Part shown: one piece after another, positions 1 through 64,000 of the stretch
How the letters are laid out: every line of letters starts with the position of its first letter
How positions within the stretch are numbered: the first letter of the stretch is position 1
NCBI GenBank assembly: GCA_907163375.1
Contig: CAJQUW010016131.1
Location: forward strand, 62,001-126,000
DNA length: 64,000 nt
Direction of reading: 5' to 3'
DNA from: Prostheceraeus crozeri
Taxonomy: Eukaryota > Platyhelminthes > Polycladida > Euryleptidae
Translations under genes and position numbers: made by a program
The notes under the pieces: generated by a model
Told to the model about the DNA's origin: nothing
What the model saw: the letters and a program-made list of their open reading frames with translations, nothing else
Database searches by the model: none

Positions 1-426
1 ATCAGTCAACTTGAATGTTGGAAATGAAGTTCGGTGTAATACTTCCTTTCGACGGACGTTCCTGTAAAGGGCGGCGGTGAAACCCGTAGCTATGTATACC
101 GCAAGGAACATTCGGCAATGGTCAATCTTCTTAAACCTCTCTGCGTCATGTTTGCAAGTGATTGCCTCTGTCTCAACGTAGTATGCATTCGCGCCAGGGC
201 GACATTTAGCCAACTGTCGAAGGTTGCCTAAAACTTTCCATTGCATACGTTATGAGAACCATGAGTTCTACCTGTCTCTATCAATGAGACGAATTGATGA
301 ATGGAATGAAATGGGAGGACACTCACGCGCCACACGCAACATAACACACTTCTCTCTTCCGTAGTCTAACAAGCTCTTTACACATGGATCGCAGTCGATT
401 GCTATCCCAGAATCATGTAAGCCATC
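1..426 (-). CDS. Partial spliced gene of unknown function (two exons visible)
   Basis: On the minus strand an open stretch at about 426-327 ends at a GTGAGT donor (326-321). A TTTTAG acceptor (ending at 228) leads into a second open exon, 227-1, with 75 codons and no stop up to the window edge. The phase is preserved across the join. The encoded stretch is Cys-rich (starting near GIAIDCDPC) with basic RRK near its visible end. A second acceptor-like TTTAG lies just upstream of the first exon, so more exons probably exist. I recognise no family. It could be cargo of the adjacent Polinton or a host gene. The exon calls rest only on splice consensus and open frame. Confidence 0.4.
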
Positions 427-608
427 TAAATTTTATTTAACACTATTTCATCCACCATCATCGCCCATATGAAATGTTATAAGATTTACAAGTTAAACTA
501 AGCGTGCTACTATTTCCAAATGAAAAAGTATACATGGTTAAATCATCCACTGAAGCCCCATTCAAGTAAGTCAGTATGAAAGCAAAGATAATACGAAATA
601 AAAATTTA

Positions 609-1058
609 TTATGGCATGTATTTCAAAAGGTCTTCATCGTCAATATCGTCCCAGAGTCTGACTTCAAATAGATCGCAAAAACAGTTCACTTGCTTCAATC
701 GTTCTTCTACCGCGAGCCTCACTTTGTCGATGTACTCCCACTCCGCCATAGTTCGTGGCTGGGAGTTAGGGGTGTACCATTCCCATAATTGGTGGAGGAA
801 TTTGGTACTGGTGATCTCCATCACATCATCAGTATCGTACTGCAGATACTTCAACCTCACGCCTGTTAAGTCGGGACACTCCTTCTCATATACACTCTCC
901 TCTTCGTCGTCCGCTGGTAATGACAACTTTCTGATATTGTCGAGTCGGTATATTTTCTCCACCTTCCCCTTCGTTGGAGCGTTTGGTGCAACGAGCGCCT
1001 TTGGTGATGAGCATGGAGAAGAGAATTTTGTGTTCGGTGTTGTCGGAGGGCTTGTCAT
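609..1058 (-). CDS. Unknown 149-aa acidic Polinton cargo protein
   Basis: A single uninterrupted ORF diverges from PolB and ends just before a minus-strand AATAAA (about 603-608). The N-terminal 30 residues are rich in Ser, Pro and Thr and look disordered; the C-terminal part is acidic (ending in DDIDDEDLLKYMP). No motif is recognisable. Its position between PolB and the unseen left terminus is a usual slot for variable Polinton genes. Copies 2 and 3 do not show this end of the element, so conservation cannot be tested here. Confidence 0.5.
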   Translation of the reverse strand: MTSPPTTPNTKFSSPCSSPKALVAPNAPTKGKVEKIYRLDNIRKLSLPADDEEESVYEKECPDLTGVRLKYLQYDTDDVMEITSTKFLHQLWEWYTPNSQPRTMAEWEYIDKVRLAVEERLKQVNCFCDLFEVRLWDDIDDEDLLKYMP

Positions 1059-1115
1059 GTTGACTGTGAATAATGACTTTGAAATGTTTTCTAATTCTTA
1101 AGTATAAACAAGCAA

Positions 1116-1162
1116 CCAATCAGAATGAACAGCCAATGAATGATGAATATGAAAGTATATAT
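1116..1162 (+). promoter_or_regulatory. PolB promoter: two CCAAT boxes and a TATA box
   Basis: CCAAT occurs at 1116-1120 and 1133-1137, followed by TATATAT at 1156-1162. The PolB start codon on exon 1 is at 1275, leaving a 5' leader of roughly 90 nt. The order and spacing mirror the promoter at the other end of the element (16924-16971). The region also separates PolB from the divergent 149-aa gene and may serve both. Confidence 0.6.
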
Positions 1163-1274
1163 GCAAAGTGACATTCGTGTCATTTCACTCTGTCTTTGAG
1201 ACGTGTAAGTAAACTGTTCTCTAGTGAAGTCTCTATCTTGTTGAAGAATCAATCTTAAACATAATTTCCTTGAA

Positions 1275-4200
1275 ATGGTAACTTGAAGATTTCCTCTCTC
1301 ATCTCCCTCAAACGTGTGGCTAATAGCATCTTCCTCAATTTCAGGCATCTACTTCATCACCAACGCCCTCCCTTCTCGAGGAAAGTTTAGAGCTATTGAG
1401 TGAAGGTAGGTTGTAACAATACACTGAGACTTTAACAGAGATGATAGAATGATTTCTCTTTCAGGTGATGTTAGTTCCAGCTCAGAACTGTCGCGACAAG
1501 GCAACGAGTGGGAATGTGCTGACTGCGGACATATTTTTACAAGGAAGCACAGTCTCCTTCGACACATCAAACAACGTGTGTGTCAACGCAAAGCGGCATC
1601 AATCTCCGAAAGTGAAGTTGATTCTGACGATGACATCTCCTTTCCTTGTGATTTGTGCCCTCTTTCTTTTGATAGTCACTTTCAGCGATCTTCGCACAGA
1701 CTTCAACACACGCATGCAAATGATCACTACACCAACGGTACTTCTACAATCTCCCTCATTAATGTTTCACATAATAATTTAGTACGCGACTACTGCATGG
1801 AGTCCATTACTCAAATAATAGATTTTCCTGAGTGGCTCCTTCAAAATTCTAACATTATCGAAGCGCTCTTCAACAATTTAGACAATTTTAGAATGAAGGC
1901 GCTCATCTACCTCAAACTAAAATATATTAAAATAGATTTTCAAACGGGTCAAGTGACGGAGAGAATACAGTTTCATGTTCCTTCCTCTTCCGCAACCGAA
2001 GTTGTAGACTGCAAGTCTTGGCTAAATTTTCACATTCAATGTTTAAAATCAAATGTAGATAAATTCAATCAACGCGACAGCGCTCTCATTTTTGATGGTG
2101 TGGACTCAGCCATGTTCAAAATTTCCCTATTAGAAAGTCATGCAGCTCGAGGCACATTTAAACTACCAAAAACGTTGTATAATAAGAAAGCTGTCATCAA
2201 TGTCGATTGTAAATCACAGTGTTTCAAATATGCAGTCCTATCCATCCTTCACTATAATGATATCAACGCGAATCGAAATCATACCTATAGCTATAGACAG
2301 TGGGAGGATGAACTAGACTTTGAAGGTTGTGATAGTAACAACATGAAAATCAAAGATGTAGAAACGTTCTTCGAAAAACATAATAAGATTAAAATTGTCG
2401 TTCACGTGTGGGAGAAGGGGTTGAAGGGTGCCCGCTATAATTCACGTTCAACTTGTTATGAACGTGTAGTCAACCTCTTATTAGTAAAACAAGATGATAG
2501 CGAGGAATGGCACTACTGTGGTATTCCCAAAATCTCTCGCTTGTACACACACTTAGGGCACTCTAAAAGAGGTGAACATTTTGTATGCGACCGCTGCATC
2601 CGCTCCTTTTGGAGTAAAGATAAATTTGAAACTCACTATGAATGGTGCAAGCGAGGTAAATTACAAATGGAACGCATGCCCAAAGATAAAATATTTTCGC
2701 ATAGGGATAATGGTGACGAATTAAGTCCCCTGCGTGTCATTTACGCAGACATAGAATGCTACATTGATGATATCATCCACAAGCCAGCAGCCATATCCTG
2801 CTATGAAGTATGGCATGACCACTTTAGGAATAGACAAAACAAAATGCATACTTGGCAAGGTGAAGATAGCATTTCACAATTTCTTGAATTTCTCGATAGA
2901 GCTGCCAAATTTCAACAATCATATGATTCCCAATTGCAGCGTAAGTCACTACATATGTCAGATGAAGACAAACAAAAATTTGAAAGTTGCAGATCGTGCC
3001 CTAAATGTCATAAAACGTTTGATGACGATAAAATTAAGAAAGTGCGTGATCATGATCACATCACTGGTAAATTTAGAAACGCACTCTGCTCCAAATGTAA
3101 CTTTGCACTTAGGTTGAGACGTCGTGTACTACCCGTCATTTTTCATAACTTTAAGGGCTATGACAGTCATATGCTCATAAAAGGAGGGTTGAGCCAGATG
3201 AAGTCGTGGCAGTTTAATGTAATAGCGCAAACGAGAGAAAAATTCATGGCAATGACAGCAAAAGTACCAGTAGATAAAACTAAAGAAAATAAGACAGTCT
3301 TCTTCGAAATAAAATTTTTAGATTCATTCCAATTCATGTCAGCGTCACTAGCTTCTCTCGTTCGTAATCTCAAGTTTCTTCCCCATAGTCAAACTTTGAA
3401 GAAACACTATCCAAATTTAACAGATGACATGATCACTCGCAAAGGAGTCTTTCCCTATGCGTATTTTAGCTCAATGTCTAAACTAAATGAAACAACCCTT
3501 CCTTCCATTGACAAATTCCAAAACGATTTGACGGGTCAAGATTGTCCAGTAGAGGACTATGAACATGCTCAAGAGGCATGGTTAAAATTTGATTGTAAAA
3601 CGTTTGGCGATTATATGATCGCTTACTTAGAATTAGATGTCATTTTGCTGGCTGATGTCTTTCAGGAATTTCGACGAGTGGCATTAGAAGAAGACAAATT
3701 AGATCCTGTCCACTTTGTCAGTCTACCAGCCATGTCCTTTAAATCAGCCTTTAAAATGACTGTTGAGACCATCCATCTCTTACAAGACCCGGAGATGTAT
3801 AACATATTTGAGCGCGGAATACGCGGTGGTCTCACATTTGTGAATAAACATCACATAAAATCTAAAACAGTAGGTAATGATCATATCCACCTAAAATACT
3901 ATGACCAAAATAATTTATATGGCAGTTCACTGTCTAAACCACTACCTCATTCCGAGTTTAGTTGGTTAATTCAAGATAAGCTTGCGTATTACTCCAACCC
4001 TTCAAACATTCTGAAGATTCCAGATGAAGGTGATTGGGGATATTATTTTGAAGTGGATTTGATTTATCCAAATAGTATTAAAAATAAAACTGCTGATTTC
4101 CCACTCGCACCTGAATCTGGTGAAGTGACTGAAGATATGTTTTCACCATTCATGTCACAATTTCATAATAACTTAACAGAGTGTGGACAGCCAAGGTACA

Positions 4201-5246
4201 AACCATGCCGCAAACTTTTACTCACCCAATATGATAAGAAAAATTATCTCGTACACTTCTGCATACTAAAATTCTATTTAGAAATGGGGATGCTTCTAAA
4301 GTCAGTTCACCGCATCATCAAATTTAGACAGAAAGCCTTCCTCAAACCCTACATAGATAGTAACAGCCAGAAACGTGCACTAGCCCAAAATAATTTTGAA
4401 AAAGATTTTTATAAGTATAAGAATAATAGTCTATTTGGTAAGACGATGGAGGATGTTAGAAAACGCATGAACTACAAACTAGGCATTGATGATCAAAAAT
4501 ATCACAAATTGACCTCATCACCTCTTTTCATTGATAGAGACATTATCGATGAGGATCTTGTAGGTGTTAAAATGATAAAATCTGAAGTTGAGTTGTGCAA
4601 GCCCATCTATATTGGCCAAGCTGTACTAAATTACTCTAAGCTTGAAATGTACCAACTCTTTTATAAAATACTAAAACCATGTCCTCTCGTAAAAGAGGTT
4701 CGTTTGTTGGGTGGTGATACAGATAGTTTCTTCTTAGGTATTACCACTCAAAAAGATTTAAATTTTAATGAAGTAGCTATGTCATTAGAAAAATATTTCG
4801 ACACATCCAACTACAATCCCACTCATCCACTCTATTCCATACAGAATAAAGCCAAACTTGGTTGTTTTAAGGATGAAATTGCAGGAAAGGAAATAGATGA
4901 AATGATTCTCCTCCGTCCTAAAATGTATTCCATGAAATTAAAGAAATGTGCAGATAGTATTAAACGTGCTGAAGGTATATCAAAATCCATTGTTCACAAA
5001 ATGAAACATCGGTCCTATAAGAAGGCCTATAAAAATAAAACTATAACGTTTGTCAATATGACAATCTTAAAATCTCAAGTTCATACTGTGAAAACGCACA
5101 CGTTCAAGAAACGAGCGCTTTCAGCATGGGAGGATAAGAGGTGTTGGATAGGACATAACACATCTCTTCCACATGGACATCCTGACAGAAACATACCTCC
5201 ACCCAAAAGAATAAAACTCACGCTACACATTCAGGAGATGTATTGA
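1275..5246 (+). CDS. POLB: Protein-primed family B DNA polymerase, three exons
   Basis: The polymerase replicates the element from its termini. I infer three exons: ATG alone at 1275-1277, then 1345-1405, then 1465-5246; introns start GTAACT and GTAGGT and end in TTTCAG, and phase is kept. The protein is about 1281 aa and begins M-ASTS. In order it has two N-terminal zinc fingers (C-x2-C types, about residues 25-80), a domain also present in the stand-alone protein at 14871-15227, another finger (FVCDRC), Exo I (DIE, D about 450), Exo II (NFKGYD, D about 588), Exo III (YLELD), motif A (DQNNLYG, about 835), motif B (NNSLFGK, about 1008), motif C (GGDTDS, about 1106) and the KMYSMK motif. This is the only complete PolB in the window. 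Confidence 0.95.
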
Positions 5247-5402
5247 CATAATCAACTTTAACTCAGTATTTTGATGTTGCTTTTTGTAGATATACAGAGT
5301 TGTTTTATGTATCGCATAAGATCGTTTCTTCCTTGTGAATATATGCCTACAGTCAGCCCATTCCCCCTATATCTGTGAAAAGACTTTTTTCATACACATA
5401 TT

Positions 5403-5416
5403 TTTATTTCAATAAA
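5403..5416. terminator. Overlapping convergent poly(A) signals
   Basis: AATAAA reads on the plus strand at 5411-5416, after PolB, and on the minus strand at 5408-5403, after the leftward structural-gene block. The two transcription units therefore share a very compact 3' boundary. Confidence 0.6.
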
Positions 5417-5431
5417 CATATCACAATGACT

Positions 5432-6983
5432 TCACTTTTTTTTCCGAAACACTAAAGTTACGAGGGATTTAGTATCTTTCACATGCATGCACTCTTGTAA
5501 ACCATTGGTAATTTTGATAGCAATAGAGGGTATAGTTTGTTTGATGACGGGATGATAGAAAATAGATTCAAACATCTTCTCGACTATTCCATATGAAGCG
5601 TCTTTATCATGAATGAAATCACGTAAAATGTATTCTTTTTTCTCACCAACAGAAATAGGTAGAATCAAATCACTTTGAATGTAAAGGTGCTGTTCATGTT
5701 TATCAAGTGTCATTGGTGTTTCTATACCAATCGTATGCGCAGCACCAAACACAGTTTGTAACATTGAAAAACCAAAGAGTTTTTTCAAATTTTTACTCAA
5801 TTGACATTGAATGTCATCACCCAGTTTCAGAACAACGCGTTGATTTTCAATTGAAAACGAAATGTGGTGTGTCTTTACATCATATTTACTTTTCATCACA
5901 TGCTTCAACTTCTGTTGTATATAAGGATTTACTACATGAATGAAGTTTTCAACTGTATGATATAGACGCGGCATTATATTGATAGCAAATTTAGATTCTT
6001 CATAAGACTGGTAAATTTTCTTGATGCGATCACCATAGATGTCCACCCACCATTCATCATTAACTGAATCAGCTTTAGTGTGATATTCATGAGAAGCATA
6101 CACCACACCGCTTCCAATAATAGGTGTATAATGTCTTACAAAATGACGCAAGGTTGGAGAGAAATAAACTGTAAGCTTGTCATTATATTTCTGAATAACC
6201 AACTTATTTTTGTCCGCCATAATTTTCTCTCCATACTTCTTACCCACAGTCTCATTCCATCGTTTTATTAACTCAATAAGTGATAAAGGTTGAACACCAC
6301 GCTGTTTCAAAATGATGCGTTCTTCACATTCTACAACATCTTCATCAAATATTTTAAATTTATAATGAAATTTGTTGATTCGATTTGAATAAACATTTTT
6401 TAACATTTGCAATAGCAATTGACGTTAGATGTAGTCCATGCCCAAAACCGAGATGTGGATAGAATTCATTATCCAACCTCAGTGTAAGACCTTTAGTAAA
6501 AGAATGAAAGCGAAGGAACTGTCTCCCATTCCAATGATAGATAGTAAACTCATAAACTTTCTGATCCTCATTCTTCATGATGGAAGTATTGCCACTGTTG
6601 AATGCCTTAATAATTTTTTCATTCCCAAATGGACCATAATAATCTGATTTTATCAAAATCCATTCATAGTTCCACTTTCCATCTGACGTTAAATTGTATG
6701 GGAACTGGAATGCATTATTCATCGTTATTCCATCATGGGTGCGAGGAGTCAATATCATTTCTTCCACATCATTCACATTCTGAATATTGCTATCATAGCA
6801 AATACTAGAAACGCCAACCTCCCATTCACCTTCTAAATGTAGTGGGCGATTTAATTCTACTCGATAGTCTGATGGTTTATTTTTGGGAAATTTATTCATA
6901 GAAGCATTACTGGGCAAGTAGATTAGAAACGAGTCCTCATTTTCACTTTCCATATTATTCACATTGGAAAAATATATTAGCAT
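5432..6983 (-). pseudogene. Putative virion protein 2 ('GEWEVG' family), frameshifted
   Basis: The gene reads in two frames, 6983-6360 and 6418-5432, which join when compared with copy 2. A one-base insertion after a run of A (about 6400) separates them. The N-terminus has a LPSNASMNKFPKN segment followed by LHLEGEWEVGV, a signature I associate with large Polinton structural proteins that accompany the capsid gene. The C-terminal 80 residues align by eye with those of the neighbouring virion protein 1, so the two are paralogues. Expected length is about 515 aa. A fibre, penton or other outer-capsid role is a guess from context. Confidence 0.65.
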
Positions 6984-6992
6984 ACTTTTGCA

Positions 6993-8382
6993 TTAACTCT
7001 TCATTCGGAAATGGAGTGTGATACTTGTCACAGCATCTTTATGAAAAGGAATCAACGCACCAGCATCGTCATAAATTGCAATATCAATTTGTGGGATGTA
7101 GTTTGATTTCAGCTTTGTATAATGCAATTTCTTGAAAGTATGCTCAGATAAAATACTGTAGCTTTTTGGCTGGTATGGTATCATTGCTAGCAATGGAGCT
7201 TCAACATCTCCCACACGTACATCTTCACCAATATTGGAATATATCTGAAAATAGTTAATACGACGCGATAGTGACATGTCTGCGCTAGCTTTGGTTACAG
7301 TACCACTTTTAAAGATATTTAGATCAAAACCAAAAATGTCCATTAGAGTTTTATCCATAATTAGTTCAATACCTTTTCCACTTATAGTGAGAGACAAACA
7401 CATTCTTTTTCAGATAATGAAATTTGTTGCTCATTAATCACTTCATTTAAATAATCTACAACCAATTTAACTGAAGTAATAATGCGAGGCATCAACACTC
7501 TTGTTTCATGTAAGATACCACCTAAAGGCTCTACACACTTTCTGTATAAAGATACGGTCCATTCTGTATCAAATTGATTTGACCTTTCACATGGTAAATG
7601 TTGCATATCAAATTTTCCATGAGCAGCTGCAGAACGATGTCGTAAGAACTGATGAAAATCTTTTGAACAAACTAATACTAGATCATCATCATTTAATTTA
7701 CTTATTGCAATATGATTAGATGATTTGATATAAGTCAATGTTGCCACTTGTTTACCATCAACTCGAAGGAGATAATTAAATTTCTTCAATAATGTTTCAG
7801 GAGTCATGTTTGTCTTTCTTGGCTTAATCACAATCTTCTTCACCAACGTCTTCTCATTTTTTGGAATAAGATCTACATAATAAGCTTCCTCTCGATATGT
7901 TAACTGTTTATGACCACTTGGGTGGTAATTAACGTTATAATTATCATAGCTTGTTAAGGCGCTAGCGAGGTAACCTAAATCATTTCTTAAACTTGGACTT
8001 AAACCAACAATCCAATCTTTCTCAACTACATGATGTACATAATTATGATCATCATTGTGCGGAGTAAATTGGACAATATGTTTACACGCTTTATTCAGGA
8101 AATCATATATAAACTTTTTACATGATAAGAGATCTTTCTTTGGCCACTGTGGAATGTATACTCGGCACCCCTTTTCACATTGGTAAGCAGCTGTGCGTCT
8201 CATATTAATAGTCATCACCTCATGATCAAAAGTATAGACACAGTTGCTATGAACAAGTTGAGTGACACCCACTTTCCATTTAGCTGTTGTGTATGATCAA
8301 TGGGAGTAGAAAAGAGTGCGGCTCGATTACTAGCAAATCTATTTGCGGCCGCACTGCTAAGCAAAATATGATAAAACGACAT
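6993..8382 (-). pseudogene. Putative virion protein 1 ('GNWEVG' family), broken
   Basis: This is homologous to the intact 465-aa ORF at 50984-52381. Copy 1 has lost 7 bases near codon 38, removing part of the GNWEVG motif and shifting frame, and one base near 7395, which splits the C-terminal 136 residues off. The C-terminus keeps VGDVEAPLL and an ending in TLHFRMKS, typical of a Polinton structural family. It starts 36 bp from the divergent small gene at 8418, so the two 5' ends almost touch. Confidence 0.7.
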
Positions 8383-8417
8383 GTTGATATTGCTGATCTG
8401 CGGCTTTGCATAACATC

Positions 8418-8705
8418 ATGAAGACTTGGATTTTGGACTCTCTACAATATATCAGAGTTGATCGTAATGGAAACGTACATTTCAAAAATTCTCATGGTCA
8501 TACATCAAGAGGTATTACATTAACATGGCGACAATTTGTCAACCTCAATGATATCATGAGGGATTTGGAATATTTTGAAACATTAAGATTCATCTCCTTG
8601 GGTGATCAAGTTTGGCTTCAACGTCGCAACAATGAAATTCAAATCTGCCATTCTCATTCCGCAAAACTGTTTCTCATTTCGCAAATACAATTGGGAGAAG
8701 TATAG
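8418..8705 (+). CDS. Small basic protein a, possible PC4-like domain
   Basis: ATG at 8418 opens a 95-aa frame containing WILDSLQYI, NVHFKNSHG, RGITLTWRQF and IMRDLEYF. The following gene (8798) repeats this pattern, so the two are tandem paralogues. Predicted order is short strands followed by a helix, which weakly recalls the PC4/Sub1 single-strand DNA-binding fold; no decisive motif is present. Past the stop, homology with the paralogue continues in the +1 frame to about 8774, and this frame break is kept in all three copies. It is transcribed against the structural genes, towards TBP. Confidence 0.5.
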   Translation: MKTWILDSLQYIRVDRNGNVHFKNSHGHTSRGITLTWRQFVNLNDIMRDLEYFETLRFISLGDQVWLQRRNNEIQICHSHSAKLFLISQIQLGEV

Positions 8706-8797
8706 AAGATACATACATCGCTCCATCATGACATTTGTTCGTCGTGAGTTCATCGCCCTACTATGCAAATCTTAATCAGACATGACTACCACGCACC

Positions 8798-9448
8798 ATG
8801 AGTTGGAAATTAGATTCCCTACAACGTATTGAAACGGATCATGATCGAAACGTCTATTTCAAAGATTCAACTGGAAATGTGAGAAGAGAGTTTGCTTTAT
8901 CTCATCGTCATTTTCAATCTCTACATCATATCATGAAGGATTTGAAATACTTCTATATGAAAAGACATTCACGTATTGGAAATCGCATCTGGTTGCGCGT
9001 CAACAAACGGCGAATTCAACTCTATCATTCCCAACTCCATACTAACTTCACATTTCATCAAGGTAGTTGGGAAAAGTATAAAAGGAAAGTGCATCGCTCA
9101 ATTTACTCATTTTTTCATCATGAAGCGCCATCGCTACACCATCGTCAACATTCTCCGTCGCTTCAGACTCTACACCAAAATCGATCTCACAACACTACAC
9201 CAACACCTTCCAAACAGCAAGTATTACCCGGGCCGACCTCAAATGTTAGTGGTGAAGATGAACAATTCACGGAATCTTCAACTCTTCCCAAATGGGACTG
9301 TACAGATTCTCGGCGTCCTTTCTTATTCATCGGCGCAGTCAATGCGCTTAGAGCTACAGAGACTACTACGTCGGATATGGAAGAGGGAAAGGTGTGTGAT
9401 GTCGAATCTGACTGTGGACAATATGGTGATCTCTACTCAATTGAGTGA
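8798..9448 (+). CDS. Small basic protein b, paralogue of a, overlapping TBP
   Basis: The first 110 residues match protein a (KLDSLQRIE, NVYFKDSTG, RHFQSLHHIMKDLKYF, IGNRIWL). The remaining half is rich in His, Ser and Thr, then acidic, and overlaps the TBP reading frame (9120-9686) in another frame. It may be a true dual-coding tail or an incidental open frame. The ORF is open in all three copies at the same length (216 aa). A PC4-like coactivator or DNA-binding role is only a hypothesis from fold pattern and neighbourhood. Confidence 0.5.
   Translation: MSWKLDSLQRIETDHDRNVYFKDSTGNVRREFALSHRHFQSLHHIMKDLKYFYMKRHSRIGNRIWLRVNKRRIQLYHSQLHTNFTFHQGSWEKYKRKVHRSIYSFFHHEAPSLHHRQHSPSLQTLHQNRSHNTTPTPSKQQVLPGPTSNVSGEDEQFTESSTLPKWDCTDSRRPFLFIGAVNALRATETTTSDMEEGKVCDVESDCGQYGDLYSIE
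9077..9084 (+). promoter_or_regulatory. TATA box (TATAAAAG) of the TBP gene
   Basis: A consensus TATAAAAG lies 36 bp upstream of the TBP start codon at 9120, inside the coding region of protein b. It is kept in copies 2 (50282-50289, reverse) and 3 (62363-62370, reverse). The homologous site in the paralogue upstream reads TATAGAAG (8701-8708). Confidence 0.5.
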
Positions 9449-9686
9449 AAGTGTATCAGTTTTGAAGATTCGTACCAGCAGTTACAATTTGTGTTATGAA
9501 CCCGAACTTTTTCCTGCAGCTCTCATTAGTTGTTTGTTACCTGTGCATGTTGCAATCTTTCATAATAGTAAAGTGATCATTACTGGACTAAAATCTCATG
9601 TACAAGCAAATGTGATCCTAGACTATCTCATCGAGTATGTACGTACCCAGCGGATTGTAAATAAAAAAACAATTTTTCCAACATGA
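9120..9686 (+). CDS. TATA-binding protein (TBP) homologue, 188 aa
   Basis: This has the length and layout of a TBP core: two imperfect repeats of about 80 residues forming the DNA-binding saddle. Repeat 1 includes KIDLTTL, SKYYPGRP and LQLFPNGTVQILG; repeat 2 includes SYNLCYEPELFP (YEPELFP is identical to the cellular TBP signature) and VAIFHNSKVIITGLK. Three of the four DNA-intercalating Phe positions of TBP appear kept (F56, F131, F147); the first is replaced. I chose the ATG at 9120 because it begins the TBP-like region and follows a TATA box. The frame stays open upstream to 8976 without similarity. A plausible role is recruiting RNA polymerase II to the element's own TATA promoters. Confidence 0.85.
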   Translation: MKRHRYTIVNILRRFRLYTKIDLTTLHQHLPNSKYYPGRPQMLVVKMNNSRNLQLFPNGTVQILGVLSYSSAQSMRLELQRLLRRIWKRERCVMSNLTVDNMVISTQLSESVSVLKIRTSSYNLCYEPELFPAALISCLLPVHVAIFHNSKVIITGLKSHVQANVILDYLIEYVRTQRIVNKKTIFPT

Positions 9687-9696
9687 TGTTTTTATT
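9660..9696. terminator. Convergent poly(A) signals between TBP and protease
   Basis: Plus-strand AATAAA at 9660-9665 overlaps the end of the TBP frame, and minus-strand AATAAA at 9696-9691 follows the protease. Both transcripts end within about 40 bp. Confidence 0.5.
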
Positions 9697-10153
9697 TCAA
9701 ATCATGATAGAACTTACAAATCATTTTTTCATTAGAGGATGGATTACATGAAAAGTTTTGAATAACAGATACAAATCGAGATACATGTAAACGTTTTTAG
9801 ATGAAGTACAGTACAAAAGCACCACACGTTGATGAAAGTGGATGTTGTAGTATGCGTTCATTTCGCTGATATTGACGCGTATGTTTTCTCAACCACTGCT
9901 GTGTTGGTATATTTGGAGGTTGAGCAAGAGAGTCAAATAGTTCACCACGTCGGTCTTCTCCAATAAAGATCGCTTTCCAATGCTCACCGCCTAAATTCTG
10001 CGAATGAGTGTTTAGCACAATAAAGATGGGATAGTGATTTACTGCAGGTGGTAAGGTATCGAGCGAATAGACATTATCGAAATCTTTCAACGTCGCTTCG
10101 TCTGCATTACGCTGTACTTTAGTTTTAATATCGTCAGCAGTCAACCAACTCAT
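9692..10153 (-). pseudogene. PRO: Adenain-like cysteine protease, prematurely stopped
   Basis: This is the virion maturation protease of the adenovirus/Ulp1 type. Candidate catalytic residues are His58 (GEHW), Asp74 (LFDS), Gln103 and Cys110 (STCGAF). A TAA directly after CGAFVLYFI ends the frame at 118 aa, whereas copy 3 continues to 153 aa; the rest of the frame up to 9692 is otherwise preserved. The ATG overlaps the stop of the capsid gene. Its likely substrates include the GG-motif proteins at 11432 and 14534. The loss of the last 35 residues may or may not abolish activity. Confidence 0.8.
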
Positions 10154-11429
10154 TAACGATTATACTGAAGAATCGCGTCACGATACTTTGTAATTTCAAT
10201 ATTTGAATCAAAGACTGCATAAATTAATACATTGATCGTCTCAGGTAGTGTTCTTTTGAACGTCAAATCCAAACGAATATTATGAGGCACGTTCTCTTGA
10301 CGATAGGGTGCACTAATATCGCTGTCAGCAGTCAAATCAAATGCATAAATAGTATATCCACTCTTAAACTCTTTCATAGTGAGTCCGTTGGTGTCATCCG
10401 TATTGTAAAAGCCAAAGACATCCATAAAATAAACATAACTGCGCATAAATTGATCCGCAGCAAAATCTGGTTTGTAGGGTGAACCAGGATGACTCACACC
10501 ATTTGCACGTAAAGCAATTTCACTTAACTGATTGTGTTTAAAATTGAAAGGATTCTTCTTTACATTACCATTAAATGCATCATTTTCAACCATTGCCACC
10601 ATGAGGAGCTTCGGTGCTTCCGATGGAAAGAGGCCATCTTTCATGAAACTCTTTTGATCTTTCGGAATTGTAAAGGTGAGAAGCTTTGTATGCTGAACGG
10701 GGTAAATGGCATTTTGGCGGTTAAGACCTTCAGCATGTCCTCTAATGACACTTGGATTGGGTACTACTCGACGAATGTAAAGTGCAATATCTTCCACATG
10801 AATTCTAAAATTGTCAACTTTAGCAAATGCATTCAGCGTAAATTCAGGCTTATTCAATGTCAGCTTGAGTCGCATGCTGGTATTACAGAGTAAAAACTTT
10901 GACTGTCTAAAGAAGTCTAAATTCAGCGGACCATATAGCTGACATACTTTACTATCTTTAATCATAGCAGATCGCTTTACAAAGTCACTGTTTGTTTCAG
11001 CATCAAATTTTCCTGCTTCATCTCTGTACCATCCCATGGCTTCCATGTGACTTTTTGTGCTGCTGGATGAAACTGTGATGCATGATTGAAATATGATTTA
11101 TAGGGATAATCGCTTTGGCCACCTTCCACCTGCTGCTCTCCAATCGTTAGAGAAACATCGCGAAGTAATGTAGTCAATGGTAAATTGTTCAGTCCAACTT
11201 TATGTGTATCGTCAATAGCAGTTCCATCTGCTTGCTGAATTCTAAACCTCAAATCAAGCATCGCATAACTCAAATCTATGTAGTCATCACTACCACCAGG
11301 AATAACAAATTCAATGGGGCCAGCATTCTCAGCTGTTCGAGGATGATAATCTACAATACTTGAACTAAGAATATCTGTCTGTATGGCTTGTTGATCAAAC
11401 AAACAAACCCCGGAAGTTTTACATTCCAT
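10153..11429 (-). pseudogene. MCP: Major capsid protein (double jelly-roll type), frameshifted
   Basis: This is homologous to the intact 425-aa ORF at 47935-49212. One A is missing from an A-run near 11052, separating the N-terminal 126 residues from the rest. Conserved blocks include IVDYHPRT, DDYIDLSYA, VENDAFNG with NPFNFKHNQL, and FKSGYTIYAFDLTAD. These are the hallmarks of the protein annotated in many invertebrate genomes as F54H12.2-like, which I take to be the Polinton capsid (hexon). It ends four bases into the protease start. Confidence 0.85.
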
Positions 11430-11431
11430 GA

Positions 11432-11887
11432 TTAGAAGTTATGGCAGCGTCGTCGTTTAGCGCCTGATGAATGATTAGAGCCTCTGCGACGTTTGCGTGA
11501 ATGCCTTTTGACTGAAAATCGCACCTTACCAGCTCCGCGATGTTTCCATCTTCCTTTATTCATTCGTTTAGGCGATTTCTTTCCTTGAGTAACACCAGCA
11601 AAGGTCTGCTTCAATGTTTTTAAATCGCGTTCCTTCCCACGATTCAACAAACTGCTCTTAAAACTTCTACCTCTGGAAATATCACTAGCAACATCACCAG
11701 CAAAGCCAACGGCATTACTTAAAACATTTCGTTTTAAAGATCTTCCGACATTGGATATGAGAGGTGCTACAACAGATTTCAGTGCACCAAGTATGCTACC
11801 TCCACGTTGGCGGCGAGCGCCGATGTAAATTTGTCCTCCACCACTTACATAGGAGGGTCGTGAATAAAATGAGGCAGTTGGATTCAT
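11432..11887 (-). CDS. pVI/pX-like basic minor virion protein, 151 aa
   Basis: The N-terminus carries two Gly-Gly sites (SGGGQIYIGARRQRGGS), which resemble adenain cleavage motifs, then an amphipathic stretch (ILGALKSVVAPLISNVG). The C-terminal 40 residues are dense in Arg and Lys (RKRRRGSN, KRRRCHNF). This combination recalls adenovirus pVI and core protein pX: a protease-processed, membrane-active or DNA-condensing component. It stops three bases before the capsid ATG. Function is inferred from composition and neighbourhood. Confidence 0.65.
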   Translation of the reverse strand: MNPTASFYSRPSYVSGGGQIYIGARRQRGGSILGALKSVVAPLISNVGRSLKRNVLSNAVGFAGDVASDISRGRSFKSSLLNRGKERDLKTLKQTFAGVTQGKKSPKRMNKGRWKHRGAGKVRFSVKRHSRKRRRGSNHSSGAKRRRCHNF

Positions 11888-11928
11888 ATCTCAAACCCTA
11901 AACATTGTTAGTTACTACTTTGCATGAA

Positions 11929-13017
11929 TCACTGTCGATCACTTAGATGAAAGATGTCGGCACGACGCATCCAAGAGTTCATGCTTAAAGGATAACCAGT
12001 CCATTTAACAAGACACCATTCTTCACCTTGTCGTTTTTTACATCGAATGATTTTCTCTACCAAATATGTTTCACTTTCAGTGACTACCTCAATCTCATCG
12101 CGGTAAAAGCTACCCTCAATTTCTTCATTATCGTAATCTTTCAACTTGTAGGTGGTGGGAGAGTCTTTTTGATCAATCCTTGATACTGTAAATACCTCCT
12201 CTGTCCAATTCGAAAGGTACCCTTTGGCAAAAACACTTTTCACTTTTGAGATACGAACTTTATCACCAATTTTCACATCACTTTTCACATGAGTGCGTTT
12301 ACGTTGGAATGATTCGCGCACTTTATCTACATTGTCAGCATTTACATCTACTGGTCTGAGTCCAATAGAACGATGGATAGAGTGATTGTAGGCATGGAGT
12401 GTATCTTGTAGAACCTTTGTCCAATTTTGTGTCAACTTGGCAGTAAAATGTCGCCACAAGCGATTTTTTAATGTGCGATTAAAACGTTCAACGAGAGCAG
12501 CTTTATAAGCACTCTTTACACTAAACAACTCAATGTCATGCCTCTCAAATAATCTTCTCACATGCTGATTTTCGAACTCTTTTACTTGATCACTCTGAAT
12601 TCTTTTTAGAATGCGACCTTCTCGAAAAATTGTTTGGAATGCTTTTGCTACTCCTTTCCCTTCTTTAGTTTTTAAAGGTTGAGCCCACGCATAACGCGAG
12701 AAAATATCAATGACGGTTAAAATAAAATTATTACCCGAGTTATGTTTTGAAATGGAGGCAACATCACACAAATCTGCTTGCCACTGTTCATCGATGTCAT
12801 GAACAATATAATGGCGGGTGCGGTACTTCTTTTTCGCTTGTTTGTGGAGTGTATAGGTAGCCTGACCCTTTAACCATCGTTTCACTTGTGATTGTGGAAG
12901 ACCACTCGCTATTGATAATTTCTTGATAGATGCAAATCCTGCCGGATGTTTTACATCATAATAGATTGACTTCAAACGTTCAGTCGATGACGACTGACTC
13001 TTTTTCCTCCTTCTCAT
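11929..13017 (-). CDS. INT: Retroviral-type integrase with C-terminal chromodomain
   Basis: The protein inserts the element's termini into host DNA. From the ATG at 13017 it is 362 aa: a basic N-terminus, a helix-turn-helix-like segment (GLPQSQVKRWLKG), the DDE core with D82 (WQADLCDV), D143 (SDQ) and E177 (ERFNRTLK), and a chromodomain near 316-358 (YLVEKIIRC, CLVKWTGYP). The frame is open upstream to 13149, but that part overlaps the Cys-rich ORF and looks non-homologous. The Gly two residues after D143, nearly invariant in integrases and present in copies 2 and 3, is Val here, so activity is doubtful. Confidence 0.9.
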   Translation of the reverse strand: MRRRKKSQSSSTERLKSIYYDVKHPAGFASIKKLSIASGLPQSQVKRWLKGQATYTLHKQAKKKYRTRHYIVHDIDEQWQADLCDVASISKHNSGNNFILTVIDIFSRYAWAQPLKTKEGKGVAKAFQTIFREGRILKRIQSDQVKEFENQHVRRLFERHDIELFSVKSAYKAALVERFNRTLKNRLWRHFTAKLTQNWTKVLQDTLHAYNHSIHRSIGLRPVDVNADNVDKVRESFQRKRTHVKSDVKIGDKVRISKVKSVFAKGYLSNWTEEVFTVSRIDQKDSPTTYKLKDYDNEEIEGSFYRDEIEVVTESETYLVEKIIRCKKRQGEEWCLVKWTGYPLSMNSWMRRADIFHLSDRQ

Positions 13018-13195
13018 CTTTTTGTTTTCTTGCCTTTCTACATTTACAACAACTGCAGCATTTAGCTTTAGCGGTTTTGCGATCGTGTTCACATTGCTTA
13101 GGGGTTTCATTGTGAGAGCTGGCGCAGCAAGTGCAAGTGACAACGACATTCACCTCTGGCGGCTCATTACATGGCAAGCAACACATCTGCTTCAT
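12980..13195 (-). CDS. Cys-rich basic 71-aa ORF upstream of integrase
   Basis: It starts MKQMCCLPCNEP, has CTCC and CCSCCKCRKARKQK clusters (about a dozen Cys), and ends in a Lys/Glu tail. It begins two bases before the stop region of the PPGW gene and overlaps the integrase start, as in a tight polycistronic arrangement. It could bind metal. In copies 2 and 3 a TGA replaces the Cys codon after PKQ, leaving 34 codons, which weakens the case for a required protein. Confidence 0.45.
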   Translation of the reverse strand: MKQMCCLPCNEPPEVNVVVTCTCCASSHNETPKQCEHDRKTAKAKCCSCCKCRKARKQKDEKEEKESVVID

Positions 13196-13196
13196 A

Positions 13197-13889
13197 TTAA
13201 TAGTCTGAGAACATGTATTTCTTGGGAGGAGCTGTTTTACGTTTTCCTTTTACTAGTTTTAGTGGTGGCGTAGATCTACGTCGAGTTCTTCCTCTTGTTT
13301 GCTTAGTGAGTGTGGGAGGGGATGTAGCAGGTGACGTCTTAAACCAATTTGTTGGCATTTTCATCGTCTGAAGCATTGGAGCAGTAGCCACTGTTGAATC
13401 AAGTTCTTTCAATGTCTCATTATTCAAAGCAAATTTTGGCACATTATGCTTTTTCAATAGTTTAAGAAAGTATGACCAACCAGGTGGAACATAGCCCTGA
13501 CGGCGCTTTCTACGTGTCGCATACTGAATCAAGTCTTCATAACGTGAAGCATCAATCACTTTATTTTCATCTGTAATGATTTCTCCTCTATCATTTACAT
13601 TGAGATGGGGTTCAATACCGTTGAAAAGAGATATGGCATGTGCGCGAGATGCTAAAGGTGTAGCAGTCGATACAGAGTCACGCATCTTATTCTTCAAATT
13701 TTTCAATTGTTCAACAGTTTGCGATTGTAATAATACAGCACGATGTGGATCTTTGATGTGAACATTTTGCTGATAATCTATTTCTTTCCTATATATTTGA
13801 TTTGCAAGAGGTTGCTTTACTTGCTGCATGGCAGTCAATTGTACATATTCATCCTGAGGAATAACAATCATGCGAGAATAAGAACTCAT
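13197..13889 (-). CDS. Conserved Polinton protein with PPGW motif, 230 aa
   Basis: The N-terminus (MIVIPQDEYVQL) leads into a helical, probably coiled region (VEQLKNLKNKMRD). A conserved block follows: DRGEIITDENKVIDASRYED, RRKRRQGYVPPGW, FLKLLKKHNVPKFALNN. I recognise this block as recurrent next to ATPase and integrase genes in Polintons; its function is unknown. The C-terminal 45 residues are basic and Pro/Thr-rich. The ATG overlaps the ATPase stop (ATGA). It is open in all three copies, the best-preserved large gene of the family here. Confidence 0.7.
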   Translation of the reverse strand: MSSYSRMIVIPQDEYVQLTAMQQVKQPLANQIYRKEIDYQQNVHIKDPHRAVLLQSQTVEQLKNLKNKMRDSVSTATPLASRAHAISLFNGIEPHLNVNDRGEIITDENKVIDASRYEDLIQYATRRKRRQGYVPPGWSYFLKLLKKHNVPKFALNNETLKELDSTVATAPMLQTMKMPTNWFKTSPATSPPTLTKQTRGRTRRRSTPPLKLVKGKRKTAPPKKYMFSDY

Positions 13890-14502
13890 AGTTTGTAGAT
13901 AATCATGGGAGTTTTCAAAATATCACTTCGAAATCTAAATGCTTCCGGACACTCTTGCGTAAAGTCAATAAGTAAGTAACCGTGTGGTTTTTCAGTAGCT
14001 GCTCGAAAAATTTCAATTAAGGTTTTGATCCTCTGGGTGCAACTTGTCGCGCTAAAATTTCAAATTGACTTTTATCTCGCGGATTCTTGAAAATAGCATA
14101 ATAGTGTGTATTCAGAATTCGTGTACGAGCTTATTTTCTATCAGGAAACAAATTTTGTGTGATATAGATGATAAAGCACCTTTTATGATGTGCTGCGCGA
14201 GTGAACATATCTGTAACATCTTTTGACTTCTTACTTTCTTTTAATAAATCATCCAATACAACAACATCATTAGACTGAAGTTTATCCACTGGAATAATTC
14301 CTTCATGTCGAATAAAGTTGCGACTTTGCAATTCCTGAAACAGGGACGGTTGATAAATACCATAACACCAAATCACTCGATTGATAGGTTCCTTAAACAA
14401 CTCCCTTCTTTTATCCAATAAATTCAGCGTGAAAACAGTTTTACCTGCATGAGATGGACCTGATACAGTCAGAACTTTATCACATTGAAGTCTGAAATCC
14501 AT
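13886..14502 (-). pseudogene. ATP: FtsK/HerA-type genome packaging ATPase, broken
   Basis: This is homologous to the intact 205-aa ORF at 56945-57562. Walker A (GPSHAGKT) and Walker B (VVVLDDLL) and the sensor-like ITQNLFP are present. A stop follows shortly after (FPDRK then TAA), and a one-base loss lies further downstream near 14020, so the C-terminal third is out of reach. The enzyme would pump DNA into capsids. Confidence 0.85.
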
Positions 14503-14533
14503 TATAATACTTTGAGATTTAACATTTGTATAA

Positions 14534-14884
14534 TTAACGTCTAGAGCCAAAGATATTACCCAATACGTTGCCCACGATAGGAGCTAGTATCGGTAGTAAC
14601 GCTGGAAGGAGACCACCCTTTTGTGTTAGAGTTTCCCTCTTTCTTTGAAGGGTGACTTTAGGATTGGAGATGAAACGCAATTTCGTAGCATATCGCTTAA
14701 GTAACTTTCGTTGTTTTGGTGCTCATTTCTTCGTCCTCAACTTTCTCACATGAGAAATAATTTCACGAATGAATTTATCGTTAGCATGTCGTATAGCATT
14801 GTATCGCTGATTTGCTTTCATTCGTCGGAGAGCTTGAATGGCTGGAGAAACCTTTGAAGACTTTTGACTTTTACGTTTCGCCAT
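14534..14884 (-). CDS. Small basic protein and GG-motif hydrophobic peptide, split by in-frame TGA
   Basis: ATG at 14884 opens 53 codons (ending FIREIISHVRKLRTKK), then TGA at 14725-14723. The same frame stays open for 62 further codons with a clear second module: RKLLKRYATKLRF, LTQKGG, then a hydrophobic helix (LLPALLP). In other Polintons I know this as one protein: basic part, QxGG protease site, membrane-active tail. The TGA is shared by all three copies. It is therefore an inherited lesion, a readthrough site, or a real split with the second part expressed by other means. Confidence 0.55.
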
Positions 14885-15227
14885 GATGGTTAAATGCGTT
14901 AAGACGTTCAGCAATTTTTATCATATGTCTTTTAAAAAATTCTTCGGGGTGATCTACCACTTTTATTGAATAAGAAGCAAAATGGAAAGAGCGACTTTCC
15001 ACCTCTTCCTTTCCAAAATGACTAAACTTAATTTTCGCAACTAATCGCGCCATGACAATGCTATCAGAGAATGTATTCATTAACTCTAGAAATAGAGTGC
15101 TAGCATCATCGACCACTGCTTCGATGTCGGTCTCATCTTTATGAAAATTTATCACATAATCTTGAACAGCTCCTTTTAAACTTTGCCTATGAAAATGTAA
15201 TGTTCCGCAGTCGTTTGAGAAAGACAT
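14871..15227 (-). CDS. Stand-alone copy of a PolB N-terminal domain, 3' truncated
   Basis: 118 aa; copies 2 and 3 have 136. The segment IKFSHFGKEEVESRSFHFAS through ERLNAFNHHG aligns by eye with PolB residues around 145-200 (IKIDFQTGQVTERIQFHVPS ... VDKFNQRDSALI). In related Polinton proteins this domain ends in a GSGW-type turn and a DIxI strand; copy 1 has lost that end through a 445-bp deletion and ends in an unrelated GET. Role unknown; it may act in replication with PolB. Confidence 0.6.
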   Translation of the reverse strand: MSFSNDCGTLHFHRQSLKGAVQDYVINFHKDETDIEAVVDDASTLFLELMNTFSDSIVMARLVAKIKFSHFGKEEVESRSFHFASYSIKVVDHPEEFFKRHMIKIAERLNAFNHHGET

Positions 15228-15318
15228 GATCGCCCTTTATCTAACCCATACATTGCATGAAAACAACTCTTCTCATAGTAACATTTATTGAATAACGGTA
15301 ACAAGCATGCATTATAAA

Positions 15319-15858
15319 TCAATGGTTTGAAACAGATAAAATAGATACAGCTGGTAACTCATACAGCGAGCAATGATAACCATACAGGACTTTGGCAGTG
15401 TTGAGGTAAGGAGGAAAGAAGCATTGGTTATGAACGTAGCTACTACAACGAACAGACAAAATAGGAACACACAAATCCTTAAAACGTTTCGTGACTTCAT
15501 GGTAGTGTTGATTCACTCTACTATCCCAAGGTGGGAGCAAAATGTCATCAATGATTAGATTGAGAAATACTTTCCTCTCCTTACCAGGATTATTACAAAA
15601 GATGCGTATAACATTGAAAGCAGCTAACCATCGTTTAAAGTCACTAAGAAGAGCACTCTCACAAGGAAAGCCATAGTCTTGCAAATATTTCAGATTAAGT
15701 CCATGAATGTGTTTTCTCGCCCATTGATCAACATTGGGATCGCAGTTGGCATGTTGATGATAGACACTAACAATCTGATATGTCCAATTTTTCATAGCAA
15801 TAGCACTGAGCTCCTGTACAGGTTCACCCTCACAGCCCATAAAAATGATGATAGAAGC
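15319..15858 (-). CDS. DEDD-type exonuclease-like protein, active-site Asp lost
   Basis: The family pattern is a first strand ending in D-C-E (FMDCEGEPVQELSAI in copies 2 and 3), HIHGLN, an FKRWL helix, and HCSLYE near the end, resembling an RNase-H-fold 3'-5' exonuclease with H-x4-E in place of H-x4-D. Copy 1 has Gly for the first Asp (MGCEG), which would remove a metal ligand. The ATG at 15840 falls inside the first strand. A TTTTAG acceptor before 15858 would add ASIIIF in frame, so I extend the gene to that exon boundary. The upstream exon may be the ATG exon at 16827. Confidence 0.6.
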   Translation of the reverse strand, partial: ASIIIFMGCEGEPVQELSAIAMKNWTYQIVSVYHQHANCDPNVDQWARKHIHGLNLKYLQDYGFPCESALLSDFKRWLAAFNVIRIFCNNPGKERKVFLNLIIDDILLPPWDSRVNQHYHEVTKRFKDLCVPILSVRCSSYVHNQCFFPPYLNTAKVLYGYHCSLYELPAVSILSVSNH

Positions 15859-15892
15859 CTAAAACGGAAATTTACACATCTAAGGAAACGTT

Positions 15893-16093
15893 CTATAACA
15901 TATTACAAAATGAAGAATTACATCGATGCTTTTCACGACAAAATACACAAATGATATGATGGCAACGAAGAAGTAAAATGTATCTAATAAGACCACGTCT
16001 ACGACACCCAAAGCACATAAGCGAATTGTCATAGGGTAGAGTTAGGAAAGGACTAGTAATTCTCCTTCTTTGATTTGCGTTTTGAGGCAGCAT
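15893..16093 (-). CDS. Small RING-like finger protein, 66 aa
   Basis: From MLPQNAN, residues C27-x2-C30-x13-C44-x-H46-x2-C49-x2-C52, then C58 and C63, follow the RING pattern. The spacing of the first six ligands equals that of the membrane RING protein found in copies 2 and 3. The 5' part overlaps the 3' end of the 235-aa gene in another frame. Three identical copies support a real protein, but the start is uncertain. A ubiquitin-ligase role is possible. Confidence 0.5.
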   Translation of the reverse strand: MLPQNANQRRRITSPFLTLPYDNSLMCFGCRRRGLIRYILLLRCHHIICVFCREKHRCNSSFCNML

Positions 16094-16827
16094 TCTTCTC
16101 CGACTTGCCCTTCGTACCGCTGCTGTTAAGGATTTGATCAATTATGTCATCCACGTTGGGTGGTTTTGGAATATATAGGATGGATTTCATATGCATGGAG
16201 AGCGAGGCTATTTTATTATCCTTGTGCCGACCATAATATAGCCCATTCACTTTGAAAAGGATATCCCAAGTACCTTCTCCGAGCTCGTCGCATGTGATGG
16301 ATGTTGAATGATCTCCCTCCTTCTTATAGTAAGTGCACCAATGTGATACCGGTAGGCAAATTTGATTACCATCCCAAATCTTTCTATAGGGAGTATCCTT
16401 GTCATCTCTCGCCTTCCACTCTTGAGCAAGAGGAGTAGGAATGTCCATATTTAATGTCACGTACTCCTCAATAATATCAAGTTGGTGGCGAATGTACGGA
16501 CTCACGGGGATCAGTATGTAGTCCCCATACTGATTGCGCATTACCTTGACATCCGTGAAAGGGAGCATTCCCGTTTGGAGTACTACGCTATGATCGTCAT
16601 AACGCAAGACTTGGTTAAATTTACGCTGTAGCGGTGTAGGATTATGTACCTTGGTTGTTTCTTCCACTGGCCTCAGTTGTAGATGATCTGATCGTAGCGA
16701 ACCTTGTAACGTTTGACCGCCATTTTGTCCTACTAGTGCAGCAGATGGAGTAGATGCCTGAAAATGAAAAAGATTGTATTAAGTTAACGTTCAAGGGAGG
16801 AGAGGGAGGGAAGTAGCGACTTACCAT
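16053..16827 (-). CDS. Right-end gene with one-codon first exon, 235 aa
   Basis: Exon 1 is only ATG (16827-16825), followed by GTAAGT; a TTTTCAG acceptor ends at 16758 and exon 2 is 16757-16053. The 67-bp intron keeps frame. The protein starts M-ASTPSAALVGQNGG, has a beta-rich middle with VKVMRNQYGDYILIPV and a C-terminal GLYYGRHK ... SLSMHMKSILYIP block, and a Lys-rich tail. I associate the GxYxGxHK block with a frequent but uncharacterised Polinton protein; single-strand DNA binding is a guess. It is the first gene behind the right-end promoter. Confidence 0.65.
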
Positions 16828-16923
16828 TTTAGTTGGATAATAGAATAGAGAGAGAGAGAGAAAATGTGCGTCCGTCACTCGTGTGATTCAACGATGGAAT
16901 GATTCTCACTGTGGAAGGCTCGC

Positions 16924-16971
16924 TATTTATATAGAAATGCTTGATTCTCATTGGATGATGATCCTCATTGG
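16924..16971 (-). promoter_or_regulatory. Right-end promoter: CCAAT boxes and TATATAAATA
   Basis: On the minus strand two CCAAT boxes (16971-16967 and 16954-16950) precede TATATAAATA (16933-16924), about 97 bp upstream of the ATG exon. A (CT)n pyrimidine run (about 16845-16862) lies in the leader. This would drive the long leftward gene series. Confidence 0.65.
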
Positions 16972-16982
16972 ACAATAACATC

Positions 16983-17807
16983 AAGCTGATTCCAAATCTG
17001 GCCTCCGTTTACCAATCCGAGCCTTCGTTCGCCCGCTGGAGCTGTTTCTTGGGAAATTCTAACTCTGCCGTTTTTTCACCAATCTCCCAAATCTTGAATG
17101 GCGTCTCACATCTAAACGAAGACAGATATGAACAGGCCGTTTCTTTCAGTGAATTTGTCTCACTCTTAGCTTTCAAACGAGCTATGGCACGACAAAATCC
17201 ATCCACTAGAAGCAAAATTGGAAGTTCGGTGCCGGGGGGGGACGTCAGCGAAAATTTTTTCTCTCCGATTGCTTTCAAATTCACCATACAGATGCAGAAT
17301 TTCACGCTGAATCCGAATCTGAAATCCGTTTTCTCATCCGATGCTTCGTTTTGGCTCTACAGCCCAAAACGTCCAAAATTCTAAGTCTGTCGTTTTTTCG
17401 AAAAATGTTGAAAATTTTTTCTCTCCGATTGACTTGAAACTCACCATGTTGATAGAGAATTTGACGCTGATTCCAAATCTGAAATCCGTTTTCCCATCCG
17501 ATGCTTCGTTTTGGCGCTACAGCCCAAAACGTCCAACATTTTAACTCTGTCAAAATTTTGAAGAAACATTTTTCTCGCCGATTGCTTTCAAATTCACCAT
17601 ACCGATGCAGAATTTTACGCTGATCACGAATCTAAAGTCCGTTTCACCATTCCACCACGACAACCTAGACGGTCGCCCACGTCAACCCACCCGAGGCCAA
17701 CTCACCCGAGTCTCACACTCTGTCGTTTTCGAGGGGGGGGACGTCAGCGACCATTTTTCGATGGCGGCCATCTTGCGCTATCCAGAAGTGGAGTTTTACT
17801 TACTACT
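16983..17807. repeat. Right terminal repeat region with internal ~155-160-bp units
   Basis: Similar to 41252-41930 in inverse orientation. A unit recognisable by 'ACGCTGA..CC.AATCT.AA.TCCG' recurs at 17303, 17463 and 17616 (spacings 160 and 153), with a degenerate unit at about 16983. A motif of seven or more G followed by ACGTCAGCGA occurs twice, near 17233 and 17737. The outer end is 17807 (...TTACTTACTACT). The partner at the left end of this copy is not in view. Confidence 0.75.
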
Positions 17808-17814
17808 ACCACAT

Positions 17815-18262
17815 CTCTCATCTCATGCGCGATCTCCAGTGGCTTTTGGTTGAGAGAAGAATTGATTACAGGTTGGCCACGTTGGTTTTCAAGTGTTTAC
17901 AACAAGCTTGTCCCGACTACTTGTCTGATCTTCTGCAGTTCACTGCCAATCAACCTTGTCGTTCACGCCTTCGCTCTTTGTCTGGGTTATCCTTGCAGTT
18001 ACCCCTGACTACCAGGAAGACACTTGGAGGTCGGGCATTCGCGTCTCAGACCCCTCGAGTGTGGAATTCTCTCCCTTCTTCCATACAGAACTCTAACTCC
18101 CTCAACATACGAAGACATCCCTCAAAACGAGACATGAAAAGCTTTTTATGTGACCACTCTTTATAATTTGTTGTACGTCATTGCAATTTGTACTCAGGTC
18201 TTGAAGTCCTATAGACATAGTGCCAGCTTTTGTAAGCGAATTCATTCATAAATAAATAAATG
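17815..18262 (+). mobile_element. 3' tail of a non-LTR retrotransposon
   Basis: The ORF 17825-18166 matches the extreme C-terminus of many CR1/Jockey/L2-type reverse transcriptases: WLLVERRIDYRLATLVFKCL, PDYLSDLL, LGGRAFASQTPRVWNSLP, then a basic end. It is followed by a short AAATAAATAAATG tail (about 18248). It starts right at the Polinton end, so the Polinton appears to have inserted into this element, or the element was already 5' truncated. Confidence 0.7.
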
Positions 18263-19005
18263 ATGATAGATTCATTGAATCACGCGCTTCTACTAGATTA
18301 TTTCAGCATCATGCACTTTGTTGTATCTTAAAATACAAAAAGTTATTTAACTTAATTCATGATCGAATTTCCATTATTCATAAATTATCGAAATGTTTAC
18401 TATTTCCGCAATCTTTCTTTAATGTAAACTCAATGTCAGTTATTGGTTAGTATTTAGTAAAGTAACACTATATATTTAAACTACTAACGGATCATTTCAA
18501 TACACAAATTTCATTAGCTCCACATATCACGATTTCGAAAAACATTTCATCGAATTTTTGATAAATATGAATATATTTTTCATTGTATATATACAGTGTA
18601 AATGCTGAATCCATTTATTTAACGACATAATTAATAAGCTTGTATTGCTTCAAGCGAATGTAAAGGGCAACAAAAAGCATTTTGAAAAAGCATGCCTTCT
18701 GGAAAGAAAACGTTTTGATAATGCTCTTTCAATTTAACATGTTTTTACCCACCCTGACAGAAATATAGAAGGAATAAAAGTATTTTACAAATCCTCTGTG
18801 TCACGACAACCTTGAAGAAGTAATGTTTGTTGAATTAGCTATTCGATGGGTCACTGCTACGTAAATGTTCAGCTTTTTCAATAAGAGCATTTTCTCAAGT
18901 GTGATATCATGCCACAAGCTACCTTCCACTGAAAGAGCAAAATATTACAGTCAAATTGACAATGGTCATATAAACTTAAAAAATAATAATTGGGTCGTCA
19001 TTACT
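18263..19005. other. No gene seen
   Basis: AT-rich sequence with no ORF of note, no recognisable repeat and no RNA gene that I can identify. Confidence 0.4.
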
Positions 19006-19930
19006 CTATTCAGATTTAAGAAATGAAGCACGCATTTAGTATATCACAAAATCATTCCGATGAAAATAAGAATGAAAAACTTGCAATTTCAGCCAAGAAG
19101 CACAATATGATCTCAACTTTATCATAAAGAATTGCGTTATAATGCGGCTCTTGAAATCTCCTTGATAATCAGCTTAATTTCCGTAGAACATCTGTTAGTC
19201 ATTCATTTTGATAATCAATAAGTTTCTTGCTGCTTATACAGTGGTACCAAATCGCTAGTACATAAACACAGTAACTATTTGCAAAAATCTCGCATCTTAA
19301 AAATTGATCAAATATTTTTGGAACGCAGGAATGCAATCTGCACAAAAAACTGAATCTTTTGATTTAAAAACCTTTGCTGTATGCTGACATTTTTTGAGTT
19401 GACACTATACTCTGGGGAAAATACTTGTCAGTTTTATTTCATTAGCTTACCATTGATATTGGTCTGCTTATATTTTGACAATCTCGATCCTGGGGTTGAG
19501 CATAGAGTATTAATACATAGGTAGAGTGTCGACTCAAAAAAGTATCTGTATATAGTGAAAATTTTTATATGAAAAGATTCAGTTTTTTGCGGAGATTACG
19601 TTCCCGTGGTCCAAAAAAATATTTGAGCACTTTTGAAAAATGTCAAAATTTGTCAATTTATAGACTACTGAGATGACTCTCCTATATAAGTAGCATGAAA
19701 CAAGTTGGATATGAAAAGGAATGAATATTTGCTAATAAGCATCCTAACAAAGCGAAATAAAGCTAATTTGCAAGGGAATTTCATGAACCGCATTATAGTG
19801 GAAGTCTTCATGAAAAAGTCGCGATATTATTCGTGCTTTCTTGGCTGAAATTTCAAGTTTTTGATTCAATTTTCACCGGCATGTTTTTGTGATTCACTAA
19901 ATTCATTTTTCATTTCTTGAATCTGAATAG
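19006..19930. repeat. Large imperfect foldback (inverted repeat)
   Basis: The left arm starts CTATTCAGATTTAAGAAATG (19006) and the right arm ends in its near complement at 19930. Inner matches include TTTCAGCCAAGAA with TTCTTGGCTGAAA, ATAATGCGG with CCGCATTAT, and AAAAAACTGAATCTTTT with its complement, down to TTTTTTGAGTTGACA against TGTCGACTCAAAAAA. Arms are about 410 bp with a spacer near 100 bp. There is no coding capacity; it is probably a non-autonomous foldback transposon. Confidence 0.65.
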
Positions 19931-21197
19931 TGATGTGGAACTATTTACATCCTTCAAAGTTAAATAAAATCATTGTCTTTGATTATGTGATTTTTCTTTG
20001 CCAGTTGCAGGTTGCCTGTGATATGATCTCGTTTAAGAATATACTCTTGAGGTTGAGCATGACAGCAATATGGTCATTGAGTTGCTATTTTAACAAACAT
20101 TACCTCTCCAAGGCTTTCATGAGAATCTGCGAAATACCATCATTCCATCAGCATTACAATCATGATCACTGGTAAATTCTGCAAAACTGCAAAATTTACA
20201 TATCTCACATTTGGTGACAATCTCCCTTGAGTTCATTCAATAAAATCGAAGGTGTATACACATTGGGGATTTAATAAATGCGGAGTTACCACTCTACCTA
20301 ATATACCTACTCTATGGGGTTGAGCTTGCAATCCCGAATCCGATGATCAAGAAAATTCGTGATTTTTGTAGGCATGGTCTAAACCCGGGTCTTCATTCCC
20401 CCATCCCCGAAACATTGGAAATTGCAGATTGAAAGCGCAGAAGTCCGGAATTTGAAACTGCTCTCTGCTACTCTCAAAATTGTCATTATCAGCTTGTGCT
20501 TAACCCTATATTTCTCGAGCTATTTTTAGGAACTCGGGAGGTTTCTTAGTCCAACCCCGTCGTATGTTAATGTACCTATGATTCAATCGCTCCCAAAATT
20601 GCAGTAGTACTATACAAAATTGGCGCATGCTCGCTCCAAATTGTATTTTGTGTGGCTTCATTTAAGAGTGTTGTCATTGTTAAGTCATGTGTGGGGTCCG
20701 CCTTTTTGGCGGGGGTCCGCCAGCTAAGGTTTGAGCGTACAAAATGTTAAAGGACCCGAAACGCGACCTAGCTGGTCATTTTGCTGATGAACCCCTTCTA
20801 TGTTTATTCTTTTCTGGTATGTCTTGTATAAAGATTGTAAATATGTTTTATTGTTCGGTACGCCATCTAAGTATTATTTCTTTCTTTTATATTACCCGAT
20901 GACCGGCGTGAACGCTGTCAACAGCCCTTTTCAGGGCTACACTTATTAAGTATTTATTGAGTTTCTATTGTATATTATTGTTCATTCGAAGTGCACTAAC
21001 CTGACTTTTCCCATAACAATGATGGTTTTACAAACTTGGTCATCTTGTGAGTAGAGATGATAATTGTTTGTTATAACAGTAATAATTGCTGCTATTTTAG
21101 AGTGTGTAGGGGGTTCCAGGACCCCATTGGATAAAATGGGGTATGGGGATTAGCCTACATTCTTTGCCACGCTATAAATCGTCACAATATGTAAGGT
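19931..21197. other. No gene seen apart from a histone-type stem-loop motif
   Basis: No ORF with recognisable content. A GC-rich patch with repeated GGGGTCCGCC lies near 20693-20726. Confidence 0.4.
20923..20938 (+). other. Histone-mRNA-like 3' stem-loop motif
   Basis: AGCCCTTTTCAGGGCT forms a 6-bp stem with a TTTC loop, matching the metazoan histone 3' stem-loop in stem length, loop and the flanking ACA. The outermost pair is A-T rather than G-C. There is no histone ORF upstream, so it may be a relic or chance. Confidence 0.3.
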
Positions 21198-21466
21198 GCA
21201 CTCTCTGGATACGAAAATTTCATTCAAGTTGATGCCAGATTCACACACAATTTGAAACTAACAATAGATGCGAGATTTACATAGATTTGGCATGTTTTGA
21301 ATACGAATATTGACTTCCCTTGGTATGTATTATTTTTGTTGTTTCGTGTTTGGTATGTAGCGATACGAACAACTCCTTCTTTGATTGGTTGATTAAAAAC
21401 AACATACCAAAATATATTTTGGCATCCATCCTTCGTGTGTGCTTGGTAGTTAGCGGCTTACAATGT
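21198..21466. mobile_element. Short non-autonomous element, copy B (degenerate)
   Basis: It shares GGATACGAAAATT, ACAATTTGAAACTAACA, GTAGCGATACGAAC and the right-hand block ATTTTGG.AT.CATCCTTCGT.TGTG.TTGGTA with the element at 26649-27624. The right end (TAGCGGCTTACA) is a decayed form of that element's terminus. No ORF. Confidence 0.55.
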
Positions 21467-24400
21467 AGTTGACTTGCTGTATGAGAATGTGATCCTCAAT
21501 CATTTACTCTAGCTTAGTTTTCTCCCTCATGACGAAAGGTCCTGGAGAGTGCATAGAACTCGAATTGTTTTTGTCGACCTTTGTTTAAATTACTATATTA
21601 CTTTGCTATCGATTTTGATCAAATTCATTCATCAATATCGCTCGTCAAAATGGTCAGTCATCTATGTACGTCACCTTCGGACGAAAACCCATTCTAAACA
21701 TATCTCGCTCATTTAGCAGAGTGACAAACATTGTGGCATTGCAACTGCAAAATGTTCTCAAGGTTTGCTTTCACGCTTTCACATTGCTCACAACTGTGTG
21801 GAATTGCGCTCGTGATTTCCTGTTTGCAGCTTGAATCTATCATTAACATATCTGTCAAAAGCAGTCAGTGCAATTTGGTCGATTTACGCAATATTTAATA
21901 AGTTCTTTTCCAAATGAGCATTTGAATGTATTCAAACGAATGCCCGGTGTGGACACTGTAATCACTTAACAACGAAAGCGAAACGAAATCGATCATGAGT
22001 CATCACATGAAGTGCGATGCACGCGATTGTCCGAAATTAATATCGCAATAATTGAGAAATTATGTTATTTCACTATTGAAAAACTTACTGCAGAGATGCA
22101 ATTTCATGTCAAATCCACCAAAAAAAGAGAATATATTATATCCACATCGCACAGGACGTTTATCGAGTTCGTCTCAATTTGTAGTGGGAGTTTCATGAGA
22201 ACTGGGCGATTCCTAGAGGGAGGGTCATTATGCTCAAGTTCCTATTGAATTACACAAATGATAACATATGAAATTTATGAATTATTTGCAAATGCTGTAT
22301 TCTGCGTACACCACACTACATGTACGCATGTATCAGATTATGCACATGTATTTTAGCATTTATGCAGACATAGATCGTGCCACTATAATAAGAAAATCGC
22401 ATTTTTATATTCTATTGCTTATAAATTTCTATACATTAGCGCATGCAGATCGAATGTATAAATAACCTACATACCGAGCTTCAGAGCAGAGATGTGCGAT
22501 AGAGGCAGTAGAATAAGAGATTCAGAGATGAGATCAATCGGCTCATGCGCACCTTAGAAAACTGCCGTGACGGCACTGAACGATGGGCAACTTAGAGACT
22601 AGGATGGTCGTCTATTAAAGGCTGCTGATTACTAATTGGAGATAAGCAAATATGGGCGTTTATCAAGGAATATGAAATTATTTGAGGGCGGGCTATTAGG
22701 CTACTAGAAGAAATATCAGTCAGATGTAAACTATTGTATTGTACATTTACATTGTGTTTACATCACACAAAGATATGCGCGAAGGATAATACAAAATCAT
22801 CAAAATCTTCACATGAGCTTACGTAGAAAAGAAAAGAATTTTTGAATGGATTCATAAAAGTCTCCGAAATTATAGTCATCATCAAACTCATCACATAAAC
22901 GCGACAGTACATGAGAGCAACAGGTTACTTGATGTCACATGTAGCCGCATAGATGAAATTGCAACATCCGTGTTTTGCACTCCTCAAGCACCTCAAAGCT
23001 AAGTACCGGTAAGTATTATTAGCAATATGACTGCAGCCTAATTATGCTACAAATCATTTATGGACCTGTATTTTTTAGTAAGCAGAAATACATGTACAAA
23101 TTATATTCCAACAATTGCATAGTATTTCATGCTATCAGATCCTGGTTTATCATTCGGAAATATTGCTTCTGTTTTTATGCACTGTCTTCTGTGTTCAGCA
23201 GTCATCTTTTTACCTTAATCTTGCTCATAGTTTTATCAGCTGAGGTCATATTGGACCACCATTTATTAATTGACAATTCCTTTTCATGGCATACAGATAT
23301 GAGTTTTCATCAGGGATTGCAATCCTGATCATTCCAGAATCATGCGCCGGAAAATGTATGGTGGGCCAAGATGTAACGATATAGTGTAGGCGCGCGCCAG
23401 AGGATTCGATTTTTAAGTAATTTGAAATTGGAATGTCTGGGTGCACCGGATTAATCCGGCAAAACATGTCATGATTCCAGTCTGGAGTAAAATTACGCTA
23501 CTCAAATTTATCCTTACACTCCCGTGTTTCCAACTTCATCACTGTAGAACCTATCATGGATTTCTTAAGCTCATAGACCCCAAAAACGACTTTTGGTGAT
23601 AATGGTAAAATCCATCATGGGATCGCAGATTCTGTAAATCCCGAAATCCCGGTATCAGGAAAATATTCCGGATTGCAGTCCACCTTGCTATATAAAGAGC
23701 AGTGCTCTTAAATGGTTTTAGACCGCCGGCAATTTCCATATCTAATTTTTGATGCTGCGGTTTAATGTTGCTGAGGTGGTTGTCAAACTTATAGTAAAAA
23801 TTTTAACTGCAGAGAGGGATTTCATTTCTGCCTTGCATTTATTTCAGTCTTCTGTTAACTATGATAGAGTAATTCCTTCAACTACCATGAGGCGGGACAC
23901 AGAAGTTAGACTGAGAATGTTGAGGCGAATATCTTTCGTTCTCACGCTTTTAACTCCGTCGATCAGTCGACTTTAATGACCTTTCAATAGGACCATAGAT
24001 AATGAGATGAATCAGTAACCTTATTTTTCCAGCGTGGGAAGACTGTCTGTTACTAGGCAGACCAAAATTCATCCCTCCATGGTTTGTAAAATGATTGCAA
24101 ATTTCGGAAAATTTGCATCCCATTCACCATTAAACGCAAATTCATTATGTCAGTAAACTATTTTCTTATCTTTTCGGTAGTACCAGGGATATGATGAAGA
24201 AATAATCGTCCGTAACCTGACCTCGAACTTGTCAAGACTAAACCTCTGGTTGGAGTTACGGAAATCACTTTCGGGTTTGGGTTTATATTTTCAATTTCGG
24301 ATTTTTGCTCAGGTTTACCTTTTGTATTAGAAAACTGAAATTTGAAGTACTTTCAAATTATTACTCGCTTCGCTTTGAAATAGAGTTCACAACAAAGCAT

Positions 24401-24659
24401 AATAGAACCACTAAACAAATCTTTTGATTGCGAGGATTTCATCAAAATTCTGGTCATCTGAAAAATGGCACGAATTTTATTGAGACAAAAAATACATTCC
24501 AATAATGCACTTTGTCCAGCAAAGCATCCCACAGTGCCAAAAATTGCACCAAACTTTTGTCGAAATCGTTTGTCTTGTGCAGATATTACCGACGAGCTTA
24601 AATCCATAGTCTTTAAAAAGGAAAGAAAAAAATATATATTTACGAATTGAAGATCACAA
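21467..24659. other. No gene seen
   Basis: AT-rich intergenic-type DNA. Only short ORFs without recognisable domains are present. Confidence 0.4.
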
Positions 24660-27600
24660 AATGAAACAGAATTAAGTTGGAATACATGTTAGGTCGGACA
24701 GGTCGTTGAAAATCAAAGATGCAAGCACAGTATAACAATTATGTCTTTTGCTGCTTTTGCAAAAAGGTACCAGTGCACGATTGCTGTGAGTACGAATATG
24801 TAGCACAATATGAAAAAGTGGATGGTCAACATTTTGGCTCTTCAAGAAAAGGGACATGAAAGCTTCGCGACGCAAAGAGTTTAGACGAGTGACTTTATTT
24901 ACAGAATCACAATTTTTCTTGCAAATAACTTTACGAGCCCGTCTAAAATGTCGGAATTTGATTTCTTACATCACAACTAAAAATGCCAAATTGCGTACAG
25001 TACAACAAAACACTTTCGATAGTAGCTTTAAAAACCAACCAAAGGTCATCGTGACTCAGCAAACTACGCAGAACTTTGAGCACATAGATTCTTTTATAAT
25101 ATGCAGAAACAATGATCTTAAAATGAGTGATCCACCTAAGATCTTTGGTCCACGTGACACCGAGTAGTCTAAGTTCATCAACAAGAACAAAAGGAAGAGG
25201 AAAGTGAAAAGAAAATGTTTTCTTACAAACACACACAGCCTTCGTTTTCGACTCATTCAGATTCAAATTATTTAGCGCAGCCAATTCTCGAATATTATAA
25301 AATTCCTCCGTGATAATTTCCGTGGAGCGTACAATGTTGTTTCTAAAAACGGGACAAGCTTCACAGATATCATCAGCATACATCGTCAAAACAGTGGTTG
25401 GATGCACAGGCTTTATATCATTGCAATAAAGTACAAAAAGATAAGGGCCGAGTAAGGACCCCTGTGGCGCCCCGCTAGTCACAGGACGTGGGTCACTCAA
25501 AGAGTCCAAAACTTTGACGGATTGAGATCTATCAGACAGATAGGAACAAACCCAGGAAAGAAAACCACGAGGATAATGACACTGAAAAGTTTACGTACCA
25601 GGAGATTGAGAAATCGTATCGAAGGCCTTCGAAAAATCATAGTTTAAAACAAAACATCCACTAACATCATCGGAGTCTAGCATTTTTGTCACAGCATCAT
25701 GTCTAGTAATTAAACAACAGGTCGTGTTGGAAAGAGGCTTATAAGCAAACTGATAAACAGGAATGTCTCTGAGAAAACTTTCACGCATATGCCCTAACAC
25801 ATGATATTCCAGTAGTTTCGCAGGGACACTTAGTAATGCGATAGGACGAAGCTGATGGATCGATGCAAGCGAAACTTTCGGGACAGGTGATATAGTACAA
25901 TTTTTAAACAGGATAAGCACCTTTCTATCAATTATAGACGAATTGACAATATTGCACAATGGATAGAAAATGAACGGGGATGCCAACTTATAAAACGTGT
26001 TCTGAATACCATCAGAACCGGTAGACTTCTTCAGTGACAAACGCTCTAGAAAACTGTAAATATCAATGGGATCTAGCAATGGGCACCAATCATAATCATC
26101 ATCCGAGTAAGCAAAAGGATCATTTGCAGTGTAATTGCTAACAAAATATCATTGATATCATTGGCAGTAGTGTGGTTGTCAGGAAAGTCATGAGAAATAT
26201 TTGCAATTGGATTGGTCGAGAACTTGTCTTTGACATCATTCACTACATTCCATACATTGCGGAAATTCTCAGTTTTTTTGTCAACACATGATTCGTTATA
26301 GACATCAGAAAAAGTACACTCATTTAGTTTTGAGAGAAATTTAGACACATTGCAATCTCTCGTATCATATAATATCCTCTTGTTTTCACAGGTATATCGA
26401 GAGTTTGAAAAGACATTCGAGTGCAAAAATACTTGATCATGTGAACCACGACGCTTCAGACTCAGTGGTGGACAAACTTGAGCAGGTGGATACGAGCCGT
26501 CAAGGGATTTGCTAACAAGGATGCGGTCTAAAATACTGTTACCGCGAGTAGGCTCAGCAACTTCATCAATTAAATCAAAAGAACTTTGCAAAAGACATGT
26601 ATCAAAATTGTTTAAATCACCTGCAATAATGATATTTACGTCTGGTACTCTGTAAATCGCTGGATACGAAAATTACATACAAACGTATACCAAAATCACA
26701 TACAATTTGAAACTAACATCTGATACGAGATTCTCGCATGTCTACAGAGATCTGGTATGTTTTTCATACCACATCTCACTTACTTTCGTATGTGATTGGT
26801 TTGTAGCGATACGAACTATTCTATCTGTGATTGGCTGTTTTGCACTGAAATACGAGTTGTTGGTATGTTTTATATACGAGACCCGATGCAAATTGGTCTT
26901 CATTCGTATGTAGTATGAGCAAAAAATTATATGTATTGCATACCACTGTCAAATAACCTTTTTCAGTAATACCAGTCGTGAATATTTTTTGTTTGATGGA
27001 GTGATATTTAATTAGATTAGATTTATTGTGAATTTTTTATTCTCCACGAGGTTGTCATCGTTGCTACTTGTATAACAACTTTAACAGGACGTTTCGTTAG
27101 TTCTACTTTATGAACCAAGCTGCTAGACATCAATTCATATTAACGATATCATTCGTGAAATCATGCTGACTTATATATCTCAAACATAACTATTTTTGCG
27201 TTCATGAATTATAATGTGCTTTTATTTCGGATTGATAATATGCTTAATTTCAAAATTACATAATGCATAATTGTTGATGGTTGAATACTTATTGATTATT
27301 CATGAAATGCTCTAGAATTACGTCTATTAAAATTGAATTCATTATTGAAAGTATGACGCTTGAATGTCATTATCTCACTACTTACAAAACAGTAGTAACA
27401 TTAGTGTGATCTTTATTGACAAAAGGCGTTAAATCAACATGCTTTGGACATGATTGACGCTTTCGTTTAACATTGTGCTGGTATGGCTTTAGTATGTAAA
27501 GCATACCACATTTGAAATAACATACGAAAAGCATGCAACTATATACCAAGAGAATGCAGAAATATACCAAAGAATATTTTGGTATGCATCCTTCGTATGT

Positions 27601-28246
27601 GATTGGTATTGAGCGATTTACAGTGTACATAATTTGTGACAGACTCAATGTGATCACATAAAGCGTCCGAGATGCTATTCCTGTCAGAAACAGATACAGA
27701 TAATTGTGGAGGAATGTACAAAGCAACTAACAAGTAATTCATATGCTTTACTTTAAAGGTGATAGAGACCGTTTCACAAAAAGTACAAGAAAATTTTTGG
27801 CGTTTAAAAGTATAGCTTGAGTTCATCCACAGCGCAACGCTACCGCCAACTCGATCTAAGCGATCACGCCTAAAAAGCTGGTAGCTCTGCATGTCAAAAA
27901 TGGAATCCTCGTGTTTTTCATTTAGCCACGATTCAGTTACTACGACTATGTCAGGTTTGATACAAGTACATGACAAACGTAGATGGTCCATTTTGCCTGT
28001 TGAAGCTATGGAGCGAGCATTCAACAAAAGTACAAATGGTTTAGAAGGCAGTCATGAGGAGCGAGAAACAATCTTGCCTCTCCTTATGAACACATCTTCC
28101 CCTAAGTTTCGACGGTGTTTCACTTCAAGACGAAGCATACTTTCGTGGTTCTGTTGCGACCGAGTCAAATCGTTATTGATGTAGACTCGGCGAAAACTGT
28201 GTTCAGGCGCGAGTTTTCTCAATTTCGGTAAAGCTTTCAATAACAA
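24660..28246 (-). mobile_element. Degenerate non-LTR retrotransposon (APE endonuclease + reverse transcriptase), interrupted
   Basis: Reading leftward: an ORF1-like end (RRVYINNDLT, VFIRRGKIV; 28246-28052); the endonuclease N-terminus (LNARSI, VVVTESWL, RRDRLDRVGGSVALW; 28027-27629); after an insertion, IIIAGDLNNFD and PTRGNSILDRILVS (26640-26500); then RT motifs TGSDGI, RPIALLSVPAKLLE, DFSKAFDT (26079-25591), SGAPQGSLLGPYLF and MYADD (25509-25300), and a C-terminal domain down to about 24672. Several frameshifts make it non-functional. It resembles the CR1/Jockey/L2 assemblage; the clade cannot be fixed by eye. Confidence 0.85.
26649..27624. mobile_element. Non-autonomous DNA transposon, copy A, inserted in the retrotransposon
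   Basis: The termini are inverted, TCTGTAAATCGCT and AGCGATTTACAGT, flanked by GTAC on both sides (26645-26648 and 27625-27628). The insertion lies within the endonuclease frame: the coding sense resumes across the two flanks with a single GTAC, which proves the boundaries. About 976 bp, AT-rich, no transposase ORF. The inner sequence contains many TATG/CATA-type repeats (GGTATG, CATACC). Confidence 0.75.
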
Positions 28247-28260
28247 AAACTAAACAAAAA

Positions 28261-31200
28261 GAGATTTACGTTTGGATGAAGACTCACAAGCTACTGAATC
28301 AGGAGTAAGGCGGTGAACAGTGATTCTGGAGTGTATGTACTTTTAGAGAAATAAAAGGCATTATTTCTTATTAGTTTAAATTATGAATAGACTTCATGAA
28401 GTATGATGAAATAATACATGTACATAGACAGTTAAGGATATTCTTTTCAGGATTTCTTGAAATATGTTTGAAACCAATGGGTTCAGCTGCGAAACAGTGA
28501 CCAGGATAATGACATTATGATCCCAGTCCAATTGAATGTGAATTTCATGCAGGACGCAAAAAAAGAATCCAAAATTGAAATACCTCTTCCTCAGTCAAGC
28601 AATTAATCGAGAAATAAAGACATTAAGAAGGACATTAAGAAATCGAGACATTAATCAAAAAATACAAAACCTCCTAATAATAATCACAGGAGGTGCGACG
28701 CAGTCTTTTGACAATTCTACCGATACAATATCATTGTGCATTTAACGTGAGGAAGGATCAATCGCTTACTGAAATTAGAACAAGGAGAATTGGCTGATGT
28801 ATTCGTAGCGATTGGGATCACGGTCGGCCCTCATCCTGCGTATTGCTGCTGACTCTTCCTTCTGCGAAGTCAAGTAAACTACAAGCCGTAGACCGTTAGA
28901 TGCATTCCGTGACATGCTCTCAGTAAAAGGAGTAGAAAATGCTCTTTTTCATTCACAGGAGTCGTGGTTCTAGCTTCTCCTAAGTAGGGTTAAATTGAAC
29001 GGAACATCATAGTGCAGTACTACAGTGAACTGCTTTATACAAATGAATCAGCAAGCACAATGGAATAACTATCACACACGCATGTAGGTAACAGGGCACA
29101 TGGTCACCTGGAACTGTACAATGTAGGTACTTTGCACGGAACTGCTTGCTGAAAACAAACGAATAAAAATGCACATTTGTATCTTGCAATTTTCATTTCA
29201 ACACGAAGTGATTCGCAGCACTGCAGAGAGATTCTTCGCAACATTTCTATTTTTATAGACATTAAATAGTTTGTCATTAATTTGAAAAATTTAAACAAAT
29301 TGTACAGCAGCTGTCCTCAGTATCATGGAAAGAAGTTTGTATGATACCGGTACTTCTTCTCACATTTATGAATATGGAATCGTTTCTCAATAGTCAAACA
29401 GCCCGAAACTAATCAAACATTTCGATTGGCTGCCACGCACAATGAAAGCGTGATTTCTTCTTACTTCGACCAGGAATATTCAAGATAAGAATCGTCATCT
29501 GGTGTATGAAAATAGATTCCTAATTATTTTCAATCGGCACTCTTGAATACATATTGGCATAAATTCCAAACTTAAATGATGCAAAAAATTTGAAAGTGTC
29601 AGACATAGTTCAAAGACAGTAAATCATCCATTTAAAAGTTCGAATAAAAAAATGTGTTCACAGAATTGAATGGGGATGAAAATCTCGAAATATCTCAAAT
29701 GTGTCTGCTTTTGATGGCGAACCGCAGACAACTTTACGTACAAATTCGAGAGAAAATACTTATCAAATATTTTTTTCATTTATTTTACCGTGCAGTTGTA
29801 ATCAATTGATAATGAAAAATAATCTTCTGAATCTGCAGAATTCTCCTGTTGTGCAAATAATATGAATCCTCAGGAGAATGTCTGGTATGTGAAATAATTC
29901 TTCGAAAATATCACAACAAATATCACATTATATCACCGTAAATCACAAAACCAAATGACTTCTGCCAATTATTCAGCAACGCCATCAACACATGCAAATA
30001 GTCGTTTAGGAATATTATTTACATGTATGTCCGACGATCAGTAGTAGTTCAGGCAGGACATTCATAAATTGAATTGACAGAAACCAACTTCAACACATCA
30101 ACATCGCCGACTTGCGCTTTACGTTGGACATCGATGATTTTGCTTATTAGAATACCTCGGAGCATTATGCAGGTGGTGATGGATTATTCATGGAATAGTG
30201 GACATGTTTCATATCAATTTTATGTAAAATCGAGGTGGATGTTGTGCGACGGCTGGTCGGCGGGCCTTCGGATCAAAGTATTCTTGCAACTTGTTTGATA
30301 GACTTGTGGCTGTTTGTTTCTATGGAAAGTAGGGTGATGTAGATGTATTGAAATTTGTTTCTATCAATTCAATTTATGAATGTGCCGTATGAACTACTGA
30401 CTTCCTTTCTGCTATAGAGAAGATTGCGCTGTTGAAAACTGCTGAGTAGAAATTTGATGCGATGTGGTGCTAAGTGCACCATACACTAAAGAGAAAGTAA
30501 TCCTCATACAACGAATGTTAGTAAAATATACACATAAATTGCATAAATTATATGGATCCGTTGGAGGACAAAAATAGGGTTCACGGTCACCGAGCTCAAT
30601 CCGGCTCAAAGTTCCACATCTAACTCAAGTACAGAGGGATAGATCTAAGACAGTGTACATACTATACAAACGGTCATTGCGACCAGCCGGCTAAGCGATT
30701 AAATAAACAAACTTAATTTCCAAAAAATCAATGGATTTTGGATCATTGCATTTCTTTGTCTACAGATAGTGTTACGGGCTAGTCTTATTCCCAAACAAAA
30801 TAGTCGAAAAAAAGTGAAAAAAAGGAACATTGCAGCTTTATAATCTTATTCAAAGGCAATCAACAGGTAGCCCTTAAGAACCTATTTGAGCGTTGACGCA
30901 TGACGCTGTGAATCAAAGTCTTTAGGTTCTTCCAGGATCACACCTACAAATCGTGATTCTGTCACATTTATTGTTCACTTGATTCGCGTAGGACACTTTT
31001 CTCTTGGTAGCGGAGACTTCCTTGCACTTCCGGGCGAGCGCAACTTCGTTGCTCCTTGCCGCGTCAGTGTTGTAAGACAGAATATGTCACCGCGCGCAGG
31101 GCAGAGGTTAAATGTGGCAAACGTTGAATCGAGCGTTTAACTTCGTCCTCGATTAGGATGGATTAGTGACGCCACGCTGGCAATCGTTGACGTCAGTGAG

Positions 31201-31310
31201 CTTGCCTCGGTAATGAAAAAAATTTGGTAATCGAAGAAAGTAAAATGTAGGAAGATTACCTTTGTGCGTATGAACTCACAACAATAGCAAGGTCTATTAG
31301 TTTCCCCATA
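28261..31310. other. No gene seen
   Basis: About 3 kb of AT-rich DNA without convincing coding sequence, RNA gene or obvious repeat structure. Confidence 0.4.
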
Positions 31311-32215
31311 GTTCGATCAAAATCAAAAATTAATTCTCTCCCTTTTCACCTGTCGAGGTTTTATTGCGTTTTAAAAGTAAAATGACTCGACGCGTTTCGT
31401 CTTAAAGACTGCCTGAAGTGTCGACTGGCAGGGCTACATGATGAGGGTTATATACTTAGGACTCGGATTCGATATCTCCTCACACTAGCTCATGACGTCT
31501 ATTCATCAAATTATGCATTTTCGATGTAATCCAGCGATATTCAGTCGTCTTAGTATAGATATCGCCGATTTCTGTTTATCCAAAATGCTGCAGTTGAAAT
31601 AATTAATGTCCATCATTTCAACGATGTGGAGTTTTAGATGATGATTACTCAGGGCATTTTGTGTCTCTGTTTCTGACACGTTCGTGTTCATTATACCGTG
31701 ATCGAAAAGGTCGACTACTTTCACCAATGTACTTTACGAGTATTTAACAGATTTTGCACGAAAATTCGAAAACTAAATGTTTGTCGTTATAGTTATATTT
31801 AGGACCGATATGTTCACAAATGTCACATTGACAAAAGTCTTAATCATCTATTTTAGATTTTATTGTGCTCTGTAGTCTCTATCATCGTCTAAAACACCAC
31901 ATCGTTAAAATGATGGACATTAATTATTTCAACTGCAGCATTTTGGATAAACAGAAATCGGCGATATCTATACTAAGACGACTGAATATCGCTGGATTAC
32001 ATCGAAAATGCATAATTTGATGAATAGACGTCATGAGCTAGTGTGAGGAGATATCGAATCCGAGTCCTAAGTATATAACCCTCATCATGTAGCCCTGCCA
32101 GTCGACACTTCAGGCAGTCTTTAAGACGAAACGCGTCGAGTTATTTTACTTTTAAAACGCAATAAAACCTCGACAGGTGAAAAGGGAGAGAATTAATTTT
32201 TGATTTTGATCGAAC
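31311..32215. repeat. Long inverted repeat, ~335-bp arms
   Basis: The arm 31311-31645 (GTTCGATCAAAATCAAAAA...) returns nearly base for base as its complement at 31880-32215, with a spacer near 235 bp. A short ORF in the arm (31506-31727, minus) has ALSNHHLKLH and a SILRRLN end that faintly recalls the GIY-YIG tail of Penelope-like elements. Penelope elements often carry inverted terminal copies, so this could be a Penelope end pair. The classification is weak. Confidence 0.6.
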
Positions 32216-32339
32216 AGTGGTGAAGTTAAAGAACCTCCCGGTCAGTCACCTAATGAAGGAAAGTCTATTAGTATTGTCTACAAAAAGCAAGGTCAAAAAC
32301 GTCTTTAAGTATCATAAAAGAAGAAAAATCTGTCCTCCA

Positions 32340-32960
32340 GTCGCATGAGGGTAAGATGGAAAGAAAGTTGCAGCACATACAGAGCCATGCTCAGTGGAGT
32401 CCCTCAGGGATCATCATTTGGACCTCTGATCTTTGCGTTTTTTGTGTCTGCTTTGCTTATTGACTCTAATGAACAGACGTGAATGGTCAAATAGGCAGGC
32501 GACATATTTCGTATTGCCAGTGTTAAGAGGACAGATGATATATCAGCACTTCATAAGCAATACGAGGCCGTTGTGGATTGGCAGCCACTAATCGAATGTT
32601 AATAAAGAAGGAGAAAAACCATCAAATTTTTATAAGCCGCAGGAAATCTTTTTCAAGAGTGCCTTTTATCATCCCGGATATTCCTGTGAAATCGGAGTTA
32701 CTTATCTTTGATGAGCATTTCAAATGGAAGCGTCACTTTCACGCATTGTCCAAAAAAACTAGTTCTCGACATTTCGTTCTGAGGGAACTTCGAGATTATC
32801 TCAACAAGGACCAGCTGATTTAAATTTACCAGAACTGTATCCGAAGCGTGTTGGAGTATGCATCACAATTGTTTGTTCATCTGACATGTGAAATCTCGAA
32901 TCACATTGAAAGGATCCAGCATTTATGCAAATATGAATAATTTTCATTATTTATTCTGAT
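32340..32960 (+). pseudogene. Reverse transcriptase remnant (non-LTR)
   Basis: Contains SGVPQGSSFGPLIF, a decayed active-site region (MVK stop AGDI, where YADD would be expected) and, in the ORF 32578-32823, the typical FDEHFKWKRHF segment and a LRELRDYLNKDQLI end. In-frame stops and frameshifts are present. It lies next to the inverted repeat and runs in plus orientation. Confidence 0.6.
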
Positions 32961-34377
32961 TTTTTCCTGATTGATAGAATTGATGAACCTCCATTTTGCA
33001 TCAACCGAATACAAGAAGAGTAAAAAAGCATATTTTTTAATTAACGTTAAGTACATGTTTTAAATCGTTTAAAACATGTTTTTATTTCTGCAAAACGCTA
33101 CGGACACGCTTTTCTCACCTTGCTACTTTTCAGATGAACAACTGCATGCGAGAATGAGCGTATAATTTGATGTTGATGACTGTAATGGCAAACAGTCTGC
33201 AACAGTCAAGCAAATACAATGTTTCACCGCATGAAGGAATGCTGAATTTATTGACTATCCTTAAATTCATCAATAACTATGTATTTGCGTGGACTTATAT
33301 GCTATACTAACCATGTTGGCATTTGTTGCAGATATCAACTCTATTTTCGCTTCAAACGTCTGGGAATTATAGTATGATTCCCTATTTCATTTTCGCTGTA
33401 AAAGCTTCTATGAAATGTGGGAAGAAGTGATAAGAGAACTAGGAGATTATATCAACGCCGCTCACTTCCGCAGGAAATTTTCATTGTATTCTAATGCAAA
33501 CATTTCTCACAGTTTTCCACTCTGACATCTGTTGTCAAAGAAATTTATGATCGCATATTTGTTTGTCTCTGTAATGAATTGTGTCTCAAATTCAATTGTT
33601 GAATGGCTTTCAGCCAAATTTAGAATGATAAACCATCCTAAAAATCTCAAATGATCCTAAACCTGCCCAATAGATAAGCAAATTTTGAGCTCATGTACTC
33701 GAAATTTCAGTAAGTGTTTTCGGTGGTGATCAACAATTACATGAATTTCAATTAGAGCTAATTAATTGCTATCAATCGATTGCTGCTTTCAAGAGGATTG
33801 TTGTCAATTGATCACTGTAAGTCAACTAATTGCAAATAATCGATTGATTGATTTTCGATGTTAGTGAAGGAAGTTGATTGAATGATGAATGAAATGGAAA
33901 ACATCAGACCTTTAATAATTTTTGAGATGCTGCATGCTGTATCAAACGCTAAAAGTCTACAGGATTCTAGAACACTTGTAGATCTATTTAATGCATAACC
34001 TATATATCTCTATCTTACAAAAAATAGTGCTTAATTTAGTAGCATCTCTCAAAGCTCTATTTTAAGTTCTGTTCGGCAATAATCATGATCAATTATGAAC
34101 ACTGTTACATGCACCTCATGCAGAAATTAAATGTACCTAGAGCTATCAAACAGCTGCCAAATTCTCCACAAGAAAATGATGCAGTATTGAGCAGGGATAT
34201 GGAGTCAGAGTCTTATCAAATGATACAACTCCTGACTGCAGACCCGAAATACGGAGCAAACAGACAATGTATGCTAGTGTATAACTGTCGTTGTCATGAT
34301 ATCGCAACCACTCCAAGAGTGTATAAACAGAATGTGCTGTTCCTAATATTCTTCATAATATCGGGGATAGCATGAAA
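32961..34377. other. No gene seen
   Basis: AT-rich DNA. A 12-bp-arm palindrome lies near 33053 (ACATGTTTTAAA/TTTAAAACATGT). The small ORF 34085-34375 has no recognised domain. Confidence 0.35.
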
Positions 34378-34671
34378 TCAAATTCCAGCATTTGAACGTT
34401 TTGTTGATTCATAAAAGAAGATTATGTCACTCATATTTCTTTTGTCAAAATGGTGAATCAGGAGAATCAACAAATCTGTATCATCTGACACGACAGTCGC
34501 AGACCTTCCATTCGAAGCAGATTCCAATGCTTTTCGCACGATCATGTTGTCGGCGTCTCCGTCACTTTGAAACACATCAAGTCGAAGTGTCTGCATAAGT
34601 ACATTGTATGTCGATGAACTGAGCTTCATTGAACTTGTTTGAAAGAATTGCTTGATGATTTCAATGAGCAA
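34378..34671 (-). pseudogene. Fragment of a repeat-family ORF with DAD/DDTDLL motif
   Basis: A 97-aa ORF contains QSDGDADNMIVRKALESA and VVSDDTDLLILLIHHFD, spaced like the acidic motifs of a PIN/FEN-like nuclease domain seen in many multicopy invertebrate ORFs. There is no continuation on either side, so it is probably a fragment of a mobile-element protein or a retroposed copy. Confidence 0.4.
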
Positions 34672-34965
34672 TGATATTAGATGAAATCGTTATCTCTGCT
34701 GATGCTCTTTTACAAGTAGCTTTCCTTGCATGCTCTGCATCCTTCTTTAAGGGATTTGATATGCCATATGATGTGCTCTGAGTAACCATGACAACTGTAC
34801 AAATGAAATCATGTTTTTATATGTACATGTACACGTATTATTGTCATCATCATCATCATCAATTGAATTATGCAATTTCCTGAAACTGGAGAATGACATG
34901 ATTGCACTCTCCTGATGATACGCTTCAATTTGATATGCGATATGACCATACTCTGAGTATGAATT

Positions 34966-35043
34966 AAAATATCCGTAATTTTTTTTCGACCGTTTATTCA
35001 AAATTTTGAATAAACGGTCGAAGAAAAAAATTACGGATATTTT
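34966..35043. repeat. 78-bp near-perfect palindrome
   Basis: AAAATATCCGTAATTTTTTT and its complement flank CGACCGTTTATTC and its complement, meeting at AAAATTTT. Only about one mismatch is visible between arms. The flanks carry ACTCTGAGTA on both sides (near 34950 and 35086), a possible direct repeat. Confidence 0.75.
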
Positions 35044-36649
35044 CATTCATCTTACTATCCCGACCGATGGCTTTAAAGGAGATTATACTCTGAGTAATTC
35101 ACAAAATTCTATTAACAGCAATATATAATTAATTGCATGCATAATAAATGGGCCTGTATTAAAAATGAGACTTGGTGGATTTCGGTGGGGTTTTTTTGTC
35201 AATACCGGTACTGTCAGAAATGTCTCTGCCAATTTTCAGCTTCGTACAATTTTTTCTAGGTTCGGCCACTTTTTGAGCTATTTCGACCGTACCATTCAGT
35301 CAAACAAAAGTATCGTCGACGTGACATCAGTCGAGGGACTGGGATGTTAAGTGAAAAAACGATTGTTTTTATGTACATAATTAAATAGTGACTTTTTGAA
35401 GTAACTAATGAATATAAGGACGGTTTTATCAAAACGAATCGTTTTATGCTATGTGATTGTTAGTATATCACTTAACCTATACTGTACAATGCATCAGATA
35501 GAACTAGATAACACATCAAATAGACTTCAGCGAGCGACAGGCAATAATTATGCTTTTCGCAAGTTCCCAGGGTGCAACGTCTCCCCTTAAAAGCATACAT
35601 ACGCTTATAATTGTACAACGTTTGATACATACTAAGCTGCAGTCTTTAAAACTGGTGCATTTATTAAGCACTTGCATCCAACAAGCAATGGTCCAGAAAT
35701 CAAAATCATATGATGGTTCGTCAGGCTTTACCATGACCTCCTACGAGCATCTTCAAGGCCTGCTACATCAGACATCAAATCATATGAATGGACCACGGTT
35801 GAATTTCTTGTTCTGTTGATATAAAATCTGTTTGCAAATTTGAAGTGAAAATCATTAATCGTCAAAGAACACTAAGAATTGTTTGTAATGTTTATCACGG
35901 TTAGGACCTTCTGGATATCAGCCATGTTAGAAATCATGTTTTTTGTATTTTTAACTTTCGATGACCTCCGAACCCCTCGACAGTGGATGCTGGATCATAA
36001 ATCGTTAGTTATATTTCGGGAAGAAGTCATTAAAGACATTCGGAGTGAAGTCATGGATATAAACATTCCTTTCCGATCTCTCTCAACTAGCAGTCAAAAA
36101 AAGTAGTCAATTCTTTGAAATTTTGAAGAAGAAGACGACAGCACATATGAATTTTACGAACGAAAAGGCATTTTCTAAAAGAATTATTGACAAACACTAA
36201 AATGCATCTGGAGCAGGCGAGTTTGCATTATGCGGCCACTACAAAGGCACGGCCACGGCGAAAATCATTTTGTCGTCAAAAATCTGCAATAGGAGATATT
36301 GAATTTGGAACATTGTCAATGCCGTGACAAGTAAAGAGAAGAGCAGCGTTGTGTACAATTATACTTGCATAGTTCAATTCTCCTGTAGAAGCTGCTATTC
36401 ATATTAATGAGTCATTCACAAGGAAGAAGTCTGAATATATGGTCCACTGTCCTGCACTGACCCAACTCAACAAGTAGAATTGATATTATTGTAGTTGATG
36501 CTGCTGATTATCTTCTCCGACCACTGTGGTCATCCTCTCCGAATCCTTACAGCAGTCGTAATATACTGGCTTCACCACATAGTCTACTTACTTGACTTTC
36601 CTTTCAGTTCTAACCAGAAGTGTCTGAGCATATTGGAAATTAGCCGATG
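35044..36649. other. No gene seen
   Basis: Short ORFs only, without recognisable domains. Confidence 0.35.
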
Positions 36650-37760
36650 TGACTCCAGTGCCTGAGACTCCATGTGCATCTATCAACGAGCTCCGACCAA
36701 TATCAAAACTGCCACTCCTCGTGTGTCCAGAAGTCGGCAAAACCAAAGCCTTTGTGGCTCAACCTGTTTTGGTTTTATGCCTAATACTTCAACTCTACAT
36801 GCACAGCGGAATAGCTCTTACATCGGTCTGGTGTGCCACAAGGCTATTTCGCTTTCTTACTCGCATCTCACAAGAGTCCACCAAAATTCCAGCTCCAGTA
36901 ATTTCATGATTAAGTGGTTGCTGATGATGTAGTCACATTAATTTGTTTATGAATACGCGCGGGTGAGCATTTATAGTTTGCGCGTCGTCTACGGATGTCT
37001 GCGCTGCCGCTTCAACCACGGATGAACCGCTAAGCATGTTCTGTCTTCCCTGAGCATGAAATTGAGGTCCTATCACATTGTTTAGCCTCTGATACTTGCA
37101 GACACATGAGACGCAAAGTCTATATAACAGGACTGCCAACTATACTAACTTATATAACAGATATTGCAGCAATATCCCGCATAGCCACGGATGTTTGGGG
37201 TCATGTGTAATTACGCGTGATTGAGCGTGGCATGTCACCTAGTGTTCTCGTTATGTTGGTAAAACATGTTCCCCACATGCCGGTCTTAACTACGTCTCTT
37301 CGAGCCATAAAATCCTTTGAAGTTTTTGGTATCGCTTTTGATCACCACTTATCATGGAGCCCAAACATCGACAATCAGTGCAAAAAAGCTCCTATACATT
37401 TGTTCAGGATGCGAATGTTAAAATTGCTGTTGCCAAAAGACAACCTCATTAGTGTCAACAAACATGTGCCTCACCAGTTTTTTTGGATGACAAAAATTCA
37501 GGGAAATTAGATTCAGCGCTGTTTTTTCACCACATCATTAGTGGTCTACACTGCAGCTGCGGAGAATTTCCACTTCTTGCATCAGTATGAGAGATTCAAG
37601 CACTGCGGTTACTTTCAACAATATCTGATGTCGAACATAGGCTTCATAATTCGTTTCCGCCAGCTCTATAATACTCGAGGGGTTGTGTTATGCTTTTATG
37701 TGAAGCACAAAGACGGCTTAACTCGTGTATCGCACCATGTTAGGACCTGCTAAGTCTCGG
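36650..37760 (+). pseudogene. Heavily decayed non-LTR reverse transcriptase remnant
   Basis: INELRPISKLPLL (near 36680) resembles the RT finger motif. FEVFGIAFDHHLSWSPNID and LFRMRMLKLLLPKDNLISV (37330-37450) resemble the RT thumb and its following helix. The order and spacing fit one ancient element in plus orientation, with many disruptions. Confidence 0.5.
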
Positions 37761-40700
37761 CTTAATGTTCTACGTACACGCGCACTGGCACCTATCATTC
37801 CTGAATTGTTTTCTATGGATGTAGTCATCTCTAGCTTCTAAGTGTATCGACGTATCTAGCTCGATTATTTCATTTTACTATTGTGAGCTTGCGTATGTTG
37901 CTGTTTAATTGTCATCCTTTTACAAACGAGTATTATTGTTGCAGTCAAATTGCTATCACTATTTCTCAAGATGTTTTTCAAGATACCGGTAGGGCTGAAA
38001 ATTATTTGCAATAAATCATATCACAGTAGGTCTATGCAAATTCGATTGGATTAGTTACAAGTAACATTTACTTTCTTTACAGGTTAACTATGTTAGTAGG
38101 TACAAAAGTTAAGAAGGCGGACACAATATAAAGCGAAACATAGAGTACTCTATGATCCGTACTCCATGAAGCGAAACCACCGTGCAAAGTGTTTCAATTA
38201 CTTTTTATGCATTAAACATGAAATACATGAGAATACAGAATACAGAAAACATAAACGATTATAATAAGTAAACGACATGTAAGCCCTATGCGTGGTCTCA
38301 TTTCTTGGAAGGCCATCTTCTACTTATACTACCAAACTGTCATGTAGACGGTGGTGTTCGATAAGAGGTTTCATGGAATGTTCTACTGGGATGGTTCAAT
38401 TCTACTGATCTGCAGTATTATGACAGGATGTTGGATAATCATGACTGGATAAGACATGCAACTTAAATCAATCAATAAAATAATTCCATCCAAACAAGAA
38501 GGTAAGTTTTCATTTAATGAAGAATGGGTCTAATAAATCTAAATGAGGATCATTTAATAAATAGCATGTGGTGGAATAGGCATATTATCACATGTTTATT
38601 CGTTGTTCATCTTTGACAGTAAAACGGTGTCACTATATGGCTTCTGGATGATTGCGCTTATCTTGAATATTCTTTGACATACGTGCATCATTGACGGATT
38701 TTGAACAGAAGTTGAAAAATAGGAGATCGCATTCTTGAAATGACAGTATTCAAAATAGACATGAAATTAGCTATCCAAACAGCCAAACCGAGTAGTGCTG
38801 AATTAAAATTTGAAGACGCGTATAATTTAAAATGCTAAAAAAGTAGAAGTCATCAAAAAGATCTGCAATAATTGCAATAGATGGCTATATTGAGCTGAAA
38901 TTAATCGATGAATAGATTTGTAAAACAAAATATGTCACACTTGTGCACCGTGCTTGTGCATTTATTTAATTAAAAAGCTCTTTTATGGATTACTGTTAGC
39001 TACTAATCGTCTCTATTCTCACTGTTGCAACATCTGCAATGACTTATAGTATAGCGTAGTGCATGCGCACGGCAAGGAATTATTTTGAACCAAGTCAAGC
39101 TGGTGTCCAGGAAAGTATATCGAATATTTATTTTATTTCCCCATGCAGCCGATATCACACGTACGTTATTCATGTTATCAAAAGAAATGGAGCAACAGAC
39201 TTCATGAACACAAGCGACAACAGCGCAGTTTTACATATCAATTGCAACTTCGGGTGGAAAAGCGATCTAGGCCTACATAGCATGTTTTCGCGAAAGTGTG
39301 AGCTGGATGATACCCAAAATGCACAAAACATCATGGCTCTTTTATCACACAATCAAAGGCTCATTTTGAGCATAATTGGTTCAGTAAATAACAATTACCA
39401 CTTAGTCCAGTGGCTCCCAAACTGCTTTAGTACGTCGAACCCTGTGTGTTTTGCAATTTCATTTATCTTACCAGTTTTTATATATCTTCATAACTGGTTG
39501 TAAGATTATAAGTCATTTAATCACCACTTTAATCACTTTCTAGTGAGCTTGAAAGAGGTAGTCATATTGTCCAACGTCTGAATTTCCTGCAATTTTGATC
39601 ATTTCCTCCTTGTCATGAGCTCAAAACTCAAAGAATCTAGTCAGTGGGTGTAAGTTCAGGTTGTAGTGCCTCAAACAAATAGGAAATTGTAGATATAGAT
39701 ATTATTATTAATTATCGTTTTTAATATCATAATTGTAGATAGATTTAAATTCAAGATAATGGAAACGCCATGCTGACAGCCGATGTTATTGTTACAGATA
39801 GACAAGCAGACTGTCCTGATCACAAAATGATATTCACAGAATTTATATTAGGTGCAACACGCTTTGATTCTTCCAAAGATCAATCATCATTTATCCATGA
39901 TCGATGTCTGACCGAGCAGTTGAAATTGCCATCAACAAGCAGCTATTATCTGTTGTAGTCCCACTAACTTACGCAAGGCGAAAAGTCGTATTTCTATGGA
40001 TAAGTATGTCGATTGAACCATGGATGATTGAACTAAATGCTGAAAATGGATTCCTTGTTGAATCGACTTTTTACCAATTCAGAACAAATAATAATTAGCG
40101 CTGATCTGAAGAGCTGAAATGGTGTGCTAGAAACTAAAGCAATGACTAAGAATGCAGGTGATGCAGAAGCCGTCTTATCGGACAACAATGACAGTTAGAA
40201 GTTGTATTGAAGTTTAAATAAGACTTGTCTATCTCACATTCACCATCTCCTGCTTAATTTACAAAGTCAATAAACAAAACGCGTTGTACCTAATATAGAT
40301 TCTATGAATATCATTTTGTGATCACGACAAACTGTTCGTTTATCTGCAACAAAAACATCGGTTCATGACGTTTTCACTATCTTTAACAGCACTTCGGCTA
40401 AGCTTCCAATTACGGGAAATATCACATTTCTTCCTGCTGTTGGAGAATTCTGCCCTAAAAGTGCAATCATAATGATAATAATGATAAAATCTCATTTTGA
40501 GCGATTAAATGAATGTTGGATCTCTATTGATGGAATTCATAATTAACTATTAAATGAATACTGGAGCGTTATTGAGTAGACTATATCAAACTCGGAAGTA
40601 CATGGATCTACATAAACAAATGGAATTTTGTGACGTTTGACGCCCCGTAACTTGCAAGGCGACCGGAGTTACAGCTTAAGAATTGTTGTTTTACTGATGT

Positions 40701-41251
40701 TTGGTAACAATCTACAAATTAGAAATGATGAGAACCTCGTGTGCGAATTATGGAGAAAATGTCAGTAGCTCTCATACTACAGTGCTGATCATAAAAAACG
40801 GAGCACCTAAATTTCGCTGAAATTCAATCGATTCTCATGTCTTCCAATCGTGTCGCACAACAACGTGCCATACATCATTCGAGAGCTTGCATTCTCAGCT
40901 TTAAAATGTGCCATAATAGACTTGTATCCGTTATTATATCTGCTGAGCAGTGCTCAAAATATGAAAATCGCTCAATTTACAAATGACCATTTTTCAATTA
41001 CAAAACATGTGAGTATGAGAATGACTCATGTACGGGGAGAACGAGCATTGTCTGAGCTCTCTCCTGACATATTGGTCATCAAAATCGGTGAAACAGGAAA
41101 AAAATCAGTGATATCGTGAAGTCATCACAAAATCAGTACCTGTTTGGTTGAAAATGCTGTTTTCTCACTTTTTCACCAAAGATGTTCATGTTTGGTCTAT
41201 CTTCAAAATTCTTGCAATGTGAGGAGTACGAATGTGTAAGTTATTTCCATA
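37761..41251. other. No gene seen
   Basis: AT-rich DNA up to the Polinton end at 41252. The 146-aa ORF at 39063-39503 has no recognisable domain and looks fortuitous. Confidence 0.35.
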
Positions 41252-41930
41252 AGTAGTAAGTAAAACTCCACTTCTCGATAGCGCAAGATGGCCGCCATCG
41301 AAAAAAGTCGCTGACGTCCCCCCCCCTCGCAAACGACAGAGTGTGAGACTCGGATGAGTTGGCCTCGGGTGGGTTGACGTGGGCGACCGTCTAGGTTGTT
41401 GTGGTGGAATGGTGAAACGGATTTCAGATTTGGAATCAGCGTAAAATTCTGCATTGGTATGGTGAATTTGAAAGCAATCGGCGAGAAAAAATGTTTCTTC
41501 AAAATTTTGACAGAGTTAAAATGTTGGACGTTTTGGGCTGTAGCGCCAAAACCAAGCATCGGATGGGAAAACGGATTTCAGATTTGGAATCAGCGTGAAA
41601 TTCTGCATCTGTATGGTGAATTTGAAAGCAATCGGAGAGAAAAAATTTTCGCTGACGTCCCCCCCCCCCCAGCACCGAACTTCCAATTTTGCTTCTAGTG
41701 GATGGATTTTGTCGTGCGATAGCTCGTTTGAAAGCTAAGAGTGAGACAAATTCACTGAAAGAAACAGCTTGTTCATATCTGTCTTCGTTTAGATGTGAGA
41801 CGCCATTCAAGATTTGGGAGATTGGTGAAAAAAACGACAGAGTTAGAATTTCCCAAGAAACAGCTTCAGCAGGCGAACGAAGGCTCGGATTGGTAAACGG
41901 AGGCCAGATTTGGAATTAGCTTGATGTTAT
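41252..41930. repeat. Terminal repeat region of copy 2
   Basis: Inverse match to 16983-17807, with one fewer ~155-bp internal unit. The TCGCTGACGTCCCCCCC motif occurs twice (near 41308 and 41650). No target duplication can be tested because the other end is missing. Confidence 0.75.
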
Positions 41931-41933
41931 TGT

Positions 41934-41980
41934 CCAATGAGGATCATCATCCAATGAGAATCAAGCATTTCTATATAAAT
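41934..41980 (+). promoter_or_regulatory. Right-end promoter of copy 2
   Basis: CCAAT at 41934-41938 and 41951-41955, TATATAAAT at 41972-41980, and a (CT)n run before the ATG exon at 42078. Identical in design to the promoter of copy 1. Confidence 0.65.
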
Positions 41981-42077
41981 AGCGAGCCTTCCACAGTGAG
42001 AATCATTCCATCGTTGAATCACACGAGTGACGGACGCACATTTTCTCTCTCTCTCTCTATTCTATTATTCAACTAAA

Positions 42078-42852
42078 ATGGTAAGTCGCTACTTCCCTCC
42101 CTCTCCTCCCTTGAACGTTAACTTAATACAATCTTTTTCATTTTCAGGCATCTACTCCATCTGCTGCACTAGTAGGACAAAATGGCGGTCAAACGTTACA
42201 AGGTTCGCTACGATCAGATCATCTACAACTGAGGCCAGTGGAAGAAACAACCAAGGTACATAATCCTACACCGCTACAGCGTAAATTTAAACAAGTCTTG
42301 CGTTATGACGATCATAGCGTAGTACTCCAAACGGGAATGCTCCCTTTCACGGATGTCAAGGTAATGCGCAATCAGTATGGGGACTACATACTGATCCCCG
42401 TGAGTCCGTACATTCGCCACCAACTTGATATTATTGAGGAGTACGTGACATTAAATATGGACATTCCTACTCCTCTTGCTCAAGAGTGGAAGGCGAGAGA
42501 TGACAAGGATACTCCCTATAGAAAGATTTGGGATGGTAATCAAATTTGCCTACCGGTATCACATTGGTGCACTTACTATAAGAAGGAGGGAGATCAATCA
42601 ACATCCATCACATGCGACGAGCTCGGAGAAGGTACTTGGGATATCCTTTTCAAAGTGAATGGGCTATATTATGGTCGGCACAAGGATAATAAAATAGCCT
42701 CGCTCTCCATGCATATGAAATCCATCCTATATATTCCAAAACCACCCAACGTGGATGACATAATTGATCAAATCCTTAACAGCAGCGGTACGAAGGGCAA
42801 GTCGGAGAAGAATGCTGCCTCAAAACGCAAATCAAAGAAGGAGAATTACTAG
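42078..42852 (+). CDS. Right-end gene with one-codon first exon, 235 aa (copy 2)
   Basis: ATG exon 42078-42080, GTAAGT donor, acceptor ending 42147, exon 42148-42852. Intron length and splice sites equal those of copy 1. The protein differs by only a few residues (for example KFKQ for KFNQ). The frame is intact, so purifying selection or recent origin has kept it. Function unknown. Confidence 0.65.
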
Positions 42853-43012
42853 TCCTTTCCTAACTCTACCCTATGACAATTCGCTTATGTGCTTTGGGTG
42901 TCGTAGACGTGGTCTTATTAGATACATTTTACTTCTTCGTTGCCATCATATCATTTGTGTATTTTGTCGTGAAAAGCATCGATGTAATTCTTCATTTTGT
43001 AATATGTTATAG
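42812..43012 (+). CDS. Small RING-like finger protein (copy 2)
   Basis: Identical by eye to the copy 1 protein, with the same C-x2-C-x13-C-x-H-x2-C-x2-C ligands and the same overlap with the preceding gene. Confidence 0.5.
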   Translation: MLPQNANQRRRITSPFLTLPYDNSLMCFGCRRRGLIRYILLLRCHHIICVFCREKHRCNSSFCNML

Positions 43013-43046
43013 AGCGTTTCCTTAGATGTGTAAATTTCCGTTTTAG

Positions 43047-43586
43047 GCTTCTATCATCATTTTTATGGATTGCGAGGGTGAACCTGTACAGGAGCTCAGT
43101 GCTATTGCTATGAACAATTGGACATATCAGATTGTTAGTGTCTATCATCAGCATGCCAACTGCGATCTCAATGTTGATCGATGGGCGAGAAAACACATTC
43201 ATGGACTTAATCTGAAATATTTGCAAGACTATGGCTTTTCTTGTGAGAGTGCTCTTCTTATTGACTTTAAACGATGGTTAGCTGCTTTCAATGTTATACG
43301 CATCTTTTGTAATAATCCTGGTAAGGAGAGGAAAGTATTTCCCAATCTAATCATTGATGACATTTTGCTCCCACCTTGGGATAGTAGAGTGAATCAACAC
43401 TACCATGAAGTCACGAAACGTTTTCAGGATTTGTGTGTTCCTATTTTGTCTGTTCGTTGTGGTAGCTACGTTCATAACCAATGCTTCTTTCCTCCTTACC
43501 TCAACACTGCCAAAGTCCTGTATGGTTATCATTGCTCGCTGTATGAGTTACCAGCTGTATCTATTTTATCTGTTTCAAACCATTGA
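43047..43586 (+). CDS. DEDD-exonuclease-like protein (copy 2)
   Basis: Exon starts at the TTTTAG acceptor (43045-43046); in-frame ASIIIF precedes M-DCEGEPVQ. The D-x-E pair lost in copy 1 is present here. 173 aa from the internal ATG at 43065, about 179 plus leader if spliced. No ATG-GT donor lies close upstream; the ATG exon at 42080 would join in frame. Confidence 0.6.
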   Translation, partial: ASIIIFMDCEGEPVQELSAIAMNNWTYQIVSVYHQHANCDLNVDRWARKHIHGLNLKYLQDYGFSCESALLIDFKRWLAAFNVIRIFCNNPGKERKVFPNLIIDDILLPPWDSRVNQHYHEVTKRFQDLCVPILSVRCGSYVHNQCFFPPYLNTAKVLYGYHCSLYELPAVSILSVSNH

Positions 43587-43677
43587 TTTATAATGCATGC
43601 TTGTTACCGTTATTCAATAAATGTTACTATGAGAAGAGTTGTTTTCATGCAATGTATGGGTTAGATAAAGGGCGATC

Positions 43678-44088
43678 ATGTCTTTCTCAAACGACTGCGG
43701 AACATTACATTTTCATAGGCAAAGTTTAAACGGAGCTGTTCAAGATTATGTGATAAATTTTCATAAAAATGAGACCGACATCGAAGCAGTGGTCGATGAT
43801 GCTAGCACTCTATTTCTAGAGTTAATAAATACATTCTCTGATAGCATTGTCATGGCGCGATTAGTTTCGAAAATTAAGTTTAGTCATTTTGGAAAGGAAG
43901 AGGTGGAAAGTCGCTCTTTCCATTTTGCTTCTTATTCAATGAAAGTGGTAGATCACCCCGAAGAATTTTTTAAAAGACATATGATAAAAATTGCTGAACG
44001 TCTTAACGCATTTAACCATCATGGTAGTAGTCTAGTGATTGAAGCGATTTCAGATATTCACATTCAACTTTCCATAAAGAAAAATTGA
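43678..44088 (+). CDS. Stand-alone PolB-type N-terminal domain, full length 136 aa
   Basis: This is the complete form of the gene truncated in copy 1, with the C-terminal GSSLVIEAISDIHIQLSIKK that completes the domain (Gly-Ser turn followed by an alternating strand). Its stop lies two bases before the membrane RING gene. Partner and function are unknown. Confidence 0.6.
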   Translation: MSFSNDCGTLHFHRQSLNGAVQDYVINFHKNETDIEAVVDDASTLFLELINTFSDSIVMARLVSKIKFSHFGKEEVESRSFHFASYSMKVVDHPEEFFKRHMIKIAERLNAFNHHGSSLVIEAISDIHIQLSIKKN

Positions 44089-44090
44089 AA

Positions 44091-44414
44091 ATGCAGTGGT
44101 ACTTGATTGTAGCACAACTGGTTTTCGAGCTATGCCTGCTCACTCTCGAAGTATATTCCTTCTGTACATGCGTCCATTATTTAGAAAAGGCTAGCAAATT
44201 CATATCTTCAAAAAGACTTGCAATAGACATCAGTAACGGTGAAACTATGTATTGCGATGTATGTAAGCGAAAGGATGGAAATGAAAAGCGCATCTTCAAG
44301 AGATGTAAGCATGCTTTTTGTCAACGCTGTTTCATACGTAATTGCATTCAACTTTGCAAATGTAACCACTGTGATATTGCTCATTTCGAGTGTCACTTAT
44401 GCCGCAATAGTTAG
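44091..44414 (+). CDS. Membrane-anchored RING finger protein, ~107 aa
   Basis: A hydrophobic N-terminal segment (LIVAQLVFELCLLTLEVY) suggests a membrane anchor or signal. The C-terminal half has, counted from the upstream TTG codon, C57-x2-C60-x13-C74-x-H76-x2-C79-x2-C82, then a Cys-rich run to C103-x2-C106: a RING-type pattern. A ubiquitin-ligase role acting on host or element proteins is plausible. It is absent from copy 1, where a 445-bp deletion removes it. The start ATG at 44091 follows the previous stop by two bases. Confidence 0.55.
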   Translation: MQWYLIVAQLVFELCLLTLEVYSFCTCVHYLEKASKFISSKRLAIDISNGETMYCDVCKRKDGNEKRIFKRCKHAFCQRCFIRNCIQLCKCNHCDIAHFECHLCRNS

Positions 44415-44465
44415 TACCTATGCAAATGTGGTAAAGACAGGTTTTAGCAAAGACTAACACGGAAA

Positions 44466-44831
44466 ATGGCGAAACGTAAAATGACGAAACGTAAAGGTCA
44501 AAAGTCTTCAAAGGTTTCTCCAGCCATTCAAGCTCTCCGACGAATGAAAGCAAATCAGCGATACAATGCTATACGACATGCTAACGATAAATTCATTCGT
44601 GAAATTATTTCTCATGTGAGAAAGTTGAGGACGAAGAAATGAGCACCAAAACAACGAAAGTTACTTAAGCGATATGCTACGAAATTGCGTTTCATCTCCA
44701 ATCCTAAAGTCACCCTTCAAAGAAAGAGGGAAACTCTAACACAAAAGGGTGGTCTCCTTCCAGCGTTACTACCGATGCTAGCTCCTATCGTGGGCAACGT
44801 ATTGCGTAATATCTTTGGCTCTAGACGTTAA
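44466..44831 (+). CDS. Small basic protein and GG peptide split by TGA (copy 2)
   Basis: ATG 44466, 58 codons, TGA at 44640-44642, then 62 in-frame codons to TAA at 44829. Compared with copy 1 it has an extra 15-bp repeat near the start (MAKRKMTKRK). The second module keeps QKGG and the hydrophobic helix without any change by eye. Confidence 0.55.
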
Positions 44832-44862
44832 TTATGCAAATGTTAAATCTCAAAGTATTATA

Positions 44863-45479
44863 ATGGATTTCAGACTTCAATGTGATAAAGTTCTGACTGT
44901 ATCAGTCCATCTCATGCAGGTAAAACTGTTTTCACGCTGAATTTATTGGATAAAAGAAGGGAGTTGTTTAAGGAACCTATCAATCGAGTGATTTGGTGTT
45001 ATGGTATTTATCAACCGTCGCTGTTTCAGGAATTGCAAAGTCGCAACTTTATTCGACATGAAGGAATTATTCCAGTGGATAAACTTCAGTCTAATGATGT
45101 TGTTGTATTGGATGATTTATTAAAAGAAAGTAAGAATTCAAAAGATGTTACAGATATGTTCACTCGGGCAGCACATCATAAAAGGTGCTTTATCATCTAT
45201 ATCACACAAAATTTGTTTCCTGATGGAAAAGAAGCTCGTACACGAAACCTGAATACACACTATTATGCTATTTTCAAGAATCCGCGAGATAAAAGTCAAT
45301 TTGAAATTTTAGCGCGACAAGTTGCACCCAGAGGATCAAAAGCATTAATTGAAATTTTTCAAGCAGCTACTGAAAAACCACACGGTTACTTATTCATTGA
45401 CTTTACGCAAGAGTGTCCGGAAGAATTTAGATTTCGAAGTGATATTTTGAAAACTCCCATGATTATCTACAAACTATGA
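44863..45479 (+). pseudogene. ATP: Packaging ATPase, frameshifted at Walker A (copy 2)
   Basis: One G is missing just before the Walker A codons (near 44905), so the start and the rest of the protein are in different frames. Everything from LDKRREL to the C-terminus (45479) is open and matches copy 3. Confidence 0.85.
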
Positions 45480-46168
45480 GTTCTTATTCTCGCATGATTG
45501 TTATTCCTCAGGATGAATATGTACAATTGACTGCCATGCAGCAAGTAAAGCAACCTCTTGCAAATCAAATGTATAGGAAAGAAATAGATTATCAGCAAAA
45601 TGTTCGCATCAAAGATCCACATCGTGCTGTATTATTACAATCGGAAACTGTTGAGCAACTAAAAAATTTGAAGAATAAGATGCGTGACTCTGTATCGACT
45701 GCTACACCTTTAGCATCTCGCGCACATGCCATATCTCTTTTCAACAGTATTGAACCCCATCTCAACGTAAATGATAGAGGAGAAATCATTACAGATGAAA
45801 ATAAAGTGATTGATGCTTCACGTTATGAAGACTTGATTCAGTATGCGACACGTAGAAAGCGCCGTCAGGGCTATGTTCCACCTGGTTGGTCATACTTTCT
45901 TAAACTATTGAAAAAGCATAATGTGCCAAAATTTGCTTTGAATAATGAGACATTGAAAGAACTTGATTCAACAGTGGCTACTGCTCCAATGCTTCAGACG
46001 ATAAAAATGCCAACAAATTGGTTTAAAACGTCACCTGCTACATCCCCTCCCACACTCACTAAGCAAACAAGAGGAAGAACTCGTCGTAGATCTACGCCAC
46101 CACTAAAACTAGTAAAAGGAAAACGTAAAACAGCTCCTCCCAAGAAATACATGTTCTCAGACTATTAA
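45476..46168 (+). CDS. Conserved Polinton PPGW protein (copy 2)
   Basis: Intact 230 aa; overlaps the ATPase stop by four bases. Few substitutions from copy 1 (for example NSIEP for NGIEP). Confidence 0.7.
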   Translation: MSSYSRMIVIPQDEYVQLTAMQQVKQPLANQMYRKEIDYQQNVRIKDPHRAVLLQSETVEQLKNLKNKMRDSVSTATPLASRAHAISLFNSIEPHLNVNDRGEIITDENKVIDASRYEDLIQYATRRKRRQGYVPPGWSYFLKLLKKHNVPKFALNNETLKELDSTVATAPMLQTIKMPTNWFKTSPATSPPTLTKQTRGRTRRRSTPPLKLVKGKRKTAPPKKYMFSDY

Positions 46169-46169
46169 T

Positions 46170-46274
46170 ATGAGGCAGATGTGTTGCTTGCCATGTAATG
46201 AGCCGCCAGAGGTGAATGTCGTTGTCACTTGCACTTGCTGCGCCAGCTCTCACAATGAAACCCCTAAACAATGA
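46170..46274 (+). pseudogene. Cys-rich ORF, stopped after 34 codons (copy 2)
   Basis: Starts MRQMCCLPCNEP; a TGA stands where copy 1 has a Cys codon after PKQ. The second Cys cluster is therefore not reached. The same stop is in copy 3. Confidence 0.4.
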
Positions 46275-46347
46275 GAACACGATCGCAAAACCGCTAAAGC
46301 TAAATGCTGCAGTTGTTGTAAATGTAGAAAGGCAAGAAAACAAAAAG

Positions 46348-47435
46348 ATGAGAAGGAGGAAAAAGAGTCAGCCGTCATCGACTGAACGTTTGAAGTCAAT
46401 CTATTATGATGTAAAACATCCGGCAGGATTTGCATCTATCAAGAAATTATCAAAAGCGAGTGGTCTTCCACAATCACAAGTGAAACGATGGTTAAAGGGT
46501 CAGGCTACCTATACACTCCACAAACAAGCGAAAAAGAAGTACCGCACCCGCCATTATATTGTTCATGACATCGATGAACAGTGGCAAGCAGATTTGTGTG
46601 ATGTTGCCTCCATTTCAAAACATAACTCGAGTAATAATTTTATTTTAACCGTCATTGATATTTTCTCGCGTTATGCGTGGGCTCAACCTTTAAAAACTAA
46701 AGAAGGGAAAGGAGTAGCAAAAGCATTCCAAACAATTTTTCGAGAAGGTCGCATTCTAAAAAGAATTCAGAGTGATCAAGGAAAAGAGTTCGAAAATCAG
46801 CATTTGAGAAGATTATTTGAGAGGCATGACATTGAGTTGTTTAGTGTAAAGAGTGCTTATAAAGCTGCTCTCGTTGAACGTTTTACTCGCACATTAAAAA
46901 ATCGCTTGTGGCGACATTTTACTGCCAACTTGACACAAAATTGGACAAAGGTTCTACGAGATACTCTCCATGCCTACAATCACTCTATCCATCGTTCTAT
47001 TGGACTCAGACCAGTAGATGTAAATGCTGACAATGTAGATAAAGTGCGCGAATCATTCCAACGTAAACGCACTCATGTGAAAAGTGATGTGAAAATTGGT
47101 GATGAAGTTCGTATCTCAAAAGTGAAAAGTGTTTTTGCCAAAGGGTACCTTTCGAATTGGACAGAGGAGGTATTTACAGTATCAAGGATTGATCAAAAAG
47201 ACTCTCCACCACCTACAAGTTGAAAGATTACAATAATGAAGAAATTGAGGGTAGCTTTTACCACGATGAGATTGAGGTAGTCACTGAAAGTGAAACATAT
47301 TTGGTAGAGAAAATCATCCGATGTAAAAAACGGCAAGGTGAAGAATGGTGTCTTGTTAAATGGGCTGGTTATCCTTCAAGTATGAACTCTTGGATGCGTC
47401 ATGCCGACATCTTTCATCTAAGTGATCGACAGTGA
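46348..47435 (+). pseudogene. INT: Integrase separated from its chromodomain by a frameshift (copy 2)
   Basis: The catalytic core is open with both Asp, the Gly after SDQ and the Glu (ERFTRTLK). One C is missing before the ACCACCTAC stretch (near 47208), ending the core at 47223 after PPPTS. The chromodomain (YLVEKIIRC, CLVKWAGYP) stays open in the next frame to 47435. Copy 3 shares the lesion, so it predates the split of copies 2 and 3. Confidence 0.85.
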
Positions 47436-47476
47436 TTCATGCAAAGTTGTAACTAACAATGTTTAGGGTTTGAGAT

Positions 47477-47932
47477 ATGAATCGAACTGCCTCATTTTAT
47501 TCACGACCCTCCTATGTAAGTGGTGGAGGACAAATTTACATCGGCGCTCGCCGCCAACGTGGAGGTAGCATACTTGGTGCACTGAAATCTGTTGTAGCAC
47601 CTCTCATATCCAATGTCGGAAGATCTTTAAAACGAAATGTTTTAAGTAATGCCGTTGGCTTTGCTGGTGATGTTGCTAGTGATCTTTCCAGAGGTAGAAG
47701 TTTTAAGAGCAGTTTGTTGAATCGTGGGAAAGAACGCGGTTTAAAAACATTGAAGCAGACCTTTGCTGGTGTTACTCAAGGAAAGAAATCGCCTAAACGA
47801 ATGAATAAAGGAAGAAAGAAACATCGCGGAGCTGGTAAGGTGCGATCTTCAGTCAAAAGGCATTCACGCAAACGTCGTAGAGGCTCTAATCATTCATCAG
47901 GCGCTAAACGACGACGCTGCCATAACTTCTAA
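47477..47932 (+). CDS. pVI/pX-like basic virion protein (copy 2)
   Basis: Intact 151 aa with the same two GG sites and Arg-rich tail as copy 1; ends three bases before the capsid ATG. Confidence 0.65.
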   Translation: MNRTASFYSRPSYVSGGGQIYIGARRQRGGSILGALKSVVAPLISNVGRSLKRNVLSNAVGFAGDVASDLSRGRSFKSSLLNRGKERGLKTLKQTFAGVTQGKKSPKRMNKGRKKHRGAGKVRSSVKRHSRKRRRGSNHSSGAKRRRCHNF

Positions 47933-47934
47933 TC

Positions 47935-49212
47935 ATGGAGTGTAAAACTTCCGGGTTTTGTTTGTTTGATCAACAAGCCATACAGACAGATATTCTTAGT
48001 TCAAGTATTGTAGATTATCATCCTCGAACAGCTGAGAATGCTGGCCCCATTGAAGTTGTTATTCCTGGTGGTAGTGATGACTACATAGATTTGAGTTATG
48101 CGATGGTTGATTTGAGGTTTAGAATTCAGCAAGCAGATGGAACTGCTATTGACGATACACATAAAGTTGGACTGAACAATTTACCATTGACTACATTACT
48201 TCACGATGTTTCTCTAACGATTGGAGAGCAGCAGGTGGAAGGTGGCCAAAGCGAATATCCCTATAAATCATATTTCAATCATGTATCACAGTTTCATCCA
48301 GCAGCACAAAAAAGTCATATGGAAGCCATGGGATGGTACAGAGATGAAGCAGGAAAATTTGATGCTGAAACAAACAGTGGCTTTGTAAAGCGATCTGCTA
48401 TGATTAAAGATAGTAAAGTATGTCAGCTATATGGTCCGCTGAATTTAGACTTCTTTAGACAGTCAATGTTTTTACTCTGTAATACCAGCATGCGACTCAA
48501 GCTGACATTGAATAAGCCTGAATTTACGCTGAATGCATTTGCTAAAGTTGACAATTTTAGAATTCATGTGGAAGATATTGCACCTTACATTCGTCGAGTA
48601 GTACCCAATCCAAGTGTCATTAGAGGACATGCTGAAGGTCTTAACCGCCAAAATGCCATTTACCCCGTTCAGCATACAAAGCTTCTCACCTTTACAATTC
48701 CGAAAGATCAAAAGAGTTTCATGAAAGATGGCCTCTTTCCATCGGAAGCACCGAAGCTCCTCATGGTGGCAATGGTTGAAAATGATGCATTTAATGGTAA
48801 TGTAAAGAAGAATCCCTTCAATTTTAAACACAATCAGTTAAGTGAAATTGCTTTACGTGTAAATGGTGTGAGTCATCCTGGTCCACCCTACAAACCAGAT
48901 TTTGCTGCGGATCAATTTATGCGCAGTTATGTTTATTTTATGGATGTCTTTGGCTTTTACAATACGGATGACACCAACGGACTCACTATGAAAGAGTTTA
49001 AGAGTGGATATACTATTTATGCATTTGATTTGACTGCTGACAGCGATATTAGTGCACCCTATCGTCAAGCGAACGTGCCTCATAATATTCGTTTGGATTT
49101 GACGTTCAAAAGAACACTACCTGAGACGATCAATGTATTAATTTATGCAGTCTTTGATTCAAATATTGAAATTACAAAGTATCGTGACGTGATTCTTCAG
49201 TATAATCGTTAA
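47935..49212 (+). CDS. MCP: Major capsid protein, intact 425 aa
   Basis: The only uninterrupted capsid gene in the window. Length and conserved blocks (DDYIDLSYA, YPYKSYFNH, VENDAFNG, NPFNFKHNQL, YTIYAFDLTAD, INVLIYAVFDSNIEI) fit a double jelly-roll hexon-type protein that would form the icosahedral shell. The stop overlaps the protease start (TAATG). Private substitutions (LLHDV, IAPYIRR) against copies 1 and 3 indicate independent drift. Confidence 0.88.
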   Translation: MECKTSGFCLFDQQAIQTDILSSSIVDYHPRTAENAGPIEVVIPGGSDDYIDLSYAMVDLRFRIQQADGTAIDDTHKVGLNNLPLTTLLHDVSLTIGEQQVEGGQSEYPYKSYFNHVSQFHPAAQKSHMEAMGWYRDEAGKFDAETNSGFVKRSAMIKDSKVCQLYGPLNLDFFRQSMFLLCNTSMRLKLTLNKPEFTLNAFAKVDNFRIHVEDIAPYIRRVVPNPSVIRGHAEGLNRQNAIYPVQHTKLLTFTIPKDQKSFMKDGLFPSEAPKLLMVAMVENDAFNGNVKKNPFNFKHNQLSEIALRVNGVSHPGPPYKPDFAADQFMRSYVYFMDVFGFYNTDDTNGLTMKEFKSGYTIYAFDLTADSDISAPYRQANVPHNIRLDLTFKRTLPETINVLIYAVFDSNIEITKYRDVILQYNR

Positions 49213-49673
49213 TGAGTTGGTTGACTGCTGACGATATTAAAACTAAAGTACAGCGTAATGCAGACGAAGCGACGTTGAAAGCTTTCGATAATGTCTATTC
49301 GCTCGATACCTTACCACCTGCAGTAAATCACTATCCCATCTTTATTGTACTAAACACTCATTCGCAGAATTTAGGCGGTGAGCATTGGAAAGCGATCTTT
49401 ATTGGAGAAGACCGACATGGTGAACTATTTGACTCTCTTGCTCAACCTCCAAATATACCAACACAGCAGTGGTTGAGAAAACATACGCGTCAATATCAGC
49501 GAAATGAACGCATACTACAACATCCACTTTCATCAACGTGTGGTGCTTTTGTACTGTACTTCATCTAAAAACGTTTACATGTATCTCGATTTGTATCTGT
49601 TATTCAATACTTTTCATGTAATCCATCCTCTAATGAAAAGATGATTTGTAAGTTCTATCATGATTTGAAATAA
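49212..49673 (+). pseudogene. PRO: Adenain-like protease, same premature stop as copy 1
   Basis: His58, Asp74, Gln103 and Cys110 are present. TAA after CGAFVLYFI at 49566-49568 matches copy 1, although copy 2 is otherwise closest to copy 3, where this codon is TTA. Confidence 0.8.
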
Positions 49674-49760
49674 AAACATCATGTTGGAAAAATTGTTTTT
49701 TTATTTTACAATCCGCTGGGTACGTACATACTCGATGAGATAGTCTAGGATCACATTTAC

Positions 49761-50246
49761 TTATACATGAGATTTTAGTCCAGTAATGATCACTTTACTA
49801 TTATGAAAGATTGCAACATGCACAGGTAACAAACAACTAATGAGAGCTGCAGGAAAAAGTTCAGGTTCATAACACAAATTGTAACTGCTGGTACGAATCT
49901 TCAAAAATGATACACTTTCACTCAATTGAGTAGAGATCACCATATTGTCCACAGTCAGATTCGACATCACACACCTCTCCCTCTTCCATATCCGACGTAG
50001 TAGTCTCTGTAGCTCTAAGCGCATTGACTGCGCCGATGAATGAGAAAGGGCGCCGAGAATCTGTACAGTTCCATTTGGGAAGAGTTGAAGATTCCGTGAA
50101 TTGTTCATCTTCACCACTAACATTTGAGGTCGGCCCGGGTAATACTTGCTGTTTGGAAGGTGTTGGTGTAATGTTGTGAGATCGATTTTGGTGTAGAGTC
50201 TGAAGCGGCGGAGAATGTTGACGATGGTGTAGCGATGGCGCTTCAT
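49761..50246 (-). pseudogene. TBP homologue truncated by a stop (copy 2)
   Basis: The start ATG (50246) and both Phe-bearing saddle segments are kept, but a Gln codon has become TAA after LKSHV, removing the last helix (about 20 residues). The TATA box at 50289-50282 is kept. Confidence 0.8.
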
Positions 50247-50568
50247 GATGAAAAAATGAGTAAATTGAGCGATGTACCTTCCTTTTATACTTCTCCCAAC
50301 TACCTTGATGAAATGTGAAGTTAGTATGGAGTTGGGAATGATAGAGTTGAATTCGCCGATTGTTGACACGCAACCAGATGCGATTTCCAATACGTGAATG
50401 TCTTTTCATATAGAAGTATTTCAAATCCTTCATGATATGATGTAGAGATTGAAAATGACGATGAGATAAAGCAAACTCTCTTCTCACATTTCCAGTTGAA
50501 TCTTTGAAATAGACGTTTCGATCATGATCCGTTTCAATACGTTGTAGGGAATCTAATTTCCAACTCAT
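49918..50568 (-). CDS. Small basic protein b (copy 2)
   Basis: Open 216-aa frame as in copy 1, overlapping the TBP gene. Substitutions are scattered through both halves. Confidence 0.5.
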   Translation of the reverse strand: MSWKLDSLQRIETDHDRNVYFKDSTGNVRREFALSHRHFQSLHHIMKDLKYFYMKRHSRIGNRIWLRVNNRRIQLYHSQLHTNFTFHQGSWEKYKRKVHRSIYSFFHHEAPSLHHRQHSPPLQTLHQNRSHNITPTPSKQQVLPGPTSNVSGEDEQFTESSTLPKWNCTDSRRPFSFIGAVNALRATETTTSDMEEGEVCDVESDCGQYGDLYSIE

Positions 50569-50660
50569 GGTGCGTGGTAGTCATGTCTGATTAAGATTTG
50601 CATAGTAGGGTGATGAACTCACGACGAATAAATGTCATGATGGAGCGATGTATGTATCTT

Positions 50661-50948
50661 CTATACTTCTCCCAATTGTATTTGCGAAATGAGAAACAGT
50701 TTTGCGGAATGAGAATGGCAGATTTGAATTTCATTGTTGCGACGTTGAAGCCAAACTTGATCACCCAAGGAGATGAATCTTAATGTTTCAAAATATTCCA
50801 AATCCCTCATGATATCATTGAGGTTGACAAATTGTCGCCATGTTAATGTAATACCTCTTGATGTATGACCATGAGAATTTTTGAAATGTACGTTTCCATC
50901 ACGATCAACTCTGATATATTGTAGAGAGTCCAAAATCCAAGTCTTCAT
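50661..50948 (-). CDS. Small basic protein a (copy 2)
   Basis: 95 aa from ATG 50948; same frame break at the C-terminal side as copy 1. Nearly unchanged (VDRDGN for VDRNGN). Confidence 0.5.
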   Translation of the reverse strand: MKTWILDSLQYIRVDRDGNVHFKNSHGHTSRGITLTWRQFVNLNDIMRDLEYFETLRFISLGDQVWLQRRNNEIQICHSHSAKLFLISQIQLGEV

Positions 50949-50983
50949 GATGTTATGCAAAGCCGCAGATCAGCAATATCAAC

Positions 50984-52381
50984 ATGTCGTTTTCTCATAT
51001 TTTGCTTAGCAATGCGGCCGCAAATAGATTTGCTAGTAATCGAGCCGCACTCTTTTCTACTCCCATTGATCATGCACAACAGCTAAATGGAAATTGGGAA
51101 GTGGGTTTCACTCAACTTGTTCATAGCAACTGTGTCTATACTTTTGATCATGAGGTGATGACTATTAATATGAGACGCACAGCTGCTTACCAATGTGAAA
51201 AGGGCTGCCGAGTATACATTCCACAGTGGCCAAAGAAAGATATCTTATCATGTAAAAAGTTTATATATGATTTCTTGAATAAAGCGTGTAAACATATTGT
51301 CCAATTTACTCCGCACAATGATGATCATAATTATGTACATCATGTAGTTGAGAAAGATTGGATTGTTGGTTTAAGTCCAAGTTTAAGAAATGATTTAGGT
51401 TACCTCGCTAGCGCTTTAACAAGCTATGATAATTATAACGCTAATTACCACCCAAGTGGTCATAAACAGTTCATATATCGAGAGGAAGCTTATTATGTAG
51501 ATCTTATTCCAAAAAATGAGAAGACGTTGGTGAAGAAGATTGTGATTAAGCCAAGAAAGACAAACATGACTCCTGAAACATTATTGAAGAAATTTAATTA
51601 TCTCCTTCGAGTTGATGGTAAACAAGTGGCAACATTGACTTATATCAAATCATCTAATCATATTGCAATAAGTAAATTAAATGATGATGATCTAGTATTA
51701 GTTTGTTCAAAAGATTTTCATCAGTTCTTACGACATCGTTCTGCAGCTGTTCATGGAAAATTTGATATGCAACATTTACAATGTGAAAGGTCAAATCAAT
51801 TTGATACAGAATGGCCCGTATCTTTATACAGAAAGTGTGTAGAGCCTTTAGGTGGTATCTTACATGAAACAAGAGTGTTGATGCCTCGCATTATTACTTC
51901 AGTTAAATTGGTTGTAGATTATTTAAATGAAGTGATTAATGAGCAACAAATTTCATTTTCTGAAAAAGAAGGTTTTTTGTCTCTCACTATAAGTGGAAAA
52001 GGTATTGAACTAATTATGGATAAAACTCTAATGGACATTTTGGGTTTTCATCAAAATATCTTTAAAAGTGGTACTGTAACCAAAGCTAGCGCAGACATGT
52101 CACTATCGCGTCGCATTAACTATTTTCAGATATATTCCAATATTGGTGAAGATGTACGTGTGGGAGATGTTGAAGCGCCATTGCTAGCAATGATACCATA
52201 CCAGCCAAAAAGCTACAGTATTTTATCTGAGCATACTTTCAAGAAATTGCATTATACAAAGCTGAAATCAAACTACATCCCACAAATTGATATTGCAATT
52301 TATGACGATGCTGGTGCGTTGATTCCTTTTCATAAAGATGCTGTGACAAGTATCACACTCCATTTCCGAATGAAGAGTTAA
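50984..52381 (+). CDS. Putative virion protein 1, intact 465 aa
   Basis: MSFSHILLSNAAANRF, then LNGNWEVGFTQL near residue 40, a Cys-containing segment (CEKGCRVYIPQW), a central domain, and a C-terminal domain with VGDVEAPLLAMIP, IPQIDIAIYDDAG and TLHFRMKS. This end is characteristic of large structural proteins in animal Polintons. It is paralogous to the next gene. Its divergent start lies 36 bp from protein a. An outer-capsid, fibre or penton role is inferred only from context. Confidence 0.65.
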   Translation: MSFSHILLSNAAANRFASNRAALFSTPIDHAQQLNGNWEVGFTQLVHSNCVYTFDHEVMTINMRRTAAYQCEKGCRVYIPQWPKKDILSCKKFIYDFLNKACKHIVQFTPHNDDHNYVHHVVEKDWIVGLSPSLRNDLGYLASALTSYDNYNANYHPSGHKQFIYREEAYYVDLIPKNEKTLVKKIVIKPRKTNMTPETLLKKFNYLLRVDGKQVATLTYIKSSNHIAISKLNDDDLVLVCSKDFHQFLRHRSAAVHGKFDMQHLQCERSNQFDTEWPVSLYRKCVEPLGGILHETRVLMPRIITSVKLVVDYLNEVINEQQISFSEKEGFLSLTISGKGIELIMDKTLMDILGFHQNIFKSGTVTKASADMSLSRRINYFQIYSNIGEDVRVGDVEAPLLAMIPYQPKSYSILSEHTFKKLHYTKLKSNYIPQIDIAIYDDAGALIPFHKDAVTSITLHFRMKS

Positions 52382-52390
52382 TGCAAAAGT

Positions 52391-53941
52391 ATGCTAATAT
52401 ATTTTTCCAATGTGAATAATATTGAAAGTGAAAATGAGGACTCGTTTCTAATCTACTTGCCCAGTAATGCTACTATGAATAAATTTCCCAAAAATAAACC
52501 ATCAGACTATCGAGTAGAATTAAATCGCCCACTACATTTAGAAGGTGAATGGGAGGTTGGCGTGTCTATTATTTGCTATGATAGCAATATTCAGAATGTG
52601 AATGATGTGGAATAAATGATATTGACTCCTCGCACCCATAATGGAATAACGATGAATAATGCATTCCAGTTCCCATACAATTTAACGTCAGATGGAAAGT
52701 GGAACCATGAATGGATTCAGATAAAATCAGATTATTATGAACCATTCGGGAATGAGAAAATTATCAAGGCATTCAACAGTGGTAATACTTCCATCATGAA
52801 GAATAAGGATCAGAAAGCTTATGAGTTTACTATCTATCATTGGAGTGAGAGACAGTTCCTTCGCTTTCATTCTTTTACTAAAGGTCTTACACTGAGGTTG
52901 GATAATGAATTCTATCCACATCTCGGTTTTGGCCATGGACTACATCTAACGTCAATTGCTACTGCAAATGTTAAAAAAGTTTATTCAAATCGAATCAACA
53001 AATTTCATTATAAATTTAAAATATTTGATGAAGATGTTGTAGAATGCGAAGAACGCATCATTTTGAAACAGCGTGGTGTTCAACCTTTATCACTTATTGA
53101 GTTAGTAAAACGATGGAATGAGACTGTGGGTAAGAAGTATGGAGAGAAAATTATGGCGGACAAAAATAAGTTGGTTATTTAGAAATATAATGACAAACTT
53201 ACAGTTTATTTCTCTCCAACCTTGCGTCATTTTGTAAGACATTATACACCTATTATTGGAAGCGGTGTGGTGTATGCTTCTCATGAATATCACACTAAAG
53301 CTGATTCAGTTAATGATGAATGGTGGGTGGACATCAATGGTGATCGCATCAAGAAAATTTACCAGTCTTATCAAGAATCTAAAGTTGCTATCAATATAAT
53401 GCCGCGTCTATATCATACAGTTGAAAGCTTCATTCATGTAGTAAATCCTTATATACAACAGAAGTTGAAGCATGTGATGAAAAGTAAATATGATGTAAAG
53501 ACACACCACATTTCGTTTTCAATTGAAAATCAACGCGTTGTTCTGAAACTGAGTGATGACATTCAATGTCAATTGAGTAAAAATTTGATAAAACTCTTTG
53601 GTTTTTCAATGCTACAAACTGTGTTTACTGCTGCCCATACGATTGGTATAGAAACACCAATGACACTTGATAAACATGAACAGCACCTTTACATTCAAAG
53701 TGATTTGATTCTACCTATTTCTGTTAGTGAGAAAAAAGAATACATTTTACGTGATTTCATTCATGATAAAGACGCTTCATATGGAATAGTCGAGAAGATG
53801 TTTGAATCTATTTTCTATCATCCCGTCATCAAACAAACTATACCCTCTATTGCTATCAAAATTACCAATGGTTTACAAGAGTGCATGCATGTGAAAGATA
53901 CTAAATCCCTCGTAACTTTAGTGTTTCGGAAAAAAAAGTGA
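52391..53941 (+). pseudogene. Putative virion protein 2 with two nonsense mutations (copy 2)
   Basis: In frame throughout, but TAA at 52613-52615 (Glu codon in copy 1) and TAG at 53180-53182 (Gln codon in copy 1) interrupt it. The region where copy 1 has an extra base is normal here. LEGEWEVGV is present. Confidence 0.65.
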
Positions 53942-54126
53942 AGTCATTGTGATATGTTTATTGAAATAAAAATATGTGTATGAAAAAAGTCTTTTCACAG
54001 ATATAGGGGGAATGGGCTGACTGTAGGCATATATTCACAAGGAAGAAACGATCTCATGCGATACACAAAATAACCATGTATATCTAAAAAAAGCAACATC
54101 AAAATACTGAGTTAAAGTTGATTATG

Positions 54127-55104
54127 TCAATACATCTCCTGAATGTGGTAGCGTGAGTTTTATTCTTTTGGGTGGAGGTATGTTTGTGTCAGGATGTCCA
54201 TGTGGAAGAGATGTGTTATGTCCTATCCAACACCTCTTATCCTCCTATGTTGAAAGTGCTCGTTTCTTGAACGTGTGCGTTTTCACAGTATGAACTTGAG
54301 ATTTTAAGATTGTCATATTGACAAACGTTATAGTTTTATTTTTATAGGCCTTCTTATAGGACCGATGTTTCATTTTGTGAACAATGGATTTTGATATACC
54401 TTTAGCACGCTTAATACTATCTGCACATTCTTTTAATTTCATGGAATACATTTTAGGACGGAGGAGAATCATTTCATCTATTTCCTTTCCTGCAATTTCA
54501 TCCTTAAAACAACCATGTTTGGCTTTATTCTGTATGGAATAGAGTGGATGAGTGGGATTGTAGTTAGATGTGTCGAAATATTTTTCTAATGACTTACCTA
54601 CTTCATTAAAATTTAAATCTTTTTGAGTGGTAATTCCTAAAAGAAACTATCCGTATCACCACCTAACAAACGAACCTCTTTTACGAGAGGACATGGTTTT
54701 AGTATTTTGTAGAAGAGTTGATACATTTTAAGCTTGGAATAATCTAAAACGGCTTGCCCAATATAGATGGGCTTGCACAACTCAACTTCAGATTTTATCA
54801 TTTTGACACCTACAAGATCCTCATCGATGATGTCTCTATCAATGAAAAGAGGTGATGAGGTCAATTTGTGATATTTTTGATCATCAATGCCTAGTTTGTA
54901 GTTCATGCGTTTTCTAACATCCTCCATCGTCTTACCAAATAGACTATTATTCTTATACTTATAAAAATCTTTTTCAAAATTATTTTGGGCGAGTGCACGT
55001 TTCTGGCTGTTACTATCTATGTAGGGTTTGAGGAAAGCTTTCTGTCTAAATTTGATAATGCGGTGAACTGACTTTAGAAGCATGCCCATTTCTAAATAGA
55101 ATGG
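54127..55104 (-). pseudogene. POLB: PolB 3' remnant (copy 2)
   Basis: Only the C-terminal quarter, from FYLEMG onward, is left. Motif B and GGDTDSFF are present, then one base is lost just after the DTDS motif, and a Trp codon near the C-terminus is TAG (after KRALST). The upstream part is missing because of the joint with copy 3. Confidence 0.85.
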
Positions 55105-55119
55105 TTTCTAAATAGAATT
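55089..55119. repeat. Rearrangement joint between copies 2 and 3, with 14-bp duplication
   Basis: TTTCTAAATAGAAT from PolB occurs twice (55089-55102 and 55105-55118) separated by GG, then the sequence switches to the region before the exonuclease gene (equal to 43036 onward). A short TT overlap lies at the switch. This looks like end joining with templated filler. Confidence 0.75.
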
Positions 55120-55128
55120 CCGTTTTAG

Positions 55129-55668
55129 GCTTCTATCATCATTTTTATGGATTGCGAGGGTGAACCTGTACAGGAGCTCAGTGCTATTGCTATGAACAAT
55201 TGGACATATCAGATTGTTAGTGTCTATCATCAGCATGCCAACTGCGATCTCAATGTTGATCAATGGGCGAGAAAACACATTCATGGACTTAATCTGAAAT
55301 ATTTGCAAGACTATGGCTTTTCTTGTGAGAGTGCTCTTCTTATTGACTTTAAACGATGGTTAGCTGCTTTCAATGTTATACGCATCTTTTGTAATAATCC
55401 TGGTAAGGAGAGGAAAGTATTTCCCAATCTAATCATTGATGACATTTTGCTCCCACCTTGGGATAGTAGAGTGAATCAACACTACCATGAAGTCACGAAA
55501 CGTTTTAAGGATTTGTGTGTTCCTATTTTGTCTGTTCGTTGTGGTAGCTACGTTCATAACCAATGCTTCTTTCCTCCTTACCTCAACACTGCCAAAGTCC
55601 TGTATGGTTATCATTGCTCGCTGTATGAGTTACCAGCTGTATCTATTTTATCTGTTTCAAACCATTGA
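55129..55668 (+). CDS. DEDD-exonuclease-like protein (copy 3)
   Basis: Acceptor and exon as in copy 2, but no upstream ATG exon or promoter remains. Only the internal ATG at 55147 is available, which would omit the first strand. DCEG is present. Confidence 0.55.
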   Translation, partial: ASIIIFMDCEGEPVQELSAIAMNNWTYQIVSVYHQHANCDLNVDQWARKHIHGLNLKYLQDYGFSCESALLIDFKRWLAAFNVIRIFCNNPGKERKVFPNLIIDDILLPPWDSRVNQHYHEVTKRFKDLCVPILSVRCGSYVHNQCFFPPYLNTAKVLYGYHCSLYELPAVSILSVSNH

Positions 55669-55759
55669 TTTATAATGCATGCTTGTTACCGTTATTCAAT
55701 AAATGTTACTATGAGAAGAGTTGTTTTCATGCAATGTATGGGTTAGATAAAGGGCGATC

Positions 55760-56170
55760 ATGTCTTTCTCAAACGACTGCGGAACATTACATTTTCATAG
55801 GCAAAGTTTAAAAGGAGCTGTTCAAGATTATGTGATAAATTTTCATAAAAATGAGACCGACATCGAAGCAGTGGTCGATGATGCTAGCACTCTATTTCTA
55901 GAGTTAATGAATACATTCTCTGATAGCATTGTCATGGCGCGATTAGTTTCGAAAATAAAGTTTAGTCATTTTGGAAAGGAAGAGGTGGAAAGTCGCTCTT
56001 TCCATTTTGCTTCTTATTCAATGAAAGTGGTAGATCACCCCGAAGAATTTTTTAAAAGACATATGATAAAAATTGCTGAACGTCTTAACGCATTTAACCA
56101 TCATGGCAGCAGTATAGTGATTGAAGCGATTTCAGATATTCACATTCAACTTTCTATAAAGAAAAATTGA
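55760..56170 (+). CDS. Stand-alone PolB-type domain, 136 aa (copy 3)
   Basis: Intact; LKGAV and MNTF agree with copy 1 where copy 2 has changed. Confidence 0.6.
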   Translation: MSFSNDCGTLHFHRQSLKGAVQDYVINFHKNETDIEAVVDDASTLFLELMNTFSDSIVMARLVSKIKFSHFGKEEVESRSFHFASYSMKVVDHPEEFFKRHMIKIAERLNAFNHHGSSIVIEAISDIHIQLSIKKN

Positions 56171-56172
56171 AA

Positions 56173-56496
56173 ATGCAGTGGTACTTGATTGTAGCACAAC
56201 TGGTTTTCGAGCTATGCCTGCTCACTCTCGAAGTATATTCCTTCTGTACATGCGTCCATTATTTAGAAAAGGCTAGCAAATTCATATCTTCAAAAAGACT
56301 TGCAATAGACATCAGTAACGGTGAAACTATGTATTGCGATGTATGTAAGCGAAAGGATGGAAATGAAAAGCGCATCTTCAAGAGATGTAAGCATGCTTTT
56401 TGTCAACGCTGTTTCATACGTAATTGCATTCAACTTTGCAAATGTAACCACTGTGATATTGCTCATTTCGAGTGTCACTTATGCCGCAATAGTTAG
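56173..56496 (+). CDS. Membrane RING finger protein (copy 3)
   Basis: Identical by eye to the copy 2 protein, including all Cys/His ligands. Confidence 0.55.
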   Translation: MQWYLIVAQLVFELCLLTLEVYSFCTCVHYLEKASKFISSKRLAIDISNGETMYCDVCKRKDGNEKRIFKRCKHAFCQRCFIRNCIQLCKCNHCDIAHFECHLCRNS

Positions 56497-56547
56497 TACC
56501 TATGCAAATGTGGTAAAGACAGGTTTTAGCAAAGACTAACACGGAAA

Positions 56548-56913
56548 ATGGCGAAACGTAAAATGACGAAACGTAAAGGTCAAAAGTCTTCAAAGGTTTC
56601 TCCAGCCATTCAAGCTCTCCGACGAATGAAAGCAAATCAGCGATACAATGCTATACGACATGCTAACGATAAATTCATTCGTGAAATTATTTCTCATGTG
56701 AGAAAGTTGAGGACGAAGAAATGAGCACCAAAACAACGAAAGTTACTTAAGCGATATGCTACGAAATTGCGTTTCATCTCCAATCCTAAAGTCACCCTTC
56801 AAAGAAAGAGGGAAACTCTAACACAAAAGGGTGGTCTCCTTCCAGCGTTACTACCGATGCTAGCTCCTATCGTGGGCAACGTATTGCGTAATATCTTTGG
56901 CTCTAGACGTTAA
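56548..56913 (+). CDS. Small basic protein and GG peptide split by TGA (copy 3)
   Basis: TGA at 56722-56724 as in the other copies; downstream frame open to 56913. Confidence 0.55.
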
Positions 56914-56944
56914 TTATGCAAATGTTAAATCTCAAAGTATTATA

Positions 56945-57562
56945 ATGGATTTCAGACTTCAATGTGATAAAGTTCTGACTGTATCAGGTCCATCTCATGC
57001 AGGTAAAACTGTTTTCACGCTGAATTTATTGGATAAAAGAAGGGAGTTGTTTAAGGAACCTATCAATCGAGTGATTTGGTGTTATGGTATTTATCAACCG
57101 TCGCTGTTTCAGGAATTGCAAAGTCGCAACTTTATTCGACATGAAGGAATTATTCCAGTGGATAAACTTCAGTCTAATGATGTTGTTGTATTGGATGATT
57201 TATTAAAAGAAAGTAAGAATTCAAAAGATGTTACAGATATGTTCACTCGCGCAGCACATCATAAAAGGTGCTTTATCATCTATATCACACAAAATTTGTT
57301 TCCTGATGGAAAAGAAGCTCGTACACGAAACCTGAATACACACTATTATGCTATTTTCAAGAATCCGCGAGATAAAAGTCAATTTGAAATTTTAGCGCGA
57401 CAAGTTGCACCCAGAGGATCAAAAGCATTAATTGAAATTTTTCAAGCAGCTACTGAAAAACCACACGGTTACTTATTCATTGACTTTACGCAAGAGTGTC
57501 CGGAAGAATTTAGATTTCGAAGTGATATTTTGAAAACTCCCATGATTATCTACAAACTATGA
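56945..57562 (+). CDS. ATP: Genome packaging ATPase, intact 205 aa
   Basis: Walker A is G15-T22 (GPSHAGKT), Walker B D84-D85 (VVVLDDLL), and ITQNLFP follows as the expected third motif; this is the FtsK/HerA (A32-like) packaging class. I start at ATG 56945, because the frame upstream has only a TTG. The C-terminus overlaps the PPGW gene by four bases. The only open ATPase in the window; it would act at a capsid vertex during DNA loading. Confidence 0.88.
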   Translation: MDFRLQCDKVLTVSGPSHAGKTVFTLNLLDKRRELFKEPINRVIWCYGIYQPSLFQELQSRNFIRHEGIIPVDKLQSNDVVVLDDLLKESKNSKDVTDMFTRAAHHKRCFIIYITQNLFPDGKEARTRNLNTHYYAIFKNPRDKSQFEILARQVAPRGSKALIEIFQAATEKPHGYLFIDFTQECPEEFRFRSDILKTPMIIYKL

Positions 57563-58251
57563 GTTCTTATTCTCGCATGATTGTTATTCCTCAGGATGAA
57601 TATGTACAATTGACTGCCATGCAGCAAGTAAAGCAACCTCTTGCAAATCAAATGTATAGGAAAGAAATAGATTATCAGCAAAATGTTCGCATCAAAGATC
57701 CACATCGTGCTGTATTATTACAATCGGAAACTGTTGAGCAACTAAAAAATTTGAAGAATAAGATGCGTGACTCTGTATCGACTGCTACACCTTTAGCATC
57801 TCGCGCACATGCCATATCTCTTTTCAACAGTATTGAACCCCATCTCAACGTAAATGATAGAGGAGAAATCATTACAGATGAAAATAAAGTGATTGATGCT
57901 TCACGTTATGAAGACTTGATTCAGTATGCGACACGTAGAAAGCGCCGTCAGGGCTATGTTCCACCTGGTTGGTCATACTTTCTTAAACTATTGAAAAAGC
58001 ATAATGTGCCAAAATTTGCTTTGAATAATGAGACATTGAAAGAACTTGATTCAACAGTGGCTACTGCTCCAATGCTTCAGACGATGAAAATGCCAACAAA
58101 TTGGTTTAAAACGTCACCTGCTACATCCCCTCCCACACTCACTAAGCAAACAAGAGGAAGAACTCGTCGTAGATCTACGCCACCACTAAAACTAGTAAAA
58201 GGAAAACGTAAAACAGCTCCTCCCAAGAAATACATGTTCTCAGACTATTAA
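57559..58251 (+). CDS. Conserved Polinton PPGW protein (copy 3)
   Basis: Intact 230 aa, almost identical to copy 2. Confidence 0.7.
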   Translation: MSSYSRMIVIPQDEYVQLTAMQQVKQPLANQMYRKEIDYQQNVRIKDPHRAVLLQSETVEQLKNLKNKMRDSVSTATPLASRAHAISLFNSIEPHLNVNDRGEIITDENKVIDASRYEDLIQYATRRKRRQGYVPPGWSYFLKLLKKHNVPKFALNNETLKELDSTVATAPMLQTMKMPTNWFKTSPATSPPTLTKQTRGRTRRRSTPPLKLVKGKRKTAPPKKYMFSDY

Positions 58252-58252
58252 T

Positions 58253-58357
58253 ATGAGGCAGATGTGTTGCTTGCCATGTAATGAGCCGCCAGAGGTGAAT
58301 GTCGTTGTCACTTGCACTTGCTGCGCCAGCTCTCACAATGAAACCCCTAAACAATGA
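58253..58357 (+). pseudogene. Cys-rich ORF, stopped after 34 codons (copy 3)
   Basis: Same TGA as in copy 2. Confidence 0.4.
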
Positions 58358-58430
58358 GAACACGATCGCAAAACCGCTAAAGCTAAATGCTGCAGTTGTT
58401 GTAAATGTAGAAAGGCAAGAAAACAAAAAG

Positions 58431-59518
58431 ATGAGAAGGAGGAAAAAGAGTCAGCCGTCATCGACTGAACGTTTGAAGTCAATCTATTATGATGTAAAAC
58501 ATCCGGCAGGATTTGCATCTATCAAGAAATTATCAAAAGCGAGTGGTCTTCCACAATCACAAGTGAAACGATGGTTAAAGGGTCAGGCTACCTATACACT
58601 CCACAAACAAGCGAAAAAGAAGTACCGCACCCGCCATTATATTGTTCATGACATCGATGAACAGTGGCAAGCAGATTTGTGTGATGTTGCCTCCATTTCA
58701 AAACATAACTCGAGTAATAATTTTATTTTAACCGTCATTGATATTTTCTCGCGTTATGCGTGGGCTCAACCTTTAAAAACTAAAGAAGGGAAAGGAGTAG
58801 CAAAAGCATTCCAAACAATTTTTCGAGAAGGTCGCATTCTAAAAAGAATTCAGAGTGATCAAGGAAAAGAGTTCGAAAATCAGCATGTGAGAAGATTATT
58901 TGAGAGGCATGACATTGAGTTGTTTAGTGTAAAGAGTGCTTATAAAGCTGCTCTCGTTCAACGTTTTACTCGCACATTAAAAAATCGCTTGTGGCGACAT
59001 TTTACTGCCAACTTGACACAAAATTGGACAAAGGTTCTACAAGATACACTCCATGCCTACAATCACTCTATCCATCGTTCTATTGGACTCAGACCAGTAG
59101 ATGTAAATGCTGACAATGTAGATAAAGTGCGCGAATCATTCCAACGTAAACGCACTCATGTGAAAAGTGATGTGAAAATTGGTGATGAAGTTCGTATCTC
59201 AAAAGTGAAAAGTGTTTTTGCCAAAGGGTACCTTTCGAATTGGACAGAGGAGGTATTTACAGTATCAAGGATTGATCAAAAAGACTCTCCACCACCTACA
59301 AGTTGAAAGATTACAATAATGAAGAAATTGAGGGTAGCTTTTACCACGATGAGATTGAGGTAGTCACTGAAAGTGAAACATATTTGGTAGAGAAAATCAT
59401 CCGATGTAAAAAACGGCAAGGTGAAGAATGGTGTCTTGTTAAATGGGCTGGTTATCCTTCAAGTATGAACTCTTGGATGCGTCATGCCGACATCTTTCAT
59501 CTAAGTGATCGACAGTGA
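58431..59518 (+). pseudogene. INT: Integrase with catalytic Glu lost and chromodomain frameshift (copy 3)
   Basis: The third acidic residue of the DDE triad is Gln (ALVQRFTRT), which should abolish catalysis. The frameshift before the chromodomain is shared with copy 2; core ends at 59306, chromodomain frame 59303-59518. Confidence 0.85.
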
Positions 59519-59559
59519 TTCATGCAAAGTTGTAACTAACAATGTTTAGGGTTTGAGCT

Positions 59560-60015
59560 ATGAATCGAACTGCCTCATTTTATTCACGACCCTCCTATGT
59601 AAGTGGTGGAGGACAAATTTACATCGGCGCTCGCCGCCAACGTGGAGGTAGCATACTTGGTGCACTGAAATCTGTTGTAGCACCTCTCATATCCAATGTC
59701 GGAAGATCTTTAAAACGAAATGTTTTAAGTAATGCCGTTGGCTTTGCTGGTGATGTTGCTAGTGATCTTTCCAGAGGTAGAAGTTTTAAGAGCAGTTTGT
59801 TGAATCGTGGGAAAGAACGCGGTTTAAAAACATTGAAGCAGACCTTTGCTGGTGTTACTCAAGGAAAGAAATCGCCTAAACGAATGAATAAAGGAAGAAA
59901 GAAACATCGCGGAGCTGGTAAGGTGCGATCTTCAGTCAAAAGGCATTCACGCAAACGTCGTAGAGGCTCTAATCATTCATCAGGCGCTAAACGACGACGC
60001 TGCCATGACTTCTAA
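59560..60015 (+). CDS. pVI/pX-like basic virion protein (copy 3)
   Basis: Intact 151 aa; last residues CHDF instead of CHNF. Confidence 0.65.
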   Translation: MNRTASFYSRPSYVSGGGQIYIGARRQRGGSILGALKSVVAPLISNVGRSLKRNVLSNAVGFAGDVASDLSRGRSFKSSLLNRGKERGLKTLKQTFAGVTQGKKSPKRMNKGRKKHRGAGKVRSSVKRHSRKRRRGSNHSSGAKRRRCHDF

Positions 60016-60017
60016 TC

Positions 60018-61293
60018 ATGGAGTGTAAAACTTCCGGTTTTGTTTGTTTGATCAACAAGCCATACAGACAGATATTCTTAGTTCAAGTATTGTAGATTAT
60101 CATCCTCGAACAGCTGAGAATGCTGGCCCCATTGAAGTTGTTATTCCTGGTGGTAGTGATGACTACATAGATTTGAGTTATGCGATGGTTGATTTGAGGT
60201 TTAGAATTCAGCAAGCAGATGGAACTGCTATTGACGATACACATAAAGTTGGACTGAACAATTTACCATTGACTACATTACTTCGCGATGTTTCTCTAAC
60301 GATTGGAGAGCAGCAGGTGGAAGGTGGCCAAAGCGAATATCCCTATAAATCATATTTCAATCATGTATCACAGTTTCATCCAGCAGCACAAAAAAGTCAT
60401 ATGGAAGCCATGGGATGGTACAGAGATGAAGCAGGAAAATTTGATGCTGAAACAAACAGTGGCTTTGTAAAGCGATCTGCTATGATTAAAGATAGTAAAG
60501 TATGTCAGCTATATGGTCCGCTGAATTTAGACTTCTTTAGACAGTCAATGTTTTTACTCTGTAATACCAGCATGCGACTCAAGCTGACATTGAATAAGCC
60601 TGAATTTACGCTGAATGCATTTGCTAAAGTTGACAATTTTAGAATTCATGTGGAAGATATTGCACTTTACATTCGTCGAGTAGTACCCAATCCAAGTGTC
60701 ATTAGAGGACATGCTGAAGGTCTTAACCGCCAAAATGCCATTTACCCCGTTCAGCATACAAAGCTTCTCACCTTTACAATTCCGAAAGATCAAAAGAGTT
60801 TCATGAAAGATGGCCTCTTTCCATCGGAAGCACCGAAGCTCCTCATGGTGGCAATGGTTGAAAATGATGCATTTAATGGTAATGTAAAGAAGAATCCTTC
60901 AATTTTAAACACAATCAGTTAAGTGAAATTGCTTTACGTGTAAATGGTGTGAGTCATCCTGGTCCACCCTACAAACCAGATTTTGCTGCGGATCAATTTA
61001 TGCGCAGTTATGTTTATTTTATGGATGTCTTTGGCTTTTACAATACGGATGACACCAACGGACTCACTATGAAAGAGTTTAAGAGTGGATATACTATTTA
61101 TGCATTTGATTTGACTGCTGACAGCGATATTAGTGCACCCTATCGTCAAGCGAACGTCCCTCATAATATTCGTTTGGATTTGACGTTCAAAAGAACACTA
61201 CCTGAGACGATCAATGTATTAATTTATGCAGTCTTTGATTCAAATATTGAAATTACAAAGTATCGTGACGTGATTCTTCAGTATAATCGTTAA
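60018..61293 (+). pseudogene. MCP: Major capsid protein with two frameshifts (copy 3)
   Basis: One G is missing about 18 bases after the ATG and one C near 60897, just after KKNP. The middle stays open (60044-60922), as does the C-terminal part (60949-61293). Confidence 0.85.
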
Positions 61294-61754
61294 TGAGTTG
61301 GTTGACTGCTGACGATATTAAAACTAAAGTACAGCGTAATGCAGACGAAGCGACGTTGAAAGCTTTCGATAATGTCTATTCGCTCGATACCTTACCACCT
61401 GCAGTAAATCACTATCCCATCTTTATTGTACTAAACACTCATTCGCAGAATTTAGGCGGTGAGCATTGGAAAGCGATCTTTATTGGAGAAGACCGACATG
61501 GTGAACTATTTGACTCTCTTGCTCAACCTCCAAATATACCAACACAGCAGTGGTTGAGAAAACATACGCGTCAATATCAGCGAAATGAACGCATACTACA
61601 ACATCCACTTTCATCAACGTGTGGTGCTTTTGTACTGTACTTCATCTTAAAACGTTTACATGTATCTCGATTTGTATCTGTTATTCAAAACTTTTCATGT
61701 AATCCATCCTCTAATGAAAAGATGATTTGTAAGTTCTATCATGATTTGAAATAA
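61293..61754 (+). CDS. PRO: Adenain-like cysteine protease, intact 153 aa
   Basis: Full-length form: His58, Asp74, Gln103, Cys110, then a C-terminal helix (KRLHVSRFVSVIQNF) missing in copies 1 and 2. It would cleave GG-containing virion precursors after assembly. The overlap with the capsid stop suggests coupled expression from one message. Confidence 0.85.
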   Translation: MSWLTADDIKTKVQRNADEATLKAFDNVYSLDTLPPAVNHYPIFIVLNTHSQNLGGEHWKAIFIGEDRHGELFDSLAQPPNIPTQQWLRKHTRQYQRNERILQHPLSSTCGAFVLYFILKRLHVSRFVSVIQNFSCNPSSNEKMICKFYHDLK

Positions 61755-61781
61755 AAACATCATGTTGGAAAAATTGTTTTT

Positions 61782-62327
61782 TTATTTTACAATCCGCTGG
61801 GTACGTACATACTCGATGAGATAGTCTAGGATCACATTTGCTTGTACATGAGATTTTAGTCCAGTAATGATCACTTTACTATTATGAAAGATTGCAACAT
61901 GCACAGGTAACAAACAACTAATGAGAGCTGCAGGAAAAAGTTCGGGTTCATAACACAAATTGTAACTGCTGGTACGAATCTTCAAAAATGATACACTTTC
62001 ACTCAATTGAGTAGAGATCACCATATTGTCCACAGTCAGATTCGACATCACACACCTCTCCCTCTTCCATATCCGACGTAGTAGTCTCTGTAGCTCTAAG
62101 CGCATTGACTGCGCCGATGAATGAGAAAGGGCGCCGAGAATCTGTACAGTTCCATTTGGGAAGAGTTGAAGATTCCGTGAATTGTTCATCTTCACCACTA
62201 ACATTTGAGGTCGGCCCGGGTAATACTTGCTGTTTGGAAGGTGTTGGTGTAATGTTGTGAGATCGATTTTGGTGTAGAGTCTGAAGCGGCGGAGAATGTT
62301 GACGATGGTGTAGCGATGGCGCTTCAT
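61782..62327 (-). CDS. TATA-binding protein homologue, 181 aa (copy 3)
   Basis: Open from ATG 62327 through both saddle repeats to VRTQRIVK. YEPELFP and the three Phe positions are kept. The C-terminus is shorter than in copy 1 because of a one-base difference at the end. TATA box at 62370-62363. Confidence 0.83.
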   Translation of the reverse strand: MKRHRYTIVNILRRFRLYTKIDLTTLHQHLPNSKYYPGRPQMLVVKMNNSRNLQLFPNGTVQILGALSHSSAQSMRLELQRLLRRIWKRERCVMSNLTVDNMVISTQLSESVSFLKIRTSSYNLCYEPELFPAALISCLLPVHVAIFHNSKVIITGLKSHVQANVILDYLIEYVRTQRIVK

Positions 62328-62649
62328 GATGAAAAAATGAGTAAATTGAGCGATGTACCTTCCTTTTATACTTTTCCCAACTACCTTGATGAAATGTGAA
62401 GTTAGTATGGTGTTGGGAATGATAGAGTTGAATTCGCCGTTTGTTGACACGCAACCAGATGCGATTTCCAATACGTGAATGTCTTTTCATATAGAAGTAT
62501 TTCAAATCCTTCATGATATGATGTAGAGATTGAAAATGACGATGAGATAAAGCAAACTCTCTTCTCACATTTCCAGTTGAATCTTTGAAATAGACGTTTC
62601 GATCATGATCCGTTTCAATACGTTGTAGGGAATCTAATTTCCAACTCAT
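61999..62649 (-). CDS. Small basic protein b (copy 3)
   Basis: Open 216-aa frame overlapping TBP, as in the other copies. Confidence 0.5.
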   Translation of the reverse strand: MSWKLDSLQRIETDHDRNVYFKDSTGNVRREFALSHRHFQSLHHIMKDLKYFYMKRHSRIGNRIWLRVNKRRIQLYHSQHHTNFTFHQGSWEKYKRKVHRSIYSFFHHEAPSLHHRQHSPPLQTLHQNRSHNITPTPSKQQVLPGPTSNVSGEDEQFTESSTLPKWNCTDSRRPFSFIGAVNALRATETTTSDMEEGEVCDVESDCGQYGDLYSIE

Positions 62650-62741
62650 GGTGCGTGGTAGTCATGTCTGATTAAGATTTGCATAGTAGGGTGATGAACT
62701 CACGACGAATAAATGTCATGATGGAGCGATGTATGTATCTT

Positions 62742-63029
62742 CTATACTTCTCCCAATTGTATTTGCGAAATGAGAAACAGTTTTGCGGAATGAGAATGGC
62801 AGATTTGAATTTCATTGTTGCGACGTTGAAGCCAAACTTGATCACCCAAGGAGATGAATCTTAATGTTTCAAAATATTCCAAATCCCTCATGATATCATT
62901 GAGGTTGACAAATTGTCGCCATGTTAATGTAATACCTCTTGATGTATGACCATGAGAATTTTTGAAATGTACGTTTCCATCACGATCAACTCTGATATAT
63001 TGTAGAGAGTCCAAAATCCAAGTCTTCAT
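62742..63029 (-). CDS. Small basic protein a (copy 3)
   Basis: 95 aa, same end and same frame break as the other two copies. Confidence 0.5.
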   Translation of the reverse strand: MKTWILDSLQYIRVDRDGNVHFKNSHGHTSRGITLTWRQFVNLNDIMRDLEYFETLRFISLGDQVWLQRRNNEIQICHSHSAKLFLISQIQLGEV

Positions 63030-63064
63030 GATGTTATGCAAAGCCGCAGATCAGCAATATCAAC

Positions 63065-64000
63065 ATGTCGTTTTCTCATATTTTGCTTAGCAATGCGGCC
63101 GCAAATAGATTTGCTAGTAATCGAGCCGCACTCTTTTCTACTCCCATTGATCATACACAACAGCTAAATGGAAATTGGGAAGTGGGTTTCACTCAACTTG
63201 TTCATAGCAACTGTGTCTATACTTTTGATCATGAGGTGATGACTATTAATATGAGACGCACAGCTGCTTACCAATGTGAAAAGGGCTGCCGAGTATACAT
63301 TCCACAGTGGCCAAAGAAAGATATCTTATCATGTAAAAAGTTTATATATGATTTCTTGAATAAAGCGTGTAAACATATTGTCCAATTTACTCCGCACAAT
63401 GATGATCATAATTATGTACATCATGTAGTTGAGAAAGATTGGATTGTTGGTTTAAGTCCAAGTTTAAGAAATGATTTAGGTTACCTCGCTAGCGCTTTAA
63501 CAAGCTATGATAATTATAACGCTAATTACCACCCAAGTGGTCATAAACAGTTCATATATCGAGAGGAAGCTTATTATGTAGATCTTATTCCAAAAAATGA
63601 GAAGACGTTGGTGAAGAAGATTGTGATTAAGCCAAGAAAGACAAACATGACTCCTGAAACATTATTGAAGAAATTTAATTATCTCCTTCGAGTTGATGGT
63701 AAACAAGTGGCAACATTGACTTATATCAAATCATCTAATCATATTGCAATAAGTAAATTAAATGATGATGATCTAGTATTAGTTTGTTCAAAAGATTTTC
63801 ATCAGTTCTTACGACATCGTTCTGCAGCTGTTCATGGAAAATTTGATATGCAACATTTACAATGTGAAAGGTCAAATCAATTTGATACAGAATGGCCCGT
63901 ATCTTTATACAGAAAGTGTGTAGAGCCTTTAGGTGGTATCTTACATGAAACAAGAGTGTTGATGCCTCGCATTATTACTTCAGTTAAATTGGTTGTAGAT
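63065..64000 (+). CDS. Putative virion protein 1, 5' part (copy 3)
   Basis: The first 312 codons match 50984-51919 and appear open to the window edge; GNWEVG is present. The rest lies outside. Confidence 0.6.
   Translation, partial: MSFSHILLSNAAANRFASNRAALFSTPIDHTQQLNGNWEVGFTQLVHSNCVYTFDHEVMTINMRRTAAYQCEKGCRVYIPQWPKKDILSCKKFIYDFLNKACKHIVQFTPHNDDHNYVHHVVEKDWIVGLSPSLRNDLGYLASALTSYDNYNANYHPSGHKQFIYREEAYYVDLIPKNEKTLVKKIVIKPRKTNMTPETLLKKFNYLLRVDGKQVATLTYIKSSNHIAISKLNDDDLVLVCSKDFHQFLRHRSAAVHGKFDMQHLQCERSNQFDTEWPVSLYRKCVEPLGGILHETRVLMPRIITSVKLVVD

Follow-up and report, generated by a model that had tools for sequence, protein, structure and literature searches.

TATA-binding proteins (TBPs) of DNA viruses are already known, from giant viruses, mirusviruses and the herpesvirus mimics. 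In the viral TBPs described in PMC7221094 the DNA-contact phenylalanine is largely kept and the first TFIIB-contact glutamate is about 40% conserved; almost all of the genomes concerned also carry a viral TFIIB. TBP is found in 59% of mirusvirus genomes, and mirusviruses encode RNA polymerase subunits (PMC10132985). ORF24 of KSHV has a TBP fold with a polar DNA interface and works together with the host's RNA polymerase II on a TATTWAA box (PMC12529657). The TBPs mentioned in a paper on Cymbomonas belong to mirusvirus-like elements and not to Polinton-like viruses (PMC10675990). The vertebrate Mavericks, as described in PMC8097293, have the module order integrase, capsid, protease, and three of their genes (pz, pw and pm) have no known function. 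Neither TATA nor TBP occurs in the main texts of PMC11071296, PMC11071308 and PMC8097293. A search of the open full-text literature, which omits most subscription papers, returned no report of a TBP in Polintons, Mavericks, adintoviruses or virophages, and the view of the initial annotation that this is not a described Polinton gene is consistent with that literature.

Here we describe a TBP gene carried by an integrated element of the polyclad Prostheceraeus crozeri. The window, the whole stretch of 64,000 nucleotides that was analysed, holds three copies of this element, and their features are collected in Table 1. The copies are 97.4-99.6% identical across long aligned blocks. The initial annotation had argued from the occurrence of the gene in all three; the occurrence stands, but near-identical relatives are not by themselves independent evidence. 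Copies B and C meet at 55102-55118, where both are cut mid-element, and this junction may come from a tandem that was recombined or truncated, or from a join made in assembly.

Table 1. Features of the element copies in the window (bit scores are Pfam matches).
Feature	Copy	Position	Strand	Details
Element copy	A	ending near 17.8 kb
Element copy	B	41.3-55.1 kb		orientation opposite to A
Element copy	C	55.1 kb to window end
DNA polymerase B-type ORF	A	1449..5246	+	1265 aa; motifs judged by eye
ORF a0	A	8406..8705	+	tandem paralog of a1, 43% over 77 aa
ORF a0	other copies	50661-50960 and 62742-63041	-
ORF a1	A	8798-9448	+	216 aa; overlaps TBP start
ORF a1	other copies	49918-50568 and 61999-62649	-
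Two-frame stretch (TBP and a1)	A	9120..9448	+	shuffle test
TBP gene	A	9120..9686	+	188 aa from ATG; PF00352 69.9 bits, E 1.6e-19
TBP gene	B	49761..50246	-	161 aa; PF00352 68.6 bits for frame 49761-50390
TBP gene	C	61782..62327	-	181 aa; PF00352 72.9 bits for frame 61782-62471
Protease-like gene (Ulp1 / adenovirus protease type)	A	9797..10153	-	PF02902
Protease-like gene	other copies	49212-49568 and 61293-61754	+
Integrase with chromodomain	A	11929..13149	-	PF00665 35.4 bits (cut-off 32.6), PF00385 28.3 bits (cut-off 25.1)
Integrase	B	46216..47223	+	PF00665 40.5 bits (cut-off 32.6)
Integrase	C	58299-59306	+
Candidate major capsid protein		47935..49212	+	425-aa ORF adjoining protease
ATPase-like ORF, candidate packaging ATPase	C	56897..57562	+
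ATPase-like ORF, shorter form	A	14131-14550	-
ATPase-like ORF, shorter form	B	44946-45479	+
465-aa ORF		50984..52381	+	divergent from a0

The 1265-aa ORF, in which B-type motifs were read by eye, is presumably the DNA polymerase; it gave no Pfam polymerase match. The same ORF contains C2H2 zinc-finger-like and endonuclease VII-like stretches (PF02945, 29.8 bits). Matches of the protease-like gene to PF02902 score 19.1 and 19.7 bits, slightly below the cut-off of 20.7. The 425-aa ORF, a candidate by resemblance for the Polinton major capsid protein, had no match in a Pfam scan; a 54% identical relative of it lies in L010, one of the genomic stretches described below. The ATPase-like ORF has weak, sub-cut-off matches in copy C (AAA_14, E 0.0079; Pox_A32, E 0.038) and in copy A (Pox_A32, E 0.019). 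The 465-aa ORF, with no Pfam match above cut-off, is kept in L009, L010, L012 and L013. A search for terminal repeats gave nothing convincing: the only inverted pair that spans the element is 86 nt long with 73% identity (1273-1358 / 16744-16829), and no target duplication was established. We call the element a Polinton on the basis of its integrase, its protease-like gene, the polymerase motifs read by eye and the gene order, an identification with gaps, the capsid and ATPase candidates being weak. With Polintons and Mavericks it shares an integrase with chromodomain, a protease-like gene and B-type polymerase motifs, and the order of integrase, capsid candidate and protease matches that of the vertebrate Mavericks; it differs in its TBP, which is not among the eight core genes given in PMC8097293.

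The initial annotation took 9120-9686 for a TBP gene from the strings YEPELFP and LQLFPNGT and a third string, all of which are present in the order described. This identity is borne out by Pfam and by the PDB. PF00352 matches two stretches (lobes) in all three copies, with 68.6-72.9 bits against a cut-off of 22.9. A sequence search of the PDB gave 35 distinct chains at E <= 0.001, of which 34 are named TBP or TFIID and the remaining one, from E. cuniculi, is named ECU04_1440. The proposed check for a saddle fold was run on copy C, and the predicted structure is a confident saddle, with nothing to refute the assignment; in a Foldseek search of BFVD the model matches 47 viral models at E <= 0.001. 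Copy C was the version modelled and placed in the tree. Its C-terminal end resembles that of most relatives, while in copy B an early stop after 161 residues shortens the protein and in copy A the reading frame is altered across the last few codons. In all three copies the TBP gene and the protease-like gene are arranged tail to tail, and on the upstream side of TBP ORF a1 precedes and overlaps it. The location first proposed, between the protease and the virion genes, thus holds for the protease; the other neighbour is a1, which had been missed, and the capsid gene is a candidate by resemblance, with no profile match.

The assembly searched (G000; 2.05 Gb in 14165 contigs) gave at least 150 scored TBP matches from 10983 first-look candidates. 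Four of the 150 are the host's own genes and are located on two contigs apart from the elements. One of these genes is an ordinary TBP, identical to human TBP at 85.7% over 119 residues (one exon) and at 91.2% over 34 residues (another). The second, with 42.6% identity over 115 residues, we take from its motifs to be TLF-like; TLF is a mark of bilaterian animals. From the other 146 matches, 20 stretches of 9.9 kb, covering 21 of the 146 rows, were hand-picked for diversity. Other element genes are found in all 20, namely polymerase in 19, integrase in 12 and protease in 12. Seven stretches represent the window's own family, with TBPs 94-97% identical, and L027 is an 82% relative of this family. 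L009, L010 and L012 form a 42-43% lineage with the gene order of the window, and L013 a 40% lineage with a different gene order. TBP adjoins the polymerase in eight stretches (L011, L018, L020, L022, L024, L025, L026 and L028), within which no match to the integrase, the protease or the capsid candidate was found. L022 contains an inverted duplication within 9.9 kb: two polymerase pieces stand head to head, and a TBP lies at the outer end of each.

A search of G000 with the copy B integrase (25278 first-look candidates) found at least 120 places with an identity of 96% or above, most of them with long open frames, and this number of close matches points to a recent, massive spread of the window element. 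For a check that does not depend on TBP, 0.9 kb at the expected TBP site was examined in 20 of the 120 listed integrase places. TBP was found in 19, with a frame that stays open across both lobes in 18 and ends early in one; at the remaining place an integrase stretch stands where TBP was expected. Since the 120 places are near copies, this constancy applies to one subfamily only. A decaying gene without present function would account for the damage near the gene end in copies A and B and for the stops in some genome copies, such as L011 and L027. However, the 18 open genes and the recent spread suggested by the integrase places speak against decay, as does a dN/dS of 0.28 for TBP between copy C and L027 (0.24 in the a1 overlap and 0.31 outside; the numbers are small and the L027 TBP has a stop), and we consider it very improbable.

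A protein search returned 62 TBP homologs, all with a precomputed TBP domain. A profile of a distant branch returned 250, and among the 120 of these that were listed all but one have a precomputed TBP domain. The homolog set comprises 156 sequences. In 37 of these (among P0098-P0156, from the profile search) the ORF, of at most 100 aa, has lobe 2 only, with the lobe-2 motif in 37/37 and the lobe-1 motif in 0/37; such ORFs may reflect decay, an intron or a change of frame that separates the two lobes, or TBPs with one lobe. Scans of viral contigs and of genome contigs with the Polinton-type TBP family found no relative, and a viral-contig scan with an alignment headed by TBPs of cellular origin recovered 13 other viral TBPs. 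The tree has 56 rows: 37 Polinton-type (the window, five G000 genes and 31 of the 156 homologs), nine cellular, and 10 of the 13 viral TBPs from IMG/VR, two near-duplicates and one sequence with a stop having been left out; no row is identified as a mirusvirus.

The 37 Polinton-type rows fall on one side of a branch with support of 100/100, present in all 200 bootstrap trees; the two stems are long, about 1.5 each. All 10 IMG/VR viral TBPs lie outside this group. Animal TBP-related factors of the TLF/TBPL1 type are likewise divergent TBP paralogs, but the host TLF-like row groups with the eukaryotic TBPs, outside the Polinton group. The window protein shares 26% identity with the host TBP and 32-78% with the other Polinton-type rows. 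In P0157 the first 102 residues match ORF a1 (28% over 108 columns, E 7e-10) and the rest is TBP. From the tree placement and P0157 we infer that the homologs outside G000, including those from metagenomes, sit in elements. TBP is of course a host family, and both a TBP and a TLF-like gene are present in this host. The idea that the gene is a host TBP gene or pseudogene lying in the element or close to it, or was recently captured from the host, is nevertheless ruled out for the sampled loci by the location of the host copies on other contigs, the 26% identity, the separate group at 100/100 and the TBP in 19 of 20 integrase-anchored places, and we give it next to no credence overall. The initial annotation's claim that the gene is element cargo is backed by the loci outside the window and by its separation from host TBP in the tree, and its interpretation is supported; the mechanism that it put forward, in which the protein would steer host RNA polymerase II or compete for it, is still a proposal. 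We read the gene as coding for a genuine TBP with two lobes, owned by the element and long separated from the host TBP.

ORF a1 has relatives that are ORFs of 216-222 aa, and the a1 tails or homologous frames align across lineages. The second frame is open over 324 nt in the window family, 303 nt in L010 and L009, and 336 nt in L018 and L011. When synonymous codons were permuted in 2000 shuffles that preserved the TBP protein and its codons, the mean lengths were 22-54 nt and a frame as long as that observed was reached in 0/2000 (L011: 1/2000). Eleven loci from three lineages were tested: seven have a long second frame, two a shorter but unusual one (L012, P 0.011; L028, P 0.008), and in two, L025 and L026, it is not open. 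Between copy C and L027, dN/dS is 0.22 for the N-terminal part of a1 and 0.71 for the a1 frame within the overlap (small numbers). The overlap of TBP and a1 is thus probably dual coding. The predicted structure of a1 has a pLDDT of 57.4, with weak, inconclusive matches that include Whirly, PUR-alpha and PC4 chains. P0158, a protein predicted from a JGI contig of 10296 bases, is 98% identical to the window ORF a1, which indicates a near-identical element in another public sequence.

Residues were counted, in yeast numbering, in 107 sequences (the window and 106 of the 156 homologs, of 155-260 aa). K127 and K138 are taken as part of a basic surface on lobe 1 that serves TFIIA and regulators. Three of the four intercalating phenylalanines are kept (F116 107/107, F190 106/107, F207 107/107), while F99 is replaced by proline in 106/107, a loss that could weaken DNA bending. 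Other residues of the DNA face are also kept (N159 105/107, V161 105/107, T215 106/107), as are the TFIIB-contact glutamates of lobe 2 (E186 104/107, E188 107/107) and L189 (97/107). On the other hand, V122 is glutamine in 107/107 and L114 in 95/107, T124 is replaced by L, M, F or I in 107/107, K127 is replaced in 107/107 and K138 is lysine in 18/107; the basic lobe-1 surface is not kept. The alignment is ambiguous near V203-L205 and no inference was made there. On this alignment only one side is altered: the DNA face of lobe 1 is rebuilt, and lobe 2, the half in contact with TFIIB, is kept.

The intercalating phenylalanines and TFIIB glutamates are named in PMC7221094 and PMC12529657. The TBPs of Nucleocytoviricota (for example Heterosigma akashiwo virus 01, Terrestrivirus, EsV-1-53) resemble it as virus-borne two-lobed TBP folds (BFVD). 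However, the first glutamate, about 40% conserved in the large viruses, is almost invariant here, and whereas a viral TFIIB is almost always present in those genomes (PMC7221094), the TFIIB family is absent from the Pfam matches of the 38 scanned window ORF entries, some of which are mutual copies. Mirusvirus TBP is similarly carried by a eukaryotic DNA virus (PMC10132985), but mirusviruses are large and have their own RNA polymerase subunits, while the Polinton is small and integrated and no RNA polymerase was recognised in it. The herpesvirus mimics share the virus-borne TBP fold and ORF24, in addition, the use of host polymerase and a non-TATA box (PMC12529657); in ORF24 four phenylalanines are retained and the TFIIB glutamates are missing, the reverse of the Polinton family with its kept glutamates and one lost phenylalanine. 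What sets the family apart is its separate branch, on which lobe 1 is rebuilt, the TFIIB contacts are kept and an overlapping partner is conserved.

These features suggest how the protein might act. The element TBP would be made when the element is active and would bind the element's promoters, through canonical contacts of lobe 2 and novel ones of lobe 1, at a box other than TATA. Once bound, it would recruit host TFIIB and then host RNA polymerase II. Loss of the basic lobe-1 surface, which in the host serves TFIIA and negative regulators, would let it escape normal control. Promoter binding, the box and the recruitment of TFIIB and polymerase are inferred. We think it rather likely that the element TBP, separate from the host's, is in this way a half-orthogonal transcription switch, combining its own promoter reader with host TFIIB and polymerase II. 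The fuller version, a Polinton-owned TBP subfamily that is a half-orthogonal reader with a canonical lobe 2, a lobe 1 that reads a new box through its almost invariant Pro/Gln, and an overlapping a1 partner, has in our estimation an even chance of being correct.

Of 16 starts, a single one has TATAWAW upstream, a scarcity that a box other than TATA would lead one to expect. Enrichment of 9-mers and of 6-/7-mers upstream of starts was not above that in shuffles. ATGCAA lies 29-38 bases ahead of the start codons of p136 (43678), p151 (47477), p465 (50984) and a1 (8798); its count was reached by 12/200 shuffles, which is not significant and makes it a lead only. It is also found upstream of L027 starts, and not upstream of those checked in L010, L018, L013, L025 and L028.

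The same residues bear on two other functions. As a competitor, the element TBP would titrate host TFIIB or occupy host promoters and so damp host transcription. Retention of the TFIIB-contact glutamates on a protein with an altered DNA face would suit such a role, but the kept intercalating phenylalanines, N159, V161 and T215, each in at least 105/107, indicate selection for DNA binding, and we regard a competitor as unlikely. Alternatively, the protein could bend DNA for replication, packaging or integration of the element, outside transcription. The lineage in which TBP adjoins the polymerase (8 of the 20 sampled stretches) fits this reading, as do the weak and inconclusive matches of a1 to single-strand DNA-binding folds, but a DNA-bending protein gives no reason for the TFIIB-contact residues to persist, and this function appears to us quite unlikely.

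An element TBP with kept TFIIB contacts and a rebuilt DNA face, on a branch apart from the cellular TBPs and the other viral TBPs tested, is a direct handle on how Polinton genes are switched on in animal nuclei. The family indicates that the saddle tolerates the reworking of one half with the other half kept, and with a1 it forms a probable overlapping gene pair built on an ancient fold. If the half-orthogonal switch is real, a mobile element would possess its own transcription-initiation module inside animal nuclei; a virus-like, many-copy animal element may thus carry its own promoter reader and borrow the remaining transcription machinery.
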